Assembly (NCBI GenBank): GCA_017305715.1
Contig: JAFKKG010000010.1
Location: 1 to 64,000 of the forward strand
Source: Hyphomicrobiales bacterium
GTDB lineage: Bacteria > Pseudomonadota > Alphaproteobacteria > Rhizobiales > Xanthobacteraceae
Reading direction: 5' to 3'
DNA length: 64,000 bases
The notes under the pieces were generated by a model that was not told where the DNA came from, ran no database searches, and saw nothing but the letters and a program-made list of their open reading frames with translations. Positions 1-64,000 of this stretch are shown here, piece after piece (within the stretch, counting starts at the first letter, position 1; each line of letters starts with the position of its first letter). The position numbers and the translations under genes were made by a program.

Positions 1-227
1 CCAGCACTTGCTACCGTCCGGGTGTCCGGCCCTTCAATTAAACGAGGCGGGGTGCGAGATCCCGACGGCCGCCAACGACCTCCCATAAACCCCGCAACGC
101 CCGCCTCGATCGCCCATCTTAATCGAGGCACCAAGACTTACGACCCATACGTCGTGACCTCTCATGCGAGACGAGATGGTCGACAGAGCGATGGAGCGAC
201 CACCACACTAAACAATTGGCTCTAGGG
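1..227. other. No gene recognised
   Basis: I see no convincing coding region or RNA gene in this left edge. A short open frame exists on the plus strand but has no ribosome binding site and no recognisable protein character. A loose inverted pair, GAGGCGGG near 46 and CCCGCCTC near 100, could fold. The stretch may be the 3' flank of something outside the window. Confidence 0.4.
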
Positions 228-261
228 GGTTATGGGTCCCGGCGTTCGCCGGGACGACGCC
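228..261. repeat. Short palindromic intergenic repeat
   Basis: Contains a perfect 9-bp inverted repeat (arms 236-244 and 247-255, 2-nt loop) within a GTTATGGGTCC...GGGACGACG context. Related copies lie at 2019-2050 and 30876-30906. It sits directly downstream of the yqgE stop codon on the minus strand. Elements of this look are scattered between genes in Bradyrhizobium; function unknown. Confidence 0.6.
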
Positions 262-271
262 GTGGGTGGGG

Positions 272-946
272 CTACGCGTGCCCGGCTTCGTTCGACAGCA
301 TCGCGAGGTCGATGCCGATCTTGCGCAGGGCGCGCTGGTATTTCTCGTCGACGTCGTCGCCGAAGATCAGATCCGCGTCCGCATCGCAATGCAGCCAGCC
401 ATTGTGCTGGATCTCGTTCTCGAGCTGCCCCGGCGCCCAGCCGGCATAGCCCAGCGCCAGGATCGCGTGCTTGGGTCCTGCCCCCCTGGCGATCGCTTTC
501 AGGATATCGACGGTCGCGGTGAGACAGATGCCCTCGTCGATATTGAGGGTGGCGTCCTTGATGAAGAAATCGCTGGAGTGCAGCACAAAGCCGCGCCCGG
601 TATCGACCGGACCGCCCTTGAGCACCTTCATCGTTTCGGCGTTTTCCGGCAGCGTGATCTGGTCCGCGGTCTTGATGATATCGAGCTGCACCAGGAGCCC
701 GGGGAAATCGATGCTGCCCGCCGGCCGGTTGACGATGATGCCCATCGCGCCTTCGGACGAATGCGCGCACATGTAGATGACCGAACGCTCGAAGCGCGGA
801 TCGCCCATGACCGGCATGGCAATCAGCAGCTGGCCGTCCAGATAGCCGTCGCCGGACGAATTGTCGCCGATGCCGCCGGCTTTGCGGCGAGCAGGCTTTT
901 GTGCCGCCTTCGGTGACGTTTTCGGTGTCTTGCCTTCAGGGCTCAT
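272..946 (-). CDS. YqgE/AlgH family protein
   Basis: A 224-residue protein of the YqgE/AlgH (UPF0301, DUF179) family. The family core is visible as [32 protein letters not shown] and [13 protein letters not shown]. The molecular role of the family is not established. I chose the ATG at 946 because GAGAGG lies 9 nt upstream; an in-frame start at 1006 would add 20 residues. The first 35 residues are basic and low in complexity, with the conserved domain after them. It is a single gene facing away from the DsbD-like gene, so the two share a short divergent region. Confidence 0.88.
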
Positions 947-1081
947 CCGCAAAGGCCTCTCTTGCTGATTCATATCCTGATATCGGGTGGCCATTCTGTC
1001 AATCAAGCGATCCGCAGCTTTCGGCCGCGGATCACAAGCAATTCAATGGTTTGCGGCCAAACTTGGCTGTAAAGACGTCCC

Positions 1082-1921
1082 ATGATCGTCATAGTTCCCA
1101 TGCGGGCCGCGCTCGGTCTTGCCGTCACCCTGTCTATCACATGCACGGCCATCGCGGTTCGCGCGGAGGATTCATCGCCGTGGCAGCAGGATACGCATTC
1201 CGCGATCCGGCTGCTGGCGGGATCGCGCAGCGGCGCCGTGCTGCTCGGCGGGATCGCCATCCAGTTGCAGCCGGGCTGGAAAACCTATTGGCGGACGCCC
1301 GGCGATTCCGGGGTTCCGCCGCGTTTCGACTTCTCCAAGTCCGATAATGTGGAAGCGGTGACGGTGTTGTGGCCGGCGCCGATGAAATTCGACGACGGCG
1401 CGGGCGGCGTCTCGCTCGGCTACAAGCAGAAGGTCGTGCTGCCGCTGCGGATCGTGGCGAAAAATGCCGACAAGCCGGTGACGCTGCGTGCCGATATCAA
1501 CTACGCGGTCTGCGACAAGCTCTGCGTCCCCGTCGACGCCAAGGCCGAGCTTGCCTTTGCCAGCGTGGCCAGCACCGAGGACGGCAATCTGTCCGACGCG
1601 CTCAATGCGGTGCCGAAGCCCGCCAATATCGGCGATCCCAATCCACTCACCATTCGCGACGTCAAGCGCGAGGGCAAGGCCAACGTGCTGGTGGACGTCA
1701 CCGCCCCCAGTGGCAAGGAAGTCAGCCTGTTCGTGGAAGGCCCGACGCCTGAGTGGGCGCTGCCGGTGCCGAAGCTGATTGAGGGTGGCCCGCCGGATGT
1801 GAAGCGTTTTGCCTTCGAGCTCGATGGCCTGCCGACGGGCGCAAGCGCCGACGGCGCCGCGCTCAAGCTGACGCTGGTCGGCGGCGACAAGGCGTATGAG
1901 TTCAACGTGAATCTGCCGTAG
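1082..1921 (+). CDS. DsbD N-terminal-like periplasmic protein
   Basis: A 279-residue exported protein resembling the N-terminal, periplasmic (DsbD-alpha-like) domain of protein-disulfide reductase DsbD, without the membrane and thioredoxin parts. Residues 1-27 form a signal peptide ending near VRA. A cysteine pair C144/C148 in CDKLC matches the position of the redox pair of the DsbD alpha domain. By family it would handle thiol-disulfide or copper-related chemistry in the periplasm, but no partner is encoded next to it, so the electron source is unknown. It stands alone between yqgE and the flippase gene. Confidence 0.8.
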   Translation: MIVIVPMRAALGLAVTLSITCTAIAVRAEDSSPWQQDTHSAIRLLAGSRSGAVLLGGIAIQLQPGWKTYWRTPGDSGVPPRFDFSKSDNVEAVTVLWPAPMKFDDGAGGVSLGYKQKVVLPLRIVAKNADKPVTLRADINYAVCDKLCVPVDAKAELAFASVASTEDGNLSDALNAVPKPANIGDPNPLTIRDVKREGKANVLVDVTAPSGKEVSLFVEGPTPEWALPVPKLIEGGPPDVKRFAFELDGLPTGASADGAALKLTLVGGDKAYEFNVNLP

Positions 1922-2018
1922 CGCTGGTGTGGCCCCGGCGAAGGCCGAGGCCCATACGCCGCGGCCGTCATTTGAAGCGCGGTGGCAGAGGCCCTCTTTA
2001 GACAAGTTAAATCCTCTG

Positions 2019-2050
2019 GTTATGGGTCCGGGCCGGCGCCGGGACGACGG
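2019..2050. repeat. Short palindromic intergenic repeat, second copy
   Basis: Shares the GTTATGGGTCC start and CGCCGGGACGACGG end with the copy at 228-261. It lies in the gap before the flippase gene. No coding content. Confidence 0.55.
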
Positions 2051-2145
2051 CCGCAGCAGCGTCCGCACCCAACCGAATCTTAACGAATCGTTGATAGATC
2101 GGAGCATCGCCGCCGCCTCGCGGCGCCTTTCGAGGATGCCTTGCC

Positions 2146-3528
2146 GTGGCCGTGATGGACGCCGAATCCCCCGCTTCGCGTGCCGGCCCGATCGCACGCC
2201 TGCGCTCGCTGGTTCGCAGCCTGTTTGGCGGCTCGGGCGAAGCCTCGCTGACCAAACGGCTGGCCGGCACGATCTTCATCATCCGCGTGATCAGCGCAGG
2301 CCTGGCCTATCTGTCGCAGATCCTGCTGGCACGCTGGATGGGCGGCTCGGATTACGGCGTCTATGTCTATGTCTGGACCTGGGTGCTGCTGCTCGGCAGC
2401 ATGATGGATTTCGGCATCTCGGCGTCCGCGCAAAAGATCATTCCGGAATATCGCGCGAAGGGCGAACACGCGCTGCTACGCGGATTCCTCTCCGGCAGCC
2501 GCTGGATGACGTTCGCGGTATCGTCGCTGGTTTCGCTGCTGCTGGCGGGCGTGGTGAAAACGCTGTCGCCGTGGATCGAGCCGAACACGGTTGTGCCGCT
2601 CTATATCGGCTGCCTGACACTGCCGGCCTTCGTGGTCGCCAACACCCAGGACGGCATCGCGCGCTCGCATGACTGGATGCAACTCGGCCTGATGCCGCAA
2701 TTCATCGTGCGCCAGTCGCTGATCATCGGCCTCACCGCCGGCGCCTTCGCGCTTGGCTTCAATCTCGGCGCCACGATGGCGATGCTGGCCAGCGCCGCCG
2801 CGGTCTGGCTCGCGATGATCGGGCAGATGATCGTGCTGAACCGCAGGCTCACCGGCCATATCGAACCCGGCGCGAAGGCCTATGATTTCCGCGGCTGGCT
2901 TGCGGTATCGTTGCCGATCCTGCTGGTTGAAAGTTTCTATCTGCTGTTGTCCTACACCGACGTCCTGATGTTGCAGCAGTTCCGCTCCTCGGAAGAGGTC
3001 GGCGTCTATTTCGCGGTGGTGAAGACGCTGGCGCTGGTTTCCTTCATTCACTACGCGATGTCGGCGACGACGGCGCACCGCTTTGCGGAATATCATGCGC
3101 TCGGCGACAAGGCGCGGCTGTCGGCCTATGTGGCGCATTCCATCCAATGGACGTTCTGGCCCTCGCTCGCCGCCACCATCGTGCTGCTGGCGCTGGGCAA
3201 GCCGCTGCTCTGGCTGTTCGGGCCGCACTTCGTGATCGGTTACGACATCATGTTCGTCGCGGCCATCGGCCTCGTGGTGCGCTCGGCGATCGGCCCGGTC
3301 GAGCGATTGCTCAACATGCTCGGCCATCAGCACATCTGCGCGCTGGCCTATGCGCTCGCCTTCGTCATGAACGTGGTGCTGTGCCTGATCCTGGTGCCGC
3401 GCTACGGCGGCCACGGCGCCGCAGCCTCGACCACGATCGCGCTCGTCTTCGAGACCGTGCTGTTGTTCTGGATCGTGCGGCAACGGCTCGGCCTGCACGT
3501 GCTGGCGTTCGGCAAGCGCGGTTCTTGA
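2146..3528 (+). CDS. Lipopolysaccharide biosynthesis-type flippase
   Basis: A 460-residue polytopic inner-membrane protein of the polysaccharide transporter (Wzx/MATE-like) superfamily, with about 12-14 hydrophobic segments from residue 40 on. By family it would flip a lipid-linked sugar across the inner membrane. No glycosyltransferase or polymerase gene is adjacent, so the glycan cannot be named. The GTG at 2146 lies 9 nt after GAGGA; an in-frame ATG at 2155 is the alternative. The first 30 residues are soluble. A short hairpin (CCCCGC...GCGGGG) follows the stop but lacks a T-run. Confidence 0.85.
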   Translation: MAVMDAESPASRAGPIARLRSLVRSLFGGSGEASLTKRLAGTIFIIRVISAGLAYLSQILLARWMGGSDYGVYVYVWTWVLLLGSMMDFGISASAQKIIPEYRAKGEHALLRGFLSGSRWMTFAVSSLVSLLLAGVVKTLSPWIEPNTVVPLYIGCLTLPAFVVANTQDGIARSHDWMQLGLMPQFIVRQSLIIGLTAGAFALGFNLGATMAMLASAAAVWLAMIGQMIVLNRRLTGHIEPGAKAYDFRGWLAVSLPILLVESFYLLLSYTDVLMLQQFRSSEEVGVYFAVVKTLALVSFIHYAMSATTAHRFAEYHALGDKARLSAYVAHSIQWTFWPSLAATIVLLALGKPLLWLFGPHFVIGYDIMFVAAIGLVVRSAIGPVERLLNMLGHQHICALAYALAFVMNVVLCLILVPRYGGHGAAASTTIALVFETVLLFWIVRQRLGLHVLAFGKRGS

Positions 3529-3566
3529 CCTCGCCCCGCTCTTGGCGGGGAGAGGCGAAAGAACAA

Positions 3567-4355
3567 CTACTCCGCGGTCCAGCCACCGTCGATCGACAAA
3601 TTGGCGCCGGTGATCTGGGCGGCATCGTCGCTACACAGGAACAGCGCCAGGGCTGCGACCTGCTCGGAGGTCACGAACTCCTTGGTCGGCTGCGCCGCCA
3701 GCAGCACGTCATGGATGACCTGCTCCTTGGTAAGATTGCGCGCCTTCATGGTTTCGGGAATCTGGTGCTCGACCAGCGGCGTCCAGACATAGCCGGGCGA
3801 AATGCAGTTGCAGGTGATCTTGAAGGTCGCAAGTTCCAGCGCCACGGTCTTGGAGAGGCCGGCGATGCCGTGCTTGGCCGAGACATAGGCCGACTTGAAC
3901 GGTGACGCCACCAGCGAATGCGCCGAGGCGGTGTTGATGATGCGGCCCCATCCGCGCTTCTTCATGCCGGGCACGGCGGCGCGGATGGCGTAGAACGCCG
4001 ACGACAGGTTGATCCCGATGATCGCTTCCCATTTCTCGGGTGGGAAATCCTCGATCGGCGACACGAACTGGATGCCGGCATTGTTGACCAGGATATCGAC
4101 CGAACCGAAGGTCTTCTCGCCGAGCGCGATCATTTCGGCGATCTCGGCGGGCTTGGTCATGTCGGCCGGCGAATGTACGGCGCGGACCTTGAAATCGGTC
4201 TCGATGCCGGAGCGCTCCTTCTCGATATCGGCCGGCACGCCCATGCCGTTGAGCACGATATTGGCGCCGGCGCCGGCGAATGCGCGCGCGTAAGCCAGTC
4301 CGATGCCGCTGGTCGAGCCGGTCACCACGGCGGTCTTGCCTTTCAACATAGCCAT
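3567..4355 (-). CDS. bdhA: 3-hydroxybutyrate dehydrogenase (SDR family)
   Basis: A 262-residue short-chain dehydrogenase most like D-3-hydroxybutyrate dehydrogenase, which oxidises 3-hydroxybutyrate to acetoacetate with NAD in polyhydroxybutyrate breakdown. Visible are the cofactor motif TGSTSGIG (12-19), NNAG (91-94), catalytic S144, Y157 and K161 (YVSAK), and the terminal DGGWTAE typical of this subfamily. Start ATG at 4355 has GAAGGAG 8 nt upstream; the frame is open further upstream but that part overlaps the patatin gene. It follows the patatin stop by 5 nt, so the two are one transcription unit. Substrate is assigned by family likeness only. Confidence 0.88.
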   Translation of the reverse strand: MAMLKGKTAVVTGSTSGIGLAYARAFAGAGANIVLNGMGVPADIEKERSGIETDFKVRAVHSPADMTKPAEIAEMIALGEKTFGSVDILVNNAGIQFVSPIEDFPPEKWEAIIGINLSSAFYAIRAAVPGMKKRGWGRIINTASAHSLVASPFKSAYVSAKHGIAGLSKTVALELATFKITCNCISPGYVWTPLVEHQIPETMKARNLTKEQVIHDVLLAAQPTKEFVTSEQVAALALFLCSDDAAQITGANLSIDGGWTAE

Positions 4356-4360
4356 TCCAT

Positions 4361-5539
4361 TCACTCCTTCTTTTTGCCTTCGGGGGACTTGGCGTCCTCC
4401 CACGCAAGATCGTAAGTCACCATGGTTTCCCCGGACTGTGGCCGTTCTAGCCATTCTTTGTGACGCATCGACAAATGCACATCGCGGGCGCCGGCATTCC
4501 AGTGCTCGACCACACCGACGTGCGAGAAATCGTAATCCTTGGATGAGGATTCGTAGTTCTTGCTCTTGTAGATCAGGTGCACCACCGTGACGGTGTTTTC
4601 CTTGGAGGCTTTGCGCAGCAGTTCGACCGAGGGGTCGTTCTTGAGATAATCCGGCAATTTGCCGATCAGGTCGCGCACCGCCATGCGGGCGTTGTGGATC
4701 TGCTTGTTCTTGTCGGTGTTCATCCGGGTGCGGCTGGAGAAGCGGATGTCCTTTTCGCGCTCGGCGGCCTCCAGCAATGTCACCGGCAGGTCGCCGCGGG
4801 CGCTGAACAGATCGACCTGGAAGATCAGCAGATCGCGGCTGGTCTCCTCGTCCAGCACGAAATCGAGCGGCGTGTTGGAGGCGATGCCGCCGTCCCAATA
4901 ATGCTCGCCGTCGATGACGACGGAGGGAAAGCCCGGCGGCAACGCGCCGGACGCCATGATGTGCTCCGGCCCGATTTTCTTGCCGAGCTTCTTGAATTCG
5001 AAATTGTCGAAATATTTGAAATTGCCCGAGGTCACGCCGACCGCGCCGACGGACAGCCGCATCTTCAGATCGTTGATGCGGTCGAAGTCTACGAGATGCT
5101 CAAGCGTCTTCTTCAGCGGCGCGGTGTCGTAATAGCTCTGCGATTGCGGGCTGCCGGGCGGCCACAGCGGCGCCGGCGGGATCCGCGGCGCGAAGAATCC
5201 GGGAACGCCGAAGGTCGCGATCAGCGCCGCACTGGTTTCGTTGAACAGCGACCGCGCGCGTTCACCCGGCGTGATCGGATTCCAGGACACCGGTGACGAC
5301 ACCATGTTCCAGAATTCCTTGAGCCGATCGACGCGTTTGGCCGGGTCGTTGCCGGCGATGATCGCGGAATTGATGGCGCCGATCGAGATGCCGGCCACCC
5401 ATTCCGGCTCGAAGCCCGACGCACACAGCGCCTGGAAGGCGCCGGCCTGATAGGAGCCGAGCGCGCCGCCGCCTTGCAACACCAGCACGCGCTGCGCATC
5501 GATGGGCTTGGTGGCGGGCGCGGAATCGGAGCTATCCAT
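4361..5539 (-). CDS. Patatin-like phospholipase family protein
   Basis: A 392-residue patatin-like serine hydrolase. The oxyanion loop GGGALG (23-28), the nucleophile elbow GISIG with S52, and the dyad aspartate D216 in DGG are all present, so it should be active as a lipid acyl hydrolase. The C-terminal third (IRFSSRTRMNTDK onward) resembles the DUF3734 extension of bacterial patatins. No signal peptide is evident, so it is probably cytoplasmic. It is the first gene of a two-gene operon with bdhA, which links it by context to polyhydroxybutyrate or acyl-lipid turnover; that link is inference. Confidence 0.88.
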   Translation of the reverse strand: MDSSDSAPATKPIDAQRVLVLQGGGALGSYQAGAFQALCASGFEPEWVAGISIGAINSAIIAGNDPAKRVDRLKEFWNMVSSPVSWNPITPGERARSLFNETSAALIATFGVPGFFAPRIPPAPLWPPGSPQSQSYYDTAPLKKTLEHLVDFDRINDLKMRLSVGAVGVTSGNFKYFDNFEFKKLGKKIGPEHIMASGALPPGFPSVVIDGEHYWDGGIASNTPLDFVLDEETSRDLLIFQVDLFSARGDLPVTLLEAAEREKDIRFSSRTRMNTDKNKQIHNARMAVRDLIGKLPDYLKNDPSVELLRKASKENTVTVVHLIYKSKNYESSSKDYDFSHVGVVEHWNAGARDVHLSMRHKEWLERPQSGETMVTYDLAWEDAKSPEGKKKE

Positions 5540-5642
5540 CGGGACCGTCGGCTAGAGGGCAATACCGTTAGTACCGTGGCGGCAGTTCGCGACGGGGTCA
5601 ATCAGCCAGATATTTGCAAAGATCACGCCGAATTTATCGCGG

Positions 5643-6137
5643 TCAGGTTGATGCGAGAATGAGCGTCCAGAACACCTTGTACTTGGTGTTTGGGGCATAA
5701 ATCGCCGCTATGCCCAATTTTGTGACACCGTTCTTGAGCATATTGGCCTTGTGGGGCGGCGAGTCGCGCCAGCCCGAAAACGCTTCCGCCAGCGTGTGAT
5801 AGCCGGCCGAGACATTTTCCACCGCCAGCTTGGCCGGATATCCGGACGCGCCCAGCCGCTTTTCGAGCGGGCCCTTGACGTCATGGTCCATCTTGTTGCG
5901 GGCGGCCATGGCCTGCGATTGTTCCTCGGCGAGCTTCATCAGGTCGGGGTCGACCGCGACCGCGCCAAGGCCGTTGTTCTGCCGGTACAGGGAGATCATC
6001 GAGGCCGCCGCCTGCGGGTCGAGCGTGGCGCCGCCATTGGCCATGCTGAGATACATGGTCGGCTGGTCCGGCGCCTTGGTGTCGGCCATGCAGCCGCCCA
6101 GCAACAACAATCCCGCTATCGCGACCGCGGCGCGCAT
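5643..6137 (-). CDS. CAP (SCP-like) domain lipoprotein
   Basis: A 164-residue lipoprotein with a lipobox LLGGC (C16) after a hydrophobic signal, then a CAP/SCP domain. Recognisable parts are NNGLGAVAVDPDL, the helix with AEEQSQAMAARNKMDHD, ENVSAGY, and the FSGWRDSPPHKANML stretch near the pocket. Bacterial CAP proteins of this kind are envelope proteins without a settled activity. It is a single gene between the patatin operon and the sulfate transporter ATPase, with about 100 nt separating it from the patatin start. Confidence 0.87.
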   Translation of the reverse strand: MRAAVAIAGLLLLGGCMADTKAPDQPTMYLSMANGGATLDPQAAASMISLYRQNNGLGAVAVDPDLMKLAEEQSQAMAARNKMDHDVKGPLEKRLGASGYPAKLAVENVSAGYHTLAEAFSGWRDSPPHKANMLKNGVTKLGIAAIYAPNTKYKVFWTLILAST

Positions 6138-6224
6138 GAATCAACCCCCGTGACGTCACGCCGTTGTTGCATACCAACCGTGGCCGAATGGTGAACGGGG
6201 GGGGCAAATTCAGCCATCATTCCC

Positions 6225-6318
6225 AGATGCGCCATTGCCCACCCGAGGGCGCGAAGCGCACCTGGAATCTCGAGATTCCGGGCCTGGTCCAAGCGGACCA
6301 TCCCGGAATCACGGCTTC
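6225..6318. repeat. Palindromic intergenic repeat between cysA and the CAP gene
   Basis: A long imperfect hairpin with arms 6275-6291 and 6296-6311 around a 4-nt loop, preceded by a GGAATCTCGAGATTCC palindrome. It lies just beyond the cysA stop. There is no T-run on either strand, so it is more likely a dispersed repeat of the Bradyrhizobium type than a standard terminator, although it could still end transcription or protect the mRNA 3' end. Confidence 0.55.
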
Positions 6319-6322
6319 GTCG

Positions 6323-7372
6323 TCAATCCTGGGCCGCGAAGATACGGTAGCGGCGGGGCTGCAGGCTGACGATTTCGCCGGCTTGCAGTTCCCGGTCCCG
6401 GGGGGCGTCGATCTCGATGATGGTCTTGCCCTCGCCGCCGGACAGCGCCACTTCAGCCCGCTGGATCGGGCCGAACGAGCGGACATGGCGCACCGCGCCT
6501 TCCAGCGAACCGGAGCCGGCCGGCCCGATCTGCATGTCATGGCGCCGCACGAACAGTTTCGAGGCGCCGGACGCCGCGCCATTGGCGGCGATGTTGAGCG
6601 GCCGGCCATCGAGCCGCACCGAGCCGCCGCTGACATCGACCGGCAGCACGATGGATTCGCCGATGAAGCCGTGCACGAACGCGGTCGCCGGATCGTCATA
6701 GACCTCGCCGGGCGTGCCGATCTGCTCGATGCGGCCCTTGTCCATCACGACGACGCGGTTGGCGACTTCGAGCGCCTCTTCCTGGTCATGGGTGACGAAG
6801 ATCGAGGTGACGTGGATTTCGGAATGCAGCGAGCGCAGCCATTGCCGCAATTCCTTGCGCACCTTGGCGTCGAGTGCGCCGAACGGCTCGTCGAGCAGCA
6901 GGATGCGCGGCTCGATCGCAAGCGCCCGCGCCAGCGCGATGCGTTGGCGCTGGCCGCCGGACAATTGGCTGGGGTATCGGTTGGCCAGCCAGTCGAGCTG
7001 CACCAGATCGAGCAGTTCCTTGACGCGGGCGCGGATCGTGGCTTCGTCCTTGCGAATGGCGCGCGGCTGCACACGCAAGCCGAAGGCGACGTTTTCGAAC
7101 ACGGTCATGTGGCGGAACAGCGCGTAATGCTGGAACACGAAACCGACATGGCGTTCGCTGGCGCCCCGCGCCAGCGCGTCCTCGCCATCGATCGACACCT
7201 CGCCGGCATCCGGCCAGTCGAGGCCGGCGATGATCCGCAGCAGCGTGGTCTTGCCGGAGCCGGAAGGGCCGAGCAGCGCCAGCAATTCGCCCTGGCCGAC
7301 TTTCAGATCGACATTGTCGAGGGCTGCAAAACTGCCGAACTTCTTGACGATGTTTTTGACTTCAATGGTCAC
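6323..7372 (-). CDS. cysA: Sulfate/thiosulfate ABC transporter ATP-binding protein CysA
   Basis: A 349-residue ABC ATPase that powers sulfate import. Walker A GPSGSGKT is at 35-42, the signature LSGGQRQR follows around residue 136, Walker B is [11 protein letters not shown], and a C-terminal TOBE-like regulatory domain fills roughly 240-349 ([10 protein letters not shown]). Length matches CysA. It is the last gene of sbp-cysT-cysW-cysA on the minus strand and starts 4 nt after the cysW stop. Assignment as sulfate rather than another anion rests on the CysT/CysW partners and the neighbouring sulfur-assimilation genes. Confidence 0.95.
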
Positions 7373-7376
7373 GCGG

Positions 7377-8336
7377 TCAGTCCTTTGGCTCTTGCCCTTC
7401 GTCCAGCCGGCGCTCGAGAACGGTCTTCACGACCAGTGTGATCAGCGCCAGCATTGCCAGCAGCGACGCAATCGCGAACGACGCCACGAATTGATACTCA
7501 TTATAGAGAATTTCGACCAATAGCGGCATGGTATTGGTCTCGCCGCGGATATGACCGGATACGACCGACACCGCACCGAACTCGCCCATGGCGCGCGCAT
7601 TGCACAGCAATACGCCATAGAGCAGGCCCCATTTGATATTGGGCAGAGTGACGCGGAAGAAGGTTTGCAGGCCTGACGCACCCAATGAGATCGCCGCCTC
7701 TTCCTCCTGGGTGCCCTGCTCCTGCATCAAGGGGATCAGCGCACGCGCCACGAACGGAAACGTGACGAAGATGGTGGCCAGCGCAATGCCCGGCACGGCG
7801 AACAGGATGTGGATGTCATGCGCCTGCAGCCATGTCCCGAAATAGCCCTGCGCGCCGAACAGCAGCACGAACACGAGACCCGAGATGACCGGGCTGACCG
7901 AGAACGGCAGGTCGATCAGCGTGATCAGGAAGGTTTTTCCGGCGAAATCGAACTTGGCGATCGCCCAGGCCGCGATCACGCCGAACACCAGATTGAGACT
8001 GACGGAGATCGCCGCCACCAGCAGCGTCAGCCTGATCGCCGCCATCGCCTCCGGCTCGGCGAGCGCGGCAACATAGGCGCCAATGCCCTTGGAAAAGGCG
8101 CTTGCGAACACCACGACCAGTGGCAGCACCACGAACACGGACAGGAAGGTGATCGCGAGCGCAATGATGATGAAACGGACCGGCCCCGGCTCGGTGCGCA
8201 GATTGTCCGGCGCCGTGCCCGCCTGCGGGTGTGCGCGCTCGCGGCGGGACGACAGCGGCGACACGGCAAGATCCGCCGTCGGGGCATAGGCCCGCAATTC
8301 GGTCACAGGGGGCACGAGGCTTGATTGCAGCGACAT
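7377..8336 (-). CDS. cysW: Sulfate ABC transporter permease CysW
   Basis: A 319-residue inner-membrane permease with a soluble N-terminus of about 65 residues followed by six or so membrane spans, and the cytoplasmic coupling motif [15 protein letters not shown] that contacts CysA. The ATG at 8336 lies 7 nt after the cysT stop and has GAGGG 4 nt upstream; the frame stays open for 20 codons further but would then overlap cysT. With CysT it forms the heterodimeric channel for sulfate or thiosulfate. The N-terminal extension is longer than in enteric CysW. Confidence 0.93.
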
Positions 8337-8343
8337 CGGTCCC

Positions 8344-9180
8344 TCAATGCGCCGGAATACGGGTTTGCGCCCAGCGCTGCAGGCGATTGACCGCAAATAT
8401 GATCAGGAACGACGCCAGCAGCATGACAACCGCGATCGCGGTCGCATCGGCGTAGCGGAACTCGGAGAGCCGGATCACGATCAGGAGAGGCGCAATCTCC
8501 GACACGTTCGGCAGGTTGCCGGCGATGAAGATCACCGAACCGTATTCGCCGACCGCGCGCGCGAACGCCAGCGCAAATCCGGTCAACAGCGCCGGGATCA
8601 GGCTCGGCAGGATCACCCGGAATACGGTGTGCCAGCGGTTGGCGCCCAAACTCGCCGCCGCCTCCTCGATCTCGACGTCGAGATCGAGCAGCACGGGCTG
8701 CACCGTCCGCACCACGAACGGGATGCCGATGAACACCATCGCGATGAAGATCCCGATCGGCGTGAACGCGACCTTGATGCCGAGTTCGGCCAGCGGCGCG
8801 CCGAGCCAGCCCTTTTGCGCGAACAACTGCGTCAGGGCGACGCCGGCGACGGCCGTCGGCAGCGCAAAGGGAATATCGACGATGGCATCGAACAGCCGGC
8901 GACCGGGAAAGCGATAACGCACCAGCGCCCAGACGATGATCGTCCCCATCACCAGATTGACCAGGGCGGCGAGGAACGAAAGCCCGAACGAAATCTTCAA
9001 CGCGTTGAGGGTGCGGCGGCTGGTGACGATGCCCCAGAATTGATCGAGGCTGAGTTCGAAGGTCTTGAGGAACAGGCCGGCCAGCGGCAGCAGGATAATA
9101 ATGGAGAGCCATGTCAGGGTCAGTCCCATGGTGAGACCAAACCCCGGCAAGGTACTCCGCCGTGCCACCGCTGTGCTCAC
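8344..9180 (-). CDS. cysT: Sulfate ABC transporter permease CysT
   Basis: A 278-residue permease, six membrane spans, with the ATPase-coupling loop [16 protein letters not shown] start it at the GTG at 9180 because GGGGG lies 4 nt upstream and the length then matches CysT (also called CysU); the open frame runs to 9282 but that part looks non-conserved. The start lies 35 nt beyond the stop of the binding-protein gene, so sbp, cysT, cysW and cysA form one operon. It is partner to CysW in the sulfate channel. Confidence 0.93.
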
Positions 9181-9215
9181 AAGTCCCCCTGATTGCTCGG
9201 TAAATTGTCCCCAGA

Positions 9216-10205
9216 TCAGTTCTTGTAGATCTGGTCGAAGATACCGCCTTCGCCGAAATGTTCCTTCTGTGCCTTGGCCCAACCACCGAAAACGTCGTCG
9301 ATGGTGAAAAGTTCAACCTTGGCGAAAGATTTTTCGTACTCCTTGGCGATCTCCGCATCGCGCGGCCGATAGGAGTTGCGGGCGGCGATTTCCTGCCCTT
9401 CCTTGGTATACCAATACTTCAGATAGGCTTCGGCGACGGCCTGCGTGCCCTTTTTGTCGGCAACCTTGTCGACGATGGCAATCGGCGGCTCGGCCAGGAT
9501 CGACAGCGGCGGCGCGACGATCTCGAATTTGTCCTTGCCGAATTCGCGCTGCGCCAGGAAGGCCTCGTTCTCCCACGCCAGCAGCACGTCACCGACGCCG
9601 CGCTCGACGAAGGTCACGGTCGAGCCGCGGGCGCCGGTATCGAGCACCGGCACGTTCTTGAAGAGGTCACCGACGAATTTCCTGGCCTTGTCGGGCGAGC
9701 CGAGCTTCTTCTCGGCATAGCCCCAGGCGGCGAGGTAGTTCCAGCGCGCACCGCCCGAGGTTTTCGGGTTCGGCGTGATGACGTTGACGCCAGGTTTAAT
9801 CAAATCGTCCCAATCCTTGATCCCCTTCGGATTGCCCTTGCGGACCAGGAACACGATCGTGGACGTGTAAGGCGAAGCGTTGAGCGGCAGGCGCTTCTGC
9901 CAGTCCGGTGCGGTCAGGCCCTTGGCCGCGATCGCGTCGATGTCGTAGGCCAGCGCCAGCGTGACCACGTCCGCCTGCAAGCCGTCGATCACGGCGCGCG
10001 CCTGCGAGCCGGAGCCGCCATGCGACTGCTTGATCTCGATGCTCTTGCCGGTTTCCTTCTGATAAGCGGCGGCGAACGCCTTGTTGAAATCGGCATAGAG
10101 CTCGCGCGTCGGATCGTAGGAAACATTGAGCAATGTCACGTCGGCGGCGAACGCCGAACTTGCCCAGAGCAGTCCCGCAACGAGCGGAAGAATACGACGC
10201 ACCAT
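9216..10205 (-). CDS. Sulfate ABC transporter substrate-binding protein
   Basis: A 329-residue periplasmic protein of the Sbp/CysP family that delivers sulfate or thiosulfate to CysTWA. Residues 1-20 are a signal peptide ending SSAFA. The family signatures [32 protein letters not shown] and [17 protein letters not shown] are intact. ATG at 10205 has GGAG 6 nt upstream; an ATG four codons earlier (10217) is possible. It begins 122 nt after the cysH stop, so it may be read through from the cysH unit or have its own promoter. Sbp and CysP cannot be told apart from sequence alone. Confidence 0.94.
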
Positions 10206-10327
10206 CTCAATCTCCATTCGGCCTGACGAAGAATATCATCGCAGCATGCGCAACATAACTCGCGGCGAAGTGGCCTTTAGTCAACGAAACCGCATTTCAT
10301 TGTTTGCGGCGGCGCAGCGTCATTGTC

Positions 10328-11059
10328 CTATGAAGTCTTGACCGTGTGGATGCCGCATTCTGTCTTCGCCCGGCCGCGCCAGCGCCCGGCGCGGGCATCC
10401 TCGCCGGGCGCGGTCCGGCTGCTGCACGGCATGCATCCGAGGGACTGATAGCCCGACGCCACGAGCGGATGCGGCGGCAGTTTTGCGAGTTGGTAGATCG
10501 CTTCGATTTCCTCACGCCCGACATTGGCGAACGGGTTGAATTTCATTCGCGCGCCGTCGTCCTCGACGACAGCCATCTCCGCGCGCAGACCACCCTGGAA
10601 ACGCTTGCGGCCGTTGATCCAGGCCGAGAACGGCGCCAGCGCACGTTGCAGCGGCTCCACTTTGCGGATCCGGCAGCAGGCATCGGGATCGGAAAACCAC
10701 AATTCGCGGTCCGGGTCCTCGCGCGACAGCGTTTCGTCGAGCGGCTTGATCGAACGGACGTCGCGCAGGCCGAGCGTTGCGATCAGCGTATCGCGATAGG
10801 CCAGCGTCTCCTCGAACAGCCAGCCGGTGTCGAGGAAGATCACCGGGATCGCAGGATCGACATCCGCCATAACCTTGAGCAAGGCAGCCGATTCCGTGCC
10901 GAAGGAGGAAACCAGCGCGAGCTTGTCGCGGCCGACGGCCTTCAGCGCCGCGGCGATGATATCCGCAGGCGATGCGTTACGCAGCGCGCGGTCGAGCGCC
11001 TGCGCCGGCGACAGATCCGCCGCTTTTTCCATCATCACCTGGGATACGGATGCGTTCAC
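10328..11059 (-). CDS. cysH: Phosphoadenylyl/adenylyl-sulfate reductase CysH
   Basis: A 243-residue assimilatory reductase producing sulfite. The active-site ECGIH (C235) is present. Four further cysteines, C128-C129 and C209/C212, form the CC...CXXC set that binds a 4Fe-4S cluster. In this family the cluster marks enzymes that reduce APS directly, so APS is the likelier substrate than PAPS. The start overlaps the stop of the DUF934 gene by 4 nt, indicating translational coupling. Electrons would come from thioredoxin. A bifunctional CysNC with APS kinase lies nearby, so APS is at a branch point. Confidence 0.94.
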   Translation of the reverse strand: MNASVSQVMMEKAADLSPAQALDRALRNASPADIIAAALKAVGRDKLALVSSFGTESAALLKVMADVDPAIPVIFLDTGWLFEETLAYRDTLIATLGLRDVRSIKPLDETLSREDPDRELWFSDPDACCRIRKVEPLQRALAPFSAWINGRKRFQGGLRAEMAVVEDDGARMKFNPFANVGREEIEAIYQLAKLPPHPLVASGYQSLGCMPCSSRTAPGEDARAGRWRGRAKTECGIHTVKTS

Positions 11060-11571
11060 TGGCCCGCACTCTCCGAGTGACGGAGTTGCATCCGCCGGTG
11101 CAGCGCGGTGAGACGGCCGTCGCCGGTCGGCTGGTAGAACACCGAATAGCGCTTTGCCGTACTGGCAAACGCTTCCGCATCGCTGTCCTTCCTGACTTCG
11201 AACGTGTCGAAGCCGGCGCGCAGCATGAACACGAACTGGTCGCGCAGCACCTGGCCGGTGGCACGAAGCTCGCCGTCATAGCCATGACGCTCGCGCAGCA
11301 GCCGCGCCTGACTGTAGGCGCGGCCGTCGCGGAAAATCGGAAACACCAGCGCGACCGCCGCGAGGCGGTCGAGATAGGGCACGAGATCGTCGAGGTCGCG
11401 GTTGTTCGGCCAGATCACGCCGACCTTGCCGGCGCGCTTCAAGAGAGCTTCCGGATCCTCGAGAAACCGCGCCGCCGGGACGAGGATCGCGCCATCGCCC
11501 GGGAGCTCTGCCCCCTCGGGGACATGGACGAACAGGTCGGCAGCGATTTTTCCGTCTTTAACGAGTGGCAT
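11056..11571 (-). CDS. DUF934 domain protein of the cys operon
   Basis: A 171-residue cytoplasmic protein of the DUF934 family, which is regularly found between sulfite reductase and cysH in proteobacteria. A typical core is WPNNRDLDDLVPYLDRLAAV followed by FRDGRAYSQARLLRERHGY. Its activity is not known to me; because no flavoprotein CysJ is encoded here, a helper role for ferredoxin-type sulfite reductase is plausible but unproven. The ATG at 11571 overlaps the end of cysI by 14 nt and its stop overlaps the cysH start by 4 nt, so it is tightly coupled to both. Confidence 0.88.
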   Translation of the reverse strand: MPLVKDGKIAADLFVHVPEGAELPGDGAILVPAARFLEDPEALLKRAGKVGVIWPNNRDLDDLVPYLDRLAAVALVFPIFRDGRAYSQARLLRERHGYDGELRATGQVLRDQFVFMLRAGFDTFEVRKDSDAEAFASTAKRYSVFYQPTGDGRLTALHRRMQLRHSESAGQ

Positions 11572-13213
11572 AGACCCGCTCCTTGAAAGGTTCGACACCA
11601 AGCCGCTTGACCGTATCGACGAAGAGTTCTTCGGGACGATCGCGCAGCGCGAGATAGGCTTCGACAATATCCTCGATCACGTCGGCGACTTCCGCATAGG
11701 GAATCGCCGGGCCGATCAGCGTGCCCATCTGCGCGCCCTCGTCGGCGCGGCCGCCGATCGTGATCTGATAAAACTCCTCGCCGTTCTTCTCGACGCCGAG
11801 AATCCCGATGTGGCCGACATGGTGATGCCCGCAGGCGTTGATGCAGCCGGAAATGTTGATGTGCAGCCGGCCGATCAGATCAGCCGTGTCGTGATTGGCG
11901 AAACGGCGCGTCAGCTCCTGCGCGATCGGGATCGAGCGCGCATTGGCGAGCGAGCAATAGTCCAGCCCCGGGCAGGCGATGATGTCGGTGACCAGATTGA
12001 CGTTCGGCGTCGCGAGCCCGATGCGGTCGAGCGCCTTCCACAGCAGCGGCAGGTCGCGCTTGGCGACGTGCGGCAGGCACAGATTCTGCTCATGGCCGAC
12101 GCGGATTTCGCCAAACGAATATTTGTCGGCGAGATCGGCGACCGCGTCCATCTGGTCGGCGGTGGCGTCGCCGGGCGGTCCGCCCACCGGCTTCAGCGAC
12201 AACGTCACGATCGAATAGCCCTGCACCTTGTGCGGGAATACCGAGTTCTTGCGCCAGCGCTCGAACAGCGGATCATGCGCGGCCTGTTTCAGCTCGTCCG
12301 GCATATGCGGCAGTTTCTCGTAGGCCGGGTAGGAGAAACGCGAACGCACTTCCTCGACCACGGAATGGTCGAGCGTCAATCCGACGTCGCCCATCAGCTT
12401 CCATTCCTCTTCGACCTCGCGCGAGAACTTCTCGATGCCGAGCTCATGCACCAGGATCTTGATGCGCGCCTTGTAGATGTTGTCGCGGCGGCCGTACTGG
12501 TTGTAGACGCGCAGGATCGCCTCGACATAGCTCAGAATATCGCGGCCGTGCACGAACGGTTTTATCGTCTTGCCGATGAACGGCGTGCGGCCCAACCCGC
12601 CGCCGACCAAGACCTCAAAACCGGTTTCGCCGTCGGCATTCTTGAGCAGGCGCAGACCGATGTCGTGGATCTTGATCGCGGCGCGGTCGTGTTCGGACGC
12701 GGTGATCGCGATCTTGAACTTGCGCGGCAGGAACGAGAATTCCGGATGCAGCGTGGTGTGCTGGCGCAGGATTTCCGACCAGATGCGGGGATCCTCGACC
12801 TCGCCCGGCGCGACGCCGGCCCACTGGTCCGACGTGACGTTGCGCATGTTGTTGCCGGAGGTCTGCATCGCATGGATGCCGACTTCGGCAAGGTCCGCCA
12901 GCGCATCGGGCAATTCGGCGAGCTTGATCCAGTTGAACTGGATATTCTGGCGCGTGGTGAAATGGCCATAGCCTCGGTCGTAGCGGCGCGCGATACGGGC
13001 CAACGCGCGCAGTTGCTTCGACGACAGCGTGCCGTAGGGGATCGCGACGCGGAACATATAGGCGTGCAATTGCAGGTAGACGCCATTCTGCAGGCGCAGC
13101 ATCTTGAATTCGTCCTCGGTGAGCTCGCCGGAAAGGCGCCGCTTCACCTGGTCGCGGAATTCGGAGACGCGTTCGTTGATCAGCGTGCGATCGAGTTCGT
13201 CATAAGCGTACAT
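11558..13213 (-). CDS. cysI: Sulfite reductase hemoprotein (nitrite/sulfite reductase family)
   Basis: A 551-residue siroheme and 4Fe-4S reductase. The cluster-binding set C-X5-C (CPGLDYC) and C-X3-C (CINAC) falls at about residues 414-461. Two ferredoxin-like half domains precede each siroheme part (QNIQFNWIKL, EQNLCLPHV). It would reduce sulfite to sulfide with six electrons. The family also holds nitrite reductases, but the position between cysG and cysH argues for sulfite. There is no cysJ here, so the donor is probably ferredoxin rather than NADPH flavoprotein. It begins 12 nt after the DUF2849 gene. Confidence 0.93.
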   Translation of the reverse strand: MYAYDELDRTLINERVSEFRDQVKRRLSGELTEDEFKMLRLQNGVYLQLHAYMFRVAIPYGTLSSKQLRALARIARRYDRGYGHFTTRQNIQFNWIKLAELPDALADLAEVGIHAMQTSGNNMRNVTSDQWAGVAPGEVEDPRIWSEILRQHTTLHPEFSFLPRKFKIAITASEHDRAAIKIHDIGLRLLKNADGETGFEVLVGGGLGRTPFIGKTIKPFVHGRDILSYVEAILRVYNQYGRRDNIYKARIKILVHELGIEKFSREVEEEWKLMGDVGLTLDHSVVEEVRSRFSYPAYEKLPHMPDELKQAAHDPLFERWRKNSVFPHKVQGYSIVTLSLKPVGGPPGDATADQMDAVADLADKYSFGEIRVGHEQNLCLPHVAKRDLPLLWKALDRIGLATPNVNLVTDIIACPGLDYCSLANARSIPIAQELTRRFANHDTADLIGRLHINISGCINACGHHHVGHIGILGVEKNGEEFYQITIGGRADEGAQMGTLIGPAIPYAEVADVIEDIVEAYLALRDRPEELFVDTVKRLGVEPFKERVYATR

Positions 13214-13225
13214 GATGAGCGGGCC

Positions 13226-13546
13226 TTATGCCGGAACGGGAAGAAGATCGATGGTAAGGCCTTCCGACCGGATATGTTCGCGCAGATTGCCCGGCGCGAT
13301 CTTGCCACCGTCCTTGACGTCGACGGGGGCGATATAGGCACCGATCGCTCCGACGTCATCGGCGATCGATTCGGCGAGCAGCGCCCGCGCCTCGTCGGAC
13401 GTGCGCACGACCGCGGCGTCCGCCAGATTCGCCGACCAGCCTTGCTGCGCCGTGCGATAGATCACGACGCCATCCCAGGTGCGGTTGGCGGTCACCATCG
13501 ACGGTCCGGTGAGTTTTATCTTCTTCTGTTCGAGCGGAGAGGTCAT
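13226..13546 (-). CDS. DUF2849 domain protein between cysG and cysI
   Basis: A 106-residue protein of the DUF2849 family, a small family typical of Rhizobiales cys operons. It has no signal peptide or membrane segment. Recognisable are VTANRTWDGVVIYRT and SIADDVGAIGAYIAPV. The ATG at 13546 overlaps the cysG stop by 4 nt, so translation should be coupled to siroheme synthase. Function unknown; the constant position suggests a helper for siroheme insertion or sulfite reductase, which is inference only. Confidence 0.88.
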   Translation of the reverse strand: MTSPLEQKKIKLTGPSMVTANRTWDGVVIYRTAQQGWSANLADAAVVRTSDEARALLAESIADDVGAIGAYIAPVDVKDGGKIAPGNLREHIRSEGLTIDLLPVPA

Positions 13547-14994
13547 TCGGCAGCATCCAGCAGTTGGGAGATCACTTGGTTGGGATCGGCAAGGTTTGAA
13601 CCAGCAAGGCGCCATGGCGCGGAGTGGGCGACGACATCGCCGATGATGAGGATGGCAGGACCGCCATCGATCTTTTCGACCAGCGCGGGCAGTTGTTCGA
13701 GCGTGCCGACCACGGCCTGCGCGTCCGGCCGCGTCACCCGCGCGAACACACCGACCGGCGTTTGCGGCAGGCGTCCGGCGGCGAGCAGGCCCGCGCGGAT
13801 CGAGGGGGCCGCTGTCATGCCCATATAGACCACGATGGTCATCTTCCTGTCGGTCAAAACCGACCAGTCGACGGTTTCGGCGTCCCTCGCCTTGTGCGCG
13901 GTCAGGAAGGTGATGCGCAGCGCCTCGTGGCGATAGGTCAGCGGCGCCTCGAACTGCGCCGCGGCGCCGAGGCCAGCGGTGATGCCGGGCACCACCGAAT
14001 AGGCGATGCCGGCCGCACGCAGCACTTCGATTTCCTCGCCGCCGCGGCCGAAGATAAAGGGATCGCCGCCCTTCAGGCGCACCGCGCGCTGGCCTGATCT
14101 GGCAGCCTCGATCAGCAATTGATGGATCGCTTCCTGCCCGATGCCGGGCTTGCCGACGCGGCGGCCGACCGGCACGCGGGCGGCATCGCGGCGAATGCGA
14201 TCGAGAACTTCCGGCGAGACCAGTTCGTCATAGAACACGACGTCGGCATCCTGCAGCGCGCGCAGCGCCTTGATCGTGAGCAGATCCGGATCGCCCGGCC
14301 CGGCGCCGACCAGGGTGACATGGCCTTCGGCCCTGCCCTGTTCGTTCGCACCCGCGAATGACGAGGGGTCGGCGATCGCCTGCAGCGCCGTTGTGGCTTC
14401 GTCCTTGCGCCCGGCCAGCACCAGCGCGCCGATCGGGCCGTCGATCACGCGTTCCCAGAAACGGCGGCGCAACGCAAATTCGGGGATGCGTGCATGGATC
14501 GCCTTGCGAAAGCCGCCGATGAAGCCAGCGAGATCGCCGATCCGCGCCGGCAGCACGGCCTCGATGCGCTCGCGCACCCGGCGCGCCACCACCGGCGAGG
14601 CGCCGCCGGTGCCGACGGCCACGACGACGTCGCCGCGATCGACGATGGCGGGGAAGATGAAGGTCGAATGGACGAGATCGTCCATCACGTTGACCGGCAG
14701 GCCGACCGCCTTCGCGCGCACCGACATCGCAACGCCGATGTCGCCGGCGCCGGCGCAGAGGATGGCGATCACACCGGACAGATCGGCGGTGAGCGGATCG
14801 CCGCTGGCCGGTTCGATCCGCGCGACGTCGTCAGCGGCAATGCCGGCAAGGTCATGATCGCCATCGGTCGCGAACCACCGGACCTCTGCACCGGCCGCCG
14901 CCAGCAGCCGCAGTTTGGCGCGTGCGAGGTCGCCCGCTCCAACGAGCAGCACCTTGCCGCTTTGCAGATCCAGAAACACAGGCAGGTAGCGCAT
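13543..14994 (-). CDS. cysG: Siroheme synthase CysG
   Basis: A 483-residue multifunctional enzyme making siroheme from uroporphyrinogen III. The N-terminal part (about 1-210) is the NAD-dependent precorrin-2 dehydrogenase and ferrochelatase (MRYLPVFLDL, VLLVGAGDLARAKL). The C-terminal part (about 225-470) is the SAM-dependent uroporphyrinogen methyltransferase, with VTLVGAGPGDPDLLT, RLKGGDPFIFGRGGEE and PGITAG. It supplies the cofactor of the sulfite reductase encoded two genes downstream. It is the first gene of the minus-strand cys operon and faces cysD across a 143-nt AT-rich divergent region. Confidence 0.95.
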   Translation of the reverse strand: MRYLPVFLDLQSGKVLLVGAGDLARAKLRLLAAAGAEVRWFATDGDHDLAGIAADDVARIEPASGDPLTADLSGVIAILCAGAGDIGVAMSVRAKAVGLPVNVMDDLVHSTFIFPAIVDRGDVVVAVGTGGASPVVARRVRERIEAVLPARIGDLAGFIGGFRKAIHARIPEFALRRRFWERVIDGPIGALVLAGRKDEATTALQAIADPSSFAGANEQGRAEGHVTLVGAGPGDPDLLTIKALRALQDADVVFYDELVSPEVLDRIRRDAARVPVGRRVGKPGIGQEAIHQLLIEAARSGQRAVRLKGGDPFIFGRGGEEIEVLRAAGIAYSVVPGITAGLGAAAQFEAPLTYRHEALRITFLTAHKARDAETVDWSVLTDRKMTIVVYMGMTAAPSIRAGLLAAGRLPQTPVGVFARVTRPDAQAVVGTLEQLPALVEKIDGGPAILIIGDVVAHSAPWRLAGSNLADPNQVISQLLDAAE

Positions 14995-15137
14995 CAGACA
15001 CTCGCTTCCCCAACTCGGGGGTTGACTGAAATTATTTTCTATTTATGTCTCGCGCAATGGCCTCAAAGAGAAAATTATTTCTTCTCTATTGCGGTGCAAC
15101 TTTAGAATTTTTCAACTCCCAAGTCCAAGGCGCAGAG
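14995..15137. promoter_or_regulatory. Divergent cysG/cysD control region
   Basis: This gap is notably AT-rich against its surroundings. It holds a direct repeat of the form GAAATTATTTTCT at 15028-15040 and GAAAATTATTTCT starting at 15070, plus an inverted pair AGAGAA (15067-15072) and TTCTCT (15082-15087). Repeats like these in a divergent cys promoter could bind a LysR- or Rrf2-type sulfur regulator, but no known operator is recognised and I cannot place -35/-10 boxes with confidence. Confidence 0.4.
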
Positions 15138-16076
15138 ATGCATCTTCTCAACAGTGAATCCGGCGGCGCCGGCCCGCAGCCCACGGCCCTCACCGAAGCA
15201 TCAACCGTGCCGAAAATTTTCGGTGGCCAGCCGCTGCCGCCACCCTCGATTTTGGCCGAGGGCCGGCTGCCGCCGCCCTCGATGGACCATCTCGACGAGC
15301 TCGAGGCGCAAAGCATCTACATTCTGCGCGAGGCATTCGCGCGGTTGAAGAAGCTGGCGTTGCTGTGGTCGCTGGGCAAGGATTCCAACGTCATGATCTG
15401 GCTGGCGCGCAAGGCCTTCTTCGGCCGCGTGCCGTTCCCCGCGCTGCATGTCGACACCGGCAAGAAATTTCCCGAGATGTACGCGTTCCGCGATCGCTTC
15501 GGAAAGGAATGGGAGCTCGATCTCAAGGTCGAGCCCTGCCCGCCGATCGACGCCGTCGATCCGACCCTGCCGCCGGCCGCGCGCTCCGCCGCGCGCAAGA
15601 CCGAGGGCCTCAAATGGGCGCTGACCAAATACGGTTTTGACGGCCTGATCGCCGGCATCCGCCGCGACGAGGAAGCCACCCGCGCCAAGGAGCGCGTGTT
15701 CTCGCCGCGCGGCATCGAAGGCGGCTGGGACGTGCGCGATCAGCCGCCGGAATTCTGGGACCATTTCAACGCCTCGCCGCCGCAAGGCGCGCATTTGCGC
15801 ATCCACCCGATCCTGCATTGGACCGAGGCCGACATCTGGGCCTACACCAAGCGCGAGAATATCCCGATCATTCCGCTGTATCTGTCGAAGGACGGCAAGC
15901 GCTATCGCTCGCTGGGCGACCAGGACATCACCAACCCGGTGGCGTCGACCGCGTCCAGCATCGATGAAATCCTGATCGAACTCGACGCCACCAAGGTGCC
16001 GGAACGTGCCGGCCGTGCGCTCGATCACGAAACCGAAGATGCCTTCGAGCGGCTGCGCGTCGCCGGCTATCTCTGA
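15138..16076 (+). CDS. cysD: Sulfate adenylyltransferase subunit 2 CysD
   Basis: A 312-residue ATP sulfurylase small subunit that joins ATP and sulfate into APS, driven by the GTPase CysN. The PP-loop region reads [15 protein letters not shown], followed by [16 protein letters not shown] and [17 protein letters not shown]. The ATG at 15138 has AAGG 7 nt upstream. It gives a proline-rich 48-residue leader before the usual CysD start motif [18 protein letters not shown]; an internal start at 15282 would give the standard length but has no evident ribosome binding site. cysNC follows 5 nt later. Confidence 0.93.
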
Positions 16077-16081
16077 CGGAC

Positions 16082-18016
16082 ATGGGTGTGAGTGCTGCGA
16101 TGAACATGATCCTCCCCTCGAGCGTTTCGGCGACCCCCAACGGCACCACGCGGCCGCAGGTCCGCATTGTCATCGTCGGCCATGTCGACCACGGCAAATC
16201 CACCCTCGTCGGCCGCCTGCTGCACGAAACCGGCAGCCTGCCCGAGGGCAAGCTGGAAATGTTGAAAGCGGTGAGCGCGCGGCGCGGCATGCCGTTCGAA
16301 TGGTCGTTCCTCCTGGATGCACTGCAGACCGAGCGCGACCAGGGCATCACCATCGACACCACGCAGATCCGCTTTCGCACCCGCTCGCGCGACGTGGTGC
16401 TGATCGACGCGCCCGGCCACGCTGAATTCTTGCGCAACATGATCACCGGCGCCTCGCAGGCCGACGGCGCGGTGTTGATCATCGACGCGCTGGAAGGCGT
16501 GCGTGACCAGACCCGCCGCCACGGCTATTTGCTGCATCTGCTCGGCATCAAGCAGGTCGCCATCGTCGTCAACAAGATGGACCGCGTCGACTTCAGCGCG
16601 GATCGCTTCAAGGCGATCAGCGACGAGATTTCGGCGCATCTGATCGGTCTCGGCGTGACGCCGTCGGCGGTGATTCCGATTTCGGCCCGCGACGGCGACG
16701 GCGTTGCCGAACGCACGCCGCGGATCTCTTGGTACCAGGGACCGTGCGTGGTCGAGGCGCTCGATGCGCTGGAGCCGGCGCGGCCGCTGGAACAGCTGGC
16801 GCTGCGGCTGCCGGTGCAGGCGATCTACAAATTCGACGATCGGCGCATCGTCGCCGGCCGCATCGAATCCGGTCACCTTTCCGCCGGCGACGAAATCGTC
16901 ATCATGCCCGCCGGCAAGATCGCGAAGATCAAGACCGTCGAGAGCTGGCCGGTGACGCCGCTCCATGGCAGCCATAGCGCCGGCCGCTCGGTCGGCATCA
17001 CGCTCGACCGCGAATTGTTTATCGAGCGCGGCGATGTGATCGCCCATGCCGGCGCAACCCCGCGCGACACCCGCCGGATTCGCGCGCGAATTTTCTGGCT
17101 GCACGACAAGCCGCTGGCCAAGGGCGACCAGGTCCTGGTCCGTCTCGGCACGCGCGAAAGCCGCGCCCAGGTGGTCGCGATCGAGAAGGCGGTGGATCCC
17201 GGCGAACTCTCCAATGCGGAGACCACGTCGATCGCGCGCAACCATGTCGGCGAGATCGACCTCTCGCTGGCGCAGCCGGTCGCGGCCGACCCCTATCAGG
17301 ATAATCCGCGCACCGGACGGCTGGTGATCGAGGTCAATGGCCGCATCGCCGGCGGCGGCCTCGTGCTGTCGGTCGAGGCCGGGCAACGCGCCGTGCCAAT
17401 CGACATCGTTCCGGTGGAATCGGCGCTGCGCCCCGAGGAACGCTCGGCGCGTTATCGCCACAACGGCGCGGTGATCTGGCTGACGGGCTTGCCCGGTTCG
17501 GGCAAATCGACGCTGGCCCGCGCGCTGGAGCGCCGGCTGTTCTCCCGCGGCGGTTCACCGATCCTGCTGGACGGCGACACCCTGCGCGCCGGCCTCAACA
17601 ACGATCTCGGCTTTTCGCCGCAGGATCGCAGCGAAAACATTCGCCGCCTCGCGGAAGTCGCCACCCATCTGGCGCGCAACGGCCACGTCGCGATCGTCGC
17701 CGCCGTTTCGCCAGCGATTGCGGATCGCGCCGCGGCGCGCCGCATCGCCGACGCCGCTTTCCGCGAAATCCATGTCGCCGCGCCTGCCGAGGTGTGCGAG
17801 AGCCGCGATCCCAAAGGCCACTACGCCAAGGCCCGCGCCGGTACGCTGCCCTCGTTCACCGGGATCACCAATGACTACCAGCCTCCGCTCGAATGCGAGC
17901 TGAAGCTCGACACCTCGACCCGGACGGTAGCCGACGCCACCGACGCGATCGAGCGGATGCTGGCAGAGACCGGCGTCCTGTTCGACGAACTGGTCGATCT
18001 CGCGGCCAATATCTAG
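16082..18016 (+). CDS. cysNC: Bifunctional sulfate adenylyltransferase subunit 1/APS kinase CysNC
   Basis: A 644-residue fusion. Residues about 20-430 are the EF-Tu-like GTPase CysN with [17 protein letters not shown] and NKMD. From about 455 to the end is the APS kinase CysC, with Walker [10 protein letters not shown] and the [18 protein letters not shown] substrate segment. CysN with CysD makes APS; CysC phosphorylates it to PAPS. Since the local CysH looks APS-specific, the kinase half is probably for sulfation reactions rather than sulfate reduction. An ATG at 16100 is an alternative start. It follows cysD by 5 nt. Confidence 0.94.
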
Positions 18017-18147
18017 GCTTTTTGGGGCCTTCTCATCGACCCGGCTTATGGCTAAAAGGGCCCCGAAATTGCCCTTGGCGCGCTTTTTGCTGCTTTCGTG
18101 CTCGAAAGCCACCCATAAACGCCGTTTCTACTCCGAGAAAGCCCATC

Positions 18148-20307
18148 ATGAATCGTGTCGATGCCCACGGATTGAAGATCGCCCCTGAACTGTTCGATTT
18201 CATCGCCAAGGAGGCGACCCCCAAAACCGGGATTTCCCCCGACGCATTCTGGGCCGGTCTTGCCGCCATCATCGCCAAACTGGGCCCGAAAAATCGCGAA
18301 TTGCTCGCCGTCCGCGACGCGCTGCAGGCCAAGATCGACGGCTGGCACCGCGCCAACAAGGGCAAGGCGTTCGACATGAACGCCTACACCGCGTTCCTCA
18401 AGGAGATCGGCTACCTGTTGCCGGAGCCCGCGACCCACAAGGTCGAGACCGCAAATGTCGACGAAGAGATCGGCAAGATCTGCGGACCGCAGCTCGTCGT
18501 TCCCCTGACCAATGCCCGCTATGCGCTGAACGCCGCGAATGCCCGCTGGGGCAGCCTGTATGATGCTTTCTACGGCACCGATGCGATCCCGCACGACCCC
18601 AGCGAGAGCGGTAAGGGCTACAACAAGGCGCGCGGCGACAAGGTGATCGCCAAGGCCAAGGCGTTTCTCGACGCCGCCGTGCCGCTCGCCTACCATAGCC
18701 ATAGCGACGTCATCTCCTACAGCGTGATCGCCGGCCAGCTCTCGGTCAAACTGCATGGCAACGCCAGCGCGCTGAAGTCGGCCGAGCAGTTCGTCGGCTA
18801 TCTCGGAGAACCAGAGGCGCCGAGCGCGATCCTCTTGGTCAACAACGGCATGCACATCGAGATCAAGATCGACCGCGCCAGCACGATCGGCAAGGACGAT
18901 CCGGCTGGCGTCGCCGACATCATCCTGGAATCGGCGGTCTCGACCATCCTCGACATGGAAGACTCGGTCGCCGCCGTCGATGCCGAAGACAAGGTGCTGG
19001 TCTATCGCAATACGCTCGGCCTGATGAACGGCACGCTGTCGGCCGATTTCGAAAAGGGCGGCAAGACGCTGAAGCGCTCGCTCAATCCCGACCGCGTCTA
19101 CAAGACGCCCGACGGCAAGCAGCTGACGCTGCATGGCCGCAGCCTCCTGCTGATGCGCAATGTCGGCCACCACATGTTCACCGACGCGGTGCTGGATTCC
19201 AAGGGCGAGGAGATTCCGGAAGGCCTGCTGGATGCGGCCGTCGCCGGCCTGCTCGCGATCCACGATCTCAAGGGCTCGTCCAAGACCAAAAACAGCCGCA
19301 CCGGCTCGGTCTACATCGTCAAGCCGAAGATGCACGGCCCCGACGAGGTGGCGCTGACCTGTGAGCTGTTCGGCGAGGTGGAAAAATTGCTGTCGCTGCC
19401 GGAGAACACCATGAAGGTCGGCATCATGGACGAGGAGCGCCGCACCACGGTCAACCTCAAGGCCTGCATCCAGAACGCCTCGAAGCGGATCTGCTTCATC
19501 AACACCGGCTTCCTCGACCGCACCGGCGACGAGATCCATACCTCGATGGAAGCCGGGCCGATGATCCGCAAGAACGACATGAAGGCGCAGCCCTGGATCA
19601 AGGCCTATGAAGACTGGAACGTCGACATGGGCCTGATCGACGGCCTGCCCGGCCATGCCCAGATCGGCAAGGGCATGTGGGCGGCTCCCGACAAGATGGC
19701 GGACATGCTGGCGCAGAAGATCGGCCACCCCTCGGCCGGCGCCACCACCGCCTGGGTGCCGTCGCCGACCGCCGCTACGCTGCATGCGCTGCATTATCAC
19801 CAGGTCAACGTGCAGGCGCGCCAGCAGGAGCTCGCCAAGGGCGGCCAGCGCGCGAAACTCTCCGACATCCTCACCATTCCGGTGTCGCAATCGAACTGGG
19901 CGCCCGACGACGTGAAGCAGGAGATCGACAACAACAGCCAGGGCATTCTGGGCTACGTCGTGCGCTGGATCGACCAGGGCGTCGGGTGTTCGAAGGTGCC
20001 TGACATCCACGGCATCGGCCTGATGGAAGACCGCGCAACACTGCGCATCTCCGCACAGCATCTGGCGAACTGGCTGCACCAGGGCGTCGTCACCAAGGAT
20101 CAGGTGATGGAATCACTGAAGCGCATGGCGGTCGTGGTCGACGAGCAGAACAAGGGCGATGCGCTGTACAAGCCGATGGCGCCCGGCTTCGACGGCGTCG
20201 CCTTCCAGGCAGCCTGCGATCTCGTGTTCAAGGGCCGCGAGCAGCCGAACGGCTACACCGAATACATCCTCACCGCCCGCCGCCGCGAAGCCAAGGCGGC
20301 CGGCTGA
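18148..20307 (+). CDS. glcB: Malate synthase G
   Basis: A 719-residue enzyme condensing glyoxylate and acetyl-CoA to malate, the second step of the glyoxylate bypass and of glycolate use. Length and motifs match isoform [31 protein letters not shown], the acid-base stretch [13 protein letters not shown] and [23 protein letters not shown]. The ATG at 18148 agrees with the family start; the frame is open further upstream into cysNC but that is not conserved. It is a single gene. The 131-nt leader holds a GGGGCC...GGCCCC pair that might end cysNC transcription. Confidence 0.95.
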
Positions 20308-20335
20308 GCGACGTCATGATGCCGCAGTTTCCTTA

Positions 20336-20360
20336 GGAACGTCCGGCGCGGACGGCCGTT
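20336..20360 (+). promoter_or_regulatory. EcfG-type promoter of csbD
   Basis: GGAAC at 20336-20340 and CGTT at 20357-20360 with exactly 16 nt between, a perfect fit to the alphaproteobacterial general stress promoter GGAAC-N16/17-CGTT. The csbD start codon lies about 30 nt downstream of the -10 box, a sensible leader. The EcfG sigma factor is encoded at 32276 in this window. Confidence 0.75.
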
Positions 20361-20390
20361 GATCGTCATCTCAACACCAAGGAGATGACG

Positions 20391-20591
20391 ATGGATTGGA
20401 ACCGCGTGGAAGGAAACTGGAAGCAGTTCAAGGGCGCCGCCAAGGAAAAATGGGGCAAGCTCACCGACGACGACCTCAACGTGATCGAAGGCCGCCGCGA
20501 ACAACTCGAAGGCAAGCTGCAGCAGCGCTACGGCTTCGCCAAGGACCAGATCCGCAAGGACGTCGATGACTGGTTCGGGACCCTGAAGTAA
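20391..20591 (+). CDS. CsbD family stress protein
   Basis: A 66-residue hydrophilic protein of the CsbD family, small proteins induced in general stress in many bacteria with no known biochemical role. The motifs WNRVEGNWKQFKGAAKEKWG and IEGRREQLEGKLQQRYG are typical. ATG at 20391 has AAGGAG 6 nt upstream; an ATG two codons earlier is too close to that site. It has its own EcfG-type promoter and a strong terminator, so it is a single-gene unit controlled by the general stress response. Confidence 0.92.
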   Translation: MDWNRVEGNWKQFKGAAKEKWGKLTDDDLNVIEGRREQLEGKLQQRYGFAKDQIRKDVDDWFGTLK

Positions 20592-20604
20592 CGCCCCGCA
20601 ATCG

Positions 20605-20633
20605 AAAGCCCCGGCCGACGCCGGGGCTTTTTT
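20605..20633 (+). terminator. Intrinsic terminator after csbD
   Basis: A perfect 11-bp GC-rich stem (20605-20615 with 20620-20630), a CGAC tetraloop and a T-run from 20628 to 20633, starting 14 nt after the csbD stop. It also separates csbD from the convergent 51-residue membrane protein gene. Confidence 0.9.
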
Positions 20634-20646
20634 GTTGGGGCGGGCG

Positions 20647-20802
20647 CTAGACCACGTTGATGTATCTCAACAGCGAGATCACGCCGAGGACGATGACGAC
20701 GACGCGGCAAATCTGCTTGGCGCGACCGTCGATCGGCAGCAGGTTGATGAGGTAGAGAACCAGGATAACGACGAGAAACGTCACGAGAATGCTGACGAGC
20801 AT
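20647..20802 (-). CDS. Small two-span membrane protein (Thivi_2564-like)
   Basis: A 51-residue protein with a hydrophobic first segment (residues 1-22), a short polar loop LPIDGRAKQI, and a second hydrophobic segment ending LLRYINVV. It resembles the small Thivi_2564 family of membrane proteins; no function is known. GAGGGGG lies 5 nt before the ATG. An EcfG-type promoter sits upstream at 20844-20868, so it is likely induced in the general stress response like its convergent neighbour csbD. Confidence 0.8.
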   Translation of the reverse strand: MLVSILVTFLVVILVLYLINLLPIDGRAKQICRVVVIVLGVISLLRYINVV

Positions 20803-20843
20803 GCGGGCCCCCTCGGCAAGAAATGCGGTGTTGGTGTCCTGCT

Positions 20844-20868
20844 AACGTGCCAGGGCAGGCAGAGTTCC
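20844..20868 (-). promoter_or_regulatory. EcfG-type promoter of the 51-residue membrane protein
   Basis: On the minus strand GGAAC (20868-20864) is followed after exactly 16 nt by CGTT (20847-20844), a perfect match to the EcfG consensus. The gene start at 20802 is about 40 nt downstream. Confidence 0.72.
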
Positions 20869-20998
20869 TGAATCGGGAACCTGTATTCGCAATTAAAAAT
20901 CTCGCCCCTTTCAACGGCACCGTACTTTTACGGCCCGGGTGCCGTCCGAGTTATTTACCATTCTGCCCCCCAATGGCCGCAGCTTTTGGGGGAGCACC

Positions 20999-23095
20999 AT
21001 GTTGAATCGTCTGACCGTATCCGCACTGCTGAAGATCGTCATCCTGGCCACCGCGTTCTGCATCGTGGTTGGATTTTCGCTCAACGCCTGGGAATCGTGG
21101 GGCCGCTTGCAGGTCGCGGGCCGCATCTCTGTGATCACGGACGCCTCCGCCAGCATGTTCAAGGCGATGCACAATCTGCGCACCGACCGCTCCACGACCA
21201 ACCGGTTGTTGATGGGGGCTGCGCCAATGGACAGCGACATCGAAAAATACCTGCGCGGCCTTCGCGACGCCGAAATGCCGGCGATGAGCGCCGCGCTCGG
21301 CCAGCTCGGCAAGATCGAGTTCGCGCAGCAGGCGACGCTGGTCCCGGAATTCGACCGCCTGTTCAAGGCGCTGACGGCGCAGCAGAAGGAATTCTGGGAG
21401 GCGATGACCCAGCCCAGGGAAGCGCCCCGCCGCGCTGCGCTCGCCAGGGAATATATGGAGACGACGCAGGGGCTCCTCACCACGCTCGACAGGCTGTCGG
21501 GAACGCTCGCCGCCAACGTCAACCATCAGGACCCCGTGATCGACCAGTTGCTCTCGATCAAGCAGATCGCCTGGCTGCTGCGAAACACCGCGGGCGAGGC
21601 GTCGCTGCTGATCTCCAACAGCCTCGGCGCCGGCAAGGCGACGGCGGAGACCCGCACGGCCCACACCAAATTCAGCGGGGGCGCCGATGCGGCGTGGAAT
21701 GCGCTGGAACTGGCCGCCTCGGGCATGCAATTGCCGCCGGCGCTGGCGAGCGCGATGGCCGCCACCAAGAAGGCCTATTTCGAGCCGGAATACCTTGCCT
21801 TGCGCGAACGGCTGCTGACGGCGCTGGTTGCCGGCGAGAAGCCCGAAATGACCGCGAATGCCTGGAGCCCGGTGACGGTCGGCCGGCTGTCGGCCGCCGT
21901 CAATGTCGCCGAAACGGCGCTCGATGCCGCCCGTGAGCACACCTTGGTGCAGTATTCCGCCGCGCAGCGCGCGCTGATCATGCAACTGGTGCTGCTCGCC
22001 GCCGCGCTGGCATTGACATCGGGGGCGCTGATGCTCGTCACCCGCCGCGTCATCAAGCCGCTGCACAACATGCGCGACGCCATGCTGAAGGTCGCCGCCG
22101 GCGACCTCACGGTCGATACCGGCTACACCCAGCGCCGGGATGAAATCGGCGCGCTGGCGGGTGCGCTCGAGACGTTCAAGCAGCAGGCCGGGGACAAGGT
22201 CCGGATCGAGACCCAGGAGCGCGAGCGCAATGCCGGCGCGATGGCGCGCCAGAAGGCGATCGACAGCTATGTCGGCGAATTCGAGAGCATCGTGCGCCGG
22301 ACCCTCGACCAGCTCGGCGATGCTTCGGGGCAGATGCGGACCACCTCGGATGGCCTGTCGACGGTTTCCCGCCAGACCAACGCGCGGGTCGAGGTCGCCG
22401 AGAAGGCGTCCAGCGAAGCCTCGATGAGCGTCGAGACGGTCGCGGCGGCTTCCGAGGAACTGAGCGCCTCGATCAACGATATCAGCCAGCAGGCCGCCCA
22501 TGCCGCCGGGATCGCCAGCCGCGCGGTCAGCCAGGCGCGCGAGACCGACGGCACCGTGCAGGGCCTTGCGGCGTCCGCGGGGAGGATCGGCGAAGTCGTC
22601 GGCCTGATCAATTCGATCGCCGCCCAGACCAACCTGCTCGCGCTCAACGCCACCATCGAAGCGGCGCGCGCGGGCGAAGCCGGTCGCGGCTTTGCCGTGG
22701 TCGCTTCCGAAGTCAAATCGCTGGCGAGCCAGACCGCGAAGGCGACCGAGGAAATTTCGGAGCAGATCTCCGAAATCCAGAAGGTCGCAGGCGACGCCAT
22801 CGACGCCATCAAGGGCATCGGCGGCATCATCGGCGAGGTCAACGAGGTGGCGACCGCGATCGCGGCCGCCGTGCAGGAACAGGGTGCCGCGACGCAGGAG
22901 ATCACGCGCAGCACGCAGTTCGCAGCCCAGGGCACCAAGAACGTTTCCGACAACATCTCGGGCGTGAAGACCGATGCGGACGCGGCAGCGGCGGCCGCCG
23001 ATGACGTCAAGCAGGCTTCCGAGACGCTGGAAACGCAGAGCAAGCAATTGGGGACTCAGGTCACCGAGTTCCTCGGCAAGATCCGCGCGGCGTAG
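20999..23095 (+). CDS. Methyl-accepting chemotaxis protein
   Basis: A 698-residue transmembrane chemoreceptor. TM1 spans about 10-31, a large helical periplasmic sensor covers 32-320, TM2 lies at about 325-345, then a HAMP domain ([20 protein letters not shown]) and the signalling hairpin whose tip is near residues 538-580 ([20 protein letters not shown]). It would signal to CheA/CheW; none is encoded here, so it is an orphan receptor. No methylesterase-binding pentapeptide is seen at the C-terminus. The ATG at 20999 has GGGGG 6 nt upstream. Ligand unknown. Confidence 0.94.
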
Positions 23096-23105
23096 GCGCC
23101 ACTAC

Positions 23106-23197
23106 CGTCATGCCCGGCCTTGTGCCGGGCATCCACGACTTCCTTCTCCGTCGACTGTCAAAGACGTGGATGGCCGGGTCAAGCCCGGCCCTGACGG
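23106..23197. repeat. Palindromic repeat after the chemoreceptor gene
   Basis: A pair of inverted blocks, ATGCCCGGC...GCCGGGCATCCACG and CGTGGATGGCCGGG...CCCGGCCCTGACGG, forms nested hairpins. It is a well-recognised look of intergenic repeats in Bradyrhizobium. It fills most of the gap between the convergent chemoreceptor and DUF2865 genes. Confidence 0.7.
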
Positions 23198-23228
23198 AGT
23201 GGAAGTGTCGACCCCCATCCCAACATCC

Positions 23229-23867
23229 TTACTCTCGCGCCACGACCGGCACGCGCTCATACTTCGCGCGCACCTTGTCTGACGCGGGAGAAAAATTCAG
23301 CGAGGCGCCACGCCGGTCGGCGCTGCGGCCGGCGACCAGCAAGCCGTTCTCGCCGGCGACGATGTCGCCCCTGCGCAAGGTCGGATCGTTCTCGATCTTG
23401 ACCGGCGCCAGCCCGGTCTGGTCCTTGCGGTTGCAGGTGCATCCCGCCACCAGCTCGTTGCGATAGCGGAACGCGTTCGGCAGCTCCGAATAGGATTTTC
23501 CGTTCTCGCCTGCCGCGTTGTCGATGCTGCTGCCGTAGAACACCTTGGTCTCGCTCGCCGGACAGAAGCTCTCGCAGGATGCCGCGCGGCTGGCATTGTC
23601 GGATGCCGTTACCGGGAAGTAGCGGCCGTCGCAAGTACGCACGCAGAACGCCTGGCCGCCGCCGGAATAGCGCACGCGGCCCTCGCCGCGCTGCACCGGC
23701 ACCGATCCGTCCTCATTGGCGAAGGGCATCGAAATATAGGGGGTCCGCGCCCGGCCCATGCCGCCGAACAGGGCCGAGAAGAAATCCTGAGCCTGCGCCG
23801 CCGGGGCCAGCGCGGCAGCACCTGCCAATGCCACCGCACCCAATATTGCCATTCTACTCACGCCCAT
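23229..23867 (-). CDS. DUF2865 exported protein
   Basis: A 212-residue exported protein of the DUF2865 family, common in Rhizobiales and of unknown function. After a signal peptide ending AQA it has cysteine-containing motifs typical of the family: FCVRTCDGRYFPV, ASCESFCPAS and GCTCNRKDQTGLAPV, so several disulfides are likely in the periplasm. I use the ATG at 23867 with GGGAG 6 nt upstream; one at 23873 is possible. It starts 22 nt after the L,D-transpeptidase stop and should be co-transcribed with it, which suggests a cell-wall-related job. Confidence 0.87.
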   Translation of the reverse strand: MGVSRMAILGAVALAGAAALAPAAQAQDFFSALFGGMGRARTPYISMPFANEDGSVPVQRGEGRVRYSGGGQAFCVRTCDGRYFPVTASDNASRAASCESFCPASETKVFYGSSIDNAAGENGKSYSELPNAFRYRNELVAGCTCNRKDQTGLAPVKIENDPTLRRGDIVAGENGLLVAGRSADRRGASLNFSPASDKVRAKYERVPVVARE

Positions 23868-23889
23868 ACCCATCTCCCGTTACGGCGGC

Positions 23890-24651
23890 TCAGTTGAACT
23901 GCGACGCCGTCAGATTCATCGCCTGCCGCCCGGCAGGCTGGGTCACCGCCGCCGGACGCGCCGGCGCTGCCACCGGGCGCACGCTGATATTGGTTCTGGT
24001 CTCGATATGCGGCCCGCTCTTCGGCAGCACCACGACCTTGGTGCCGACATCGACACGGCTGAACAGATCGCTGACGTCTTCATTGGTCAGGCGGATGCAG
24101 CCGGAGGAAACGAACTTGCCGATCGTCGAGGGATCGTTGGTGCCGTGAATGCGGTATTGGCTGGAGCCGAGATACATCGCCCGTGCGCCGAGCGGATTGC
24201 CCGGGCCGCCCGCCATGAAGCGCGGCAGATAGGGCTGGCGCGCGATCATCTCGGCCGGCGGATGCCAATCCGGCCATTCCGCCTTGCGGGTGATGGTCTG
24301 CACGCCGGACCAGGTAAAGCCCTCGCGGCCGACGCCGACGCCGTAGCGGATGGCGCGGCCCTGGCCCAGTACGTAATAGAGCGCGGTATTGCCGGTATCG
24401 ATCACGATGGTGCCGGGCGCCTCATGGGTGTTGAAGGCCACGACGGCACGGCGCAGCCGCTCCGGCATGACGCCCGCCTCGGGCTCGACCATCACTTCAT
24501 CGGTGGGAAAGGCATTGGGCTGGGTGGAGGCGTAGCCCAGCGTTTGCGCGCTCGCCGCGCCAGGGAATACCGAGGGCGCCAGAAACAACGCGGTTGCGAA
24601 GGCAAGCGCGTGCGTTACGCGCGACGAAGGCCGGCGAGAGGACTGTGTCAT
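23890..24651 (-). CDS. L,D-transpeptidase (YkuD domain)
   Basis: A 253-residue exported L,D-transpeptidase of the ErfK/YbiS/YnhG type. These enzymes form 3-3 peptidoglycan crosslinks or attach proteins to the wall. The catalytic motif is complete: H169 in HGTND and C185 in SSGCIRL. A signal peptide covers about 1-36 (ending ASA). ATG at 24651 is preferred; a start at 24675 would leave almost no leader after the promoter. Its EcfG-type promoter places wall remodelling under general stress control. DUF2865 follows in the same unit. Confidence 0.92.
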   Translation of the reverse strand: MTQSSRRPSSRVTHALAFATALFLAPSVFPGAASAQTLGYASTQPNAFPTDEVMVEPEAGVMPERLRRAVVAFNTHEAPGTIVIDTGNTALYYVLGQGRAIRYGVGVGREGFTWSGVQTITRKAEWPDWHPPAEMIARQPYLPRFMAGGPGNPLGARAMYLGSSQYRIHGTNDPSTIGKFVSSGCIRLTNEDVSDLFSRVDVGTKVVVLPKSGPHIETRTNISVRPVAAPARPAAVTQPAGRQAMNLTASQFN

Positions 24652-24696
24652 GGGACTGCCCCGTTGGATGCGCATCGGGTGATGCTGTGGACAGGT

Positions 24697-24721
24697 AACG
24701 CGACCGGGGCCGGGCGGTTCC
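24697..24721 (-). promoter_or_regulatory. EcfG-type promoter of the L,D-transpeptidase gene
   Basis: Minus-strand GGAAC (24721-24717), 16 nt, then CGTT (24700-24697): a perfect consensus match. The start codon at 24651 follows at a normal leader distance. It is paired with a divergent site for the AI-2E transporter at 24779-24803. Confidence 0.72.
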
Positions 24722-24778
24722 CTGCAACTGAAGTCGATAGGCGCGCTGTCAACCCGGCAAGGCTCACAGTCTCGCGAT

Positions 24779-24803
24779 GGAACTTTTGTCTCGGCCGATC
24801 ATT
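24779..24803 (+). promoter_or_regulatory. EcfG-like promoter of the AI-2E family transporter gene
   Basis: GGAAC at 24779-24783, 16 nt, then CATT at 24800-24803. The -10 box differs from CGTT at one base, the same variant seen before nepR and the 28-residue microprotein. It lies inside the longest open frame of the downstream gene, which supports the later GTG start at 24882. Confidence 0.55.
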
Positions 24804-24881
24804 GTGGCCCTTGAGAATGAGGTTCGCGGGGCGACGTCGCGTCTGCGATGTGATCACCGCCTTGCGCGGGGGAGAATCGTT

Positions 24882-26126
24882 GTGCGTCCCTTGTCCGGAG
24901 AGCGTTCGCCTCCCAAGCCATTGCCGGAAGAACGCAAGGCGCCGCCCGGCGAGCGCAAAACGGCGCAGGGCGAGCGCAAGGCATCCGATCACAAGACGCT
25001 CGAGCAAAAGGCATCTGACCGGAAGCCTTCGCCGAACGAACGCCGGCAGGCCAACACGCCGGAAGGCAACCCGCTGCCCGACAGCCACCTCGAACTGCCC
25101 CCGCTGATCAGCCGCGCCGAGATCGTCGCCTTCTCGCTGGTGTCGTTGCTGGTGATCTGCATCGTCGCCGTGCTGTACGCGGCAAAGGCCTTCTTCCTTC
25201 CCGTCGTGATGGCCTTCATCGTCGGCACCATGCTGTCGCCGGCGGCGGGCTTTCTCGAACGGCGCCGCATTCCGCGCGCGGTTGCGGCGGTCCTGATCGT
25301 GGCCGCGGTCGGCACCGGTGTCGCGTTCATGGTCGGTTTGATCGCGGCACCCCTGATGGAATGGAGCAGCAAGCTTCCCGAGCTCGGATCGCAGTTGAAG
25401 GACAAACTGCATGTGTTCGACCGGCCGCTGGCGCTGTGGCAGCAGTTGCAGGGCATGCTCGGGGGATCCGATACGCTGGCGACCTTCCACCTGCCGAAAT
25501 TCGAATGGGTGCAGCCGACGCTCGAATTCCTGTCGCCGACCTTCACGGAATTCCTGCTGTTCGTGGCGACCCTGATCCTGTTCATCGCGAGCTGGAAGGA
25601 TCTGCGCCGGGCCATGGTGATGAATTTCGGCGACCGCCCGTCGCGGTTGCGGACGCTGCGGATCCTCAACGAGATCGAGGAGCATCTGGGCAGCTATCTG
25701 CTGATGGTGACGACCATCAATGTCGGCGTCGGTATCGCCACCGGCATCATCTGCGCGGTGACGGGCATGCCCAATCCGGCGGGCCTCGGCGCACTGGCCG
25801 CGACGTTGAACTTCATTCCGATCATCGGACCGGTCGCGATGTTCGTGGTGCTGGTCATGGTCGGCATCGTCACGTTTCCGTCGATCGGCGCCGGACTGCT
25901 GGCACCGCTGCTGTTCGCCGGCATGGCGTTTCTCGAGGGGCATTTCATCACGCCGACCATCGTCGGCCGCCGGCTGGAGCTCAACGCGCTCGCCGTGTTC
26001 GTCGCGCTGGCATTCTGGACCTGGCTGTGGGGACCGATGGGCGCGTTCCTGGCTTCCCCGATCCTGATCGTCGCCTTGATCCTCAAGGAGCATCTGATGC
26101 CGGTCAATTCGCCACAGCTTCCCTAA
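24882..26126 (+). CDS. AI-2E family transporter (PerM-like)
   Basis: A 414-residue inner-membrane protein of the AI-2E exporter/PerM family, about eight spans, with the family end GPMGAFLASPILIVALILKEHL and the central LEGHFITPTIVGRRLELN. The family includes efflux permeases; the substrate here is unknown. An unusual charged, repeat-rich cytoplasmic leader (repeated GERK/ERK/SDRK units over about 45 residues) precedes the membrane part. The GTG at 24882 has GGGGGAG 7 nt upstream and follows the probable promoter; the open frame itself reaches back to 24777. Confidence 0.85.
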   Translation: MRPLSGERSPPKPLPEERKAPPGERKTAQGERKASDHKTLEQKASDRKPSPNERRQANTPEGNPLPDSHLELPPLISRAEIVAFSLVSLLVICIVAVLYAAKAFFLPVVMAFIVGTMLSPAAGFLERRRIPRAVAAVLIVAAVGTGVAFMVGLIAAPLMEWSSKLPELGSQLKDKLHVFDRPLALWQQLQGMLGGSDTLATFHLPKFEWVQPTLEFLSPTFTEFLLFVATLILFIASWKDLRRAMVMNFGDRPSRLRTLRILNEIEEHLGSYLLMVTTINVGVGIATGIICAVTGMPNPAGLGALAATLNFIPIIGPVAMFVVLVMVGIVTFPSIGAGLLAPLLFAGMAFLEGHFITPTIVGRRLELNALAVFVALAFWTWLWGPMGAFLASPILIVALILKEHLMPVNSPQLP

Positions 26127-26140
26127 TGGGTTTCGCGGCC

Positions 26141-26165
26141 GGAACTTCCGCTTCGGGCGGGCGTT
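26141..26165 (+). promoter_or_regulatory. EcfG-type promoter of the DUF883 gene
   Basis: GGAAC at 26141-26145, 16 nt, CGTT at 26162-26165: a perfect match. The DUF883 start codon is about 36 nt beyond. The promoter begins 15 nt after the transporter stop codon. Confidence 0.75.
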
Positions 26166-26201
26166 TCCCCAACATGCAATTTCAGTACCCGGGAGCTTTC
26201 G

Positions 26202-26543
26202 ATGTCGCCGACCGACAGTGCCACCTATGAACGCCTGGAAAAGGATGTAACCGCCGTGAAAAACGATATCGCCGCCCTCACCGACCAGATCACCGATGCG
26301 CTCAACAATTTTGCCGGCACCGCCGGCAAGCAGGCGCGCCGCGGCTACAAGCAGGCGCGCGCCAATGCGGAAGCTGCGATGGACGACATGTCCGAGCGCG
26401 GCAGCGCCATGATGGATGCGGCTCAGGATGCGGCCTCCTCGATCGAGGAGTCGCTGGAAGACGTCATCACGCAGCGGCCGCTCGCGACCGTCGGCCTCGC
26501 GCTCGGCGTGGGTTTTCTGATCGGCGCGATGTGGCGCAGGTAG
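26202..26543 (+). CDS. DUF883 family protein (ElaB/YqjD-like)
   Basis: A 113-residue protein with a long amphipathic, alanine-rich helical region (residues 1-85, with ARRGYKQARANAEAAMDD) and one C-terminal membrane anchor (ATVGLALGVGFLIGAMWRR). This is the layout of ElaB/YqjD, stationary-phase inner-membrane proteins reported to bind ribosomes in Escherichia coli. An EcfG-type promoter precedes it, which agrees with a stress or stationary-phase role. The next gene encodes a YqjE-like membrane protein, the same pairing as in enterobacteria. Confidence 0.88.
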   Translation: MSPTDSATYERLEKDVTAVKNDIAALTDQITDALNNFAGTAGKQARRGYKQARANAEAAMDDMSERGSAMMDAAQDAASSIEESLEDVITQRPLATVGLALGVGFLIGAMWRR

Positions 26544-26560
26544 TAATCAGGCTGCGCGCC

Positions 26561-26585
26561 GGAACGCCCGGCTTCATCTTGCGAT
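26561..26585 (+). promoter_or_regulatory. Possible weak EcfG-like promoter before the holin-like gene
   Basis: GGAAC at 26561-26565 with CGAT at 26582-26585 after 16 nt; one mismatch to the -10 box. It could give extra transcription of the downstream gene inside the DUF883 unit. Chance occurrence cannot be excluded. Confidence 0.35.
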
Positions 26586-26642
26586 GACGGCGCCGGCGCG
26601 TGGCGTGTTTTGTTGATGTTCTTTTCAGATCGAGGCGAGCCC

Positions 26643-27083
26643 ATGTTTCAGCGACTGATCGATGACTTCAAGGATTCGACCGGCACCGCGTTGCGGCTGA
26701 CCTCGCTGGCCGCCGCCGCCGCGGTCGCGCTGCTCGTCACCACCTCGTTCCTGTGCGCGGCCGCGTTCGTGTTCGTGCTGCAAAAATACGGCCCGGTGGA
26801 AGCCTGCCTCACCGGCGCCGGCATCTTCTTCGTGGTCACGATGATCGCGGCGATTTCCTACATGGTGCGCAAGAAGCAGATCGAGACGCGCGTCAAGCAG
26901 ACGACGAAATCGGCCGCCCAGACCATGCTGGCCGACCCGATGCTGGTCGCCGCCGGCCTGCAAGTGGTGCGCGCGATCGGGATCAAGAAGCTGATTCCGA
27001 TCCTGGCGGTCGGCGGCCTCGCGCTGGGATTTTTGGCAAGCCGCGGGCAGAGCCAGGCGGGTGGCGAAGCGTCGGCCGATTAA
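26643..27083 (+). CDS. Small membrane protein, YqjE/holin-superfamily-like
   Basis: A 146-residue inner-membrane protein with two adjacent hydrophobic segments (about residues 20-45 and 55-75) and a third near the C-terminus (LIPILAVGGLALGFLAS). The order, directly after a DUF883/YqjD-like gene, matches the yqjD-yqjE pairing. I do not recognise a catalytic motif. The ATG at 26643 has GAGG 7 nt upstream. It probably works with the DUF883 protein at the inner membrane under stress. Confidence 0.72.
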   Translation: MFQRLIDDFKDSTGTALRLTSLAAAAAVALLVTTSFLCAAAFVFVLQKYGPVEACLTGAGIFFVVTMIAAISYMVRKKQIETRVKQTTKSAAQTMLADPMLVAAGLQVVRAIGIKKLIPILAVGGLALGFLASRGQSQAGGEASAD

Positions 27084-27129
27084 GTTCGTGCTCTCTCCAA
27101 GCCCGAGACGACAGTGTGTTTGTTGTTGC

Positions 27130-27615
27130 ACCGGGCCTCTAACATGCGTTCGCTATCTCGCGGCTTGATGCGCCCGAGCTTTGCCGGAAACTTCCCGCCC
27201 TCTTCAAACAGAGGGCGCAGGGAAGACCGGGTGCGCGCTGCACCCGCGGTCTCGTGTGCAATGTGCACTAAAAAATGCGCACACGAGCATACAGGTCCAG
27301 CGGAGAACACCCGGCCTTCCCTGCGCAATGGCTTTACGGCTTATGGCGAGATCTCCCCGGAGAACGGCTCTTTTGCCTCCGTGGCGCCCTGGGAAGTCGA
27401 ACGCCCCCAGGTGCATTGACGCCAGCAACGCGACGTCGGGACCACACGCTTTTGCCGTACGCCCCCGCCACGATCGTCTCCGTGGCATCGGCGTCCATCG
27501 CAACCCGTCCAACGTCCGTGACGACGGCCGACGCCCTTCTGACCAGGACGGGATGGGCAAATTCGTAGAGATGATTTGCCCGACGAGGAAAGCGGAATTT
27601 TGCCCGTCGGGTTAA
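27130..27615. repeat. Large dispersed palindromic element (about 490 bp)
   Basis: A structured non-coding element with nested inverted repeats: outer arms 27215-27233 and 27308-27326 (18 of 19 pair), inner arms 27251-27259 and 27279-27287, a third hairpin 27388-27393/27406-27411, and a last pair 27579-27585/27605-27611. Its translation products, which read like AGKTGCALHPRSR, are familiar to me as spurious hypothetical proteins annotated many times in Bradyrhizobium genomes, so I take it as a multicopy genus-level repeat. The exact ends are uncertain. Confidence 0.65.
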
Positions 27616-27640
27616 TTTGTCGCACGGCTATCTCCACGTC

Positions 27641-27711
27641 GTTGCGAACGGAGCGAAGCAATCCACGCCTGGGCTTGGCGCAAGTATGGATTGCTTCGCT
27701 CCGCTCGCAAT
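27641..27711. repeat. Palindromic repeat with 25-bp arms
   Basis: Arms 27641-27665 and 27687-27711 pair at 23 of 25 positions around a 21-nt loop. The core GCGAAGCAATCCA is a motif I recognise from dispersed Bradyrhizobium repeats. No T-run on the side facing the exported-protein gene. Confidence 0.7.
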
Positions 27712-27733
27712 AACGGCGGGGAGAGCTTTCCCT

Positions 27734-28126
27734 TTACGTCACGCAGCGCCCCGGCTGAAGCAGCTTGGCGACGTCGGTCAGGATGCTGACGGGCGGCTCG
27801 CAGGCGACCGCGATCCGCTTGCTGGCCGGCTTGGTCACCGGCGACGGGTTGCGCGCTGCCTTGGACTCTTCCTTGGCAACGGGAAGGCGGACCAGCACGG
27901 AGGTATCCGTGAGGCCGTTGTGTTGCAGCGCAATGGTCCGGGTCTGCCCCGCCGCAGCGGGAACCGAAGCGCGGTCGGACTTGGCGGCACGATTGACGCC
28001 GACCTCGGGCGCCGTACCCGGCGCCTGGCGGTTGCCGATCAGATCGTGGGCAAACGCGAGCTGGACCGCGCCAAGCGTCAGGGCGATGGCGAGCGAGCCG
28101 AAAATTCCCTTGCGAATCTGTGGCAT
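27734..28126 (-). CDS. Hypothetical exported protein
   Basis: A 130-residue protein of unknown function. Residues 1-25 (MPQIRKGIF, then a hydrophobic stretch ending QLAFAHD) form a signal peptide. The mature part is alanine-, proline- and lysine-rich, and has two cysteines near the C-terminus (VACEPPVSILTDVAKLLQPGRC) that could form a disulfide. I recognise no domain. I chose the ATG at 28126 because the signal peptide begins there; the frame is open a further 24 codons upstream. It stands alone among repeats. Confidence 0.7.
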   Translation of the reverse strand: MPQIRKGIFGSLAIALTLGAVQLAFAHDLIGNRQAPGTAPEVGVNRAAKSDRASVPAAAGQTRTIALQHNGLTDTSVLVRLPVAKEESKAARNPSPVTKPASKRIAVACEPPVSILTDVAKLLQPGRCVT

Positions 28127-28239
28127 GTCGGGTGTGTCCCTCGCCCCATGGCGATCACCAACACAACCCCAGCCAGGCCATCCCGGTTCGGCACACAAAC
28201 GATCACTTAAGCGTGTATGAAAATATCCGAGAATATTTG

Positions 28240-28358
28240 GCGGCGCCTGGAACGACTCCGGGGCTCGCGAGTCTTCTCAACAGCCGGTTATTCCCCCTGC
28301 CCCATTGACCGGCGATGTAGGGCGCGACCGTGGTGATGCCGGTCGCGCCCTGCTTTTT
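28240..28358 (+). ncRNA. Candidate trans-acting small RNA with a C-rich loop
   Basis: A plus-strand intrinsic terminator lies here with no plus-strand gene before it. Upstream are a GACTC/GAGTC hairpin (28254-28258 with 28269-28273) and a second hairpin GCCGGT/ACCGGC (28283-28288 with 28308-28313). Its 19-nt loop contains CCCCC and CCCC, sequences able to pair with Shine-Dalgarno motifs. Hairpins with C-rich loops plus terminator are the usual build of alphaproteobacterial regulatory RNAs. The 5' end is a guess, and no family is assigned. Confidence 0.5.
28320..28358 (+). terminator. Intrinsic terminator of the small RNA candidate
   Basis: Perfect 11-bp stem (28320-28330 with 28340-28350), 9-nt loop, and TTTTT at 28354-28358. 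It works only in plus orientation, since the opposite side lacks a T-run. Confidence 0.8.
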
Positions 28359-28523
28359 GCGCTGTGCCGCAGGGGTTTTTGAATCGGCTCCGGCCGTCCC
28401 CACCATAATCCCCACAACGTGCGCGCGACCGAACCCCGTTAACCGGCCGGTTTATCGTTCATTTCCCGTGTCGATTTCGTGGCTTAGACTGGTTTGCGCG
28501 GAACGGTGCTCCGAGGGCATGTG

Positions 28524-29588
28524 ATGATCAGCAGACGGCAATGCCTGATCGGCATGGGGTGCGCGGCAACCCTTGCCACGTCGTTTCGGAGCGCTTGCGG
28601 GCATTCGCAGGTCCATCTTGCCGATATGCATCGGCACCTGTTCTTCAATCGGCTTGCGAGCAAGGAAGCGCAGCCGATGGGGGCGTCCATGTCGGCCGGC
28701 GGAGCAACGCTCGTGGCATGGGCGATCACGACGGACGTCTTGTGGATCGCCAAGGGACCCCGGGGCTACAAGCAGGTCGCGACGCCCGAAACAGGTCAGA
28801 CCTTCGGTTACTTTCAAAGAGAGCTCGCCCGCATCAAGGCACACCTCCTTGCGCAGAAGCTGAAGGCCGCCTTGACCACCGATGATGTCGATGCGGCAAT
28901 GGACGGCGATCCTCATGTCGTGCTCGCGACGGAAGGCTCTGTCTTCCTGGAGGAGGATCTCTCGCGGGTCCAGACCGCCTTCGATCTCGGCATACGGCAC
29001 ATCCAGCTCGTGCACTATTCGGGCAACTCGGTGGCCGATTTCCAGACCGAGGAGCCCAAGCATGGCGGCCTGACGGCCTTCGGCCGGGACGTGGTCAGGG
29101 AGTGCAACCGTCTTGGGATCCTGATTGACCTCGCCCATTGCACCGAACAGGTGGTCGATCAGGTTCTGGAGATTTCAGACGCACCGGTCATATGGTCTCA
29201 CAGCTCCATCGCGCCGGGTGCGCGTCCGCACTGGAGCATGATCGGCTGGAAAGCACGGCAGCTAACGCTCGATGCCGCGCGACGCATAGCTGCAAGGGGC
29301 GGGGTTATCGGATTGTGGGCCCTGCGTATCGATGCGGCTCATTCCGTCTCGTCCTACGCTGACCGCATGCTCTTGATGGCGGATCAGGTCGGCGAGGACC
29401 ACGTCGCCTTTGGCTCCGACTTTACCGACAACCCGGCCGATCGGGATTTTGGAGAGTTCAGGTCCTATGCCGACCTTCGCAAAGTCGTCGATATGTGGGA
29501 GACGAAACGGATTCCCGAAAGAACGATCCGGAAGCTGGCCGGACAGAACTATGCCCGGGTGCTCAAGCGCGCCATGGCCCGTGGTTGA
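28524..29588 (+). CDS. Membrane dipeptidase (peptidase M19), Tat-exported
   Basis: A 354-residue zinc peptidase of the renal dipeptidase family. The twin-arginine signal SRRQCLIG near the start points to Tat export as a folded metalloenzyme. Family landmarks are DMHRHLFFN (the usual DGHND/DTHxD position, here DMH), the metal-bridging glutamate in ATEGSVFLEEDL, HYSGNSVADF, IDLAHCTEQ, WSHSSIAPGARPH and FGSDFTDN. The last three look intact. The ATG at 28524 has GAGGG 6-7 nt upstream. Substrate unknown: dipeptides or D-amino-acid peptides. It may share transcription with the downstream aldolase gene. Confidence 0.87.
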   Translation: MISRRQCLIGMGCAATLATSFRSACGHSQVHLADMHRHLFFNRLASKEAQPMGASMSAGGATLVAWAITTDVLWIAKGPRGYKQVATPETGQTFGYFQRELARIKAHLLAQKLKAALTTDDVDAAMDGDPHVVLATEGSVFLEEDLSRVQTAFDLGIRHIQLVHYSGNSVADFQTEEPKHGGLTAFGRDVVRECNRLGILIDLAHCTEQVVDQVLEISDAPVIWSHSSIAPGARPHWSMIGWKARQLTLDAARRIAARGGVIGLWALRIDAAHSVSSYADRMLLMADQVGEDHVAFGSDFTDNPADRDFGEFRSYADLRKVVDMWETKRIPERTIRKLAGQNYARVLKRAMARG

Positions 29589-29692
29589 CGGACGTTTCTT
29601 CGGGGACTCTGCATTCCGCCCGCGGTTCGATAATAGTCTTTTGCAACACCGAACCCCGTCAGCCCAGACTTCCCACGAAAGCGACCCCAGCG

Positions 29693-30739
29693 ATGACGAC
29701 CAATCCCCAGCAGTTTGCGAGCGACAATTATGCCGGCATTTGCCCGGAGGCGTGGGCGGCGATGGCGGAGGCCAATCACGGCCACGTGCCGGCCTATGGC
29801 GAAGATCCCTGGACCCAACGCGCCTCCGACGCGTTCCGGGCATTGTTCGAAAAGCCCGACGCCGAAGTGTTTTTCGCCTTCAACGGCACCGCGGCCAATT
29901 CGCTGGCGCTGGCCTCGCTGTGCCAGTCCTATCACAGCGTGATCTGCTCCTCCTCGGCCCATGTCGAGACCGACGAATGCGGCGCGCCGGAATTCTTCTC
30001 CAACGGCTCAAAACTGCTGATCGCCGACAGCAAGGACGGCAAGCTGACGCCGGAACAGGTCGCGGGCCTCGCCGGCAGCCGTTCCGACATCCATTTCCCG
30101 AAGCCGCGCGTGGTGACGATCACCCAGCCGACCGAAACCGGCCAGGTGTATTCCCTGGAGGAAATCCGCGCGCTGTCGGCGACCTGCCGCAAACTCGGCC
30201 TGCGGCTGCACATGGACGGCGCGCGCTTTGCCAATGCCTGCGCTTCTCTCGGCTGTTCGCCGGCGGAGATGACCTGGAAGGCCGGCGTCGATCTCCTGTG
30301 CTTTGGCGGCACCAAGAACGGCATGGCGGTCGGCGAGGCGATCCTGTTCTTCGATTCCACCCTGGCCGAGGATTTTGACTACCGCTGCAAGCAGGCCGGA
30401 CAGCTCGCCTCGAAGATGCGTTTCCTCGCCGCACCCTGGGTGGGCATGCTGCAGGACGGCGCGTGGCTGCGCAATGCGCAGCACGCCAATGCGGGCGCCG
30501 CGCGGCTGGCGGCCGCGGTGGCCGATTTGCCGGATTTCAATCTGATGTTTCCGGTGCAGGCCAACGCGGTTTTCCTGCGCGCCTCCGCCGACCGGCTGGA
30601 GGCGCTGCGCCAGCGCGGCTGGCAGTTTTACACCTTCATCGGCGGCGGCGCGCGTTTCATGTTCGCATGGGACGCCGATCCGGCGCGGATCGACGCGCTG
30701 GCGCGGGATATCCGGGAGGTGAGCGGGGCGCGAGGGTGA
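29693..30739 (+). CDS. Low-specificity L-threonine aldolase-like PLP enzyme
   Basis: A 348-residue fold-type I PLP enzyme of the threonine aldolase / beta-eliminating lyase family, which splits threonine or related beta-hydroxy amino acids into glycine and an aldehyde. The cofactor lysine is K208 in FGGTKNG; the substrate and cofactor site shows AHVETDECGAPEF, HMDGARFANA and TITQPTETGQVY. ATG at 29693 matches the family N-terminus (ASDNYAGICPEA). It lies 104 nt after the dipeptidase. Specificity (threonine, phenylserine or other) cannot be read from sequence. Confidence 0.9.
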   Translation: MTTNPQQFASDNYAGICPEAWAAMAEANHGHVPAYGEDPWTQRASDAFRALFEKPDAEVFFAFNGTAANSLALASLCQSYHSVICSSSAHVETDECGAPEFFSNGSKLLIADSKDGKLTPEQVAGLAGSRSDIHFPKPRVVTITQPTETGQVYSLEEIRALSATCRKLGLRLHMDGARFANACASLGCSPAEMTWKAGVDLLCFGGTKNGMAVGEAILFFDSTLAEDFDYRCKQAGQLASKMRFLAAPWVGMLQDGAWLRNAQHANAGAARLAAAVADLPDFNLMFPVQANAVFLRASADRLEALRQRGWQFYTFIGGGARFMFAWDADPARIDALARDIREVSGARG

Positions 30740-30754
30740 GCGGCAGAATAATAT

Positions 30755-30906
30755 CCCTCGTCGTCCCGGCCTTGAGCTCAGATGTGCAATTGCACATCCA
30801 GGGACCATAGCCTCCGGCAGAATTTGTTTTGCGCGCTGAGTGTTGCCTTCCTTTACCAACAACAGCCGCCGCGGGGTAAGGGTCCCGGCCTTCGCCGCGA
30901 CGACGG
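30755..30906. repeat. Palindromic repeat pair downstream of the aldolase gene
   Basis: A left block CTCGTCGTCCCGGCC (about 30758) is inverted relative to the right block GGTCCCGGCCTTCGCCGCGACGACGG (30881-30906), with a perfect 18-bp palindrome GATGTGCAATTGCACATC at 30781-30798 between. The right block is related to the repeats at 228-261 and 2019-2050. Confidence 0.55.
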
Positions 30907-30939
30907 AAAAAAACGGCGCGCCGTGAAGCGCGCCGTTTT
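30907..30939 (-). terminator. Terminator after phyR, usable in both directions
   Basis: Perfect 12-bp stem (30910-30921 with 30928-30939), 6-nt loop. On the minus strand it is followed by a run of seven Ts, so it ends phyR transcription 24 nt after its stop. On the plus strand four Ts follow the stem, so it may also stop read-through from the aldolase gene. Confidence 0.85.
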
Positions 30940-30962
30940 CGATTCGATCCGATGACCTCAAC

Positions 30963-31769
30963 CTAACCGGTCGCGGCCCTCGGCGCGCGGTTGCGGGAGT
31001 TGCGCTGGAAGAACAGCGCCTGGCTCGCCACCGCCGAAACCATCGCGGGCTGGAACGGCTTTGAGATCAGGAAGGCCGGCTCGGGGCGCTCGCCGGTGAG
31101 GAAGCGCTCGGGATAGGCGGTGATGAACACCACGGGGACCTCGAACACCTTCAACAGTTCGTTGACCGCATCGAGGCCGGAAGAGCCGTCCGCCAACTGG
31201 ATGTCGGCGAGGATCAGCCCCGGCTTCTTGTTCTTGGCCAGCGCCACCGCATCGGCATGGGTGCGGGCGACGCCGATGACGTTGTGTCCGAGATTTTTCA
31301 CGAGGCTCTCGAGGTCCATCGCAATAAAAGTCTCGTCCTCGATGATCAGGACGTCGGTGGCGATTTCCGCCGCCATCTCGCGGCCGGCGGCGTCCGCGAG
31401 CTTGCGGGTCTCGGCGATATCGGTGCCGAGAATGAAGCCCACTTCTTCCTCCGAGAAACCCTCGAGCGACAGCAGCAGGAAGGCCTGCCGCGGCAGCGGC
31501 GTGATGTTCGAGAGCCGGCGCTCCGACGGCAATGCCAGGGTGGCGACATCCGGGTTCTCGTTGACCGAGACCGAATTCCAGATTTGCGTGAACAGCCGGA
31601 ACAGCCCGGCGCGCGGGCCCTGCCTTTCGTCCAGCAGCGAGGAATCCTGCAGCAGGGCCTCCAGCATGGCCCCGACATACGCGTCGCCTGACGCCTGGTT
31701 TCCCGTCAGCGCACGGGCATAGCGCCGCAACAGCGGCAAATGTTCTGCAACGAGCTGTGATCGGGACAT
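30963..31769 (-). CDS. phyR: General stress response regulator PhyR
   Basis: A 268-residue PhyR: an EcfG-like sigma-mimic domain (about 1-135) fused to a receiver domain (about 138-255). On phosphorylation of D189 the sigma-like part binds NepR and frees EcfG. The receiver is complete: ED (144-145), D189 in ILADIQ, T217 and K237 in SKPF. The ATG at 31769 has GGAG 5 nt upstream. It diverges from nepR-ecfG, and an EcfG-like promoter lies upstream, giving positive feedback. Confidence 0.96.
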   Translation of the reverse strand: MSRSQLVAEHLPLLRRYARALTGNQASGDAYVGAMLEALLQDSSLLDERQGPRAGLFRLFTQIWNSVSVNENPDVATLALPSERRLSNITPLPRQAFLLLSLEGFSEEEVGFILGTDIAETRKLADAAGREMAAEIATDVLIIEDETFIAMDLESLVKNLGHNVIGVARTHADAVALAKNKKPGLILADIQLADGSSGLDAVNELLKVFEVPVVFITAYPERFLTGERPEPAFLISKPFQPAMVSAVASQALFFQRNSRNRAPRAATG

Positions 31770-31907
31770 CCCCACTCCATTCCTTGTCTATGGCCCGGTT
31801 CGGGCCACTCTGGGTCCAACTTGCAGCGCCCTACCTGAAACACGAGGTCCGGCGGAGCGTATCCTGAAACGGGGCGCCCTGGTTCCCCTGTTCCCCTGTC
31901 CGCCTAT

Positions 31908-31932
31908 TACGCCCCACGGGCCAAAAAGTTCC
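31908..31932 (-). promoter_or_regulatory. EcfG-like promoter of phyR
   Basis: Minus-strand GGAAC (31932-31928), 16 nt, CGTA (31911-31908); one mismatch to CGTT. The phyR start is about 140 nt downstream, so the leader would be long. A second GGAAC nearby has no fitting -10 box. Confidence 0.55.
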
Positions 31933-31953
31933 TTCAAACTGTTCCCCAATTTC

Positions 31954-31978
31954 GGAACTTTTCGGGAGCCTTCGCATT
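31954..31978 (+). promoter_or_regulatory. EcfG-like promoter of nepR-ecfG
   Basis: GGAAC at 31954-31958, 16 nt, CATT at 31975-31978; one mismatch to CGTT. Autoregulation of ecfG by its own sigma factor is known in alphaproteobacteria, and this is the only GGAAC site in plus orientation in the gap. Confidence 0.6.
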
Positions 31979-32060
31979 AGCATCCGACCTACAACGCGGG
32001 CGGCCAAGACCTAATTTCGAGAAAAACCTTGAAATTCAAGGGCTTAACACTCGGGGAAGC

Positions 32061-32276
32061 GTGGATGACAACATGAAAGAAGTAAAGAAGCAGGGCGGAC
32101 TCAACGCCGAGATCCAGTCCAGGATAGGGCATCAGCTCCGGGCCATGTACGACGACGTCGTTCGGCAGGGCGTGCCCGACCGCTTTGCGGAACTGATCCG
32201 GAAGCTCGACGGGCCGGAGGCAGCCACCGCCGCTCAGGGCGGGGGCGAACCTGACAAAAACAATGGAGGTAGCTAA
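32061..32276 (+). CDS. nepR: Anti-sigma factor NepR
   Basis: A protein of up to 71 residues, the anti-sigma factor that holds EcfG inactive until phosphorylated PhyR takes it away. The two helices of NepR are visible: AEIQSRIGHQLRAMYDDVVRQGVPDRFAELIRKL, interrupted by the conserved GVPDRF turn. The GTG at 32061 follows GGGGA by only 3 nt; an ATG at 32073 gives a 67-residue protein and is equally possible. The stop codon overlaps the ecfG start by one nucleotide, so the sigma and anti-sigma factors are co-translated. Confidence 0.93.
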   Translation: MDDNMKEVKKQGGLNAEIQSRIGHQLRAMYDDVVRQGVPDRFAELIRKLDGPEAATAAQGGGEPDKNNGGS

Positions 32277-32824
32277 TGCCTCTCACGGATTCTCTTCGCG
32301 ACGACATTTTGGCGGCGGTACCGTCCTTGCGCGCGTTCGCGATCTCGCTCAGCGGTAATGGCGACCGCGCCGACGACCTTGTGCAGGAAACGCTGCTGCG
32401 CGCGATCGCCAATATCGACTCGTTCCAGGTGGGCTCGAACCTGCCGGCATGGCTGTTCACGATCCTGCGCAACCTGTTCCGCTCCGACTATCGCAAGCGG
32501 CGGCGCGAGGTCGAGGACGCCGAAGGCAATTACGCCAAAACCCTGAAGACCCAGCCGGCGCAGAACGCGCATCTGGAATTCGAGGAATTTCGCGTTGCGC
32601 TCGACAAGCTGCCGCAGGACCAGCGCGAAGCGTTGATTCTGGTCGGCGCCTCCGGCTTCTCCTATGAGGACGCCGCGGCGATCTGCGGCTGCGCGGTCGG
32701 CACCATCAAGAGCCGCGTCAACCGCGCCCGTTCGAAGCTGAGTGCGCTGCTCTATGTCGACGGCGCCGACGATTTCGGCCCCGACAACACGGTGCGCGCG
32801 GTGATCGGCGGCAATGGCGGCTGA
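32276..32824 (+). CDS. ecfG: General stress sigma factor EcfG
   Basis: A 182-residue ECF sigma factor with region 2 (about 10-75, DLVQETLLRAIANIDSF) and region 4 (about 105-165, LPQDQREALILVGASGFSYEDAAAICGCAVGTIKSRVNRARSKL) and no region 3. It directs RNA polymerase to GGAAC-N16/17-CGTT promoters in the general stress response of alphaproteobacteria. The ATG overlaps the nepR stop. A strong terminator follows. Several matching promoters lie within this window, so it probably controls many of its own neighbours. Confidence 0.95.
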   Translation: MPLTDSLRDDILAAVPSLRAFAISLSGNGDRADDLVQETLLRAIANIDSFQVGSNLPAWLFTILRNLFRSDYRKRRREVEDAEGNYAKTLKTQPAQNAHLEFEEFRVALDKLPQDQREALILVGASGFSYEDAAAICGCAVGTIKSRVNRARSKLSALLYVDGADDFGPDNTVRAVIGGNGG

Positions 32825-32847
32825 TCGAAGCGATCAGGACGAACTGC

Positions 32848-32876
32848 AAAAGGCGGCCCGAGAGGCCGCCTTTTTT
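32848..32876 (+). terminator. Intrinsic terminator after ecfG
   Basis: Stem 32850-32858 with 32864-32872, loop CGAGA, and a T-run from 32871 to 32876, about 25 nt after the ecfG stop codon. Confidence 0.9.
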
Positions 32877-32896
32877 GTTGCCGCTTTCGGTTTGGC

Positions 32897-32997
32897 CTAA
32901 AGCGCGATGAGATTGGGTCGAATAGTCATCGCGCTTTAGCTCTTTGCTTGAGTGTGATCTTTTCGGAAAACCGCTTCACCCTTTTCCGGATCAAGCT
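32897..32997. repeat. Dispersed Rhizobiales-type repeat
   Basis: A perfect 12-bp inverted repeat (32899-32910 with 32926-32937) followed by a TTTTCGGAAAACCG motif. I recognise the AAAGCGCGATGA...TCATCGCGCTTT and CTTTTCCGGATCA parts as a common intergenic repeat in Rhizobiales. It ends at the stop codon of the 28-residue gene. Confidence 0.65.
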
Positions 32998-33084
32998 TCA
33001 ATGATTCAAACCACCGAAAGCGTAGATCAGCACCAGAATCGGCAAGGGAATGCCGAGCAGCCATAACAGCAGATAACGTCCCAT
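32998..33084 (-). CDS. 28-residue single-span membrane microprotein
   Basis: A 28-residue frame: a basic start (MGRY), a hydrophobic span with two prolines (LLLWLLGIPLPILVLIYAFGG), and a short tail LNH. It has a strong ribosome binding site (GGAGG, 7 nt before the ATG) and an EcfG-like promoter at 33121-33146, which together make it a real gene despite its size. It lies between ecfG and the sensor kinase gene. I do not know a function; a stress-induced inner-membrane peptide that touches the kinase or the membrane is a guess. Confidence 0.7.
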   Translation of the reverse strand: MGRYLLLWLLGIPLPILVLIYAFGGLNH

Positions 33085-33120
33085 GGATTCGCCTCCGTCC
33101 ATCATCGAATGATGCGGATA

Positions 33121-33146
33121 AATGCGTGGGCAACGCGACTGGTTCC
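33121..33146 (-). promoter_or_regulatory. EcfG-like promoter of the 28-residue microprotein
   Basis: Minus-strand GGAAC (33146-33142), 17 nt, CATT (33124-33121), the same -10 variant as before nepR. The start codon lies 37 nt downstream with a GGAGG site between. Confidence 0.55.
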
Positions 33147-33254
33147 GAATTTCATGGGATGAGCAAAGGCGCTGCTGCGCCGTGCCGCCCTTCTCGACGT
33201 GCTCGCGATGGTGGGCACGCTTCGCTTTGCCACCTTACGAGGTCAATCGGCTCC

Positions 33255-34913
33255 TCACCGCACCGGCCGCACCGGGGCGGAGAGTTGTTCGGTGCGGTCG
33301 CGCTCGGTCATGTCGACGACGGTGACCATCGGCGCGGTGAGTTCATAGACATAGCTGACATCGGTGAAGTACCGCTTGGCGGTGCCGCCGAGCGCCTCCG
33401 GGGCCACCCGGTCGAGCAGGATCAGGCCGAAATCACTGTCTTCGCGCCGCGTCGCCGCCGACGTGTTGAATTCTTCCCAGCGGAAATGGAAAACCGTATC
33501 CGGCTCCTCGCCCGAGACACTCCAGTTCGCGACGATGTGCGGATGCTTGCCGACCAGCGACAGGCCCTCGTCGGAATGCGAGGCCAGTTCGAAGAACAAT
33601 AGCGACAGCGATTGCGCGGCGCGCGCCGAAACCGCGATATCCGGGCCATTGACCGCGATGCGGTCCGCGTGCGGGATCGCGCGCGACTCGAACAGTCCCT
33701 TCAGCTTGACGCCCTGCCACTGACTCTCGCTGAGCAGCGTGACCACGTTCGACATCGCATGGATACGGCCGATCAGAAGCTCGCGCGAGACTTCGACGTC
33801 GGCGCCATGCCGCAACGTTCGCGTCACGATCGACTGGATCACCGCGAGGATGTTCTTGACCCGGTGGTTGAGCTCGTCGATCACGGCCGTGAGCCGCCGC
33901 TCGAAGCCGATGCGCACCTGGATCTCGCGGCTGAGCCGCAGATTGTTGTAGGCGACATAGCCGAACAGGCCGCAGACGATGCCGGTCAGCGCCAGCCCGA
34001 TCGCGGCGACGATGGCCGCGGTCTGCTGCGCGCGCACGGAAGCATTGGTTTTGGCATAATAGCCGAGCGACCAGTCGCGGCCGCCGAACGTCACGGTGCG
34101 CACCATCGAGGGCGCCGGACCGCCGACCTTGACCGGCTGCAGGGTGATGGCGCCCTGGTCGTTGGCGACGAACTCGTCATTGGCGTCGCGCGGGTCCTTC
34201 AGCACCACCGCAAACAGCGAGCGATCGTCATTGGTCAGCATCAGCGTCGACAGCTCATAGGAAAATGCGACGAAGCCCGCGGCCTCGCTGGAGCCTTCCT
34301 GATAGACCGGCGCGGCGAGCACGATGCCGACCGGGCCATCCTGGCGCAGCAGCGGGATCGGATCGGACGCCACCGGCTTGCCGCCCTCCATCGCCTGCGC
34401 CAGCACCGGCCCGATCACCGAATGATGCTCATAGGCGCGGCCTGGAAAACCCAGCGTGTCCGGGCTGCGCGGTTCGAGATCCATCAGCACGTTGATCGGC
34501 GTGTCGATGGCCGCAAGATCCAGCGGCTGGTCGTCGAAATCGCGAATCGTCGGATTGCTGAAGCCCGAGGCCTTCAGCACCGCGCGCGCGGCTTCCAGCT
34601 CGTTCGGCTTGAGCCGCGCGATCCAGGATGCCACCACGAAATCGGTCTTGAAGGCATAGATCGACGCGCGCAGCGGTTGCAGCATGTTGGCCTTGACCAC
34701 CGACGGCGCGCGGAACAGCCCGGAGGCCACCCGCGCCAAGAGCTCGCGCTCGGTCAAGCGGTCCTGCACCAGGCTGGCGTGCACGTCGATCGCGCGCGCC
34801 AGCGCGATCCCCTCGAGGGTCAGTTCCTGTTCGTGGACGCGATAAGCGGCAAGACCGGAGAGCAGACTTCCGATCAGCGCGATGAAGCCGATAATGAAAC
34901 CCAGCCGAACCAC
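33255..34913 (-). CDS. HWE-type sensor histidine kinase near phyR
   Basis: A 552-residue membrane kinase: TM1 near residues 5-25, a large periplasmic sensor to about 300 (CHASE-like, with FPGRAYEHHSVIGPVLAQAM), TM2 near 305-330, then an HRVKN dimerisation box with H350 and a W-x-E motif (FRWEEF) typical of HWE kinases. Oddly, the ATP-binding N-box reads ELASHSDEG: the usual asparagine is replaced by histidine at 446, and the G-boxes are weak, so kinase activity is doubtful. Position suggests it is the cognate PhyR regulator. GTG start. Confidence 0.85.
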   Translation of the reverse strand: MVRLGFIIGFIALIGSLLSGLAAYRVHEQELTLEGIALARAIDVHASLVQDRLTERELLARVASGLFRAPSVVKANMLQPLRASIYAFKTDFVVASWIARLKPNELEAARAVLKASGFSNPTIRDFDDQPLDLAAIDTPINVLMDLEPRSPDTLGFPGRAYEHHSVIGPVLAQAMEGGKPVASDPIPLLRQDGPVGIVLAAPVYQEGSSEAAGFVAFSYELSTLMLTNDDRSLFAVVLKDPRDANDEFVANDQGAITLQPVKVGGPAPSMVRTVTFGGRDWSLGYYAKTNASVRAQQTAAIVAAIGLALTGIVCGLFGYVAYNNLRLSREIQVRIGFERRLTAVIDELNHRVKNILAVIQSIVTRTLRHGADVEVSRELLIGRIHAMSNVVTLLSESQWQGVKLKGLFESRAIPHADRIAVNGPDIAVSARAAQSLSLLFFELASHSDEGLSLVGKHPHIVANWSVSGEEPDTVFHFRWEEFNTSAATRREDSDFGLILLDRVAPEALGGTAKRYFTDVSYVYELTAPMVTVVDMTERDRTEQLSAPVRPVR

Positions 34914-35276
34914 TCGCTTACTCGGGCATGAAATGTTGGCGAAGACGTAAAGGAAGCATTCCGGGTCCGCCAGGGCAGCAAATGAAAACCGGGCGACGGC
35001 CGATCACGGGCGAATATGGATGAGGGGTCATCAGCACGCAACTAACGGGATGGCAGCGGGCAGCAATTGGCCGCCGTTAACGCTGATTTGGCGGGGCCAG
35101 AAGATGGCAATGACGCCGGACCAATTTGGTTCCAGGCATGGCAGGAATATTTTCGACCGTTGCGACACCCGGCCGCGGTCGCATCCGGGCGTGGCGGATT
35201 TGGGATAACGCCGATCACAAGACCGTGCCGTGAATGTTAACCAATCCGGCGGCGCTGTCCCGCCTTCAGCCGGCCT
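34914..35276. other. Intergenic region without recognised features
   Basis: These 363 nt separate the kinase and ureG genes. A 62-codon open frame near 35020-35208 has no ribosome binding site and no protein-like character, and I reject it. I see no terminator with a T-run and no consensus promoter. Confidence 0.5.
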
Positions 35277-35915
35277 TTAGCCCACCTTGGCGTTCGCCGG
35301 GCGCAAGCCGCCCTTGGCCTCGATGAAGCCGATGATGCGGTCCAGCCCCTCGCTCTTCTTCAGATTGGTCATCACGAAGGGCCGCTCGCCCCGCATCCTC
35401 CTGGCGTCGGTGTCCATCTTCTCCAGCGACGCGCCGACATAGGGCGCGAGGTCGATTTTATTGATCACCAGCAGATCCGACCGCGTGATGCCCGGCCCGC
35501 CCTTGGACGGGATCTTGTCGCCGGCGGCGACGTCGATGACGTAGATCGTGAGATCCGCCAATTCGGGCGAGAAGGTCGCGGCCAGATTGTCGCCGCCGGA
35601 TTCGATCAGCACCAGATCGAGATCGGGGAATTTCGCGCGCATGTCGGCGACCGCGGCGAGATTCATCGAGGCGTCCTCGCGGATCGCGGTGTGCGGGCAC
35701 CCGCCGGTCTCGACGCCGGCGATGCGGTCCGCCGTCAGCGAGCCCGAACGCACCAGAAACTCCGCATCCCATTTGGTGTAGATGTCGTTGGTGATCGCGG
35801 CGATGTCGTAGCGCTCGCGCATCGACTTGCAGAGCAGGTCCATCAGCGCGGTCTTGCCGGAACCGACGGGGCCGCCGACGCCGATCCGCAAAGGTCCGTT
35901 CAGATGCTTGGCCAT
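35277..35915 (-). CDS. ureG: Urease accessory GTPase UreG
   Basis: A 212-residue SIMIBI-class GTPase that drives nickel delivery to urease. The P-loop GGPVGSGKT is at about 14-22; [17 protein letters not shown], with the nickel-binding CPH motif, and [14 protein letters not shown] are intact. The ATG at 35915 has AGGAAAG upstream; the open frame extends further but into non-conserved sequence. It is the last gene of the urea locus and follows an unknown exported protein gene by 35 nt. Confidence 0.95.
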
Positions 35916-35950
35916 GCGCGTTCTTTCCTGGGGTTCGATGATGTCCGGCG

Positions 35951-36355
35951 TCAGGGCGTGGCCCAGCTCCAGCGGAAATTGTCTTCCTTCAACGTCTTGG
36001 CGCGTTTCGGATCGGCCTTGTCGAGATTGCCGAGCGATTTTCCCCTGGCGTCGAAATAGACGCCGTCGGCCTCGATCGTGATCGACCGCTTGCCGATATC
36101 GCATTCGTAAGGCGCGGCGCGGCCGCCGCCGAGATATTTCCACTGGTTGCCGTGGCGTGCCGCGGTGCAGATCACGTCGGCCACCTTGAGGTTGTTCTTG
36201 TCGAGCTCGGCCTGGATCTCGGCCACCAGCTTCGGCGCTTTCGCCACCGCCGTCAGCACCTCGTCAAGGCCAAGGCTGCCCCCGGCGCGGACGGGTGCGG
36301 CACAGGCGACGGATACGATCAGAGCCAGCGTGGCCTTGCTGCCTGCCTTCGTCAT
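35951..36355 (-). CDS. Hypothetical exported protein between ureF and ureG
   Basis: A 134-residue protein with a signal peptide (residues 1-24, ending VRAGG) and a mature domain containing [42 protein letters not shown]. Two cysteines, about C63 and C84, could pair. I do not recognise a family. Its ATG overlaps the ureF stop by 4 nt, so it is translated with the urease accessory genes. Being periplasmic, it is unlikely to touch cytoplasmic urease itself; a role in nickel or urea handling in the periplasm is possible. Confidence 0.75.
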
Positions 36356-37086
36356 GATCTGAACAACCTCGTATATTGCGTCTCGTGATGCAGGCTGGCG
36401 AGATCGGCGCGGAACGTCGCGCTGCCGAGATCGTCGAGCGTGGCTTGCAGCGCGCGGGTCGCGGTCGCGACCACCACGGGCTCCAGCGCCGCCAGAATAC
36501 GCTGGCTGTCGGTTTGCCCCAGCGGCACCAGCCGCGCGCCCGCCGAAATCCAGTTCGAGACCAAAGCATGCAGGAACGCATGCATTGCGGGTGCCAGGGG
36601 GATGTTGTGCGCGGCGCTGACGATGCCGACCGCGACCGGATAGACCGGCGGAACGCCGCAGGCCGAAATCAACCCATCGAGGCCGTCGCACGCCCAGGCC
36701 GCGCGGACGATGTCGATGAAGGCGCGGCCTTGCGTCGAGGTTTCGAGCTGGCGCTCGCGCGAGGGCACGAAGGCCGCCGCGAGTTCGGCGATCTCGCGCA
36801 AGGCCGCCTCGTCCCTCGCGGACGCGGCACGCGCGGCCTGCGCCAGGAACACGCCGTCGCAAAAGCCCGCGCCCTCCGCCAGCATCGCCGCCAGCCAGCC
36901 GCGCAACGCGGCCGCATCCGCGATGTCGCCGGCCTCCACCGCCCATTCGATGCCGCTGGAATAGGAGAAGGCGCCGACCGGAAAGGCCGGCGACAGCCAC
37001 GTCATCAAGCGGTACAGCGCGGCCCCTTCGTCCGCCGTCATCTCGCTCCGCGCCGCGTCGCACGGCGCGGGCTCACTTGTGGTCAT
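36352..37086 (-). CDS. ureF: Urease accessory protein UreF
   Basis: A 244-residue UreF, part of the UreD-UreF-UreG complex that loads nickel onto urease. The family start [28 protein letters not shown] is clear, as are [11 protein letters not shown] and [30 protein letters not shown]. The ATG at 37086 overlaps the ureE end by 14 nt. A start at 37041 (229 residues) has a better GGAG site and may be the true one. Its stop overlaps the start of the next, unknown gene. Confidence 0.93.
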
Positions 37087-37678
37087 GAGCATGGGAATGA
37101 TCGTGGTGGTGATGATCGTGGTCGCAATGCTCGTCATGATGATGGTGATCACCATGATGGTGATGATGGTCGTGATCATGCGACGCGTGGTCATGCGAGG
37201 AATGATCATGACCGGTATGCCCATGCTCTGCCTGCGGCGCGTGGGCGTGACCGGCATAGGCGCCGCCTTCGGGATCGAACGGCGCCTCGATCTCGATGAT
37301 GCGCGCGCCCAGCCCCTTCACCATCGCCTCGATGACGTGATCCCGGCGGATGCGCAGGCCCTTCGGCATGATCTGGGTCGGCAGATGCCGGTTGCCGAGA
37401 TGCCAGGCGACGCGAACCAGATGCAACGGATCGGTGCCGCGGATCTCGATCAGCGGCTCGGGCGCGGCGACCACCTCGATCAGGCGGCCGTCTTCCAGCA
37501 CCAGCGCATCGCCGCCGCGCAGCGCGATAGCGTTTTCCAGGTCGAGCAGGAATTCGAGCCCGCGCGTGCCCATCATCGCCATCCGCCGCCGGTGCCGATC
37601 GTCGAAATCGAGCACCACGGTATCGGCGGCGGCTTCGGTCCAGCGATGCTGGCCCATGACTTTTGTCGCGCGGATCAT
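37073..37678 (-). CDS. ureE: Urease accessory protein UreE, His-rich
   Basis: A 201-residue nickel chaperone. The N-terminal peptide-binding domain ([17 protein letters not shown]) and the metal-binding domain ([15 protein letters not shown]) are typical. About the last 55 residues are a run of His and Asp (HDH and HHHH units) that should bind and store several nickel ions. The DNA of this tail is a low-complexity GATCAT/CACCAT array. ATG at 37678 fits the family start MIRATKV. It overlaps ureF and lies about 160 nt after the first ABM gene. Confidence 0.95.
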
Positions 37679-37841
37679 GCGGACGCACCTGAAGCACATT
37701 CCGGCATGGCGGCCTTATGGTTCGAGACGCGCGGCGTTGCCGCGCTCCTCACCATGCGGGCTTCAGACCTCATCCTGAGGAGGCGCGAATCCGCGTCTCG
37801 AAGGTTGAAGCCACCAGATGCGCGACGATGCAGCATGCGCA

Positions 37842-38141
37842 CTAGAACTTCTCCACCTTGCCGTCGCTGATGATCTCGATCACGGTCGGCGCCGTCTTCA
37901 TCTGTGACGAATATTCCCGCCATACCTTCATGTGCGGCGCGCGGCTGTGGGCATTGAGATCGTCGCGGGTCTCCCAGCGCTCCACCACCACATACAGATT
38001 GGGATTGTTGACGCTGACATGGCCTTCATAGGAGAGGCAGCCCTTCTCCTTGAGCGTTTCGGCGATGCAGGCCTTGTGGCCCTTGATGAAGTCGTCCTTG
38101 TTTTCCGGTTTCACCGGCGTGGAGGCGATGACATAGATCAT
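37842..38141 (-). CDS. ABM-domain (putative quinol monooxygenase) protein, copy 2
   Basis: A 99-residue antibiotic biosynthesis monooxygenase (ABM) domain protein, a ferredoxin-like dimeric fold with YgiN-like members. Landmarks are YVIASTPVKPENKDDFIKGHKACIAET, YEGHVSV, VVVERWETRDDLNAH and H/MKVWREY. No cofactor is expected. It starts 23 nt after the stop of a homologous gene, so the two are a tandem pair inside the urease operon. Substrate unknown; it may simply ride in the operon or detoxify a quinone-like compound. Confidence 0.87.
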   Translation of the reverse strand: MIYVIASTPVKPENKDDFIKGHKACIAETLKEKGCLSYEGHVSVNNPNLYVVVERWETRDDLNAHSRAPHMKVWREYSSQMKTAPTVIEIISDGKVEKF

Positions 38142-38164
38142 GGATTTTCTCCTGTTGTTCTTGT

Positions 38165-38464
38165 TTAGCGGACGTCGACCTTCTCGGGCGTGATGATTTC
38201 GATCTTTGGCGGCGACGCCAGGCACTTCACGACGACGCGGCCAAACGTCTTCATGTGCTCGGCGGCGCGGTGCGGCACCAGCGCCTCGGCGTTTTCCCAC
38301 TGCTCGACGAACACCATCTTGGAGTGGTCGGTGACGCTTTCGTGCAGATCATAGGCGATATTGCCCGGCTCTTTCCGGGTTTCCTTGATGCAGGCGGTGG
38401 CCGCCGCGATGAATTCAGCGTGCGTTTCAGGTTTGATCATCAATGTGGCAACGACGTAAATCAC
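38165..38464 (-). CDS. ABM-domain (putative quinol monooxygenase) protein, copy 1
   Basis: A 99-residue ABM-domain protein, same length and plan as its downstream neighbour, but diverged (YVVATLMIKPETHAEFIAAATACIKET, YDLHESVTDHSKMVFVEQWENAEALVPH). The start is a GTG with GGGAGG 6 nt upstream. Two related subunits next to each other could form a heterodimer. It follows ureC after a 155-nt gap containing a dispersed repeat. Confidence 0.87.
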   Translation of the reverse strand: MIYVVATLMIKPETHAEFIAAATACIKETRKEPGNIAYDLHESVTDHSKMVFVEQWENAEALVPHRAAEHMKTFGRVVVKCLASPPKIEIITPEKVDVR

Positions 38465-38515
38465 GTGAATCCTCCCGGACTTTTGTTCTGGCTTTGATCG
38501 CCCGGGCGAAACCCT

Positions 38516-38619
38516 AGAGCATAATCGGTCCTGATGGAATCAGAACCGATCATGCTCTGGATTCTTGTTTTGACGCGTTTTCTTCACGCGAACCGGCATC
38601 CACTTCGCTCGAAAACGCT
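38516..38619. repeat. Dispersed repeat between ureC and the ABM pair
   Basis: A long imperfect hairpin, AGAGCATAATCGGT...ACCGATCATGCTCT (38516-38558), followed by a TTTTGACGCGTTTTCTTCACGCGAACCGG block. Related in look to the repeat at 32897-32997. It touches the ureC stop codon and could stabilise or attenuate the ureC mRNA end. Confidence 0.65.
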
Positions 38620-40335
<1,716 letters not shown>

Positions 40336-40397
40336 GGTGGGCTCCAGCAAATGGCAAATGGCTCGGCGCTAGCTCGCGCACTCTCTTCCGCTTGAAT

Positions 40398-40470
40398 GTG
40401 CGGCATACCCCTCTCCCCTGCCCTCCCCCGCAAGGGGGGAGGGAGTCCGGGCAGCGTGCCCACCTCACGG
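40398..40470. repeat. Direct repeat flanking the DUF559 gene, ureC side
   Basis: The core 40403-40445 is identical over 43 bp to 40918-40960; similarity extends outward on both sides to about 73 bp (ending in CACCTCACG in both). It carries an internal CTCCCCCGCAAGGGGGGAG palindrome and lies in the ureC leader. Confidence 0.85.
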
Positions 40471-40474
40471 GGGA

Positions 40475-40921
40475 TCATGCTTTGTCCTTCGCATCGGTGA
40501 GGGACGCATCGGCGGAAGGGTTCCCTCCCCCCTTGCGGGGGAGGGTTAGGGAGAGGGGTGATCCTTGCTCCGCTGCTTCAGCGATGGTGAGAACAACGCC
40601 CTCCAGATTTTTCATCACATCGTCATTGGTGAAACGCAGCACGCGATAGCCACGCGAAACAAACCACGCATCGCGCACCTCGTCGTGGCGAATACGTTCC
40701 TCGAAATCGTGGCTTTCGCCGTCGAGTTCGACGATGAGCTTGCAGGAATGGGCGACGAAGTCCGCGATGTAGTGGCCCATGGGAGTCTGGCGGCGAAAGG
40801 CCAGGCCTGCCAGACGATCGGCCTTGAGGTGACGCCACAACAATGTTTCGGCGCGCGTCATGACGCGCCGCAGTTGCTTGGCGCGGGTTCGCTGAATCTT
40901 GCTGACCTCGTTGTGGGGCAT
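40475..40921 (-). CDS. DUF559 (Vsr/endonuclease-like) domain protein
   Basis: A 148-residue protein with a DUF559 domain of the PD-(D/E)XK/Vsr-like nuclease group. Visible are TRAETLLWRHLKADRLAGLAFRRQTPMGHYIADF, then KLIVELDGESHDFEERIRHDE and YRVLRFTNDDV, with plausible active-site D and E residues. Its start codon and GGGGAGAGGGG ribosome binding site lie inside the upstream direct repeat, and its last 25 residues are partly encoded by an inverted copy. Similar DUF559 genes recur in Bradyrhizobium. Function unknown; it interrupts the urease operon. Confidence 0.82.
   Translation of the reverse strand: MPHNEVSKIQRTRAKQLRRVMTRAETLLWRHLKADRLAGLAFRRQTPMGHYIADFVAHSCKLIVELDGESHDFEERIRHDEVRDAWFVSRGYRVLRFTNDDVMKNLEGVVLTIAEAAEQGSPLSLTLPRKGGGNPSADASLTDAKDKA
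40521..40559. repeat. Inverted copy of the flanking repeat inside the DUF559 gene end
   Basis: CCCTCCCCCCTTGCGGGGGAGGG followed by TTAGGGAGAGGGG is the reverse complement of most of the 43-bp core. It encodes the Pro/Gly-rich C-terminus (SLTLPRKGGG) of the DUF559 protein. Confidence 0.75.
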
Positions 40922-40985
40922 ACCCCTCTCCCCTGCCCTCCCCCGCAAGGGGGGAGGGAGCCCAACCAGCTTGCTCACCTCACGA
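40913..40985. repeat. Direct repeat flanking the DUF559 gene, ureB side
   Basis: Partner of 40398-40470, 515 bp apart. On the minus strand it supplies the ribosome binding site and ATG of the DUF559 gene. It ends 19 nt from the ureB stop codon. Confidence 0.85.
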
Positions 40986-41004
40986 TCGATGGCCACACAA
41001 AGAC

Positions 41005-41310
41005 TCACAGCTTGCCCTGCACCTCGCCACGAAACCCCCAGACCACGCGCTTGCCGGCGAGTGCGACGAGTTGCACGTCGCGGGTCTGGCCCGGCTCGAA
41101 GCGCACCGCGGTGCCGGCGGCGATGTCGAGGCGCATGCCGCGGGCTTTCTTGCGGTCGAATTTCAGCGCCGGATTGGTCTCGAAGAAATGGTAGTGCGAG
41201 CCGACCTGGATCGGGCGGTCGCCGGTATTGGCAACCGTCAGCGTCACGGTCTTGCGGCCGGCATTGAGTTCGATCTCGCCGTCCTGGATGAAGCGTTCGC
41301 CGGGGATCAT
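41005..41310 (-). CDS. ureB: Urease subunit beta UreB
   Basis: A 101-residue structural subunit. The family sequence [18 protein letters not shown] and [23 protein letters not shown] is intact and the length is normal. It starts 9 nt after ureA and forms the (UreABC)3 complex with UreA and UreC. Downstream the operon is interrupted by the repeat-flanked DUF559 gene before ureC. Confidence 0.97.
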
Positions 41311-41319
41311 GTGGCACTC

Positions 41320-41622
41320 CTATCTGATCGGCTCATGCACGGTGACGAGCTTGGTGCCGTCCGGGAACGTCGCCTCGACCTGGATGTCGTGGATCATCTC
41401 GGCGATGCCGTCCATGCACTGCGCCCGCGTGATCACCTGCGCGCCGGCCTGCATCAGATCGGCGACGGTGCGGCCATCGCGCGCGCCTTCGACGATGAAG
41501 TCGGAGATGAGCGCGATCGCTTCGGGGTGGTTGAGCTTGACGCCGCGCTCCAGCCTGCGGCGCGCCACCATCGCGGCCATCGAAATCAGCAGCTTGTCTT
41601 TTTCGCGGGGGGACAGGTTCAT
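41320..41622 (-). CDS. ureA: Urease subunit gamma UreA
   Basis: A 100-residue structural subunit with the normal start [23 protein letters not shown] and the conserved [20 protein letters not shown] and [17 protein letters not shown]. It follows ureD by 45 nt and precedes ureB by 9 nt. Confidence 0.97.
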
Positions 41623-41667
41623 GCGATCACTCTCGTCAATTCAATCGATCCAGTTGAGCCAAAGCTG

Positions 41668-42504
41668 TTAATTAAGCCAGAGTCTTGGCAGCGGCACGGG
41701 TGACGCACGGCCGAGCACGGCCATCATGTCGGCGCGAAGCCGCGCCGCATCTTGGGCACAGAAGCGCACCATTGCAAATCCATTCCAGGTGGAGATTCCA
41801 ACCTCGCCGCCGAACGATTCCGAAGCTTCGCGGATCCGCTCCACCAAAACCTCGTCGCCGGGCACGATCAGCGCGGTGCCGATGGCGACGCCGCCTTTGG
41901 CGACCGCCAGCTGCGCCAGTTTTGCGCCGACGTCGCCGTCGAGCCGGATGGTCTCGGCAAACACCAGTTTGCCGCCGCGGCGCAGCCGCCAGCGGTCGAT
42001 GAATTCGCCATGCAGCATCTTTTCACCCATCGCCGCGCGGCCGAACACCACGATTTCGCACAGCAAAAGCGAGGCGTCGTCCGCCAGATCGATATCGATG
42101 CGCCTGATGATCCGCGCCCGGTCGAACAGGATGGTTTCCTGCGGCAGCCAGGAAAGATGCGCGCCCGCCCTGGCCTTGAGCGCGATATTGAGCCCCGCCG
42201 CCGGCCCCGGGGCGCGATAGACCTTCTCGGCCGCCGCCGTCGTCAGCGTCAGCCGTGCGCCCTCGCCGGCGCTGATGTCGATATCAAAACGGTCGCCGCC
42301 GGCGATGCCACCGGCGGTGTTGACGAACACGCCGGACAGGCCGTCGCCTTCGGGCGAAGGAAAGCGGACACGGAGCGAGCCGGATTCATGCAAAGCCCCG
42401 CGGCGGGTGACGCCGTCCTCCACCTTCACGTCAAACCCGACGGCGCCCCGGGCCCGGTTATCCGCGAATGTCGATAAAGCTGCGCCCGTTGCTTCGGTCC
42501 GCAT
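41668..42504 (-). CDS. ureD: Urease accessory protein UreD
   Basis: A 278-residue scaffold for nickel insertion into urease. Family motifs are VFVNTAGGIAGGDRFDIDI, TTAAAEKVYRAPG and LSWLPQETILFDRARI, the last followed by an ID-rich strand. The ATG at 42504 has a GGGAGGGCGG site right upstream; the open frame extends into the gap after urtE but without conservation. It lies 47 nt after the urtE stop, so urease genes are probably read from the same unit as the urea transporter. Confidence 0.94.
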   Translation of the reverse strand: MRTEATGAALSTFADNRARGAVGFDVKVEDGVTRRGALHESGSLRVRFPSPEGDGLSGVFVNTAGGIAGGDRFDIDISAGEGARLTLTTAAAEKVYRAPGPAAGLNIALKARAGAHLSWLPQETILFDRARIIRRIDIDLADDASLLLCEIVVFGRAAMGEKMLHGEFIDRWRLRRGGKLVFAETIRLDGDVGAKLAQLAVAKGGVAIGTALIVPGDEVLVERIREASESFGGEVGISTWNGFAMVRFCAQDAARLRADMMAVLGRASPVPLPRLWLN

Positions 42505-42551
42505 CCGCCCTCCCCCAACCCGGCCGCCGCGGCACGAATCCTTATCTACAC

Positions 42552-43247
42552 CTACAGCGCCATCTGGCGGCTGATCTCGGCGGGATCCATTCCGCTGCGG
42601 TCGCAGGCATATTTCACCGCGCCGCGGTCCATAACCGCAAAATTGTCGCCGAGCTCGCAAGCAAAGTCGAGATATTGTTCAACGAGAACGATCGCCATGG
42701 TGCCGAGGCTGCGCAGATAGGAGATGGCGCGGCCGATATCCTTGATGATCGAGGGCTGGATGCCTTCAGTCGGCTCATCGAGCAGCAGCAATTTGGGCCG
42801 CATCACCAGCGCCCGGCCGATCGCGAGCTGCTGCTGCTGGCCGCCGGAAAGGTCGCCGCCGCGCCGGCCGAGCATCGAGTTGAGCACCGGAAACAGCGAG
42901 AACACGTCGTCGGGAATGTTGCGGTCCTCGCGCTTCAGCGGCCCAAAGCCGGTCTTGAGATTCTCTTCCACCGTCAGCAGCGGAAAGATCTCGCGGCCCT
43001 GCGGCACGAAGCCGATGCCCTTGCGGGCGCGCTCGTAGGGTTTGAGACCGGTAATGTCGTCGCCATTGAGGGTGATCGAACCCGAGGCGATCGGATATTG
43101 CCCGACCATCGCGCGCAGCAGCGAGGTCTTGCCCACGCCGTTGCGGCCGAGCACGCAGGTCACCTTGCCGGGCTCGGCCTTGATCGAGACGCCACGCAGC
43201 GCCTGGGCCGCGCCATAGTAGAGGCTGATGTTATCGACGTTCAGCAT
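42552..43247 (-). CDS. urtE: Urea ABC transporter ATP-binding protein UrtE
   Basis: A 231-residue LivF-like ATPase. Walker A LGRNGVGKT, signature LSGGQQQQLAIGRAL and Walker B LLLLDEPTEGIQP are present; the EGIQPSI sequence is characteristic of UrtE. One of two ATPases powering the urea importer. It starts 3 nt after the urtD stop. Confidence 0.95.
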   Translation of the reverse strand: MLNVDNISLYYGAAQALRGVSIKAEPGKVTCVLGRNGVGKTSLLRAMVGQYPIASGSITLNGDDITGLKPYERARKGIGFVPQGREIFPLLTVEENLKTGFGPLKREDRNIPDDVFSLFPVLNSMLGRRGGDLSGGQQQQLAIGRALVMRPKLLLLDEPTEGIQPSIIKDIGRAISYLRSLGTMAIVLVEQYLDFACELGDNFAVMDRGAVKYACDRSGMDPAEISRQMAL

Positions 43248-43250
43248 GGA

Positions 43251-44012
<762 letters not shown>

Positions 44013-44016
44013 GCGC

Positions 44017-45180
44017 TCACTCCGCCGGGTTCGGTTCGCTGACGCCGTCTTCGCGCGCAGCACTTTCGGCGTTGGCGCGCTTCGCGCTCCATGGTTCATA
44101 CCAGGCGTTGAAGGTGCCGATGATGCCCTTCGGCAGCAGCAGCGTCACCAGGATGAACAGCGCGCCCAGCATGAACAGCCAGTACGGCGCCAGCGGGCCC
44201 GAGGTGAACACCGTCTTGGCGTAATTGACGACGATGGCGCCCAGCGCCGCGCCAATCAGCGTGCCGCGGCCGCCGACCGCGACCCAGATCACCGCCTCGA
44301 TCGAATTGCCCGGCGCGAACTCGCCGGGATTGATGATGCCGACCTGCGGCACGTAGAGCGCGCCGGCGACGCCGGCCATGCAGGCCGACAGCGTGAACAC
44401 GAACAGCTTGTAGGATTCGACGCGGTAGCCGAGGAAGCGCGTGCGGGATTCGGCGTCGCGCACCGCGATCAGCACCTTGCCGAGTTTCGACGTCACCACG
44501 GCGCGGCAGATCAGGAAAGCGATGATCAGCGCCAGGCAGCTCAGGATGAACAGCGCGGCGCGGGTGCCGTCGGCCTGGACATTGAAGCCCAGAATGTCCT
44601 TGAAGTCGGTCAGGCCGTTATTGCCGCCGAAGCCGAAATCGTTGCGGAAGAACGCCAGCAACAGCGCATAGGTCATCGCCTGCGTGATGATCGACAGATA
44701 GACGCCGGTGACGCGGGAGCGGAACGCCAGCCAGCCAAAGCAGAAGGCAAGCAGGCCCGGCACCACCAGCACCATCAGCGCCGCGAACCAGAACATATCA
44801 AAGCCGTGCCAGTACCAGGGCAGTTTCGGATAGTTCAGGAACACCATGAAGTCGGGCAGGATCGGATTGCCATAGACGCCGCGGCTGCCGATCTGGCGCA
44901 TCAGATACATGCCCATGGCGTAGCCGCCGAGCGCGAAGAACGCGCCGTGGCCGAGCGAGAGGATGCCGCAATAGCCCCAGATCAGGTCGATCGAGAGCGC
45001 CAGGATGGCGTAGCAGACATATTTGCCGAACAGCGCCACGAGATAGGTCGGCACCTGGAACATCGAGCCGGCGGGCAGCAGCAGGTTCGACAGCGGGATC
45101 AGCACGCCGAGCCCGGCGACGATCAACAGGAAGACGGTCGCGCTGCGATCCAGCGAGCGGGTGAGGACATGCGGCGTCAT
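44017..45180 (-). CDS. urtC: Urea ABC transporter permease UrtC
   Basis: A 387-residue LivM-like permease with about ten membrane spans. Recognisable are DLIWGYCGILSLGHGAFFALGGYAMGMYLMRQ and ALGAIVVNYAKTVFTSG. It pairs with UrtB as the urea channel. The start overlaps the urtB stop by 4 nt. Confidence 0.95.
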   Translation of the reverse strand: MTPHVLTRSLDRSATVFLLIVAGLGVLIPLSNLLLPAGSMFQVPTYLVALFGKYVCYAILALSIDLIWGYCGILSLGHGAFFALGGYAMGMYLMRQIGSRGVYGNPILPDFMVFLNYPKLPWYWHGFDMFWFAALMVLVVPGLLAFCFGWLAFRSRVTGVYLSIITQAMTYALLLAFFRNDFGFGGNNGLTDFKDILGFNVQADGTRAALFILSCLALIIAFLICRAVVTSKLGKVLIAVRDAESRTRFLGYRVESYKLFVFTLSACMAGVAGALYVPQVGIINPGEFAPGNSIEAVIWVAVGGRGTLIGAALGAIVVNYAKTVFTSGPLAPYWLFMLGALFILVTLLLPKGIIGTFNAWYEPWSAKRANAESAAREDGVSEPNPAE

Positions 45181-46790
45181 GCTTCGATCGCCCGCCCCTT
45201 GAGCGCGAACAGGCCGCGCGGCCGCTTCTGGATGAACAGGATGATCAGCACCAGGATCGCGATCTTGCCGAGCACGGCGCCGGCGACCGGCTCCAGGAAC
45301 TTGTTGGCGATGCCGAGCGTGAAGGCGCCGACCAGCGTGCCCCAGAGATTGCCGACGCCGCCGAACACGACCACCATGAAAGAGTCGATGATGTAGCTCT
45401 GGCCGAGGTTGGGACTGACATTGTCGATCTGCGACAGCGCCACGCCGGCGATCCCCGCGATGCCCGAGCCGAGGCCGAAGGTCAGCGCATCGACGCGCGA
45501 GGTCGCGATGCCCATCGAGGCCGCCATGCGCCGGTTCTGCGTCACCGCGCGCATCTCCAGCCCGAGCGCGGTATAGCGCAGCATCGCCAGCAGGATGGCG
45601 AACACGGCGAGCGTGAAGCAGAGGATCCAGAGCCGGTTATAGGTGATGGTTATCTGGCCGATTTCGAACGCGCCGCTCATCCAGCTGGGATTGCCGACCT
45701 CGCGGTTGGTGGGGCCGAAAGCGGTGCGCACGGCCTGTTGCAGCACCAGCGAGAGGCCCCAGGTGGCAAGCAGGGTCTCCAGCGGGCGGCCGTAGAGGAA
45801 TCGGATGATGCTGCGCTCGATCACGACGCCGATCGCACCGGCAACGAGGAAGGCCAGCGGCACCGCGATCAGCAGCGAATAATCGAACAGGGCGGGATAG
45901 CGGGTGCGGATCACCTCCTGCACCACGAAGGTGGTGTAGGCGCCGATCATCACCATCTCGCCATGGGCCATGTTGATGACGCCCATCACGCCGAAGGTGA
46001 TCGCCAGCCCGATCGCGGCCAGCAGCAGCACCGAGCCCAGCGACAGGCCGTACCAGGCGTTCTGCACCATCGACCACATCGCCAGATTGCTCTGGATCGC
46101 GGCGATGGCGCTGGAAGCGGCCTGCGCCACCAGCGGCGGCGCGTCGCTGCCAAGGCCGGTCAGCAGCGCCAGCGCTTCCTGATCGCCGCGCGCCTTGATG
46201 ATGGCGATCGACTCCAGCTTCTCGACGTCGGTAGCATCGGATTTATAGAGCAGGATGGCGGCGCGAGCCTCGGCGAAGGCGGCCTTGACCGTCTTGTTGG
46301 TCTCTTTCGCCAGCGCGCCGTCGATCACCGGAAGGGCGGCCTCGTCATGGCTCTTGAACACCGACTGCGCGGCCGTCAGCCGCTTGGCCGGATCGGGCGA
46401 CAACAGCGTCAGGCCGCCGAGGGCGGCTTCCACGGTGCGCCGCAGGCGGTTGTTGAGGCGGACGGCGGCGGCACCCGCGGGCAGGCTGGCCACGGCGGCG
46501 CCGGTCGCGGCGTCGATGACCTTGCCGTCGGTGCCGGTGACGAAAACCTTCTTGGATTCCGGATCGGCCGACAGCCGGCCATCCCCGAGCGCGCTGATGA
46601 TCGGGAAAGCCAGCGGATTGCCCGACGCCGCCACCAGGCCGACGGCCTCGTCGGTATCGGAAAACTCGTCATTGGCGAATTTGGCGACCGCATCCTCGAA
46701 CGGCCCGGCCAGCGCCGGAACGGCGAAGGCCGCGATCAGGAAGACTGACAGAACAAGCGCGCGAACACGGTCAATGAGGCTGGCAGACAA
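45177..46790 (-). CDS. urtB: Urea ABC transporter permease UrtB
   Basis: A 537-residue LivH-like permease. A signal-like segment (residues 1-28) and a soluble, probably periplasmic alpha-helical region (to about 240, with repeated ALGDGRL/KSHDEAALPVIDGAL-like units) come before the membrane part (GLSLGSVLLLAAIGLAITFGVMGVINMAHGE). The long N-terminus is usual for UrtB. The first gene after the urtA-urtB hairpin; overlaps urtC by 4 nt. Confidence 0.95.
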   Translation of the reverse strand: MSASLIDRVRALVLSVFLIAAFAVPALAGPFEDAVAKFANDEFSDTDEAVGLVAASGNPLAFPIISALGDGRLSADPESKKVFVTGTDGKVIDAATGAAVASLPAGAAAVRLNNRLRRTVEAALGGLTLLSPDPAKRLTAAQSVFKSHDEAALPVIDGALAKETNKTVKAAFAEARAAILLYKSDATDVEKLESIAIIKARGDQEALALLTGLGSDAPPLVAQAASSAIAAIQSNLAMWSMVQNAWYGLSLGSVLLLAAIGLAITFGVMGVINMAHGEMVMIGAYTTFVVQEVIRTRYPALFDYSLLIAVPLAFLVAGAIGVVIERSIIRFLYGRPLETLLATWGLSLVLQQAVRTAFGPTNREVGNPSWMSGAFEIGQITITYNRLWILCFTLAVFAILLAMLRYTALGLEMRAVTQNRRMAASMGIATSRVDALTFGLGSGIAGIAGVALSQIDNVSPNLGQSYIIDSFMVVVFGGVGNLWGTLVGAFTLGIANKFLEPVAGAVLGKIAILVLIILFIQKRPRGLFALKGRAIEA

Positions 46791-46811
46791 TTTACGAACC
46801 CCGGCAGGAGT

Positions 46812-46845
46812 AAAAGGAAGGCGGCGACATCGCCGCCTTCCGGGT
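46812..46845 (-). terminator. Hairpin between urtA and urtB (partial terminator)
   Basis: A perfect 12-bp stem (46816-46827 with 46830-46841) with only 2 nt in the loop, followed on the minus strand by TTTTA. The short T-run suggests incomplete termination, so that the binding protein UrtA is made in excess over the membrane parts, or a stem that protects the urtA mRNA. Confidence 0.7.
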
Positions 46846-46897
46846 CTTGTTTTTCTCTTGGAAGTTTCTTGTTGTGATCAGATCGACCAGTCCGGGA

Positions 46898-48217
46898 TCA
46901 GGAGCCCTGACCGCCGCACTTGTTGGTCTTGGTGTTGTAGTTGCCGCACTTCTTGCCGACCCAATCGCCGATCAGGTCCTTGGAGCCGTCGAGTTCCTTC
47001 GACCAGGCATCGCCGGCCACCAGGCCCGGGGTCTTCCACACCACGTCGAACTGGCCGTTGGCTTTGATTTCGCCAATGAACACCGGCTTGGTGATGTGAT
47101 GGTTCGGAAGCATCTTGGAGGTGCCGCCGGTCAGGTTCTTGGCTTCGATGCCGGGCAGCGCGTCGATCACCTTGTCGGCGTCGGTCGACTTCACCTTCTC
47201 GACCGCCTTGACCCACATTTCGAAACCGATGACGTGCGCTTCCATCGGATCGTTGGTCACGCGCTTCGGATTCTTGGTGTAGGCCTGCCAGGCCTTGATG
47301 AACTTCTCGTTTGCCGGATCCTTGATCGACTGGAAGTAATTCCAGGCGGCCAGATGGCCGAGCAGCGGCTTGGTGTCGATGCCGGCGAGTTCTTCTTCGC
47401 CCACCGAGAACGCGACGACCGGAATGTCGGTCGCCTTGATGCCCTGGTTGCCGAGCTCCTTGTAGAAGGGAACGTTGGCATCGCCATTGATGGTGGAGAC
47501 GACGGCGGTCTTCTTGCCGGCCGAGCCGAACTTCTTGATGTCGGCCACGATGGTCTGCCAGTCCGAATGACCGAACGGCGTGTAGTTGATCATGATGTCT
47601 TCCTGCTTGACGCCCTTCGACTTCAAGTAGGCTTCGAGGATCTTGTTGGTGGTGCGCGGATAGACGTAGTCGGTGCCGGCCAGCACCCAGCGCTTCACCT
47701 TCTCGTCCTTCATCAGATAGTCGACCGCGGGGATCGCCTGCTGGTTCGGCGCCGCACCCGTGTAGAACACGTTGCGCTCGCTCTCTTCACCCTCGTACTG
47801 CACGGGGTAGAACAGGATGTTGTTCAGCTCCTTGAACACCGGGAGCACGGATTTGCGCGACACCGAGGTCCAGCAGCCGAACACGACGGCGACCTTGTCC
47901 TTGGTGATCAGTTCGCGGGCCTTTTCCGCAAACAGCGGCCAGTTCGACGCCGGGTCGACCACGACCGCCTCGAGCTTCTTGCCGAGCAAGCCGCCCTTCT
48001 TGTTCTGCTCGTCGATCAGAAAGAGGACGGTATCCTTCAGCGTGGTTTCGCTGATGGCCATGGTGCCGGAAAGCGAGTGCAGGACGCCGACCTTGATGGT
48101 GTCGTCGGCGGCTTTGGCATTGGTAAACGCAGCGAGGCCCAAAACCAGGCCAGCGGTCGCTGCCAGCCAACGGCGGCGGCTCAGCGTCGCTATATCGTGA
48201 GTAAGTTGTGTAAGCAT
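46898..48217 (-). CDS. urtA: Urea ABC transporter substrate-binding protein UrtA
   Basis: A 439-residue periplasmic urea-binding protein. The signal has a twin-arginine-like stretch (SRRRWLAATAG) and a cut near NAKA. Family landmarks are IKVGVLHSLSGTMAISE, VVVDPASNWPLFAEKARELI, FGCWTSVSRKSVLP and YPVQYEGEE, all close to the UrtA consensus. It is the first gene of urtABCDE-ureDABC and has a sigma-54 promoter about 70 nt upstream of the ATG, so nitrogen limitation should turn on uptake and hydrolysis of urea together. Confidence 0.96.
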   Translation of the reverse strand: MLTQLTHDIATLSRRRWLAATAGLVLGLAAFTNAKAADDTIKVGVLHSLSGTMAISETTLKDTVLFLIDEQNKKGGLLGKKLEAVVVDPASNWPLFAEKARELITKDKVAVVFGCWTSVSRKSVLPVFKELNNILFYPVQYEGEESERNVFYTGAAPNQQAIPAVDYLMKDEKVKRWVLAGTDYVYPRTTNKILEAYLKSKGVKQEDIMINYTPFGHSDWQTIVADIKKFGSAGKKTAVVSTINGDANVPFYKELGNQGIKATDIPVVAFSVGEEELAGIDTKPLLGHLAAWNYFQSIKDPANEKFIKAWQAYTKNPKRVTNDPMEAHVIGFEMWVKAVEKVKSTDADKVIDALPGIEAKNLTGGTSKMLPNHHITKPVFIGEIKANGQFDVVWKTPGLVAGDAWSKELDGSKDLIGDWVGKKCGNYNTKTNKCGGQGS

Positions 48218-48772
48218 GAAATGTCATCTCCCTGACGCAGGCGTGAAACGCTGCGAAACGGCCCCAACGGCCGCCTGCGTTAACGGAATCGCAAGAAGCG
48301 TGCCACGGCCAGAAAACAGGGTAAGTTCATATAATCGCTACGGAATTATTCGTTGTGAGCGGCAACAACGAGAAGTCTGCCTAATCCTTGAGCTCAAAAA
48401 ATGTGTTCTTTTGCGCCAAATGGCCTAAGTTTTATGCAAAGAATGGCGTTTGTCTAATATTACGGCAAGTCATTTTGTCGCGCCGGCAGCAAATTCGGGC
48501 ACGACAAGCTGACGGAACGGGCGAATGTCCGGCGATTTCTTAACTGCGTCAGGCCTGTCCGGCGAATTCACCTTGAAAGCGCCGCGTTCGTGTTCCATAT
48601 GAAGGCCGTGACCTAGAGAATCATCAGGTCCTTGCGAGCCGCGTGTTCTGAGCCCGTTCAACGGTTTCTGGCTTGCCCCTTCAGCCTAGCAAAACCGACG
48701 CCCCAAACACGCGGGTGTCTCAGACACCCCTCGCGCGCGCCTGGCCATGACGCCGGGCGCCTGCCTTTGTTA
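48218..48772. other. Divergent control region of urtA and the helicase gene
   Basis: 555 nt without a supported gene. The urtA side holds a sigma-54 promoter. The stretch 48320-48470 is AT-rich and could hold activator sites, for example TTGCGCC near 48421, but no full NtrC palindrome is evident. I cannot place the helicase promoter. A 63-codon minus-strand frame near 48470-48661 is rejected. Confidence 0.55.
48291..48305 (-). promoter_or_regulatory. Sigma-54 (RpoN) promoter of urtA
   Basis: Minus strand: TGGCACG (48305-48299), 4 nt, TTGC (48294-48291), an exact match to the -24/-12 consensus TGGCACG-N4-TTGCW apart from the last base. Transcription would start near 48280, leaving a leader of about 60 nt. 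NtrC is the expected activator. Confidence 0.82.
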
Positions 48773-50236
48773 ATGGAAAGAACCCACCTTTTGACCTCCT
48801 TTCAGGATTTCGGCCTCGCCGATCCCATTTCGCGTGCGCTCAAGGAAGAGAATTACCTTACCCCCACGCCCATCCAGGCCCAGACCGTCCCCCTCGCAAT
48901 GACCGGCCGTGACGTCGTCGGTATCGCCCAGACCGGCACCGGCAAGACCGCGGCGTTCGCGCTGCCGATCCTGCACCGCATTCTGGAGAACCGCGTCCGG
49001 GTGCAGCCCAAGAGCTGCCGCGTGCTGGTACTGTCGCCGACCCGCGAATTGTCGGGACAGATCCTCGACAGCTTCAACGCCTATGGCCGCCACATCCGCC
49101 TGACCTCGACGCTGGCGATCGGCGGCGTGCCGATGGGCCGCCAGGTCCGCTCCCTCATGCAGGGCGTCGAAGTCCTGGTCGCCACCCCCGGCCGCCTGCT
49201 CGACCTCGTACAGAGCAACGGCCTCAAGCTCAACCAGGTCGAGTTCCTGGTGCTCGACGAAGCCGACCGCATGCTCGACATGGGCTTCATCAACGACATC
49301 CGCAAAATCGTCGGCAAATTGCCGATCAAGCGGCAGACGCTGTTCTTCTCGGCCACCATGCCCAAGGACATCGCCGAGCTCGCCGAGGCGATGCTGCGTG
49401 ATCCCGCCCGGGTGGCGGTGACGCCGGTGGCGTCCACCGTCGAGCGCATCGTCCAGCGCATCATCCAGGTCGATTTCGCGGCCAAGCAGGGCGTGCTGGC
49501 CCAACTGCTGAAGCAGGAGCCGGTCGACCGCGCCCTGATCTTCACCCGCACCAAGCATGGCGCGGACAAGGTCGTGAAGGGCCTCGCCAAGGTCGGCATC
49601 CGGGCCGACGCCATCCACGGCAACAAGTCGCAGAACAACCGCGAGCGCGCGCTGGCGGCGTTCCGCTCCGGCGAGATCCGCACCCTGGTCGCCACCGACA
49701 TTGCCGCCCGCGGCATCGACGTCGACGGCATCAGCCATGTGTTCAATTTCGATCTGCCCAACGTGCCGGAAACCTATGTCCACCGCATCGGCCGCACCGC
49801 GCGCGCCGGCGCCGAGGGCGTGGCGATCTCGCTGATCGCCGGCGCCGAGGAAATGGGCTATCTGCGCGACATCGAGAAGCTGATCCGCGTGGCGCTGCCC
49901 CGCGAAGACCGCCGTACCCCCGGCACCCGGGACACGGCCCCCGCACCGTCGCAGAACCGGGGCGCACGGTCCGCGCCGCGCGGCCATTCCAAGGGCCATG
50001 GTCATGGTTCTGGCCACGGCCATGGCGGCCGGTCGCACGAGGCGGCGCCGGGCTCAAAAGGCCCTCGCCGTCCCCGCCGCGGTGGTGGTAATAATGCGGC
50101 GCCGCAGCCGACCCGGCATGAGTCGCCGCGTCCGGCGCAGGGTGGCAACAGCGAAGGCATTCAAGGCGTCGCCTTCTTGCATCGCGAGAGCCGCCCGAAT
50201 ACCCAACCCAACCGTACCCATCGGCCGCAGCGCTAA
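48773..50236 (+). CDS. DEAD-box ATP-dependent RNA helicase
   Basis: A 487-residue helicase of the RhlE type. Q motif PTPIQAQ, motif I AQTGTGKT (52-59), PTREL, DEAD in VLDEADRML, SAT, ARGIDVDG and HRIGRTARAG are all present. A C-terminal tail of about 100 residues is rich in Gly, His, Arg and Pro (HGHGSGHGHGG) and should bind RNA. The ATG at 48773 is chosen; a TTG seven codons later is possible, and neither has a clear ribosome binding site. With the downstream IF-1 and CspA genes it suggests a cold-adaptation group. Confidence 0.92.
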   Translation: MERTHLLTSFQDFGLADPISRALKEENYLTPTPIQAQTVPLAMTGRDVVGIAQTGTGKTAAFALPILHRILENRVRVQPKSCRVLVLSPTRELSGQILDSFNAYGRHIRLTSTLAIGGVPMGRQVRSLMQGVEVLVATPGRLLDLVQSNGLKLNQVEFLVLDEADRMLDMGFINDIRKIVGKLPIKRQTLFFSATMPKDIAELAEAMLRDPARVAVTPVASTVERIVQRIIQVDFAAKQGVLAQLLKQEPVDRALIFTRTKHGADKVVKGLAKVGIRADAIHGNKSQNNRERALAAFRSGEIRTLVATDIAARGIDVDGISHVFNFDLPNVPETYVHRIGRTARAGAEGVAISLIAGAEEMGYLRDIEKLIRVALPREDRRTPGTRDTAPAPSQNRGARSAPRGHSKGHGHGSGHGHGGRSHEAAPGSKGPRRPRRGGGNNAAPQPTRHESPRPAQGGNSEGIQGVAFLHRESRPNTQPNRTHRPQR

Positions 50237-50260
50237 GCCTCGATCGATCTGGAGACAAAT

Positions 50261-50545
50261 ATGGCCAAAGAAGAGCTGATCCAGTTCGAAGGACTGGTGA
50301 CCGAAATCCTCCCCGACGCGCGCTACCGCGTGCAGCTCGACGCCGGGCATGAGATTGTTGCCTATACTGCGGGCAAGATGAAGAAGAACCGGATCAAGAC
50401 GCTGGCAGGCGATCGGGTCACGATCGAAATGTCGCCCTATGATCTGGAGAAGGGCCGGCTGATTTTCCGGCACAAGGACGAGCGTCCCTCGTCCGGCCCC
50501 CCGCGTGGCGCACCGCCGCGCGGCGGCCAGTTTCGCCGCCGGTAA
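50261..50545 (+). CDS. infA: Translation initiation factor IF-1 with C-terminal tail
   Basis: A 94-residue IF-1. The OB-fold core ([70 protein letters not shown]) covers the usual 72 residues. About 22 extra residues, rich in Pro, Gly and Arg, follow and may add RNA binding. It starts 24 nt after the helicase stop. It could be a second, specialised IF-1 beside a housekeeping copy elsewhere in the genome; that cannot be checked here. Confidence 0.93.
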
Positions 50546-50813
50546 CAGGCCTGCCACGACCGTTCCGCCATCGTGCCCGACAGATCATGTCGGCGCGCGA
50601 CGGCCCGGGCGTGCCCTGTTCAAAAAATCGTGCACGTCAGGATTGTTTTGGACCCACCGATCGAATATTATTGTCCATCGATTTTCGGCCGGACGACATT
50701 AGCTATCCACCGGTACAGCCGGTTTAGACGCTGACGACCCTTCCAAAAATTCGATCTCACCAGCCCATCGAGAGGTGGGTTACGACTTGTATATCCGAGA
50801 AGGGACTACCCCC

Positions 50814-51026
50814 GTGAGCATGGGAACCGTGAAGTGGTTTAACGCAACCAAGGGCTATGGCTTCATCCAGCCGGATGACGGCGGCAATGACGTGTTCGTG
50901 CACATCAGCGCTGTCGAACGTGCCGGTCTTGGTACGCTGCGTGAAGGCCAGAAGATCAGCTACGAAATCGTGGCGGATCGTCGCTCTGGCAAATCTTCGG
51001 CCGACAATCTGCGCGCCGCTGGATGA
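50814..51026 (+). CDS. Cold-shock protein, CspA family
   Basis: A 70-residue cold-shock domain protein with RNP1 KGYGFIQ and RNP2 DVFVHIS. It binds single-stranded nucleic acid and melts RNA structure. Start GTG at 50814 ([10 protein letters not shown]) has AAGGG 9 nt upstream; an ATG two codons later is the alternative. The 268-nt gap before it is long for a small gene and may hold a structured, temperature-sensitive leader. A strong terminator follows. Confidence 0.94.
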
Positions 51027-51077
51027 GTGATTTTTAAGGACGCCCGGCGCGCCCTTGAAAATTGCTTCGAAATAACG

Positions 51078-51107
51078 AAAGGCCGCATCCATGGTGCGGC
51101 CTTTTTT
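51078..51107 (+). terminator. Intrinsic terminator after the cold-shock gene
   Basis: Stem 51079-51087 with 51095-51103, 7-nt loop, and a T-run 51102-51107. It ends the cold-shock gene and lies only 18 nt from the end of the convergent TadE-like gene. Confidence 0.88.
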
Positions 51108-51125
51108 CTTTGCCTGCGTAGCGGC

Positions 51126-51716
51126 TCATGAGGTCGGACAGCTCGCGGAGGGTGAACTGGGCGGCGGATTGAAAACGCACAGCGACTGGCGCGGACGCGT
51201 AAAGGTAAAGTCGTTCAAATTGATCCCGGCCTTCGTCATCACGTAGCCGATGGTGGGCTTATACAGGTAGCTGACCTCGCTATAGATCAGATAGGTGCCG
51301 GCAATCTTGAGCGCGGTCGGCACCGTCACGGTCCCCGTCGGCGGCGTCGTTCCCGTCGTGGCGGTCCAGATCTGATGCACGTTGAGACTCGCATCGACGT
51401 AGAGCTCCACGATCCTGGCATTCACCGGCGAGGCGTCATAGGGCGTCATGATGCCGGTGCTGGCATTGAAGATATTGGCCAGCTGGGTGCTCGTCACCGA
51501 GATATTTTGCGAGGTCAGGTCGGACAGCGTTCGCGCCATCAGCGTCACCTTGCGGTCGACCGCGACGCCGGACGAGAACTCGACCGTGCCGAAAAACAGC
51601 ACCAGCATCAAAGGCACGACCATCGCGAATTCGACCGCCGCAAGGCCCCTGGTATCGGCGGCCAGATCGATCGCCGAGCGGCGCATGCGAAGCCAGATTT
51701 TGCTCATCAGACTCAT
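51126..51716 (-). CDS. TadE/TadG-like pilus assembly protein
   Basis: A 196-residue TadE-like minor pseudopilin: a short basic N-terminus, then the TadE segment (TRGLAAVEFAMVVPLMLVLFFGTVEFSSG) with the conserved glutamate after the processing-like site, and a periplasmic domain. Two cysteines lie close to the C-terminus. ATG at 51716 is one of several in-frame starts (51731 and 51791 are others, the last overlapping the upstream gene). It is the second gene of a minus-strand pair opposite the main cpa/tad operon. Confidence 0.83.
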   Translation of the reverse strand: MSLMSKIWLRMRRSAIDLAADTRGLAAVEFAMVVPLMLVLFFGTVEFSSGVAVDRKVTLMARTLSDLTSQNISVTSTQLANIFNASTGIMTPYDASPVNARIVELYVDASLNVHQIWTATTGTTPPTGTVTVPTALKIAGTYLIYSEVSYLYKPTIGYVMTKAGINLNDFTFTRPRQSLCVFNPPPSSPSASCPTS

Positions 51717-51777
51717 CTGCCCTGCCCTCATCTTGTCCCGCCGCGTTGTTCCCGCGAACCGGGTCGCCTGAAGCGCA

Positions 51778-52314
51778 TCAGTAAGGTTCATTCTGGAACG
51801 CCGCGGTTGCGGTCAACAGCCGCTTGCTGCCGGCGAGATTGGTGATGTCATAGCCGAACTTGGTGACCAGAATCGGCCATTGATAGAACAACCGAACCAC
51901 GACGATGTCGCCGGCGTTGCCGGGATTATAATTGTTCGGATTGGTGAAGTTCTTGTTGGCGTCGATCGGGGGCGCGACGTTGATGTTGCTGAACTGCGGA
52001 TAGCTCTGGACGTCGACGGAAATTCCGCCCTGGCAATCGAACAATACCACGATCTTGCTGCAGACGGCGGACTTGAACTGCGCCGCGGTAAGCTTCTGGT
52101 TCTGCGCCTGCCCCGTGAAAATCAGGCGCGCCGAATCCTGCGTCACGGTCTCCAGCACCTGGCTGGCAAAGAACATCAGGGCGGTTTCGATGATCGCAAA
52201 CAGCAGCCCAAAGAACATCGGCGCGACCAGCGCGAACTCGACGACGGCTGAACCACTCCGGTTGCGACGAAAGCGGCGCAGCAGATGGCGGAATGTGCGG
52301 ACGTGCGACGGCAT
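51778..52314 (-). CDS. TadE family pilus assembly protein
   Basis: A 178-residue TadE-like protein: basic leader (RRFRRNRSG), hydrophobic helix with the conserved glutamate (AVVEFALVAPMFFGLLFAIIETALMFFA), then a periplasmic region with two cysteines (VCSKIVVLFDCQGG) that likely pair. TadE proteins are cut by the prepilin peptidase and are needed for Flp pilus assembly. It directly precedes the other TadE-like gene, and a CpaC-N-terminal-like gene lies 188 nt upstream. Confidence 0.9.
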   Translation of the reverse strand: MPSHVRTFRHLLRRFRRNRSGSAVVEFALVAPMFFGLLFAIIETALMFFASQVLETVTQDSARLIFTGQAQNQKLTAAQFKSAVCSKIVVLFDCQGGISVDVQSYPQFSNINVAPPIDANKNFTNPNNYNPGNAGDIVVVRLFYQWPILVTKFGYDITNLAGSKRLLTATAAFQNEPY

Positions 52315-52502
52315 CGAAGCGACCTCGGGGCGGGAATTGCCGCAATAAATAGCCGAAACAGATTGTCGAAGTGTTTCGCGGGATCGCAGCAGAACGACCC
52401 GTTATGTTAAGCCGATGTTGACCATGTTTTTTATCGCGCCCAGTTCCGGCGCGACCGAACCGGGCGCCGGTGCGCCCGCAACGACGGTCGTGCGTTCTTA
52501 CG

Positions 52503-53018
52503 TCAGTTCTTGCTGGGGGCCGCCGCCGCAGCCGATCCACTGGCCTGGCTGCTCAGCGAGCCGGCCTGATCGATGCTCAGTTGGAAGTATTTATCGCCGT
52601 CACCCAGCGTCACACGCCGCTGGCAGATCGGCATGCAGCTGTAGGATTCGCGTTCGATGCCCTTGTAGACGGTGACGATCTGCTCCTGCGGACCTTCGAC
52701 CTGGATCAGGCGGTCCACCAGGATATCGCCGGTCCGGTCCATCGCGATCAGATTGGTTGCGCCATAGCCCTTGCCGGTGACGACGACGACGCCGCCGCCC
52801 TGCAGGGTGACGTCGGCGATCAGCGGATTTCCGACGATGATGGTGGCGACCTTGGGGGGCAGCTTGATCAGCTTGGCCTGATCGACATTGACGGCGATCT
52901 TGTCGGCCGCACCTACCGGTGCGGCGAGCGACACCGCCGGCCACAGCAGCAAGCCAATGGCGAGGGAACGCAAACCAAAACGCGCACGCGCGCGAATACG
53001 CTGGTCATGACACGACAT
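52503..53018 (-). CDS. Pilus assembly N-terminal domain protein (CpaC N-domain-like)
   Basis: A 171-residue exported protein holding only the pilus-assembly N-terminal domain that normally begins CpaC/RcpA secretins (DKIAVNVDQAKLIKLPPKVATIIVGNPLIADVTLQGGGVVVVTGKGYGATNLIAMD). It matches the start of the secretin at 57134 in plan but has no secretin pore. After the domain come a cysteine pair (CMPIC) and an alanine-serine tail. It may help secretin assembly or cap the channel. Start ATG at 53018 begins a signal peptide ending GAA. Confidence 0.85.
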   Translation of the reverse strand: MSCHDQRIRARARFGLRSLAIGLLLWPAVSLAAPVGAADKIAVNVDQAKLIKLPPKVATIIVGNPLIADVTLQGGGVVVVTGKGYGATNLIAMDRTGDILVDRLIQVEGPQEQIVTVYKGIERESYSCMPICQRRVTLGDGDKYFQLSIDQAGSLSSQASGSAAAAAPSKN

Positions 53019-53129
53019 ACTGTACCCCGGGGCATTACAAGCCGGCAAAAGCGATACGCAGCGGAACCGGCGCCCGACAGGGTGAATCTGACGACAATTC
53101 ATGAACGAAGTGCAAACAGGACGCCAGAT

Positions 53130-53969
53130 TTACGCCCCACTTATCTTGCGGAACGGATAGGCCAATTGGCCGGCGATCTCGGTCGGGAAGGACGACTGGT
53201 CGTCGATCCCGTAACTGTCCGGCAAACGGCCCTCAGGCATCCGGAAGGTCCCGAACAGGATGTCCCAGAGCGGAAAAGTGCCGGCAAAATTGCTGTTGCC
53301 GCCCTCTGCCGGCGCGGTGTGGTGCCAGCGATGGAACACCGGGGTGGCGATCACATATTTGAATGGGCCGAGCGTCCAGTTCAGGTTGGCGTGCACGAAG
53401 GCCGAATGGAAGATATTGAACGGCCCGAGCCACAGCATCACGTTCGGCGAAATGCCCGCCATCAGCAGGACGACGTCGACCCCGATGGTCCCGAGCAGCA
53501 GGTTGACGGGATGGAAGCGCGCCGCCGAGATCCAGTCGACGTCCTCGGAGGAATGATGGATGGCGTGGTATTTCCAGAAGCCGCCGCCATGGAACATACG
53601 GTGCAGCCAGTACATCATGAAATCGGCCAGCACCAGGAACAGCACCGCCTGCAGCCACAGCGGCAGCGCCTGCAGCGGCCCATGGCCATTGTCGTAGAAG
53701 GCGATCAACTCGTCAGCGTCGTTGATCCGGAATACCAGGCCGGCGCCGAGCACCAATAGCCCGATCCGGAACACGCGGGCGAACAGCGGCACCAGGAACC
53801 AGTAAGCGAGGTCGGTGACGAGTTCGCGCTTGCGCCACCACGGCCGGCCGGGATTGCAGGCCCAGAAATGCGTCAGCACCGAGAACAGCAGCGCCAGCGC
53901 GACCGTGACCGGCACCACCTTGGCCATCGTCTGGCCCAGCATCTCGATGATTTCCAGCCCGAGCGACAT
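53130..53969 (-). CDS. Sterol desaturase family protein, copy 2
   Basis: A 279-residue membrane di-iron oxygenase of the fatty acid hydroxylase/sterol desaturase family. Histidine boxes HRMFH, HAIHHSSE and HRWHH are intact, with four hydrophobic segments before and between them. It is strongly similar along its whole length to the next gene at 54209, so the two are a tandem duplication. The substrate could be a hopanoid, carotenoid, fatty acid or alkylglycerol; sequence does not tell. It sits between the two arms of the Tad pilus locus. Confidence 0.9.
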   Translation of the reverse strand: MSLGLEIIEMLGQTMAKVVPVTVALALLFSVLTHFWACNPGRPWWRKRELVTDLAYWFLVPLFARVFRIGLLVLGAGLVFRINDADELIAFYDNGHGPLQALPLWLQAVLFLVLADFMMYWLHRMFHGGGFWKYHAIHHSSEDVDWISAARFHPVNLLLGTIGVDVVLLMAGISPNVMLWLGPFNIFHSAFVHANLNWTLGPFKYVIATPVFHRWHHTAPAEGGNSNFAGTFPLWDILFGTFRMPEGRLPDSYGIDDQSSFPTEIAGQLAYPFRKISGA

Positions 53970-54208
53970 GCCACCTCGTGCGCTTCCCGCACCTCGCGCG
54001 GCTTGATTGCAGCGCGGGTCGGACGCGCAACGTGCCGCGACCGGACAAGGCGGTCAATTGGTGCCGCGAGCCGCCTGATAATCCGCAAAACCGCAGGGCG
54101 ACCGGCACAGGCAAGACGAAGGCAGGGCGGCGAACGGTCCGGACCGCCACCGGCTGAGCCGAGGTGGCCGGCCGTGGCGGAGCCGCCGCGCAGGCACCAC
54201 CGGATTAA

Positions 54209-55039
54209 CTATTGGCGGAACGGATAGGCCAATTGTCCGCCGATTTCGTTCGGCACCGACTGATCGGCGTCGACGCCGTAATTGTCCGGCAGCTGGTTTT
54301 CCGGCATCCGGAAGGTTCCGAACAGGATATCCCAGAGCGGGAACGTGCCGGCGAAATTGGTGTTGCCGCCCTCTTCCTGCGACGTGTGATGCCAGCGGTG
54401 GAACACCGGCGTGGCGAGCACGTATTTGAAGGGTCCGAGCGTCCAGTTCAGGTTGGCGTGCACGAATGCCGAATGGAAGGTCGTGAACGGTCCGACCCAG
54501 AGCATGATGTTGGGGGAGATGCCGGCCATCAACAGGATGACGTCGACCAGGATCGATCCGATGAACAGGTTGACCGGGTGAAACCGCGCCGCCGAAATCC
54601 ACTCAAGATCCTCCGAAGAATGATGGATCGCATGGTACTTCCAGAAGCCGCCGCCGTGGAACATGCGGTGCAGCCAGTACAGCATAAAATCGGACGCGAC
54701 CAGGAACAGCACCGCCTGCACCCAGAGCGGAAGCTCCGACAGCGGGCCATGTCCATTGTCGTAGAATGCGATCAGCGCGTCGGCGTCGTGAATGTTGAAG
54801 ACAACCCCGGCGCCGAGCACCAACAAACCGATACGCAGCACCCGGGCGAATACCGGCACGAAGAACCAGTAGCAAATGTCGGTGACGAGTTCGCTCTTGC
54901 GCCACCATGGCTTGCCGGGATTGCAGGCCCAGAAATGCGCGAGCACGGTGAACACCAGGGCAAGCCCGAGTGTGACCGGAACGACTTTCGCCATCGTCTG
55001 GCCCACCATCTCGATGACTTCCATAGGCAAATTCGACAT
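54209..55039 (-). CDS. Sterol desaturase family protein, copy 1
   Basis: A 276-residue paralog of the gene at 53130, sharing the same boxes (HRMFH, HAIHHSSEDLEWISAARFHP, HRWHH) and the motif GTFPLWDILFGTFRMPE. Differences cluster in the first 15 residues and in loops. ATG at 55039 has GAGG 6 nt upstream. A 239-nt gap separates the copies, so each may have its own promoter. It faces away from the pilin gene. Confidence 0.9.
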   Translation of the reverse strand: MSNLPMEVIEMVGQTMAKVVPVTLGLALVFTVLAHFWACNPGKPWWRKSELVTDICYWFFVPVFARVLRIGLLVLGAGVVFNIHDADALIAFYDNGHGPLSELPLWVQAVLFLVASDFMLYWLHRMFHGGGFWKYHAIHHSSEDLEWISAARFHPVNLFIGSILVDVILLMAGISPNIMLWVGPFTTFHSAFVHANLNWTLGPFKYVLATPVFHRWHHTSQEEGGNTNFAGTFPLWDILFGTFRMPENQLPDNYGVDADQSVPNEIGGQLAYPFRQ

Positions 55040-55346
55040 GACGGCCTCGCGCAACGGGGAGATCAAAGGGGTATCCCGTCGCGCTTAAGGAGCCGTGAAT
55101 CCGCCCGGCGCAGCGGGCGCGCGCGGCTGCAACAATACGCCCGGCGAAATAAACGTATTTTATGGACTGGCTTAATTCCACATTTACTCTGAGTGAGAAC
55201 AGCAAGTTCCCGCCGTTTTTACGCGATCGAATTAACTGCGCCGCAATGGGTCGGCTTTTAGGGTGCCCCCATGGTCACGGTGCTGAGAACGCCGGCGAGA
55301 CCAAACGATAGTTCGACCAGCCACGTGTACACAGGAGTTATCTATT
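55040..55346. other. Divergent region before the Flp pilin gene
   Basis: 307 nt between the desaturase copy 1 and the pilin gene. The middle (about 55140-55225) is AT-rich and contains TTAATTCCACATTTAC, a near match to the CtrA pattern TTAA-N7-TTAA. No -35/-10 pair is assigned with confidence. AGGAG lies at 55333-55337 before the pilin ATG. Confidence 0.45.
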
Positions 55347-55511
55347 ATGAAAAATCTCGTTTCGCGTTTCGTCAAGGACGAGTCCGGCGCGACTGCTATC
55401 GAATACGGCCTGATCGCCGCGGGCATCGCGATCGCGATCATCACCGCCGTCAACGGCGTCGGCACCAAGCTGTCGGGCAACTTCGGCTCGATCTCGACCG
55501 CGCTGAAATAA
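55347..55511 (+). CDS. Flp family type IVb pilin
   Basis: A 54-residue prepilin: basic leader (MKNLVSRFVKDESG), cleavage after the glycine, and the Flp motif with ATAIEYGLIAAGIAIAI, including the adjacent Glu and Tyr, then a short C-terminal tail. It would be processed by CpaA and polymerised into tight-adherence pili. AGGAG lies 9 nt before the ATG. Its terminator-like hairpin downstream would allow much more pilin than assembly machinery. Confidence 0.95.
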   Translation: MKNLVSRFVKDESGATAIEYGLIAAGIAIAIITAVNGVGTKLSGNFGSISTALK

Positions 55512-55531
55512 GCGATCGTCGCAATCTGCTT

Positions 55532-55561
55532 CAAAGGCCCCGGTCACCCGGGGCCTTTGTC
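55532..55561 (+). terminator. Hairpin terminator or attenuator after the pilin gene
   Basis: A perfect 12-bp stem (55532-55543 with 55548-55559), 4-nt loop. The T-run after it is poor (TTTGTCGTTT), so read-through into cpaA is likely. Confidence 0.75.
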
Positions 55562-55673
55562 GTTTCCGCAGGTCCGCGGGCTGCCTTATGCAGGCCGTTT
55601 TCCGATTGTTCATTTCTCGACGATAGGTTCGCCGGATGCTCGAACCTCGCACCGATACGGGTTGTGTGAATTC

Positions 55674-56198
55674 ATGATCCTCGATATCGCCCGTCTCATG
55701 CTGTTTCCGGCCCTGATGGCGTTCGTGGCCGCGAGCGACCTGCTCACCATGACGATTTCGAACCGGATATCGCTGGCTTTGGTGGCCGGCTTTCTGGCGC
55801 TGGCGGCGTTCAGCGGAATGGGCCTGCACGACTTCCTGATGCATCTCGGCGCCGGCGCTATTGTCCTCGTCGTGGCTTTTGCCTGTTTTGCGATCGGCCA
55901 GGTCGGCGGTGGCGACGCCAAGATCGCGGCGTGTGTGGCGCTGTGGTTCGGCTTCGGCCACATCCTCGAATTCCTGCTGTTCGCCTCGCTGTTCGGCGGC
56001 GCGCTCACGCTGCTGTTGCTCCAGTTGCGGCAGTGGCCGCTGCCGCAGTTGCTCAACGGCCAGACCTGGCTGCTGCGGCTGCACGACAAGCGAAGCAGAG
56101 TCCCTTACGGCATTGCGCTCGCGTTTGGCGCCCTGATGGTCTATCCGGAGACCGACTGGATCAAGGCGGTCGACCTCACCCACCTCGCAATGCTCTGA
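55674..56198 (+). CDS. cpaA: Prepilin peptidase CpaA/TadV
   Basis: A 174-residue membrane aspartic protease that cuts Flp prepilin and the TadE-like proteins. The two catalytic aspartates sit in VAASDLLTMTISN and in GGGDAK, the GxGD motif; about five membrane spans surround them. The ATG at 55674 fits the family start; the open frame runs further upstream into the pilin terminator and is not used. It lies 162 nt after the pilin gene. Confidence 0.92.
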   Translation: MILDIARLMLFPALMAFVAASDLLTMTISNRISLALVAGFLALAAFSGMGLHDFLMHLGAGAIVLVVAFACFAIGQVGGGDAKIAACVALWFGFGHILEFLLFASLFGGALTLLLLQLRQWPLPQLLNGQTWLLRLHDKRSRVPYGIALAFGALMVYPETDWIKAVDLTHLAML

Positions 56199-56243
56199 CC
56201 TTCGGAGGGTAACGCTCCGTTAAGGCAATTTACTCACGCCTCA

Positions 56244-56251
56244 TTAACCAT
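56244..56251 (+). promoter_or_regulatory. Possible CtrA site before cpaB
   Basis: TTAACCAT, the half-site form reported for the cell-cycle regulator CtrA, occurs 74 nt before the cpaB ATG, with a second TTAA at 56220-56223. Pilus genes are CtrA targets in Caulobacter. An 8-base match is weak evidence on its own. Confidence 0.4.
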
Positions 56252-56324
56252 GCTTTGACGAATAGCTGGTCAACTCCCATCACGGCGACGGAAGCGTCGC
56301 GGCGTAATGTGGAAAGTGAAGCGT

Positions 56325-57116
56325 ATGAATACCGCTCGCATTGTCGTTTTGACCATCGCCATCGGCGCTGGGGGCATTGCCGCATATCTCGCCAGCGGAT
56401 CCGACAACCAGTCTGCCGCGCCCGCGCCGGTTGCGCAGCTTCCGACCGTGGATATTCTCGTCGCAAAGGGCGACATCGGTCTCGGCCAGTCGGTCAAGCC
56501 GGAGGATATGCAATGGCAGACCTGGCCGAGCGCAAGTGCCAGCAGCAATTTCATCAGCAGAACCAGCAGGGCCGAAGCGATACGGGAAATCACCGGCTCG
56601 ATCGCCCGCTCGCCGTTCATCGCCGGAGAGCCGATCCGGGAACAGAAGCTGGTCAAGGCCGACGGCTCGGGCTTCATGGCTGCGATCCTGCCGACCGGCT
56701 TCCGGGCGGTTTCGACCGAAATTTCGCCGGAAACCGGCGCCGGCGGCTTCATTCTGCCGAATGACCGGGTCGACGTGCTGCTGTCCAAGCGCGACCGGAA
56801 TCCGGACAAGGGCGGACCTGACCTCGTCAGCACCGAGATCATCCTGACCAATATCCGCGTGCTCGCGATCGACCAGGCCCCGAAGGAGAAAGACGGCACC
56901 AGCGCCCTCGTCGGCAAGACCGTCACGCTCGAATTGAAGCCCGAACAGGCCGAAACGCTGGTCCGTTCGCGCCAGTCCGGCACGCTGTCGCTGGCGCTGC
57001 GCAGCATCACCGACGTCAACGTGGTCGAGGCTGCGCCTGAAGACCTGGCGAAGCGGGGCACAAGCATCAACGTGGTTCGCTACGGTATCGCGACCCAATC
57101 GACGGCACAGAAGTGA
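56325..57116 (+). CDS. cpaB: Flp pilus assembly protein CpaB
   Basis: A 263-residue periplasmic protein with one N-terminal membrane segment (IVVLTIAIGAGGIAAYLAS) and an SAF domain (VDILVAKGDIGLGQSVKPEDMQWQTWP), followed by the RcpC/CpaB domain (FRAVSTEISPETGAGGFILPNDRVDVLLS). ATG at 56325 has GGAAAG 8 nt upstream; an ATG at 56307 is possible. It helps form or gate the secretin channel. cpaC follows 17 nt after its stop. Confidence 0.93.
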   Translation: MNTARIVVLTIAIGAGGIAAYLASGSDNQSAAPAPVAQLPTVDILVAKGDIGLGQSVKPEDMQWQTWPSASASSNFISRTSRAEAIREITGSIARSPFIAGEPIREQKLVKADGSGFMAAILPTGFRAVSTEISPETGAGGFILPNDRVDVLLSKRDRNPDKGGPDLVSTEIILTNIRVLAIDQAPKEKDGTSALVGKTVTLELKPEQAETLVRSRQSGTLSLALRSITDVNVVEAAPEDLAKRGTSINVVRYGIATQSTAQK

Positions 57117-57133
57117 CCGAAAGGACGCACGAT

Positions 57134-58606
57134 ATGAAGTGCAGGGTAAATCAGCCGATGTTGCGGACATTCATCGTCCGCGCCCTGTCGTTTTCGGCGG
57201 TTGCAGCGCTGACGCTCAATCCGGCCCTGACCCCGGTGGTGGCAAGCGACTACCGCGCGGCGCCGGTCGCCATCGACGGGCAGATGGGCGCGCGCCCGGT
57301 GTCGCTCGGAATCGGAAAATCGGTCGTGATCGACCTGCCGCGCGACATCAAGGACGTGCTGGTCGCCGATCCGAAAATCGCCAACGCGGTCGTCCGTTCC
57401 TCCCAGCGAGCCTACATCATCGGCGCCGCGGTGGGCCAGACCAACATCATCTTCTTCGATTCGGCGGGCCAGCAGATCGCCGCCTATGACATTGCGGTCA
57501 AGCGCGACCTCAATGGCGTGCGCACGGCGCTGAAGACGGCGCTGCCGAACTCCGACATCCAGATCGACGGCGTCAACGACGGCGTGGTGCTGTCCGGCAC
57601 CGCCGCGAGCCCGATCGAAGCGCAGCAGGCTTTCGACATGGCAGCCCGCCTCGCAGGCGGCGCCGATAAGGTCGTGAATTCGATCGCCATCCGCGGCCGC
57701 GACCAGGTGATGCTGAAGGTGACGGTGGCCGAAGTCGCGCGCAACATCATCAAGCAGATGGGCATCGACCTTTCGGCCAGCATGACCTACGGCACGGCGG
57801 TCGTGAACTTCAGCAATGCCAACCCGTTCACCGCCTATGGCCGCCCGCTGGTCTCGAGCAACAGCCTGACCGGATCGTTCGGCAGCGTTCCGTCGGTATC
57901 GGCGACGCTGCGCGCCATGGAGAGCGCCGGGGTGGTGCGGACGCTGGCCGAACCCAATTTGACCGCGATCTCCGGCGAGTCCGCGACCTTCATCGCCGGC
58001 GGCGAGTTTCCGGTTCCGGCCGGCTATTCCTGCGACCCGGTCACGCGGGTCTGTACGACCCAGATCCAGTTCAAGAAGTTCGGCATTTCGCTCAACTTCA
58101 CGCCGGTCGTGCTGACCGAAGGCCGGATCAGTCTCCGGGTCATGACCGAAGTATCCGAACTGTCGAACGACAATTCGATCACGCTGACCCAGTCGCTCAG
58201 CTCCTCGAACGTCAATACGCTGACCATTCCCTCGATCAAGACCCGCCGCGCGGAAACCACGCTGGAAATTCCCTCGGGCGGCGCGATGGCGATGGCGGGG
58301 CTGATCCAGGAGCAGACCAAGCAGGCCATCAACGGCTTTCCCGGCCTGGCGCAGTTGCCGATTCTGGGTTCGCTGTTCCGCAGCCGCGACTTCGTCAACA
58401 GCCAGACCGAGCTGATGGTCATGGTGACGCCCTATGTGGTTCGCGCGGTGGCGCAGAAGGACCTGTCGCGTCCGGATGACGGCTTCGCCAGCGCCTCCGA
58501 TCCGCAGACCGATCTTTTGGGCAGCATCAATCGCATCTACGGCGTTCCCGGCCGCAATGAGCCGGCACGGAATTATCGCGGCACCTACGGCTTTATTACG
58601 GACTGA
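57134..58606 (+). CDS. cpaC: Outer-membrane secretin CpaC/RcpA
   Basis: A 490-residue secretin of the Flp pilus. After a signal peptide ending VVAS it has the pilus N-terminal domain (VIDLPRDIKDVLVADPKIANAVV), a BON-like domain (DIQIDGVNDGVVLSGTAASPIEAQ) and the secretin domain (SVSATLRAMESAGVVRTLAEPNLTAISGESATFIAGGEFPVP) with the terminal LMVMVTPYVV. The ATG at 57134 has AAGGA 8 nt upstream. Confidence 0.95.
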   Translation: MKCRVNQPMLRTFIVRALSFSAVAALTLNPALTPVVASDYRAAPVAIDGQMGARPVSLGIGKSVVIDLPRDIKDVLVADPKIANAVVRSSQRAYIIGAAVGQTNIIFFDSAGQQIAAYDIAVKRDLNGVRTALKTALPNSDIQIDGVNDGVVLSGTAASPIEAQQAFDMAARLAGGADKVVNSIAIRGRDQVMLKVTVAEVARNIIKQMGIDLSASMTYGTAVVNFSNANPFTAYGRPLVSSNSLTGSFGSVPSVSATLRAMESAGVVRTLAEPNLTAISGESATFIAGGEFPVPAGYSCDPVTRVCTTQIQFKKFGISLNFTPVVLTEGRISLRVMTEVSELSNDNSITLTQSLSSSNVNTLTIPSIKTRRAETTLEIPSGGAMAMAGLIQEQTKQAINGFPGLAQLPILGSLFRSRDFVNSQTELMVMVTPYVVRAVAQKDLSRPDDGFASASDPQTDLLGSINRIYGVPGRNEPARNYRGTYGFITD

Positions 58607-58615
58607 GGCGGGACG

Positions 58616-59371
58616 ATGACACGACAAAGCAGATCCGCAATATCCGCCGACCGCAAGCGCGCGCTCCGCCTCGCCGGAGCGCTGATCGGTGTTGCCGTGG
58701 CGCTGGGTGCCTGCCAGCATACCGGCCAGGAGGTGGTGACGACGTCGAGCTTCCCCGACGATTATCGCCTGCGTCATCCGATCGCAATTCAGGAAGCCGA
58801 CCGCGCGGTGATCGTATTCGTCGGACGCGGCCGCGGCGGCCTTACCGCGACCCAGCGCGCCGACGTGATGGGGATGGCACAGGGCTGGCACAAGGAGGGC
58901 ACCGGCGGCATCAGCATCGACATGCCGGTCGATACGCCGAACGCGCGGGCCGCCGCCGATACGTTGCGCGAGATCCAGGCGACGCTCGCCGCCGCGGGCG
59001 TGCCGCCGCGCGGCGTCGCCGTGCGCCAGTATCGCCCCGAAGACCCGAAGCATATGGCGGCGATCCGCCTGACCTATCCGAAAATCACGGCCACCGCCGG
59101 CCCCTGCGGCCTGTGGCCCGACGACCTCGGACCCTCCATCCACAACAGGGGCTATTTCGACAACAAGCCCTATTACAACTTCGGATGCGCCAGCCAGCGC
59201 AATCTCGCCTCGATGGTCGACAATCCATCGGACCTCGTACAGCCGCGTGAAGAGACGCCGCCTTACGCGCCCCGGCGCAACATCGCCTTCGACAAGTATC
59301 GCAGGGGTCTCACGACCACGACCAACTATCCCGAATCCGACAAGGCCAAACTCAGCGATACAGGCAAATGA
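58616..59371 (+). CDS. cpaD: Pilus assembly lipoprotein CpaD
   Basis: A 251-residue lipoprotein with lipobox ALGAC (C33) and the CpaD motif IHNRGYFDNKPYYNFGCASQRNLASMVDNPSDLV. It likely pilots or stabilises the secretin in the outer membrane. The stop overlaps the cpaE start by 4 nt; cpaC ends 9 nt before. Confidence 0.93.
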   Translation: MTRQSRSAISADRKRALRLAGALIGVAVALGACQHTGQEVVTTSSFPDDYRLRHPIAIQEADRAVIVFVGRGRGGLTATQRADVMGMAQGWHKEGTGGISIDMPVDTPNARAAADTLREIQATLAAAGVPPRGVAVRQYRPEDPKHMAAIRLTYPKITATAGPCGLWPDDLGPSIHNRGYFDNKPYYNFGCASQRNLASMVDNPSDLVQPREETPPYAPRRNIAFDKYRRGLTTTTNYPESDKAKLSDTGK

Positions 59372-60636
59372 TCAGCTATTCGCGCCAGACATCCGAACCG
59401 CAGCCGGACAGCTCGCCGCCGTCGACGGAAGAACACATCGCGCCGGCGCCGCGGGTGTCGGTACAGGCATTTTGCGAAACGGTGGAAACCGCCGCCGCCG
59501 TGCAATCGGCCGGCGAGGACCGCCGTCTCGGCAAGGCGCATCTCAAGATCCAGATGGGCGGCATGGCCGCCGCGATCGAGGCCTATCGCTCCGCGCCGAC
59601 ACCGAACGTGATCATCCTGGAGACCGAAGGCCGCAACGATATCCTGCTCGGCCTCGATCAGCTCGCCACGGTATGCGACGCCGGGACCCGCGTGATCGTG
59701 ATCGGGCGCATCAACGACGTCACGCTGTACCGCGAGCTCGTGCGCCGCGGCGTCAGCGACTATGTCATCGCGCCGGTCAACGCCATCGACGTCGTCCGCT
59801 CGGTCTGCAACCTGTTCTCGGCCCCGGAAGCCAAGGCCGTCGGCCGCATCATCGCGGTGGTCGGCGCCAAGGGGGGCGTCGGCTCGTCCACCGTCGCCCA
59901 TAACGTCGCCTGGGCGATCGCCCGCGACCTGGCGCTGGATTCGGTTGTCGCCGATCTCGACCTCGCTTTCGGCACGGCCGGCCTCGACTACAACCAGGAT
60001 CCGCCGCAGGGCATTGCGGACGCGGTATTCTCGCCGGACCGGGTCGATACCGCCTTCATCGACCGCCTGCTGTCGAAATGCACCGACCATCTCAGCCTGC
60101 TGGCCGCCCCTGCCACGCTGGACCGGGTCTATGATTTCGGCGCCGATGCGTTCGATTCGATCTTCGATACGCTTCGCACCACGATGCCCTGCATCGTGCT
60201 TGACGTCCCCCATCAATGGTCGGGATGGACCAAGCGCGCGTTGATCGCAGCCGACGATATCCTGATCGTGGCGGCGCCAGACCTCGCCAATCTGCGCAAC
60301 ACCAAGAACATCTTCGATCTGCTGAAGGCGCAGCGGCCGAACGATCGCGCGCCGCTCTATTGCCTCAACCAGGTCGGCATTCCCAAGCGCCCCGAGATTC
60401 CCGCCAGCGAGTTTGCCAAGGCCATCGAGAGCCAGCCGATCGCGGCAATCCCGTTCGAACCGCAAATGTTCGGCTCGGCCGCCAACAATGGCCAGATGAT
60501 CGCGGAAATCTCCGCCAATCATCGCACCACCGAGATGTTCCTGCAGATTGCGCAGCGGTTGACAGGCCGCGGCGAGACCAAGAAGCCGAAGGGGTCGTTC
60601 CTGTCACCCCTGATCGAGATGTTGCGGGCAAAGTAA
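59368..60636 (+). CDS. cpaE: Pilus assembly ATPase CpaE/TadZ
   Basis: A 422-residue MinD/ParA-like ATPase that places the pilus machine, often at a pole. An atypical receiver-like domain fills about 50-150 (VIILETEGRNDILLGLDQLA). The deviant Walker A KGGVGSST starts at K168, followed by VVADLDLAFGTAGLDYN. Overlaps cpaD by 4 nt. The usual aspartate pair of an active receiver is not complete, as is normal in TadZ. Confidence 0.93.
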   Translation: MISYSRQTSEPQPDSSPPSTEEHIAPAPRVSVQAFCETVETAAAVQSAGEDRRLGKAHLKIQMGGMAAAIEAYRSAPTPNVIILETEGRNDILLGLDQLATVCDAGTRVIVIGRINDVTLYRELVRRGVSDYVIAPVNAIDVVRSVCNLFSAPEAKAVGRIIAVVGAKGGVGSSTVAHNVAWAIARDLALDSVVADLDLAFGTAGLDYNQDPPQGIADAVFSPDRVDTAFIDRLLSKCTDHLSLLAAPATLDRVYDFGADAFDSIFDTLRTTMPCIVLDVPHQWSGWTKRALIAADDILIVAAPDLANLRNTKNIFDLLKAQRPNDRAPLYCLNQVGIPKRPEIPASEFAKAIESQPIAAIPFEPQMFGSAANNGQMIAEISANHRTTEMFLQIAQRLTGRGETKKPKGSFLSPLIEMLRAK

Positions 60637-60658
60637 GCCGCTCGCGTGGAGTACGATC

Positions 60659-62128
60659 GTGTTTGGTAAGCGTAGCGGAGACAACGATGCGCGGGTGCCG
60701 AAGCCCGCTATTCACGCGCCGGACCCCTCCGGCGCCGCGGCCGTGTCGCGCGATGTAGGCGCGCCGACCATCGCCTCACCGCCGATCGCGCCATCCAAAC
60801 CGCCGCCGCCCCCTTCCATGGAAGCGCGGCGCTCCGACAATTATTACCAGGTCAAGGCCACGATCTTCGGCGCCCTGATCGAGGCGATCGACCTTGCCCA
60901 GCTCGCCAAACTCGACGGCGAGTCGGCACGCGAGGAAATTCGCGACATCGTCAACGAAATCATCGCGATCAAGAACATCGTGATGTCGATCGCCGAGCAG
61001 GAAGAGCTGCTCGACGACATCTGCAACGACGTGCTCGGTTACGGCCCGCTGGAGCCGCTATTGTCGCGCGACGACATCGCCGACATCATGGTCAATGGCG
61101 CCGGCACGGTGTTCATCGAAGTCGCCGGCAAGATCCAGAAGACCGGCATCCGGTTCCGCGACAACCAGCAGCTTCTCAACATCTGCCAGCGCATCGTCAG
61201 CCAGGTCGGCCGGCGCGTCGACGAATCCTCGCCGATCTGCGACGCCCGCCTCGCCGACGGCTCCCGCGTCAACGCCATCGTGCCGCCGCTGGCGATCGAC
61301 GGGCCCGCGCTCACCATCCGAAAATTCAAGAAGGACAAGCTGACCCTCGACCAGCTGGTCAAGTTCGGCGCGATCTCGCCGGAAGGCGCAGAGATCCTGC
61401 AGATCATCGGCCGCGTCCGCTGCAACGTGCTGATCTCCGGCGGCACCGGCTCCGGCAAGACCACGCTGCTGAACTGTCTGACCCAGTTCATCGAACACGA
61501 CGAACGCGTCATCACCTGCGAAGACGCCGCCGAGCTTCAGTTGCAGCAACCGCATGTGGTGCGGCTGGAAACCCGGCCGCCCAACATCGAAGGCGAAGGC
61601 CAGGTCACGATGCGCGAACTGGTGCGCAACTGCCTGCGTATGCGGCCCGAACGCATCATCGTCGGCGAAGTCCGCGGACCCGAAGCGTTCGACCTGCTGC
61701 AGGCCATGAACACCGGCCATGACGGCTCGATGGGAACGCTGCACGCCAACAATCCGCGCGAAGCCATGTCGCGCTGCGAATCGATGATCACGATGGGTGG
61801 ATTTTCGCTGCCCTCGCGCACCATCCGCGAGATGATCTGCGCCTCGATCGACGTCATCGTGCAGGCCGCGCGCCTGCGCGACGGCTCGCGGCGCATCACC
61901 CACATCACCGAGGTGATGGGCATGGAAGGCGACACCATCATCACCCAGGACCTGTTCGTGTACGACCTGATCGGCGAAGACGCCAACGGCAAGATCATCG
62001 GCAGGCATCGCTCGACCGGCATCGGACGCCCGCGGTTCTGGGAACGCGCACGCTATTATGGCGAAGAGAAGCGGCTCGCGGCCGCGCTGGACGCCGCCGA
62101 AGTCACCGCCCAACCGGGGGCACGCTGA
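60659..62128 (+). CDS. cpaF: Pilus assembly/secretion ATPase CpaF/TadA
   Basis: A 489-residue hexameric secretion ATPase that powers Flp pilus assembly. Walker A GGTGSGKTT lies near residue 261, with the Asp box CEDAAELQL, Walker B RIIVGEVRGPEAFDLLQAMNTGHDGS and the His box. A proline-rich N-terminus of about 55 residues comes first. Start is a GTG with GGAG 7 nt upstream. The stop overlaps the tadB start (TGATG). Confidence 0.95.
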   Translation: MFGKRSGDNDARVPKPAIHAPDPSGAAAVSRDVGAPTIASPPIAPSKPPPPPSMEARRSDNYYQVKATIFGALIEAIDLAQLAKLDGESAREEIRDIVNEIIAIKNIVMSIAEQEELLDDICNDVLGYGPLEPLLSRDDIADIMVNGAGTVFIEVAGKIQKTGIRFRDNQQLLNICQRIVSQVGRRVDESSPICDARLADGSRVNAIVPPLAIDGPALTIRKFKKDKLTLDQLVKFGAISPEGAEILQIIGRVRCNVLISGGTGSGKTTLLNCLTQFIEHDERVITCEDAAELQLQQPHVVRLETRPPNIEGEGQVTMRELVRNCLRMRPERIIVGEVRGPEAFDLLQAMNTGHDGSMGTLHANNPREAMSRCESMITMGGFSLPSRTIREMICASIDVIVQAARLRDGSRRITHITEVMGMEGDTIITQDLFVYDLIGEDANGKIIGRHRSTGIGRPRFWERARYYGEEKRLAAALDAAEVTAQPGAR

Positions 62129-63105
62129 TGTCCATGCAAGCGCTCGCACTGGCCTTTCTCGCCTTCACCGCGATCGGCGGCATCGCCTGGGTGTTCATCT
62201 ATCCGCTGCTGTCCGGCGAGAAGAAGGCCGAGTCGCGCCGCGCCTTGATCGCACGGCCTGAACCCGCCGCCGCGCGCCAGGTCGACAAGAACCAGCGTTC
62301 CCGCCGCGAACAGGTCGAGGGGTCGCTGAAGGACCTTGAGGCGCGCCGCCTGAAGGAAAAATCGGTCCCGCTCAGCATGCGCATCAGCCAGGCCGGGCTG
62401 TCCTGGTCGACCCAGAAATTCTGGATCATCTCCGGCATCCTGGCCGCTGTCGCCGGCCTGGTCGCGTTCAGCCTCGGCGGTGGACTCCTGGGAGCCGCCG
62501 GCATGGCCTTCGGCGCCGGCCTCGGGGTACCGCGCTGGCTGCTGGGCTACCTCAAGAAGAAGCGTGAAAAGGCGTTTCTCAGGGCCCTGCCCGACGCCGT
62601 CGACGTCATCGTCCGCGGCATCAAGGCCGGCCTGCCGCTGTTCGAATCGATCAAGGTGGTCGCGGCCGACGCGCCGGAGCCGCTGAGAAGCGAGTTCCTC
62701 GCCATCATCGAAACCCAGACCATCGGCATGCCGCTCGGCGAAGCCTGTTCGCGGCTCTACGAACGCATGCCGGTGCCGGAAGCCAACTTCTTCGGCATCG
62801 TGATTGCGATCCAGCAGAAGTCGGGCGGCAATCTGTCGGAAGCGCTCGGCAATCTTTCCAAGGTGCTGCGCGACCGCAAGAAGATGGCGGAAAAAATCCA
62901 GGCGATGTCGATGGAAGCCAAGGCCTCGGCCGGCATCATCGGCTCGCTGCCGCCGATCGTGATGCTGCTGGTCTGGATGACGACCCCCGACTACATCGCG
63001 CTGCTGTGGACCGACCGGCTCGGCCAGTTCATGCTGCTGTGCTGCGTCGTCTGGATGACGATCGGCGTGCTGGTGATGAAGAAAATGATCAACTTCGACT
63101 TCTGA
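62128..63105 (+). CDS. tadB: Pilus inner-membrane platform protein TadB
   Basis: A 325-residue T2SS GspF-type platform protein with two N-terminal hydrophobic segments (near 5-25 and 95-140), a cytoplasmic GspF domain (FLRALPDAVDVIVRGIKAGLPLFESIKVVA, then IQQKSGGNLSEALGNLS) and two C-terminal spans. It couples the CpaF motor to pilin insertion, together with TadC. Starts 1 nt inside the cpaF stop. Confidence 0.94.
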   Translation: MSMQALALAFLAFTAIGGIAWVFIYPLLSGEKKAESRRALIARPEPAAARQVDKNQRSRREQVEGSLKDLEARRLKEKSVPLSMRISQAGLSWSTQKFWIISGILAAVAGLVAFSLGGGLLGAAGMAFGAGLGVPRWLLGYLKKKREKAFLRALPDAVDVIVRGIKAGLPLFESIKVVAADAPEPLRSEFLAIIETQTIGMPLGEACSRLYERMPVPEANFFGIVIAIQQKSGGNLSEALGNLSKVLRDRKKMAEKIQAMSMEAKASAGIIGSLPPIVMLLVWMTTPDYIALLWTDRLGQFMLLCCVVWMTIGVLVMKKMINFDF

Positions 63106-63114
63106 TGGTGCGAC

Positions 63115-64000
63115 ATGGTTGAGTTTCTCATTAACAAGATACACGACGCCAGGTTCATGACCATGTTCCTGGCCGCCATTGCCGCGAGCCTGACCGCCTA
63201 CACGCTGGTCATGCCGCTGTTTGCCGGCGAGGGCCTCGCCAAGCGCATGAAAGCGGTCGCCAGCGAGCGCGAACGGATCCGGCAGCGCGAGCGCGACCGG
63301 CTCTCCAAGTCGGAAAAAGTATCGCTGCGCCAGACTCCCAAGCAGCTGGTCTCCAAGGTGGTGGAAGACTTCAACCTGACCAAATGGCTGGCGCAGGAAG
63401 CCGCCCGCGACAAGCTGATCATGGCCGGCTACCGCGGTCACGCGCCCTACGTCACGTTCCTGTTCGCCCGCGCGGTGACGCCGATCGTGCTGTTCCTCGG
63501 CGCGGTGCTGTACATCTTTCTGATCACCAATCTGGACAAGCCACTGACGGTCAAGCTCGGCATCTGCGTCGCCGCCGCCTATCTCGGGCTGCAGGCGCCG
63601 ATGCTGTTCCTGAAGAACGCGATCTCGAAGCGCCAGCTTTCGATCAAGCGCGCGTTTCCCGACGCGCTGGATCTGCTGCTGATCTGCATCGAGTCGGGCA
63701 TGTCGGTCGAGGTCGCGTTTCGCAAGGTCTCCACCGAAATCGTCTCGCAATCGGTGGCGCTGTCGGAAGAATTCGCGCTGACCACGGCTGAATTGTCCTA
63801 TCTGCAGGACCGCAAGGTGGCCTATGAGAACCTCGCCAAGCGCACCGGCCTCGAAGGCGTCAAGTCGGTCTGTCTCGCCTTGCAGCAGTCCGAACGCTAC
63901 GGCACGCCGCTCGGCCAGAGCTTGCGCGTGATGGCGCAGGAAAACCGCGACATGCGCATGAACGAAGCCGAGAAGAAGGCCGCCGCCCTGCCGCCGAAGC
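63115..64000 (+). CDS. tadC: Pilus inner-membrane platform protein TadC (3' end outside window)
   Basis: A TadC-type GspF-domain protein, paralogous to TadB; 295 codons are visible and the frame is open to the window edge. Spans near 17-38 and 130-165 flank a charged cytoplasmic segment (SERERIRQRERDRL), followed by FPDALDLLLICIESGMSVEVAFRKVS and LQQSERYGTPLGQSLRVMAQENR. The ATG at 63115 lies 9 nt after tadB. Nothing suggests a break before the edge. Confidence 0.92.
   Translation, partial: MVEFLINKIHDARFMTMFLAAIAASLTAYTLVMPLFAGEGLAKRMKAVASERERIRQRERDRLSKSEKVSLRQTPKQLVSKVVEDFNLTKWLAQEAARDKLIMAGYRGHAPYVTFLFARAVTPIVLFLGAVLYIFLITNLDKPLTVKLGICVAAAYLGLQAPMLFLKNAISKRQLSIKRAFPDALDLLLICIESGMSVEVAFRKVSTEIVSQSVALSEEFALTTAELSYLQDRKVAYENLAKRTGLEGVKSVCLALQQSERYGTPLGQSLRVMAQENRDMRMNEAEKKAAALPPK

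Follow-up and report, generated by a model that had tools for sequence, protein, structure and literature searches.

A probable general stress response locus in a Bradyrhizobium genome, with conserved EcfG-type promoter sites at the regulator genes and at a neighbouring gene block

The PhyR-EcfG system of Bradyrhizobium diazoefficiens was reportedly described by Gourion in 2009. Its regulon comprises more than 100 genes, according to the part of PMC8092242 that deals with it. The typical general stress response (GSR) locus, as outlined in excerpts of PMC8103513, has divergent phyR and nepR-ecfG units preceded by GSR promoters, plus a neighbouring kinase. For Sphingopyxis, excerpts of PMC7083833 give the GSR motif as GGAAC-N16-CGTT, name csbD as a direct target, and describe the -10 boxes CATT and TGTT as functional and weaker in vitro; they also note that GSR regulons hold many genes of unknown function.

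The locus analysed here lies in a 64-kb stretch of a Bradyrhizobium genome (the window) and is very probably the core locus of the alphaproteobacterial GSR with a set of its targets grouped alongside; judged from its sequence, it is a canonical EcfG regulon. It matches the alphaproteobacterial GSR locus (excerpts of PMC8103513) in its three regulators, divergent layout, nearby kinase and putative EcfG-type promoters on both units, and departs from it in the attached effector block and in the regulator -10 boxes, which read [CA]ATT, [CA]GTA or GATT. The regulon of Sphingopyxis granuli, as far as the excerpted PMC7083833 describes it, is similar in its GGAAC-N16-CGTT motif, its csbD target, its CATT and TGTT boxes, and an HWE kinase beside phyR that is itself a target, as we propose here; it differs in having two EcfG paralogues and GGAAC-N16-CGTT at its nepR2-ecfG1 promoter. 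At nepR, CGTT was found in none of 19 named and none of 20 relocated Bradyrhizobium-group loci. B. diazoefficiens belongs to the same genus and has orthologous regulators, but its corresponding locus (L083) holds the block plus ureG, without ecfG. Both the arrangement and the site sequences are kept in many relatives of the host Bradyrhizobium.

Gene identities, promoter sequences, conservation and synteny were observed directly. The block includes, on the plus strand, a 68-aa CsbD-family stress protein (20385..20591; PF05532, E 1.1e-22), followed on the minus strand by a 51-aa Thivi_2564-family small membrane protein (20647..20802; NF041949, 52.8 bits, cut-off 33) and a YkuD-type L,D-transpeptidase (23890..24675; PF03734, E 6.5e-25). 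On the plus strand lie an AI-2E-family transporter (24885..26126, start codon uncertain; PF01594, E 5.8e-38), a DUF883 protein that is distantly ElaB/YqjD-like (26202..26543; PF05957, E 5.4e-8) and, about 100 nt downstream of the latter, a holin-like membrane protein (26643..27083; weak PF07332 match below cut-off), whose gene is possibly transcribed from the DUF883 promoter. With the NCBIfam ElaB model NF007709 the DUF883 protein scores 29.2 bits against a cut-off of 139; the link to ribosomes proposed earlier for this neighbourhood rests on that distant, below-cut-off resemblance.

The regulators follow downstream. PhyR, the anti-anti-sigma response regulator (30963..31775, minus strand; NF006623, 363.9 bits, cut-off 240), carries sigma-like and receiver domains (PF22029, PF22233, PF00072). 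On the plus strand are the NepR anti-sigma factor (32061..32276, or from an ATG at 32073; PF18557, E 5.7e-16) and the EcfG sigma factor (32276..32824; NF009192, 387.9 bits, cut-off 307); the start of ecfG overlaps the nepR stop codon, and the two are predicted to form an operon. NF009192 is named just "RNA polymerase sigma factor"; the EcfG call, which agrees with the earlier placement of ecfG at 32276, leans also on the adjacent nepR and phyR. The closest solved chain to EcfG is 5uxx_A (E 8e-58). Beyond it, on the minus strand, lie a 28-aa membrane microprotein (32998..33084), a small ORF conserved in relatives for which a Pfam search gave no match, and a CHASE-HWE histidine kinase (33255..34913; PF07536, E 8.1e-23; PF07568; PF03924) whose translation shows the HRXXN motif as HRVKN. 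This is likely the PhyR kinase; it was absent from the list in the earlier note and appears to belong to the cluster.

Exactly four GGAAC-N16-CGTT sites occur in the window, and no further exact match exists with a spacer of 16 or 17; they are the four that had been picked out by eye. They form the predicted EcfG-type promoters of csbD (20336..20360, plus strand), the 51-aa protein (20844..20868, minus), the transpeptidase (24697..24721, minus) and the DUF883 gene (26141..26165, plus), with 24, 41, 21 and 36 nt, respectively, between the end of the -10 box and the start codon. All four are at promoter distance and in promoter orientation, and all are conserved: the exact site recurs in 32/33, 65/75, 68/78 and 76/76 relatives, leaving ten without it at both the 51-aa and the transpeptidase gene. 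In the AI-2E direction it is present in 54/78 Bradyrhizobium-group relatives (missing in 24) and in one of ten family loci (missing in nine). Upstream of control genes, an exact site was found in 0/26 relatives for ureG, 0/51 for the translation-factor-like gene at 16082 and 1/71 for malate synthase, whose query was out of frame and whose control position is therefore approximate; the M19 peptidase (query out of frame) and the beta-eliminating lyase, with 0 and 1 usable rows, fall outside this count. The sample size differs between genes because weak, partial or truncated matches were dropped, and the relatives are not independent samples. This footprinting is the strongest evidence for EcfG-type promoters.

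Several genes of the block gave little in the same count: exact sites were seen in 0/48 Bradyrhizobium relatives for the MCP gene, 1/75 for DUF2865, 0/76 for the holin-like gene and 0/44 for the hypothetical gene at 27734 (whose query, like that of ureG, began elsewhere than the true start). The stretch from 20 to 35 kb had been described as largely one stress-response neighbourhood; the clustering of EcfG-type promoters round phyR-nepR-ecfG supports this, having stood up to checks of site position across the genome, of conservation between species relative to control genes, and of synteny, but not every gene belongs: these four stand in it without a conserved exact site. The MCP gene does have an upstream GGAAC, kept in 35/52 relatives and lacking a proper -10, so a conserved GGAAC is no proof by itself; with no conserved -10 downstream of it, MCP was rejected as a member.

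Allowing up to one mismatch in the -10 box raises the count for the window to 23 sites, of which 11 fall between 20.0 and 35.3 kb. Eight of these are in the earlier note; the others are at 22456 (inside the MCP gene), 26561 and 35133. The 26561 site (CGAT), considered as an independent promoter for the holin-like gene, is not conserved, with a near match in just 1/65 relatives, and was discarded. The four one-mismatch sites listed before all exist, although the spacer at the microprotein is N17 rather than N16. Putative EcfG-type promoters with an off-consensus -10 thus precede the AI-2E transporter (24779..24803, plus strand, CATT, divergent from the transpeptidase promoter), phyR (31908..31932, minus, CGTA, 132 nt to the start), nepR-ecfG (31954..31978, plus, CATT, 82 nt), the microprotein (33121..33146, minus, GGAAC-N17-CATT, 36 nt) and, from the conserved 35133 site, the histidine kinase (35109..35133, minus, CATT, 195 nt). 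These are five of the nine promoters claimed in the window; each has the -35, the spacing and a conserved position. The AI-2E site lies 81 nt before GTG 24885, and would fall within the frame if the longest ORF, from 24777, were used. A conserved GTCAA element sits between the transpeptidase and AI-2E sites; by eye, no -10 fitting a sigma-70 reading of it was found. Upstream GGAAC is present in 55/55 relatives at phyR (-10 [CA]GTA in 45, CGTT in 3), in 56/56 at nepR ([CA]ATT in 49, CGTT in 4) and in 41/43 at the kinase (NATT in 33/41, CGTT in 4). For the microprotein, the window and eight relatives all have GGAAC at 58-74 nt (9/9), with a -10 of at most one mismatch in 6/9 and CGTT in 0/9.

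The partner switch, and the reading of these sites by EcfG, are carried over from published systems. By that analogy, NepR would hold EcfG in unstressed cells; on stress, the sensing HWE kinase (33255-34913) would phosphorylate PhyR, which would then sequester NepR and free EcfG to steer RNA polymerase to GGAAC-N16/17-CGTT-type promoters. Its targets would be csbD, the 51-aa protein, the L,D-transpeptidase, the AI-2E transporter, the DUF883 gene, the 28-aa microprotein, phyR, nepR-ecfG and the kinase, and the off-consensus -10 boxes at the switch genes may limit the feedback loop. The two groups of genes do differ in their boxes. Scoring for every gene the box nearest to CGTT, a choice that counts against the contrast, we found CGTT in 8/106 cases at the core regulators (phyR, nepR-ecfG, kinase) and in 145/159 at the effectors, or 172/211 with AI-2E and the microprotein counted among the latter. 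The contrast holds in 50/50 loci, or 49/50 with one tie under the wider definition; the comparison covers 36 named loci plus 14 from the family, and relocated loci, which hold no effectors, do not enter it. The pattern may be new. One possible account, which we hold tentatively and lean slightly against, is an ancient cluster of regulators and effectors with two promoter tiers, mostly CGTT for effectors and suboptimal -10 boxes ([CA]GTA, [CA]ATT, GATT) selected at the switch genes across genera, even after ecfG moved elsewhere. If so, the feedback loop would stay weak, and the stress signal would be relayed to the effectors while the sigma factor is kept from locking itself on. A clean two-tier rule fits poorly, since the microprotein, no known regulator, is off consensus in all eight relatives scored; and, judged by eye, some promoter-positioned CGTT sites elsewhere in the genome precede sensor-kinase-like genes, so an off-consensus box is not universal among regulators. 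The contrast makes the strength of GSR autoregulation addressable by promoter swap.

The sites could in principle be chance matches, with the cluster chosen by eye from a match-rich genome. The whole genome holds 138 matches to GGAAC-N16/17-CGTT against 191 for the reversed pattern, and 93 against 124 for N16, so most are background and a raw match carries little weight; 58 of the 93 are not promoter-positioned, and further groups of matches occur elsewhere, for example on contigs C42 and C36. Raw genome-wide enrichment, proposed earlier as a refuting test, has little power here, given that the exact motif shows no excess over its reversed control; position and conservation carry the weight. 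Of the 138 matches 45 have the N17 spacer; among the N16 ones, scored by our own gene calls, 35/93 are promoter-positioned, against 13/93 in flipped orientation, and four of the 35 fall within 5.8 kb here, any such four having a simulated frequency of 1e-4. Shuffling the 64 kb reached four exact sites in 1/100 trials (mean 1.01). With sites held at the same place across tens of genomes and near-empty control genes, we regard the chance reading as extremely improbable; for the four exact sites, footprinting refutes it. Real promoters might instead be read by other ECF sigma factors, the -35 GGAAC being common to RpoE-type sigmas: GGAACTT is likewise a -35 of E. coli RpoE (PMC8103513, in excerpt), the EcfG query gave 12 matches in the genome, implying that other ECF sigmas exist, and the regulator -10 boxes differ from CGTT. 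We consider this improbable too, as N16/17 with CGTT is the canonical EcfG motif in the portions of PMC3892343, PMC7083833 and PMC8103513 concerned, and the sites lie near ecfG itself, the one close EcfG in the genome, with the next sigma among the matches listed merely 38% identical. Judged by eye from their translations, the genes behind the 35 promoter-positioned sites comprise, among others, Ku-, Dps-, EgtB- and second CsbD-like ones.

A further alternative, compatible with a GSR core locus plus target block and concerning the clustering alone, is that the promoters are true EcfG promoters whose proximity was inherited with the ancestral gene order, selection for linkage playing no part; in our judgement this is evenly poised. 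Seventeen named loci hold the block together with ureG while lacking ecfG; in these, sites remain at DUF883 (17/17), the 51-aa gene (17/17), the transpeptidase (15/17), csbD (5/5) and in the AI-2E direction (16/17), so that clustering seems dispensable. Siteless DUF2865 is retained in the block as well. The best transpeptidase and ecfG matches share a contig but are separated by more than 40 kb in 25 genomes of the genus (orthology unchecked, circularity ignored); in 44/111 genomes they are on separate contigs, which speaks neither for nor against linkage. This linkage count excludes G006 and G101, with no close EcfG, and G033, G091, G051 and G016, whose transpeptidase match is not among the matches listed. 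The cluster looks ancestral, and its clustering appears to be inherited synteny that does not seem to be needed. Conversely, linkage persists beyond the genus: DUF883 and ecfG are 2.4-10.9 kb apart in 11/11 sampled genomes of six other genera, the sample being those with a close DUF883 homologue. The 20 family loci were hand-picked and non-random, 16 with a DUF883 match near ecfG and four with a strong EcfG match lacking one. For the core GSR reading, the block, whose synteny extends from Bradyrhizobium to no fewer than six further genera, offers a shortlist of likely core targets with conserved EcfG-type promoters: CsbD, the Thivi_2564 protein, the L,D-transpeptidase, the AI-2E transporter and DUF883. 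Linkage also shows in 6/31 further family genomes, in which a weaker DUF883 homologue is no more than 20 kb from the best EcfG-type match, against an expectation of about 0.3.

The window, drawn from contig C28 of genome G000, holds a cluster of EcfG-type promoter sites around genes for a kinase, PhyR, NepR and EcfG, identities supported by family searches; nearly all loci closest to its AI-2E transporter gene are from Bradyrhizobium. The EcfG regulon cluster proposed in an earlier note is real, conserved and canonical at the DNA level, as judged by footprinting and synteny, and is of a known kind. Four exact GGAAC-N16-CGTT sites precede csbD (20336, + strand) and the genes for a 51-residue membrane protein (20868, - strand), an L,D-transpeptidase (24721, - strand) and a DUF883 protein (26141, + strand), as that note had placed them; one of 100 shuffles reached four. 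Its four weaker sites, at AI-2E (24779), phyR (31932), nepR (31954) and a 28-residue microprotein gene (33146), are likewise present, the last with an N17 spacer in place of the claimed N16.

The exact N16 pattern has 93 matches in the 7.45 Mb genome, and its reversal has 124, so most genome-wide matches are background. The density comparison suggested earlier is a weak test here: the block has four matches in 12.8 kb vs 0.16 expected, but a raw match says little. We scored promoter position in 2.4 kb around each match, i.e. outside genes called by a codon-usage script and with a same-strand gene start no more than 250 nt downstream. By these calls, which in the window overlooked nepR and put some starts in the wrong place, 35 of the 93 are promoter-positioned, vs 13 with orientation flipped, and the 35 include the window's four exact sites. 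Post hoc, four of 35 within 5.8 kb arose at a frequency of 1e-4 in 200,000 random placements, and a binomial estimate for four of 35 lying no more than 12 kb from ecfG gives 5e-6. Looser promoter-positioned groups occur elsewhere, e.g. four across 35 kb on contig C42. Translations inspected by eye at other promoter-positioned sites of this genome (loci L089-L181) place them before Ku-, Dps-, EgtB-, PRC-barrel-, dodecin-, second CsbD- and sensor kinase-like genes.

We take conservation to be a stronger test than genome-wide position or density. The exact motif was sought within 300 nt upstream of genes in 80 named loci (the Bradyrhizobium group) fetched with the AI-2E transporter, n differing by gene. 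It precedes csbD in 32/33, the 51-residue gene in 65/75, the transpeptidase gene in 68/78 and DUF883 in 76/76, and is found in the AI-2E direction in 54/78. Among control genes in these loci it precedes malate synthase in 1/71 (position approximate), DUF2865 in 1/75, and MCP (0/48), holin-like (0/76), hypothetical (0/44), ureG (0/26) and the gene at 16082 (0/51) in none; the reversed pattern precedes none of the scored genes. In loci of the wider family, CGTT is kept upstream of csbD (4/4), the 51-residue gene (10/13), the transpeptidase gene (8/10) and DUF883 (11/11), and at AI-2E in only 1/10. The window's CATT at AI-2E is thus a variant: most Bradyrhizobium relatives carry CGTT there. The -35 boxes of the divergent transpeptidase and AI-2E promoters (24697-24803) are spaced 58 or 59 nt in 64 of 78 relatives, whereas the transpeptidase start lies at varying distances; the two boxes flank a strongly conserved GTCAA element.

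Effector and regulator promoters differ at the -10 box. In 50 loci having both, CGTT occurs in 145/159 effector promoters (csbD, 51-residue, transpeptidase, DUF883) vs 8/106 regulator promoters, and the effector fraction is the higher in 50/50 loci. Adding AI-2E (172/204) leaves this contrast in all 50; adding the microprotein as well (172/211) leaves it in 49, with one tie. The exact motif precedes the kinase gene in 2/29 named loci, phyR in 1/19 and nepR in 0/19, within 300 nt. Across named, family and relocated loci (the last with ecfG far from the transpeptidase gene), phyR has GGAAC in 55/55, with [CA]GTA in 45 and CGTT in 3; nepR has GGAAC in 56/56, with [CA]ATT in 49 and CGTT in 4; and the kinase gene has GGAAC in 41/43, with GATT, AATT or CATT in 33 and CGTT in 4. 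An alignment of 20 phyR-nepR intergenic sequences keeps both GGAAC boxes. The weaker regulator sites are thus conserved in off-consensus forms of their own, and we count the kinase (site at 35133) as a putative regulon member with an off-consensus -10. For comparison, the share of loci with a GGAAC at most 300 nt away is 5/78 for malate synthase, 5/84 for DUF2865, 8/73 for holin-like, 4/35 for ureG, 10/58 for the gene at 16082 and 14/36 for ecfG. The feedback promoters of the regulators may be held weak; in Sphingopyxis, changing CGTT to CATT or TGTT reduces EcfG transcription in vitro (PMC7083833). Upstream of MCP, 35 of 52 relatives have GGAAC (20876-20880 in the window), and no conserved EcfG-like -10 follows. 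Between the -35 boxes of phyR and nepR (31928-31958) the window has an additional GTTCC; several relatives are 11-13 nt shorter in this interval, which leaves just 8-10 nt between their divergent boxes.

Stress proteins of other bacteria include relatives of CsbD and DUF883. Going by family, the L,D-transpeptidase would form 3-3 cross-links in the wall; the other effector functions are likewise predicted, and reinforcement of wall and membrane would be a reasonable joint role. The ribosome link once suggested for the block is weak. The gene set (kinase, PhyR, NepR, EcfG) agrees with the partner switch described in a review (PMC8103513). Neither an ancestral effector block nor the two-tier -10 pattern was met in the parts of the literature searched, a scope outside which the main Bradyrhizobium regulon paper falls.

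Best matches to the transpeptidase and ecfG (32276 in the window) lie within 40 kb of each other in 42 of 111 genus genomes with both located, and farther apart on one contig in 25; in 44 they are on different contigs, which leaves linkage there undecided. In a family sample of 80 genomes, counted by eye, ecfG lies 2.4-10.9 kb away in all 11 non-Bradyrhizobium genomes, of six genera, with a close DUF883 homologue (E <= 1e-37); with a weaker homologue, it lies within 20 kb in 6/31, five of the six within 4 kb. The fullest gene order is malate synthase, csbD, 51-residue gene, DUF2865, transpeptidase, AI-2E, DUF883, holin-like, hypothetical, phyR, nepR, ecfG, 28-residue gene, kinase, ureG, and several fetched family loci lack members of it. 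The window has additional intervening genes: an MCP, common to many Bradyrhizobium relatives, and, ahead of phyR, genes for an M19 peptidase and a beta-eliminating lyase, of which the second recurs in one other named locus (L010). Sites persist in 17 named loci with ureG and without ecfG, at DUF883 (17/17), the 51-residue gene (17/17) and the transpeptidase gene (15/17), and in all full-length loci without ecfG (42/42, 40/42 and 37/42, respectively), some of which may have ecfG just outside. Where ecfG is far from the transpeptidase gene (20 genomes), phyR-nepR-ecfG is accompanied by a hypothetical-gene homologue in 14 and by the kinase and ureG in 2. An exact EcfG site stands upstream of the hypothetical gene that comes before phyR in other genera (L183, L184, L186, L189, L201), compared with 0/44 in Bradyrhizobium. 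Three distant family members (L195, L196, L197) have a DUF883 gene beside phyR in a different gene order, which may be an independent association, and exact EcfG sites before phyR and before an EcfG-type gene.
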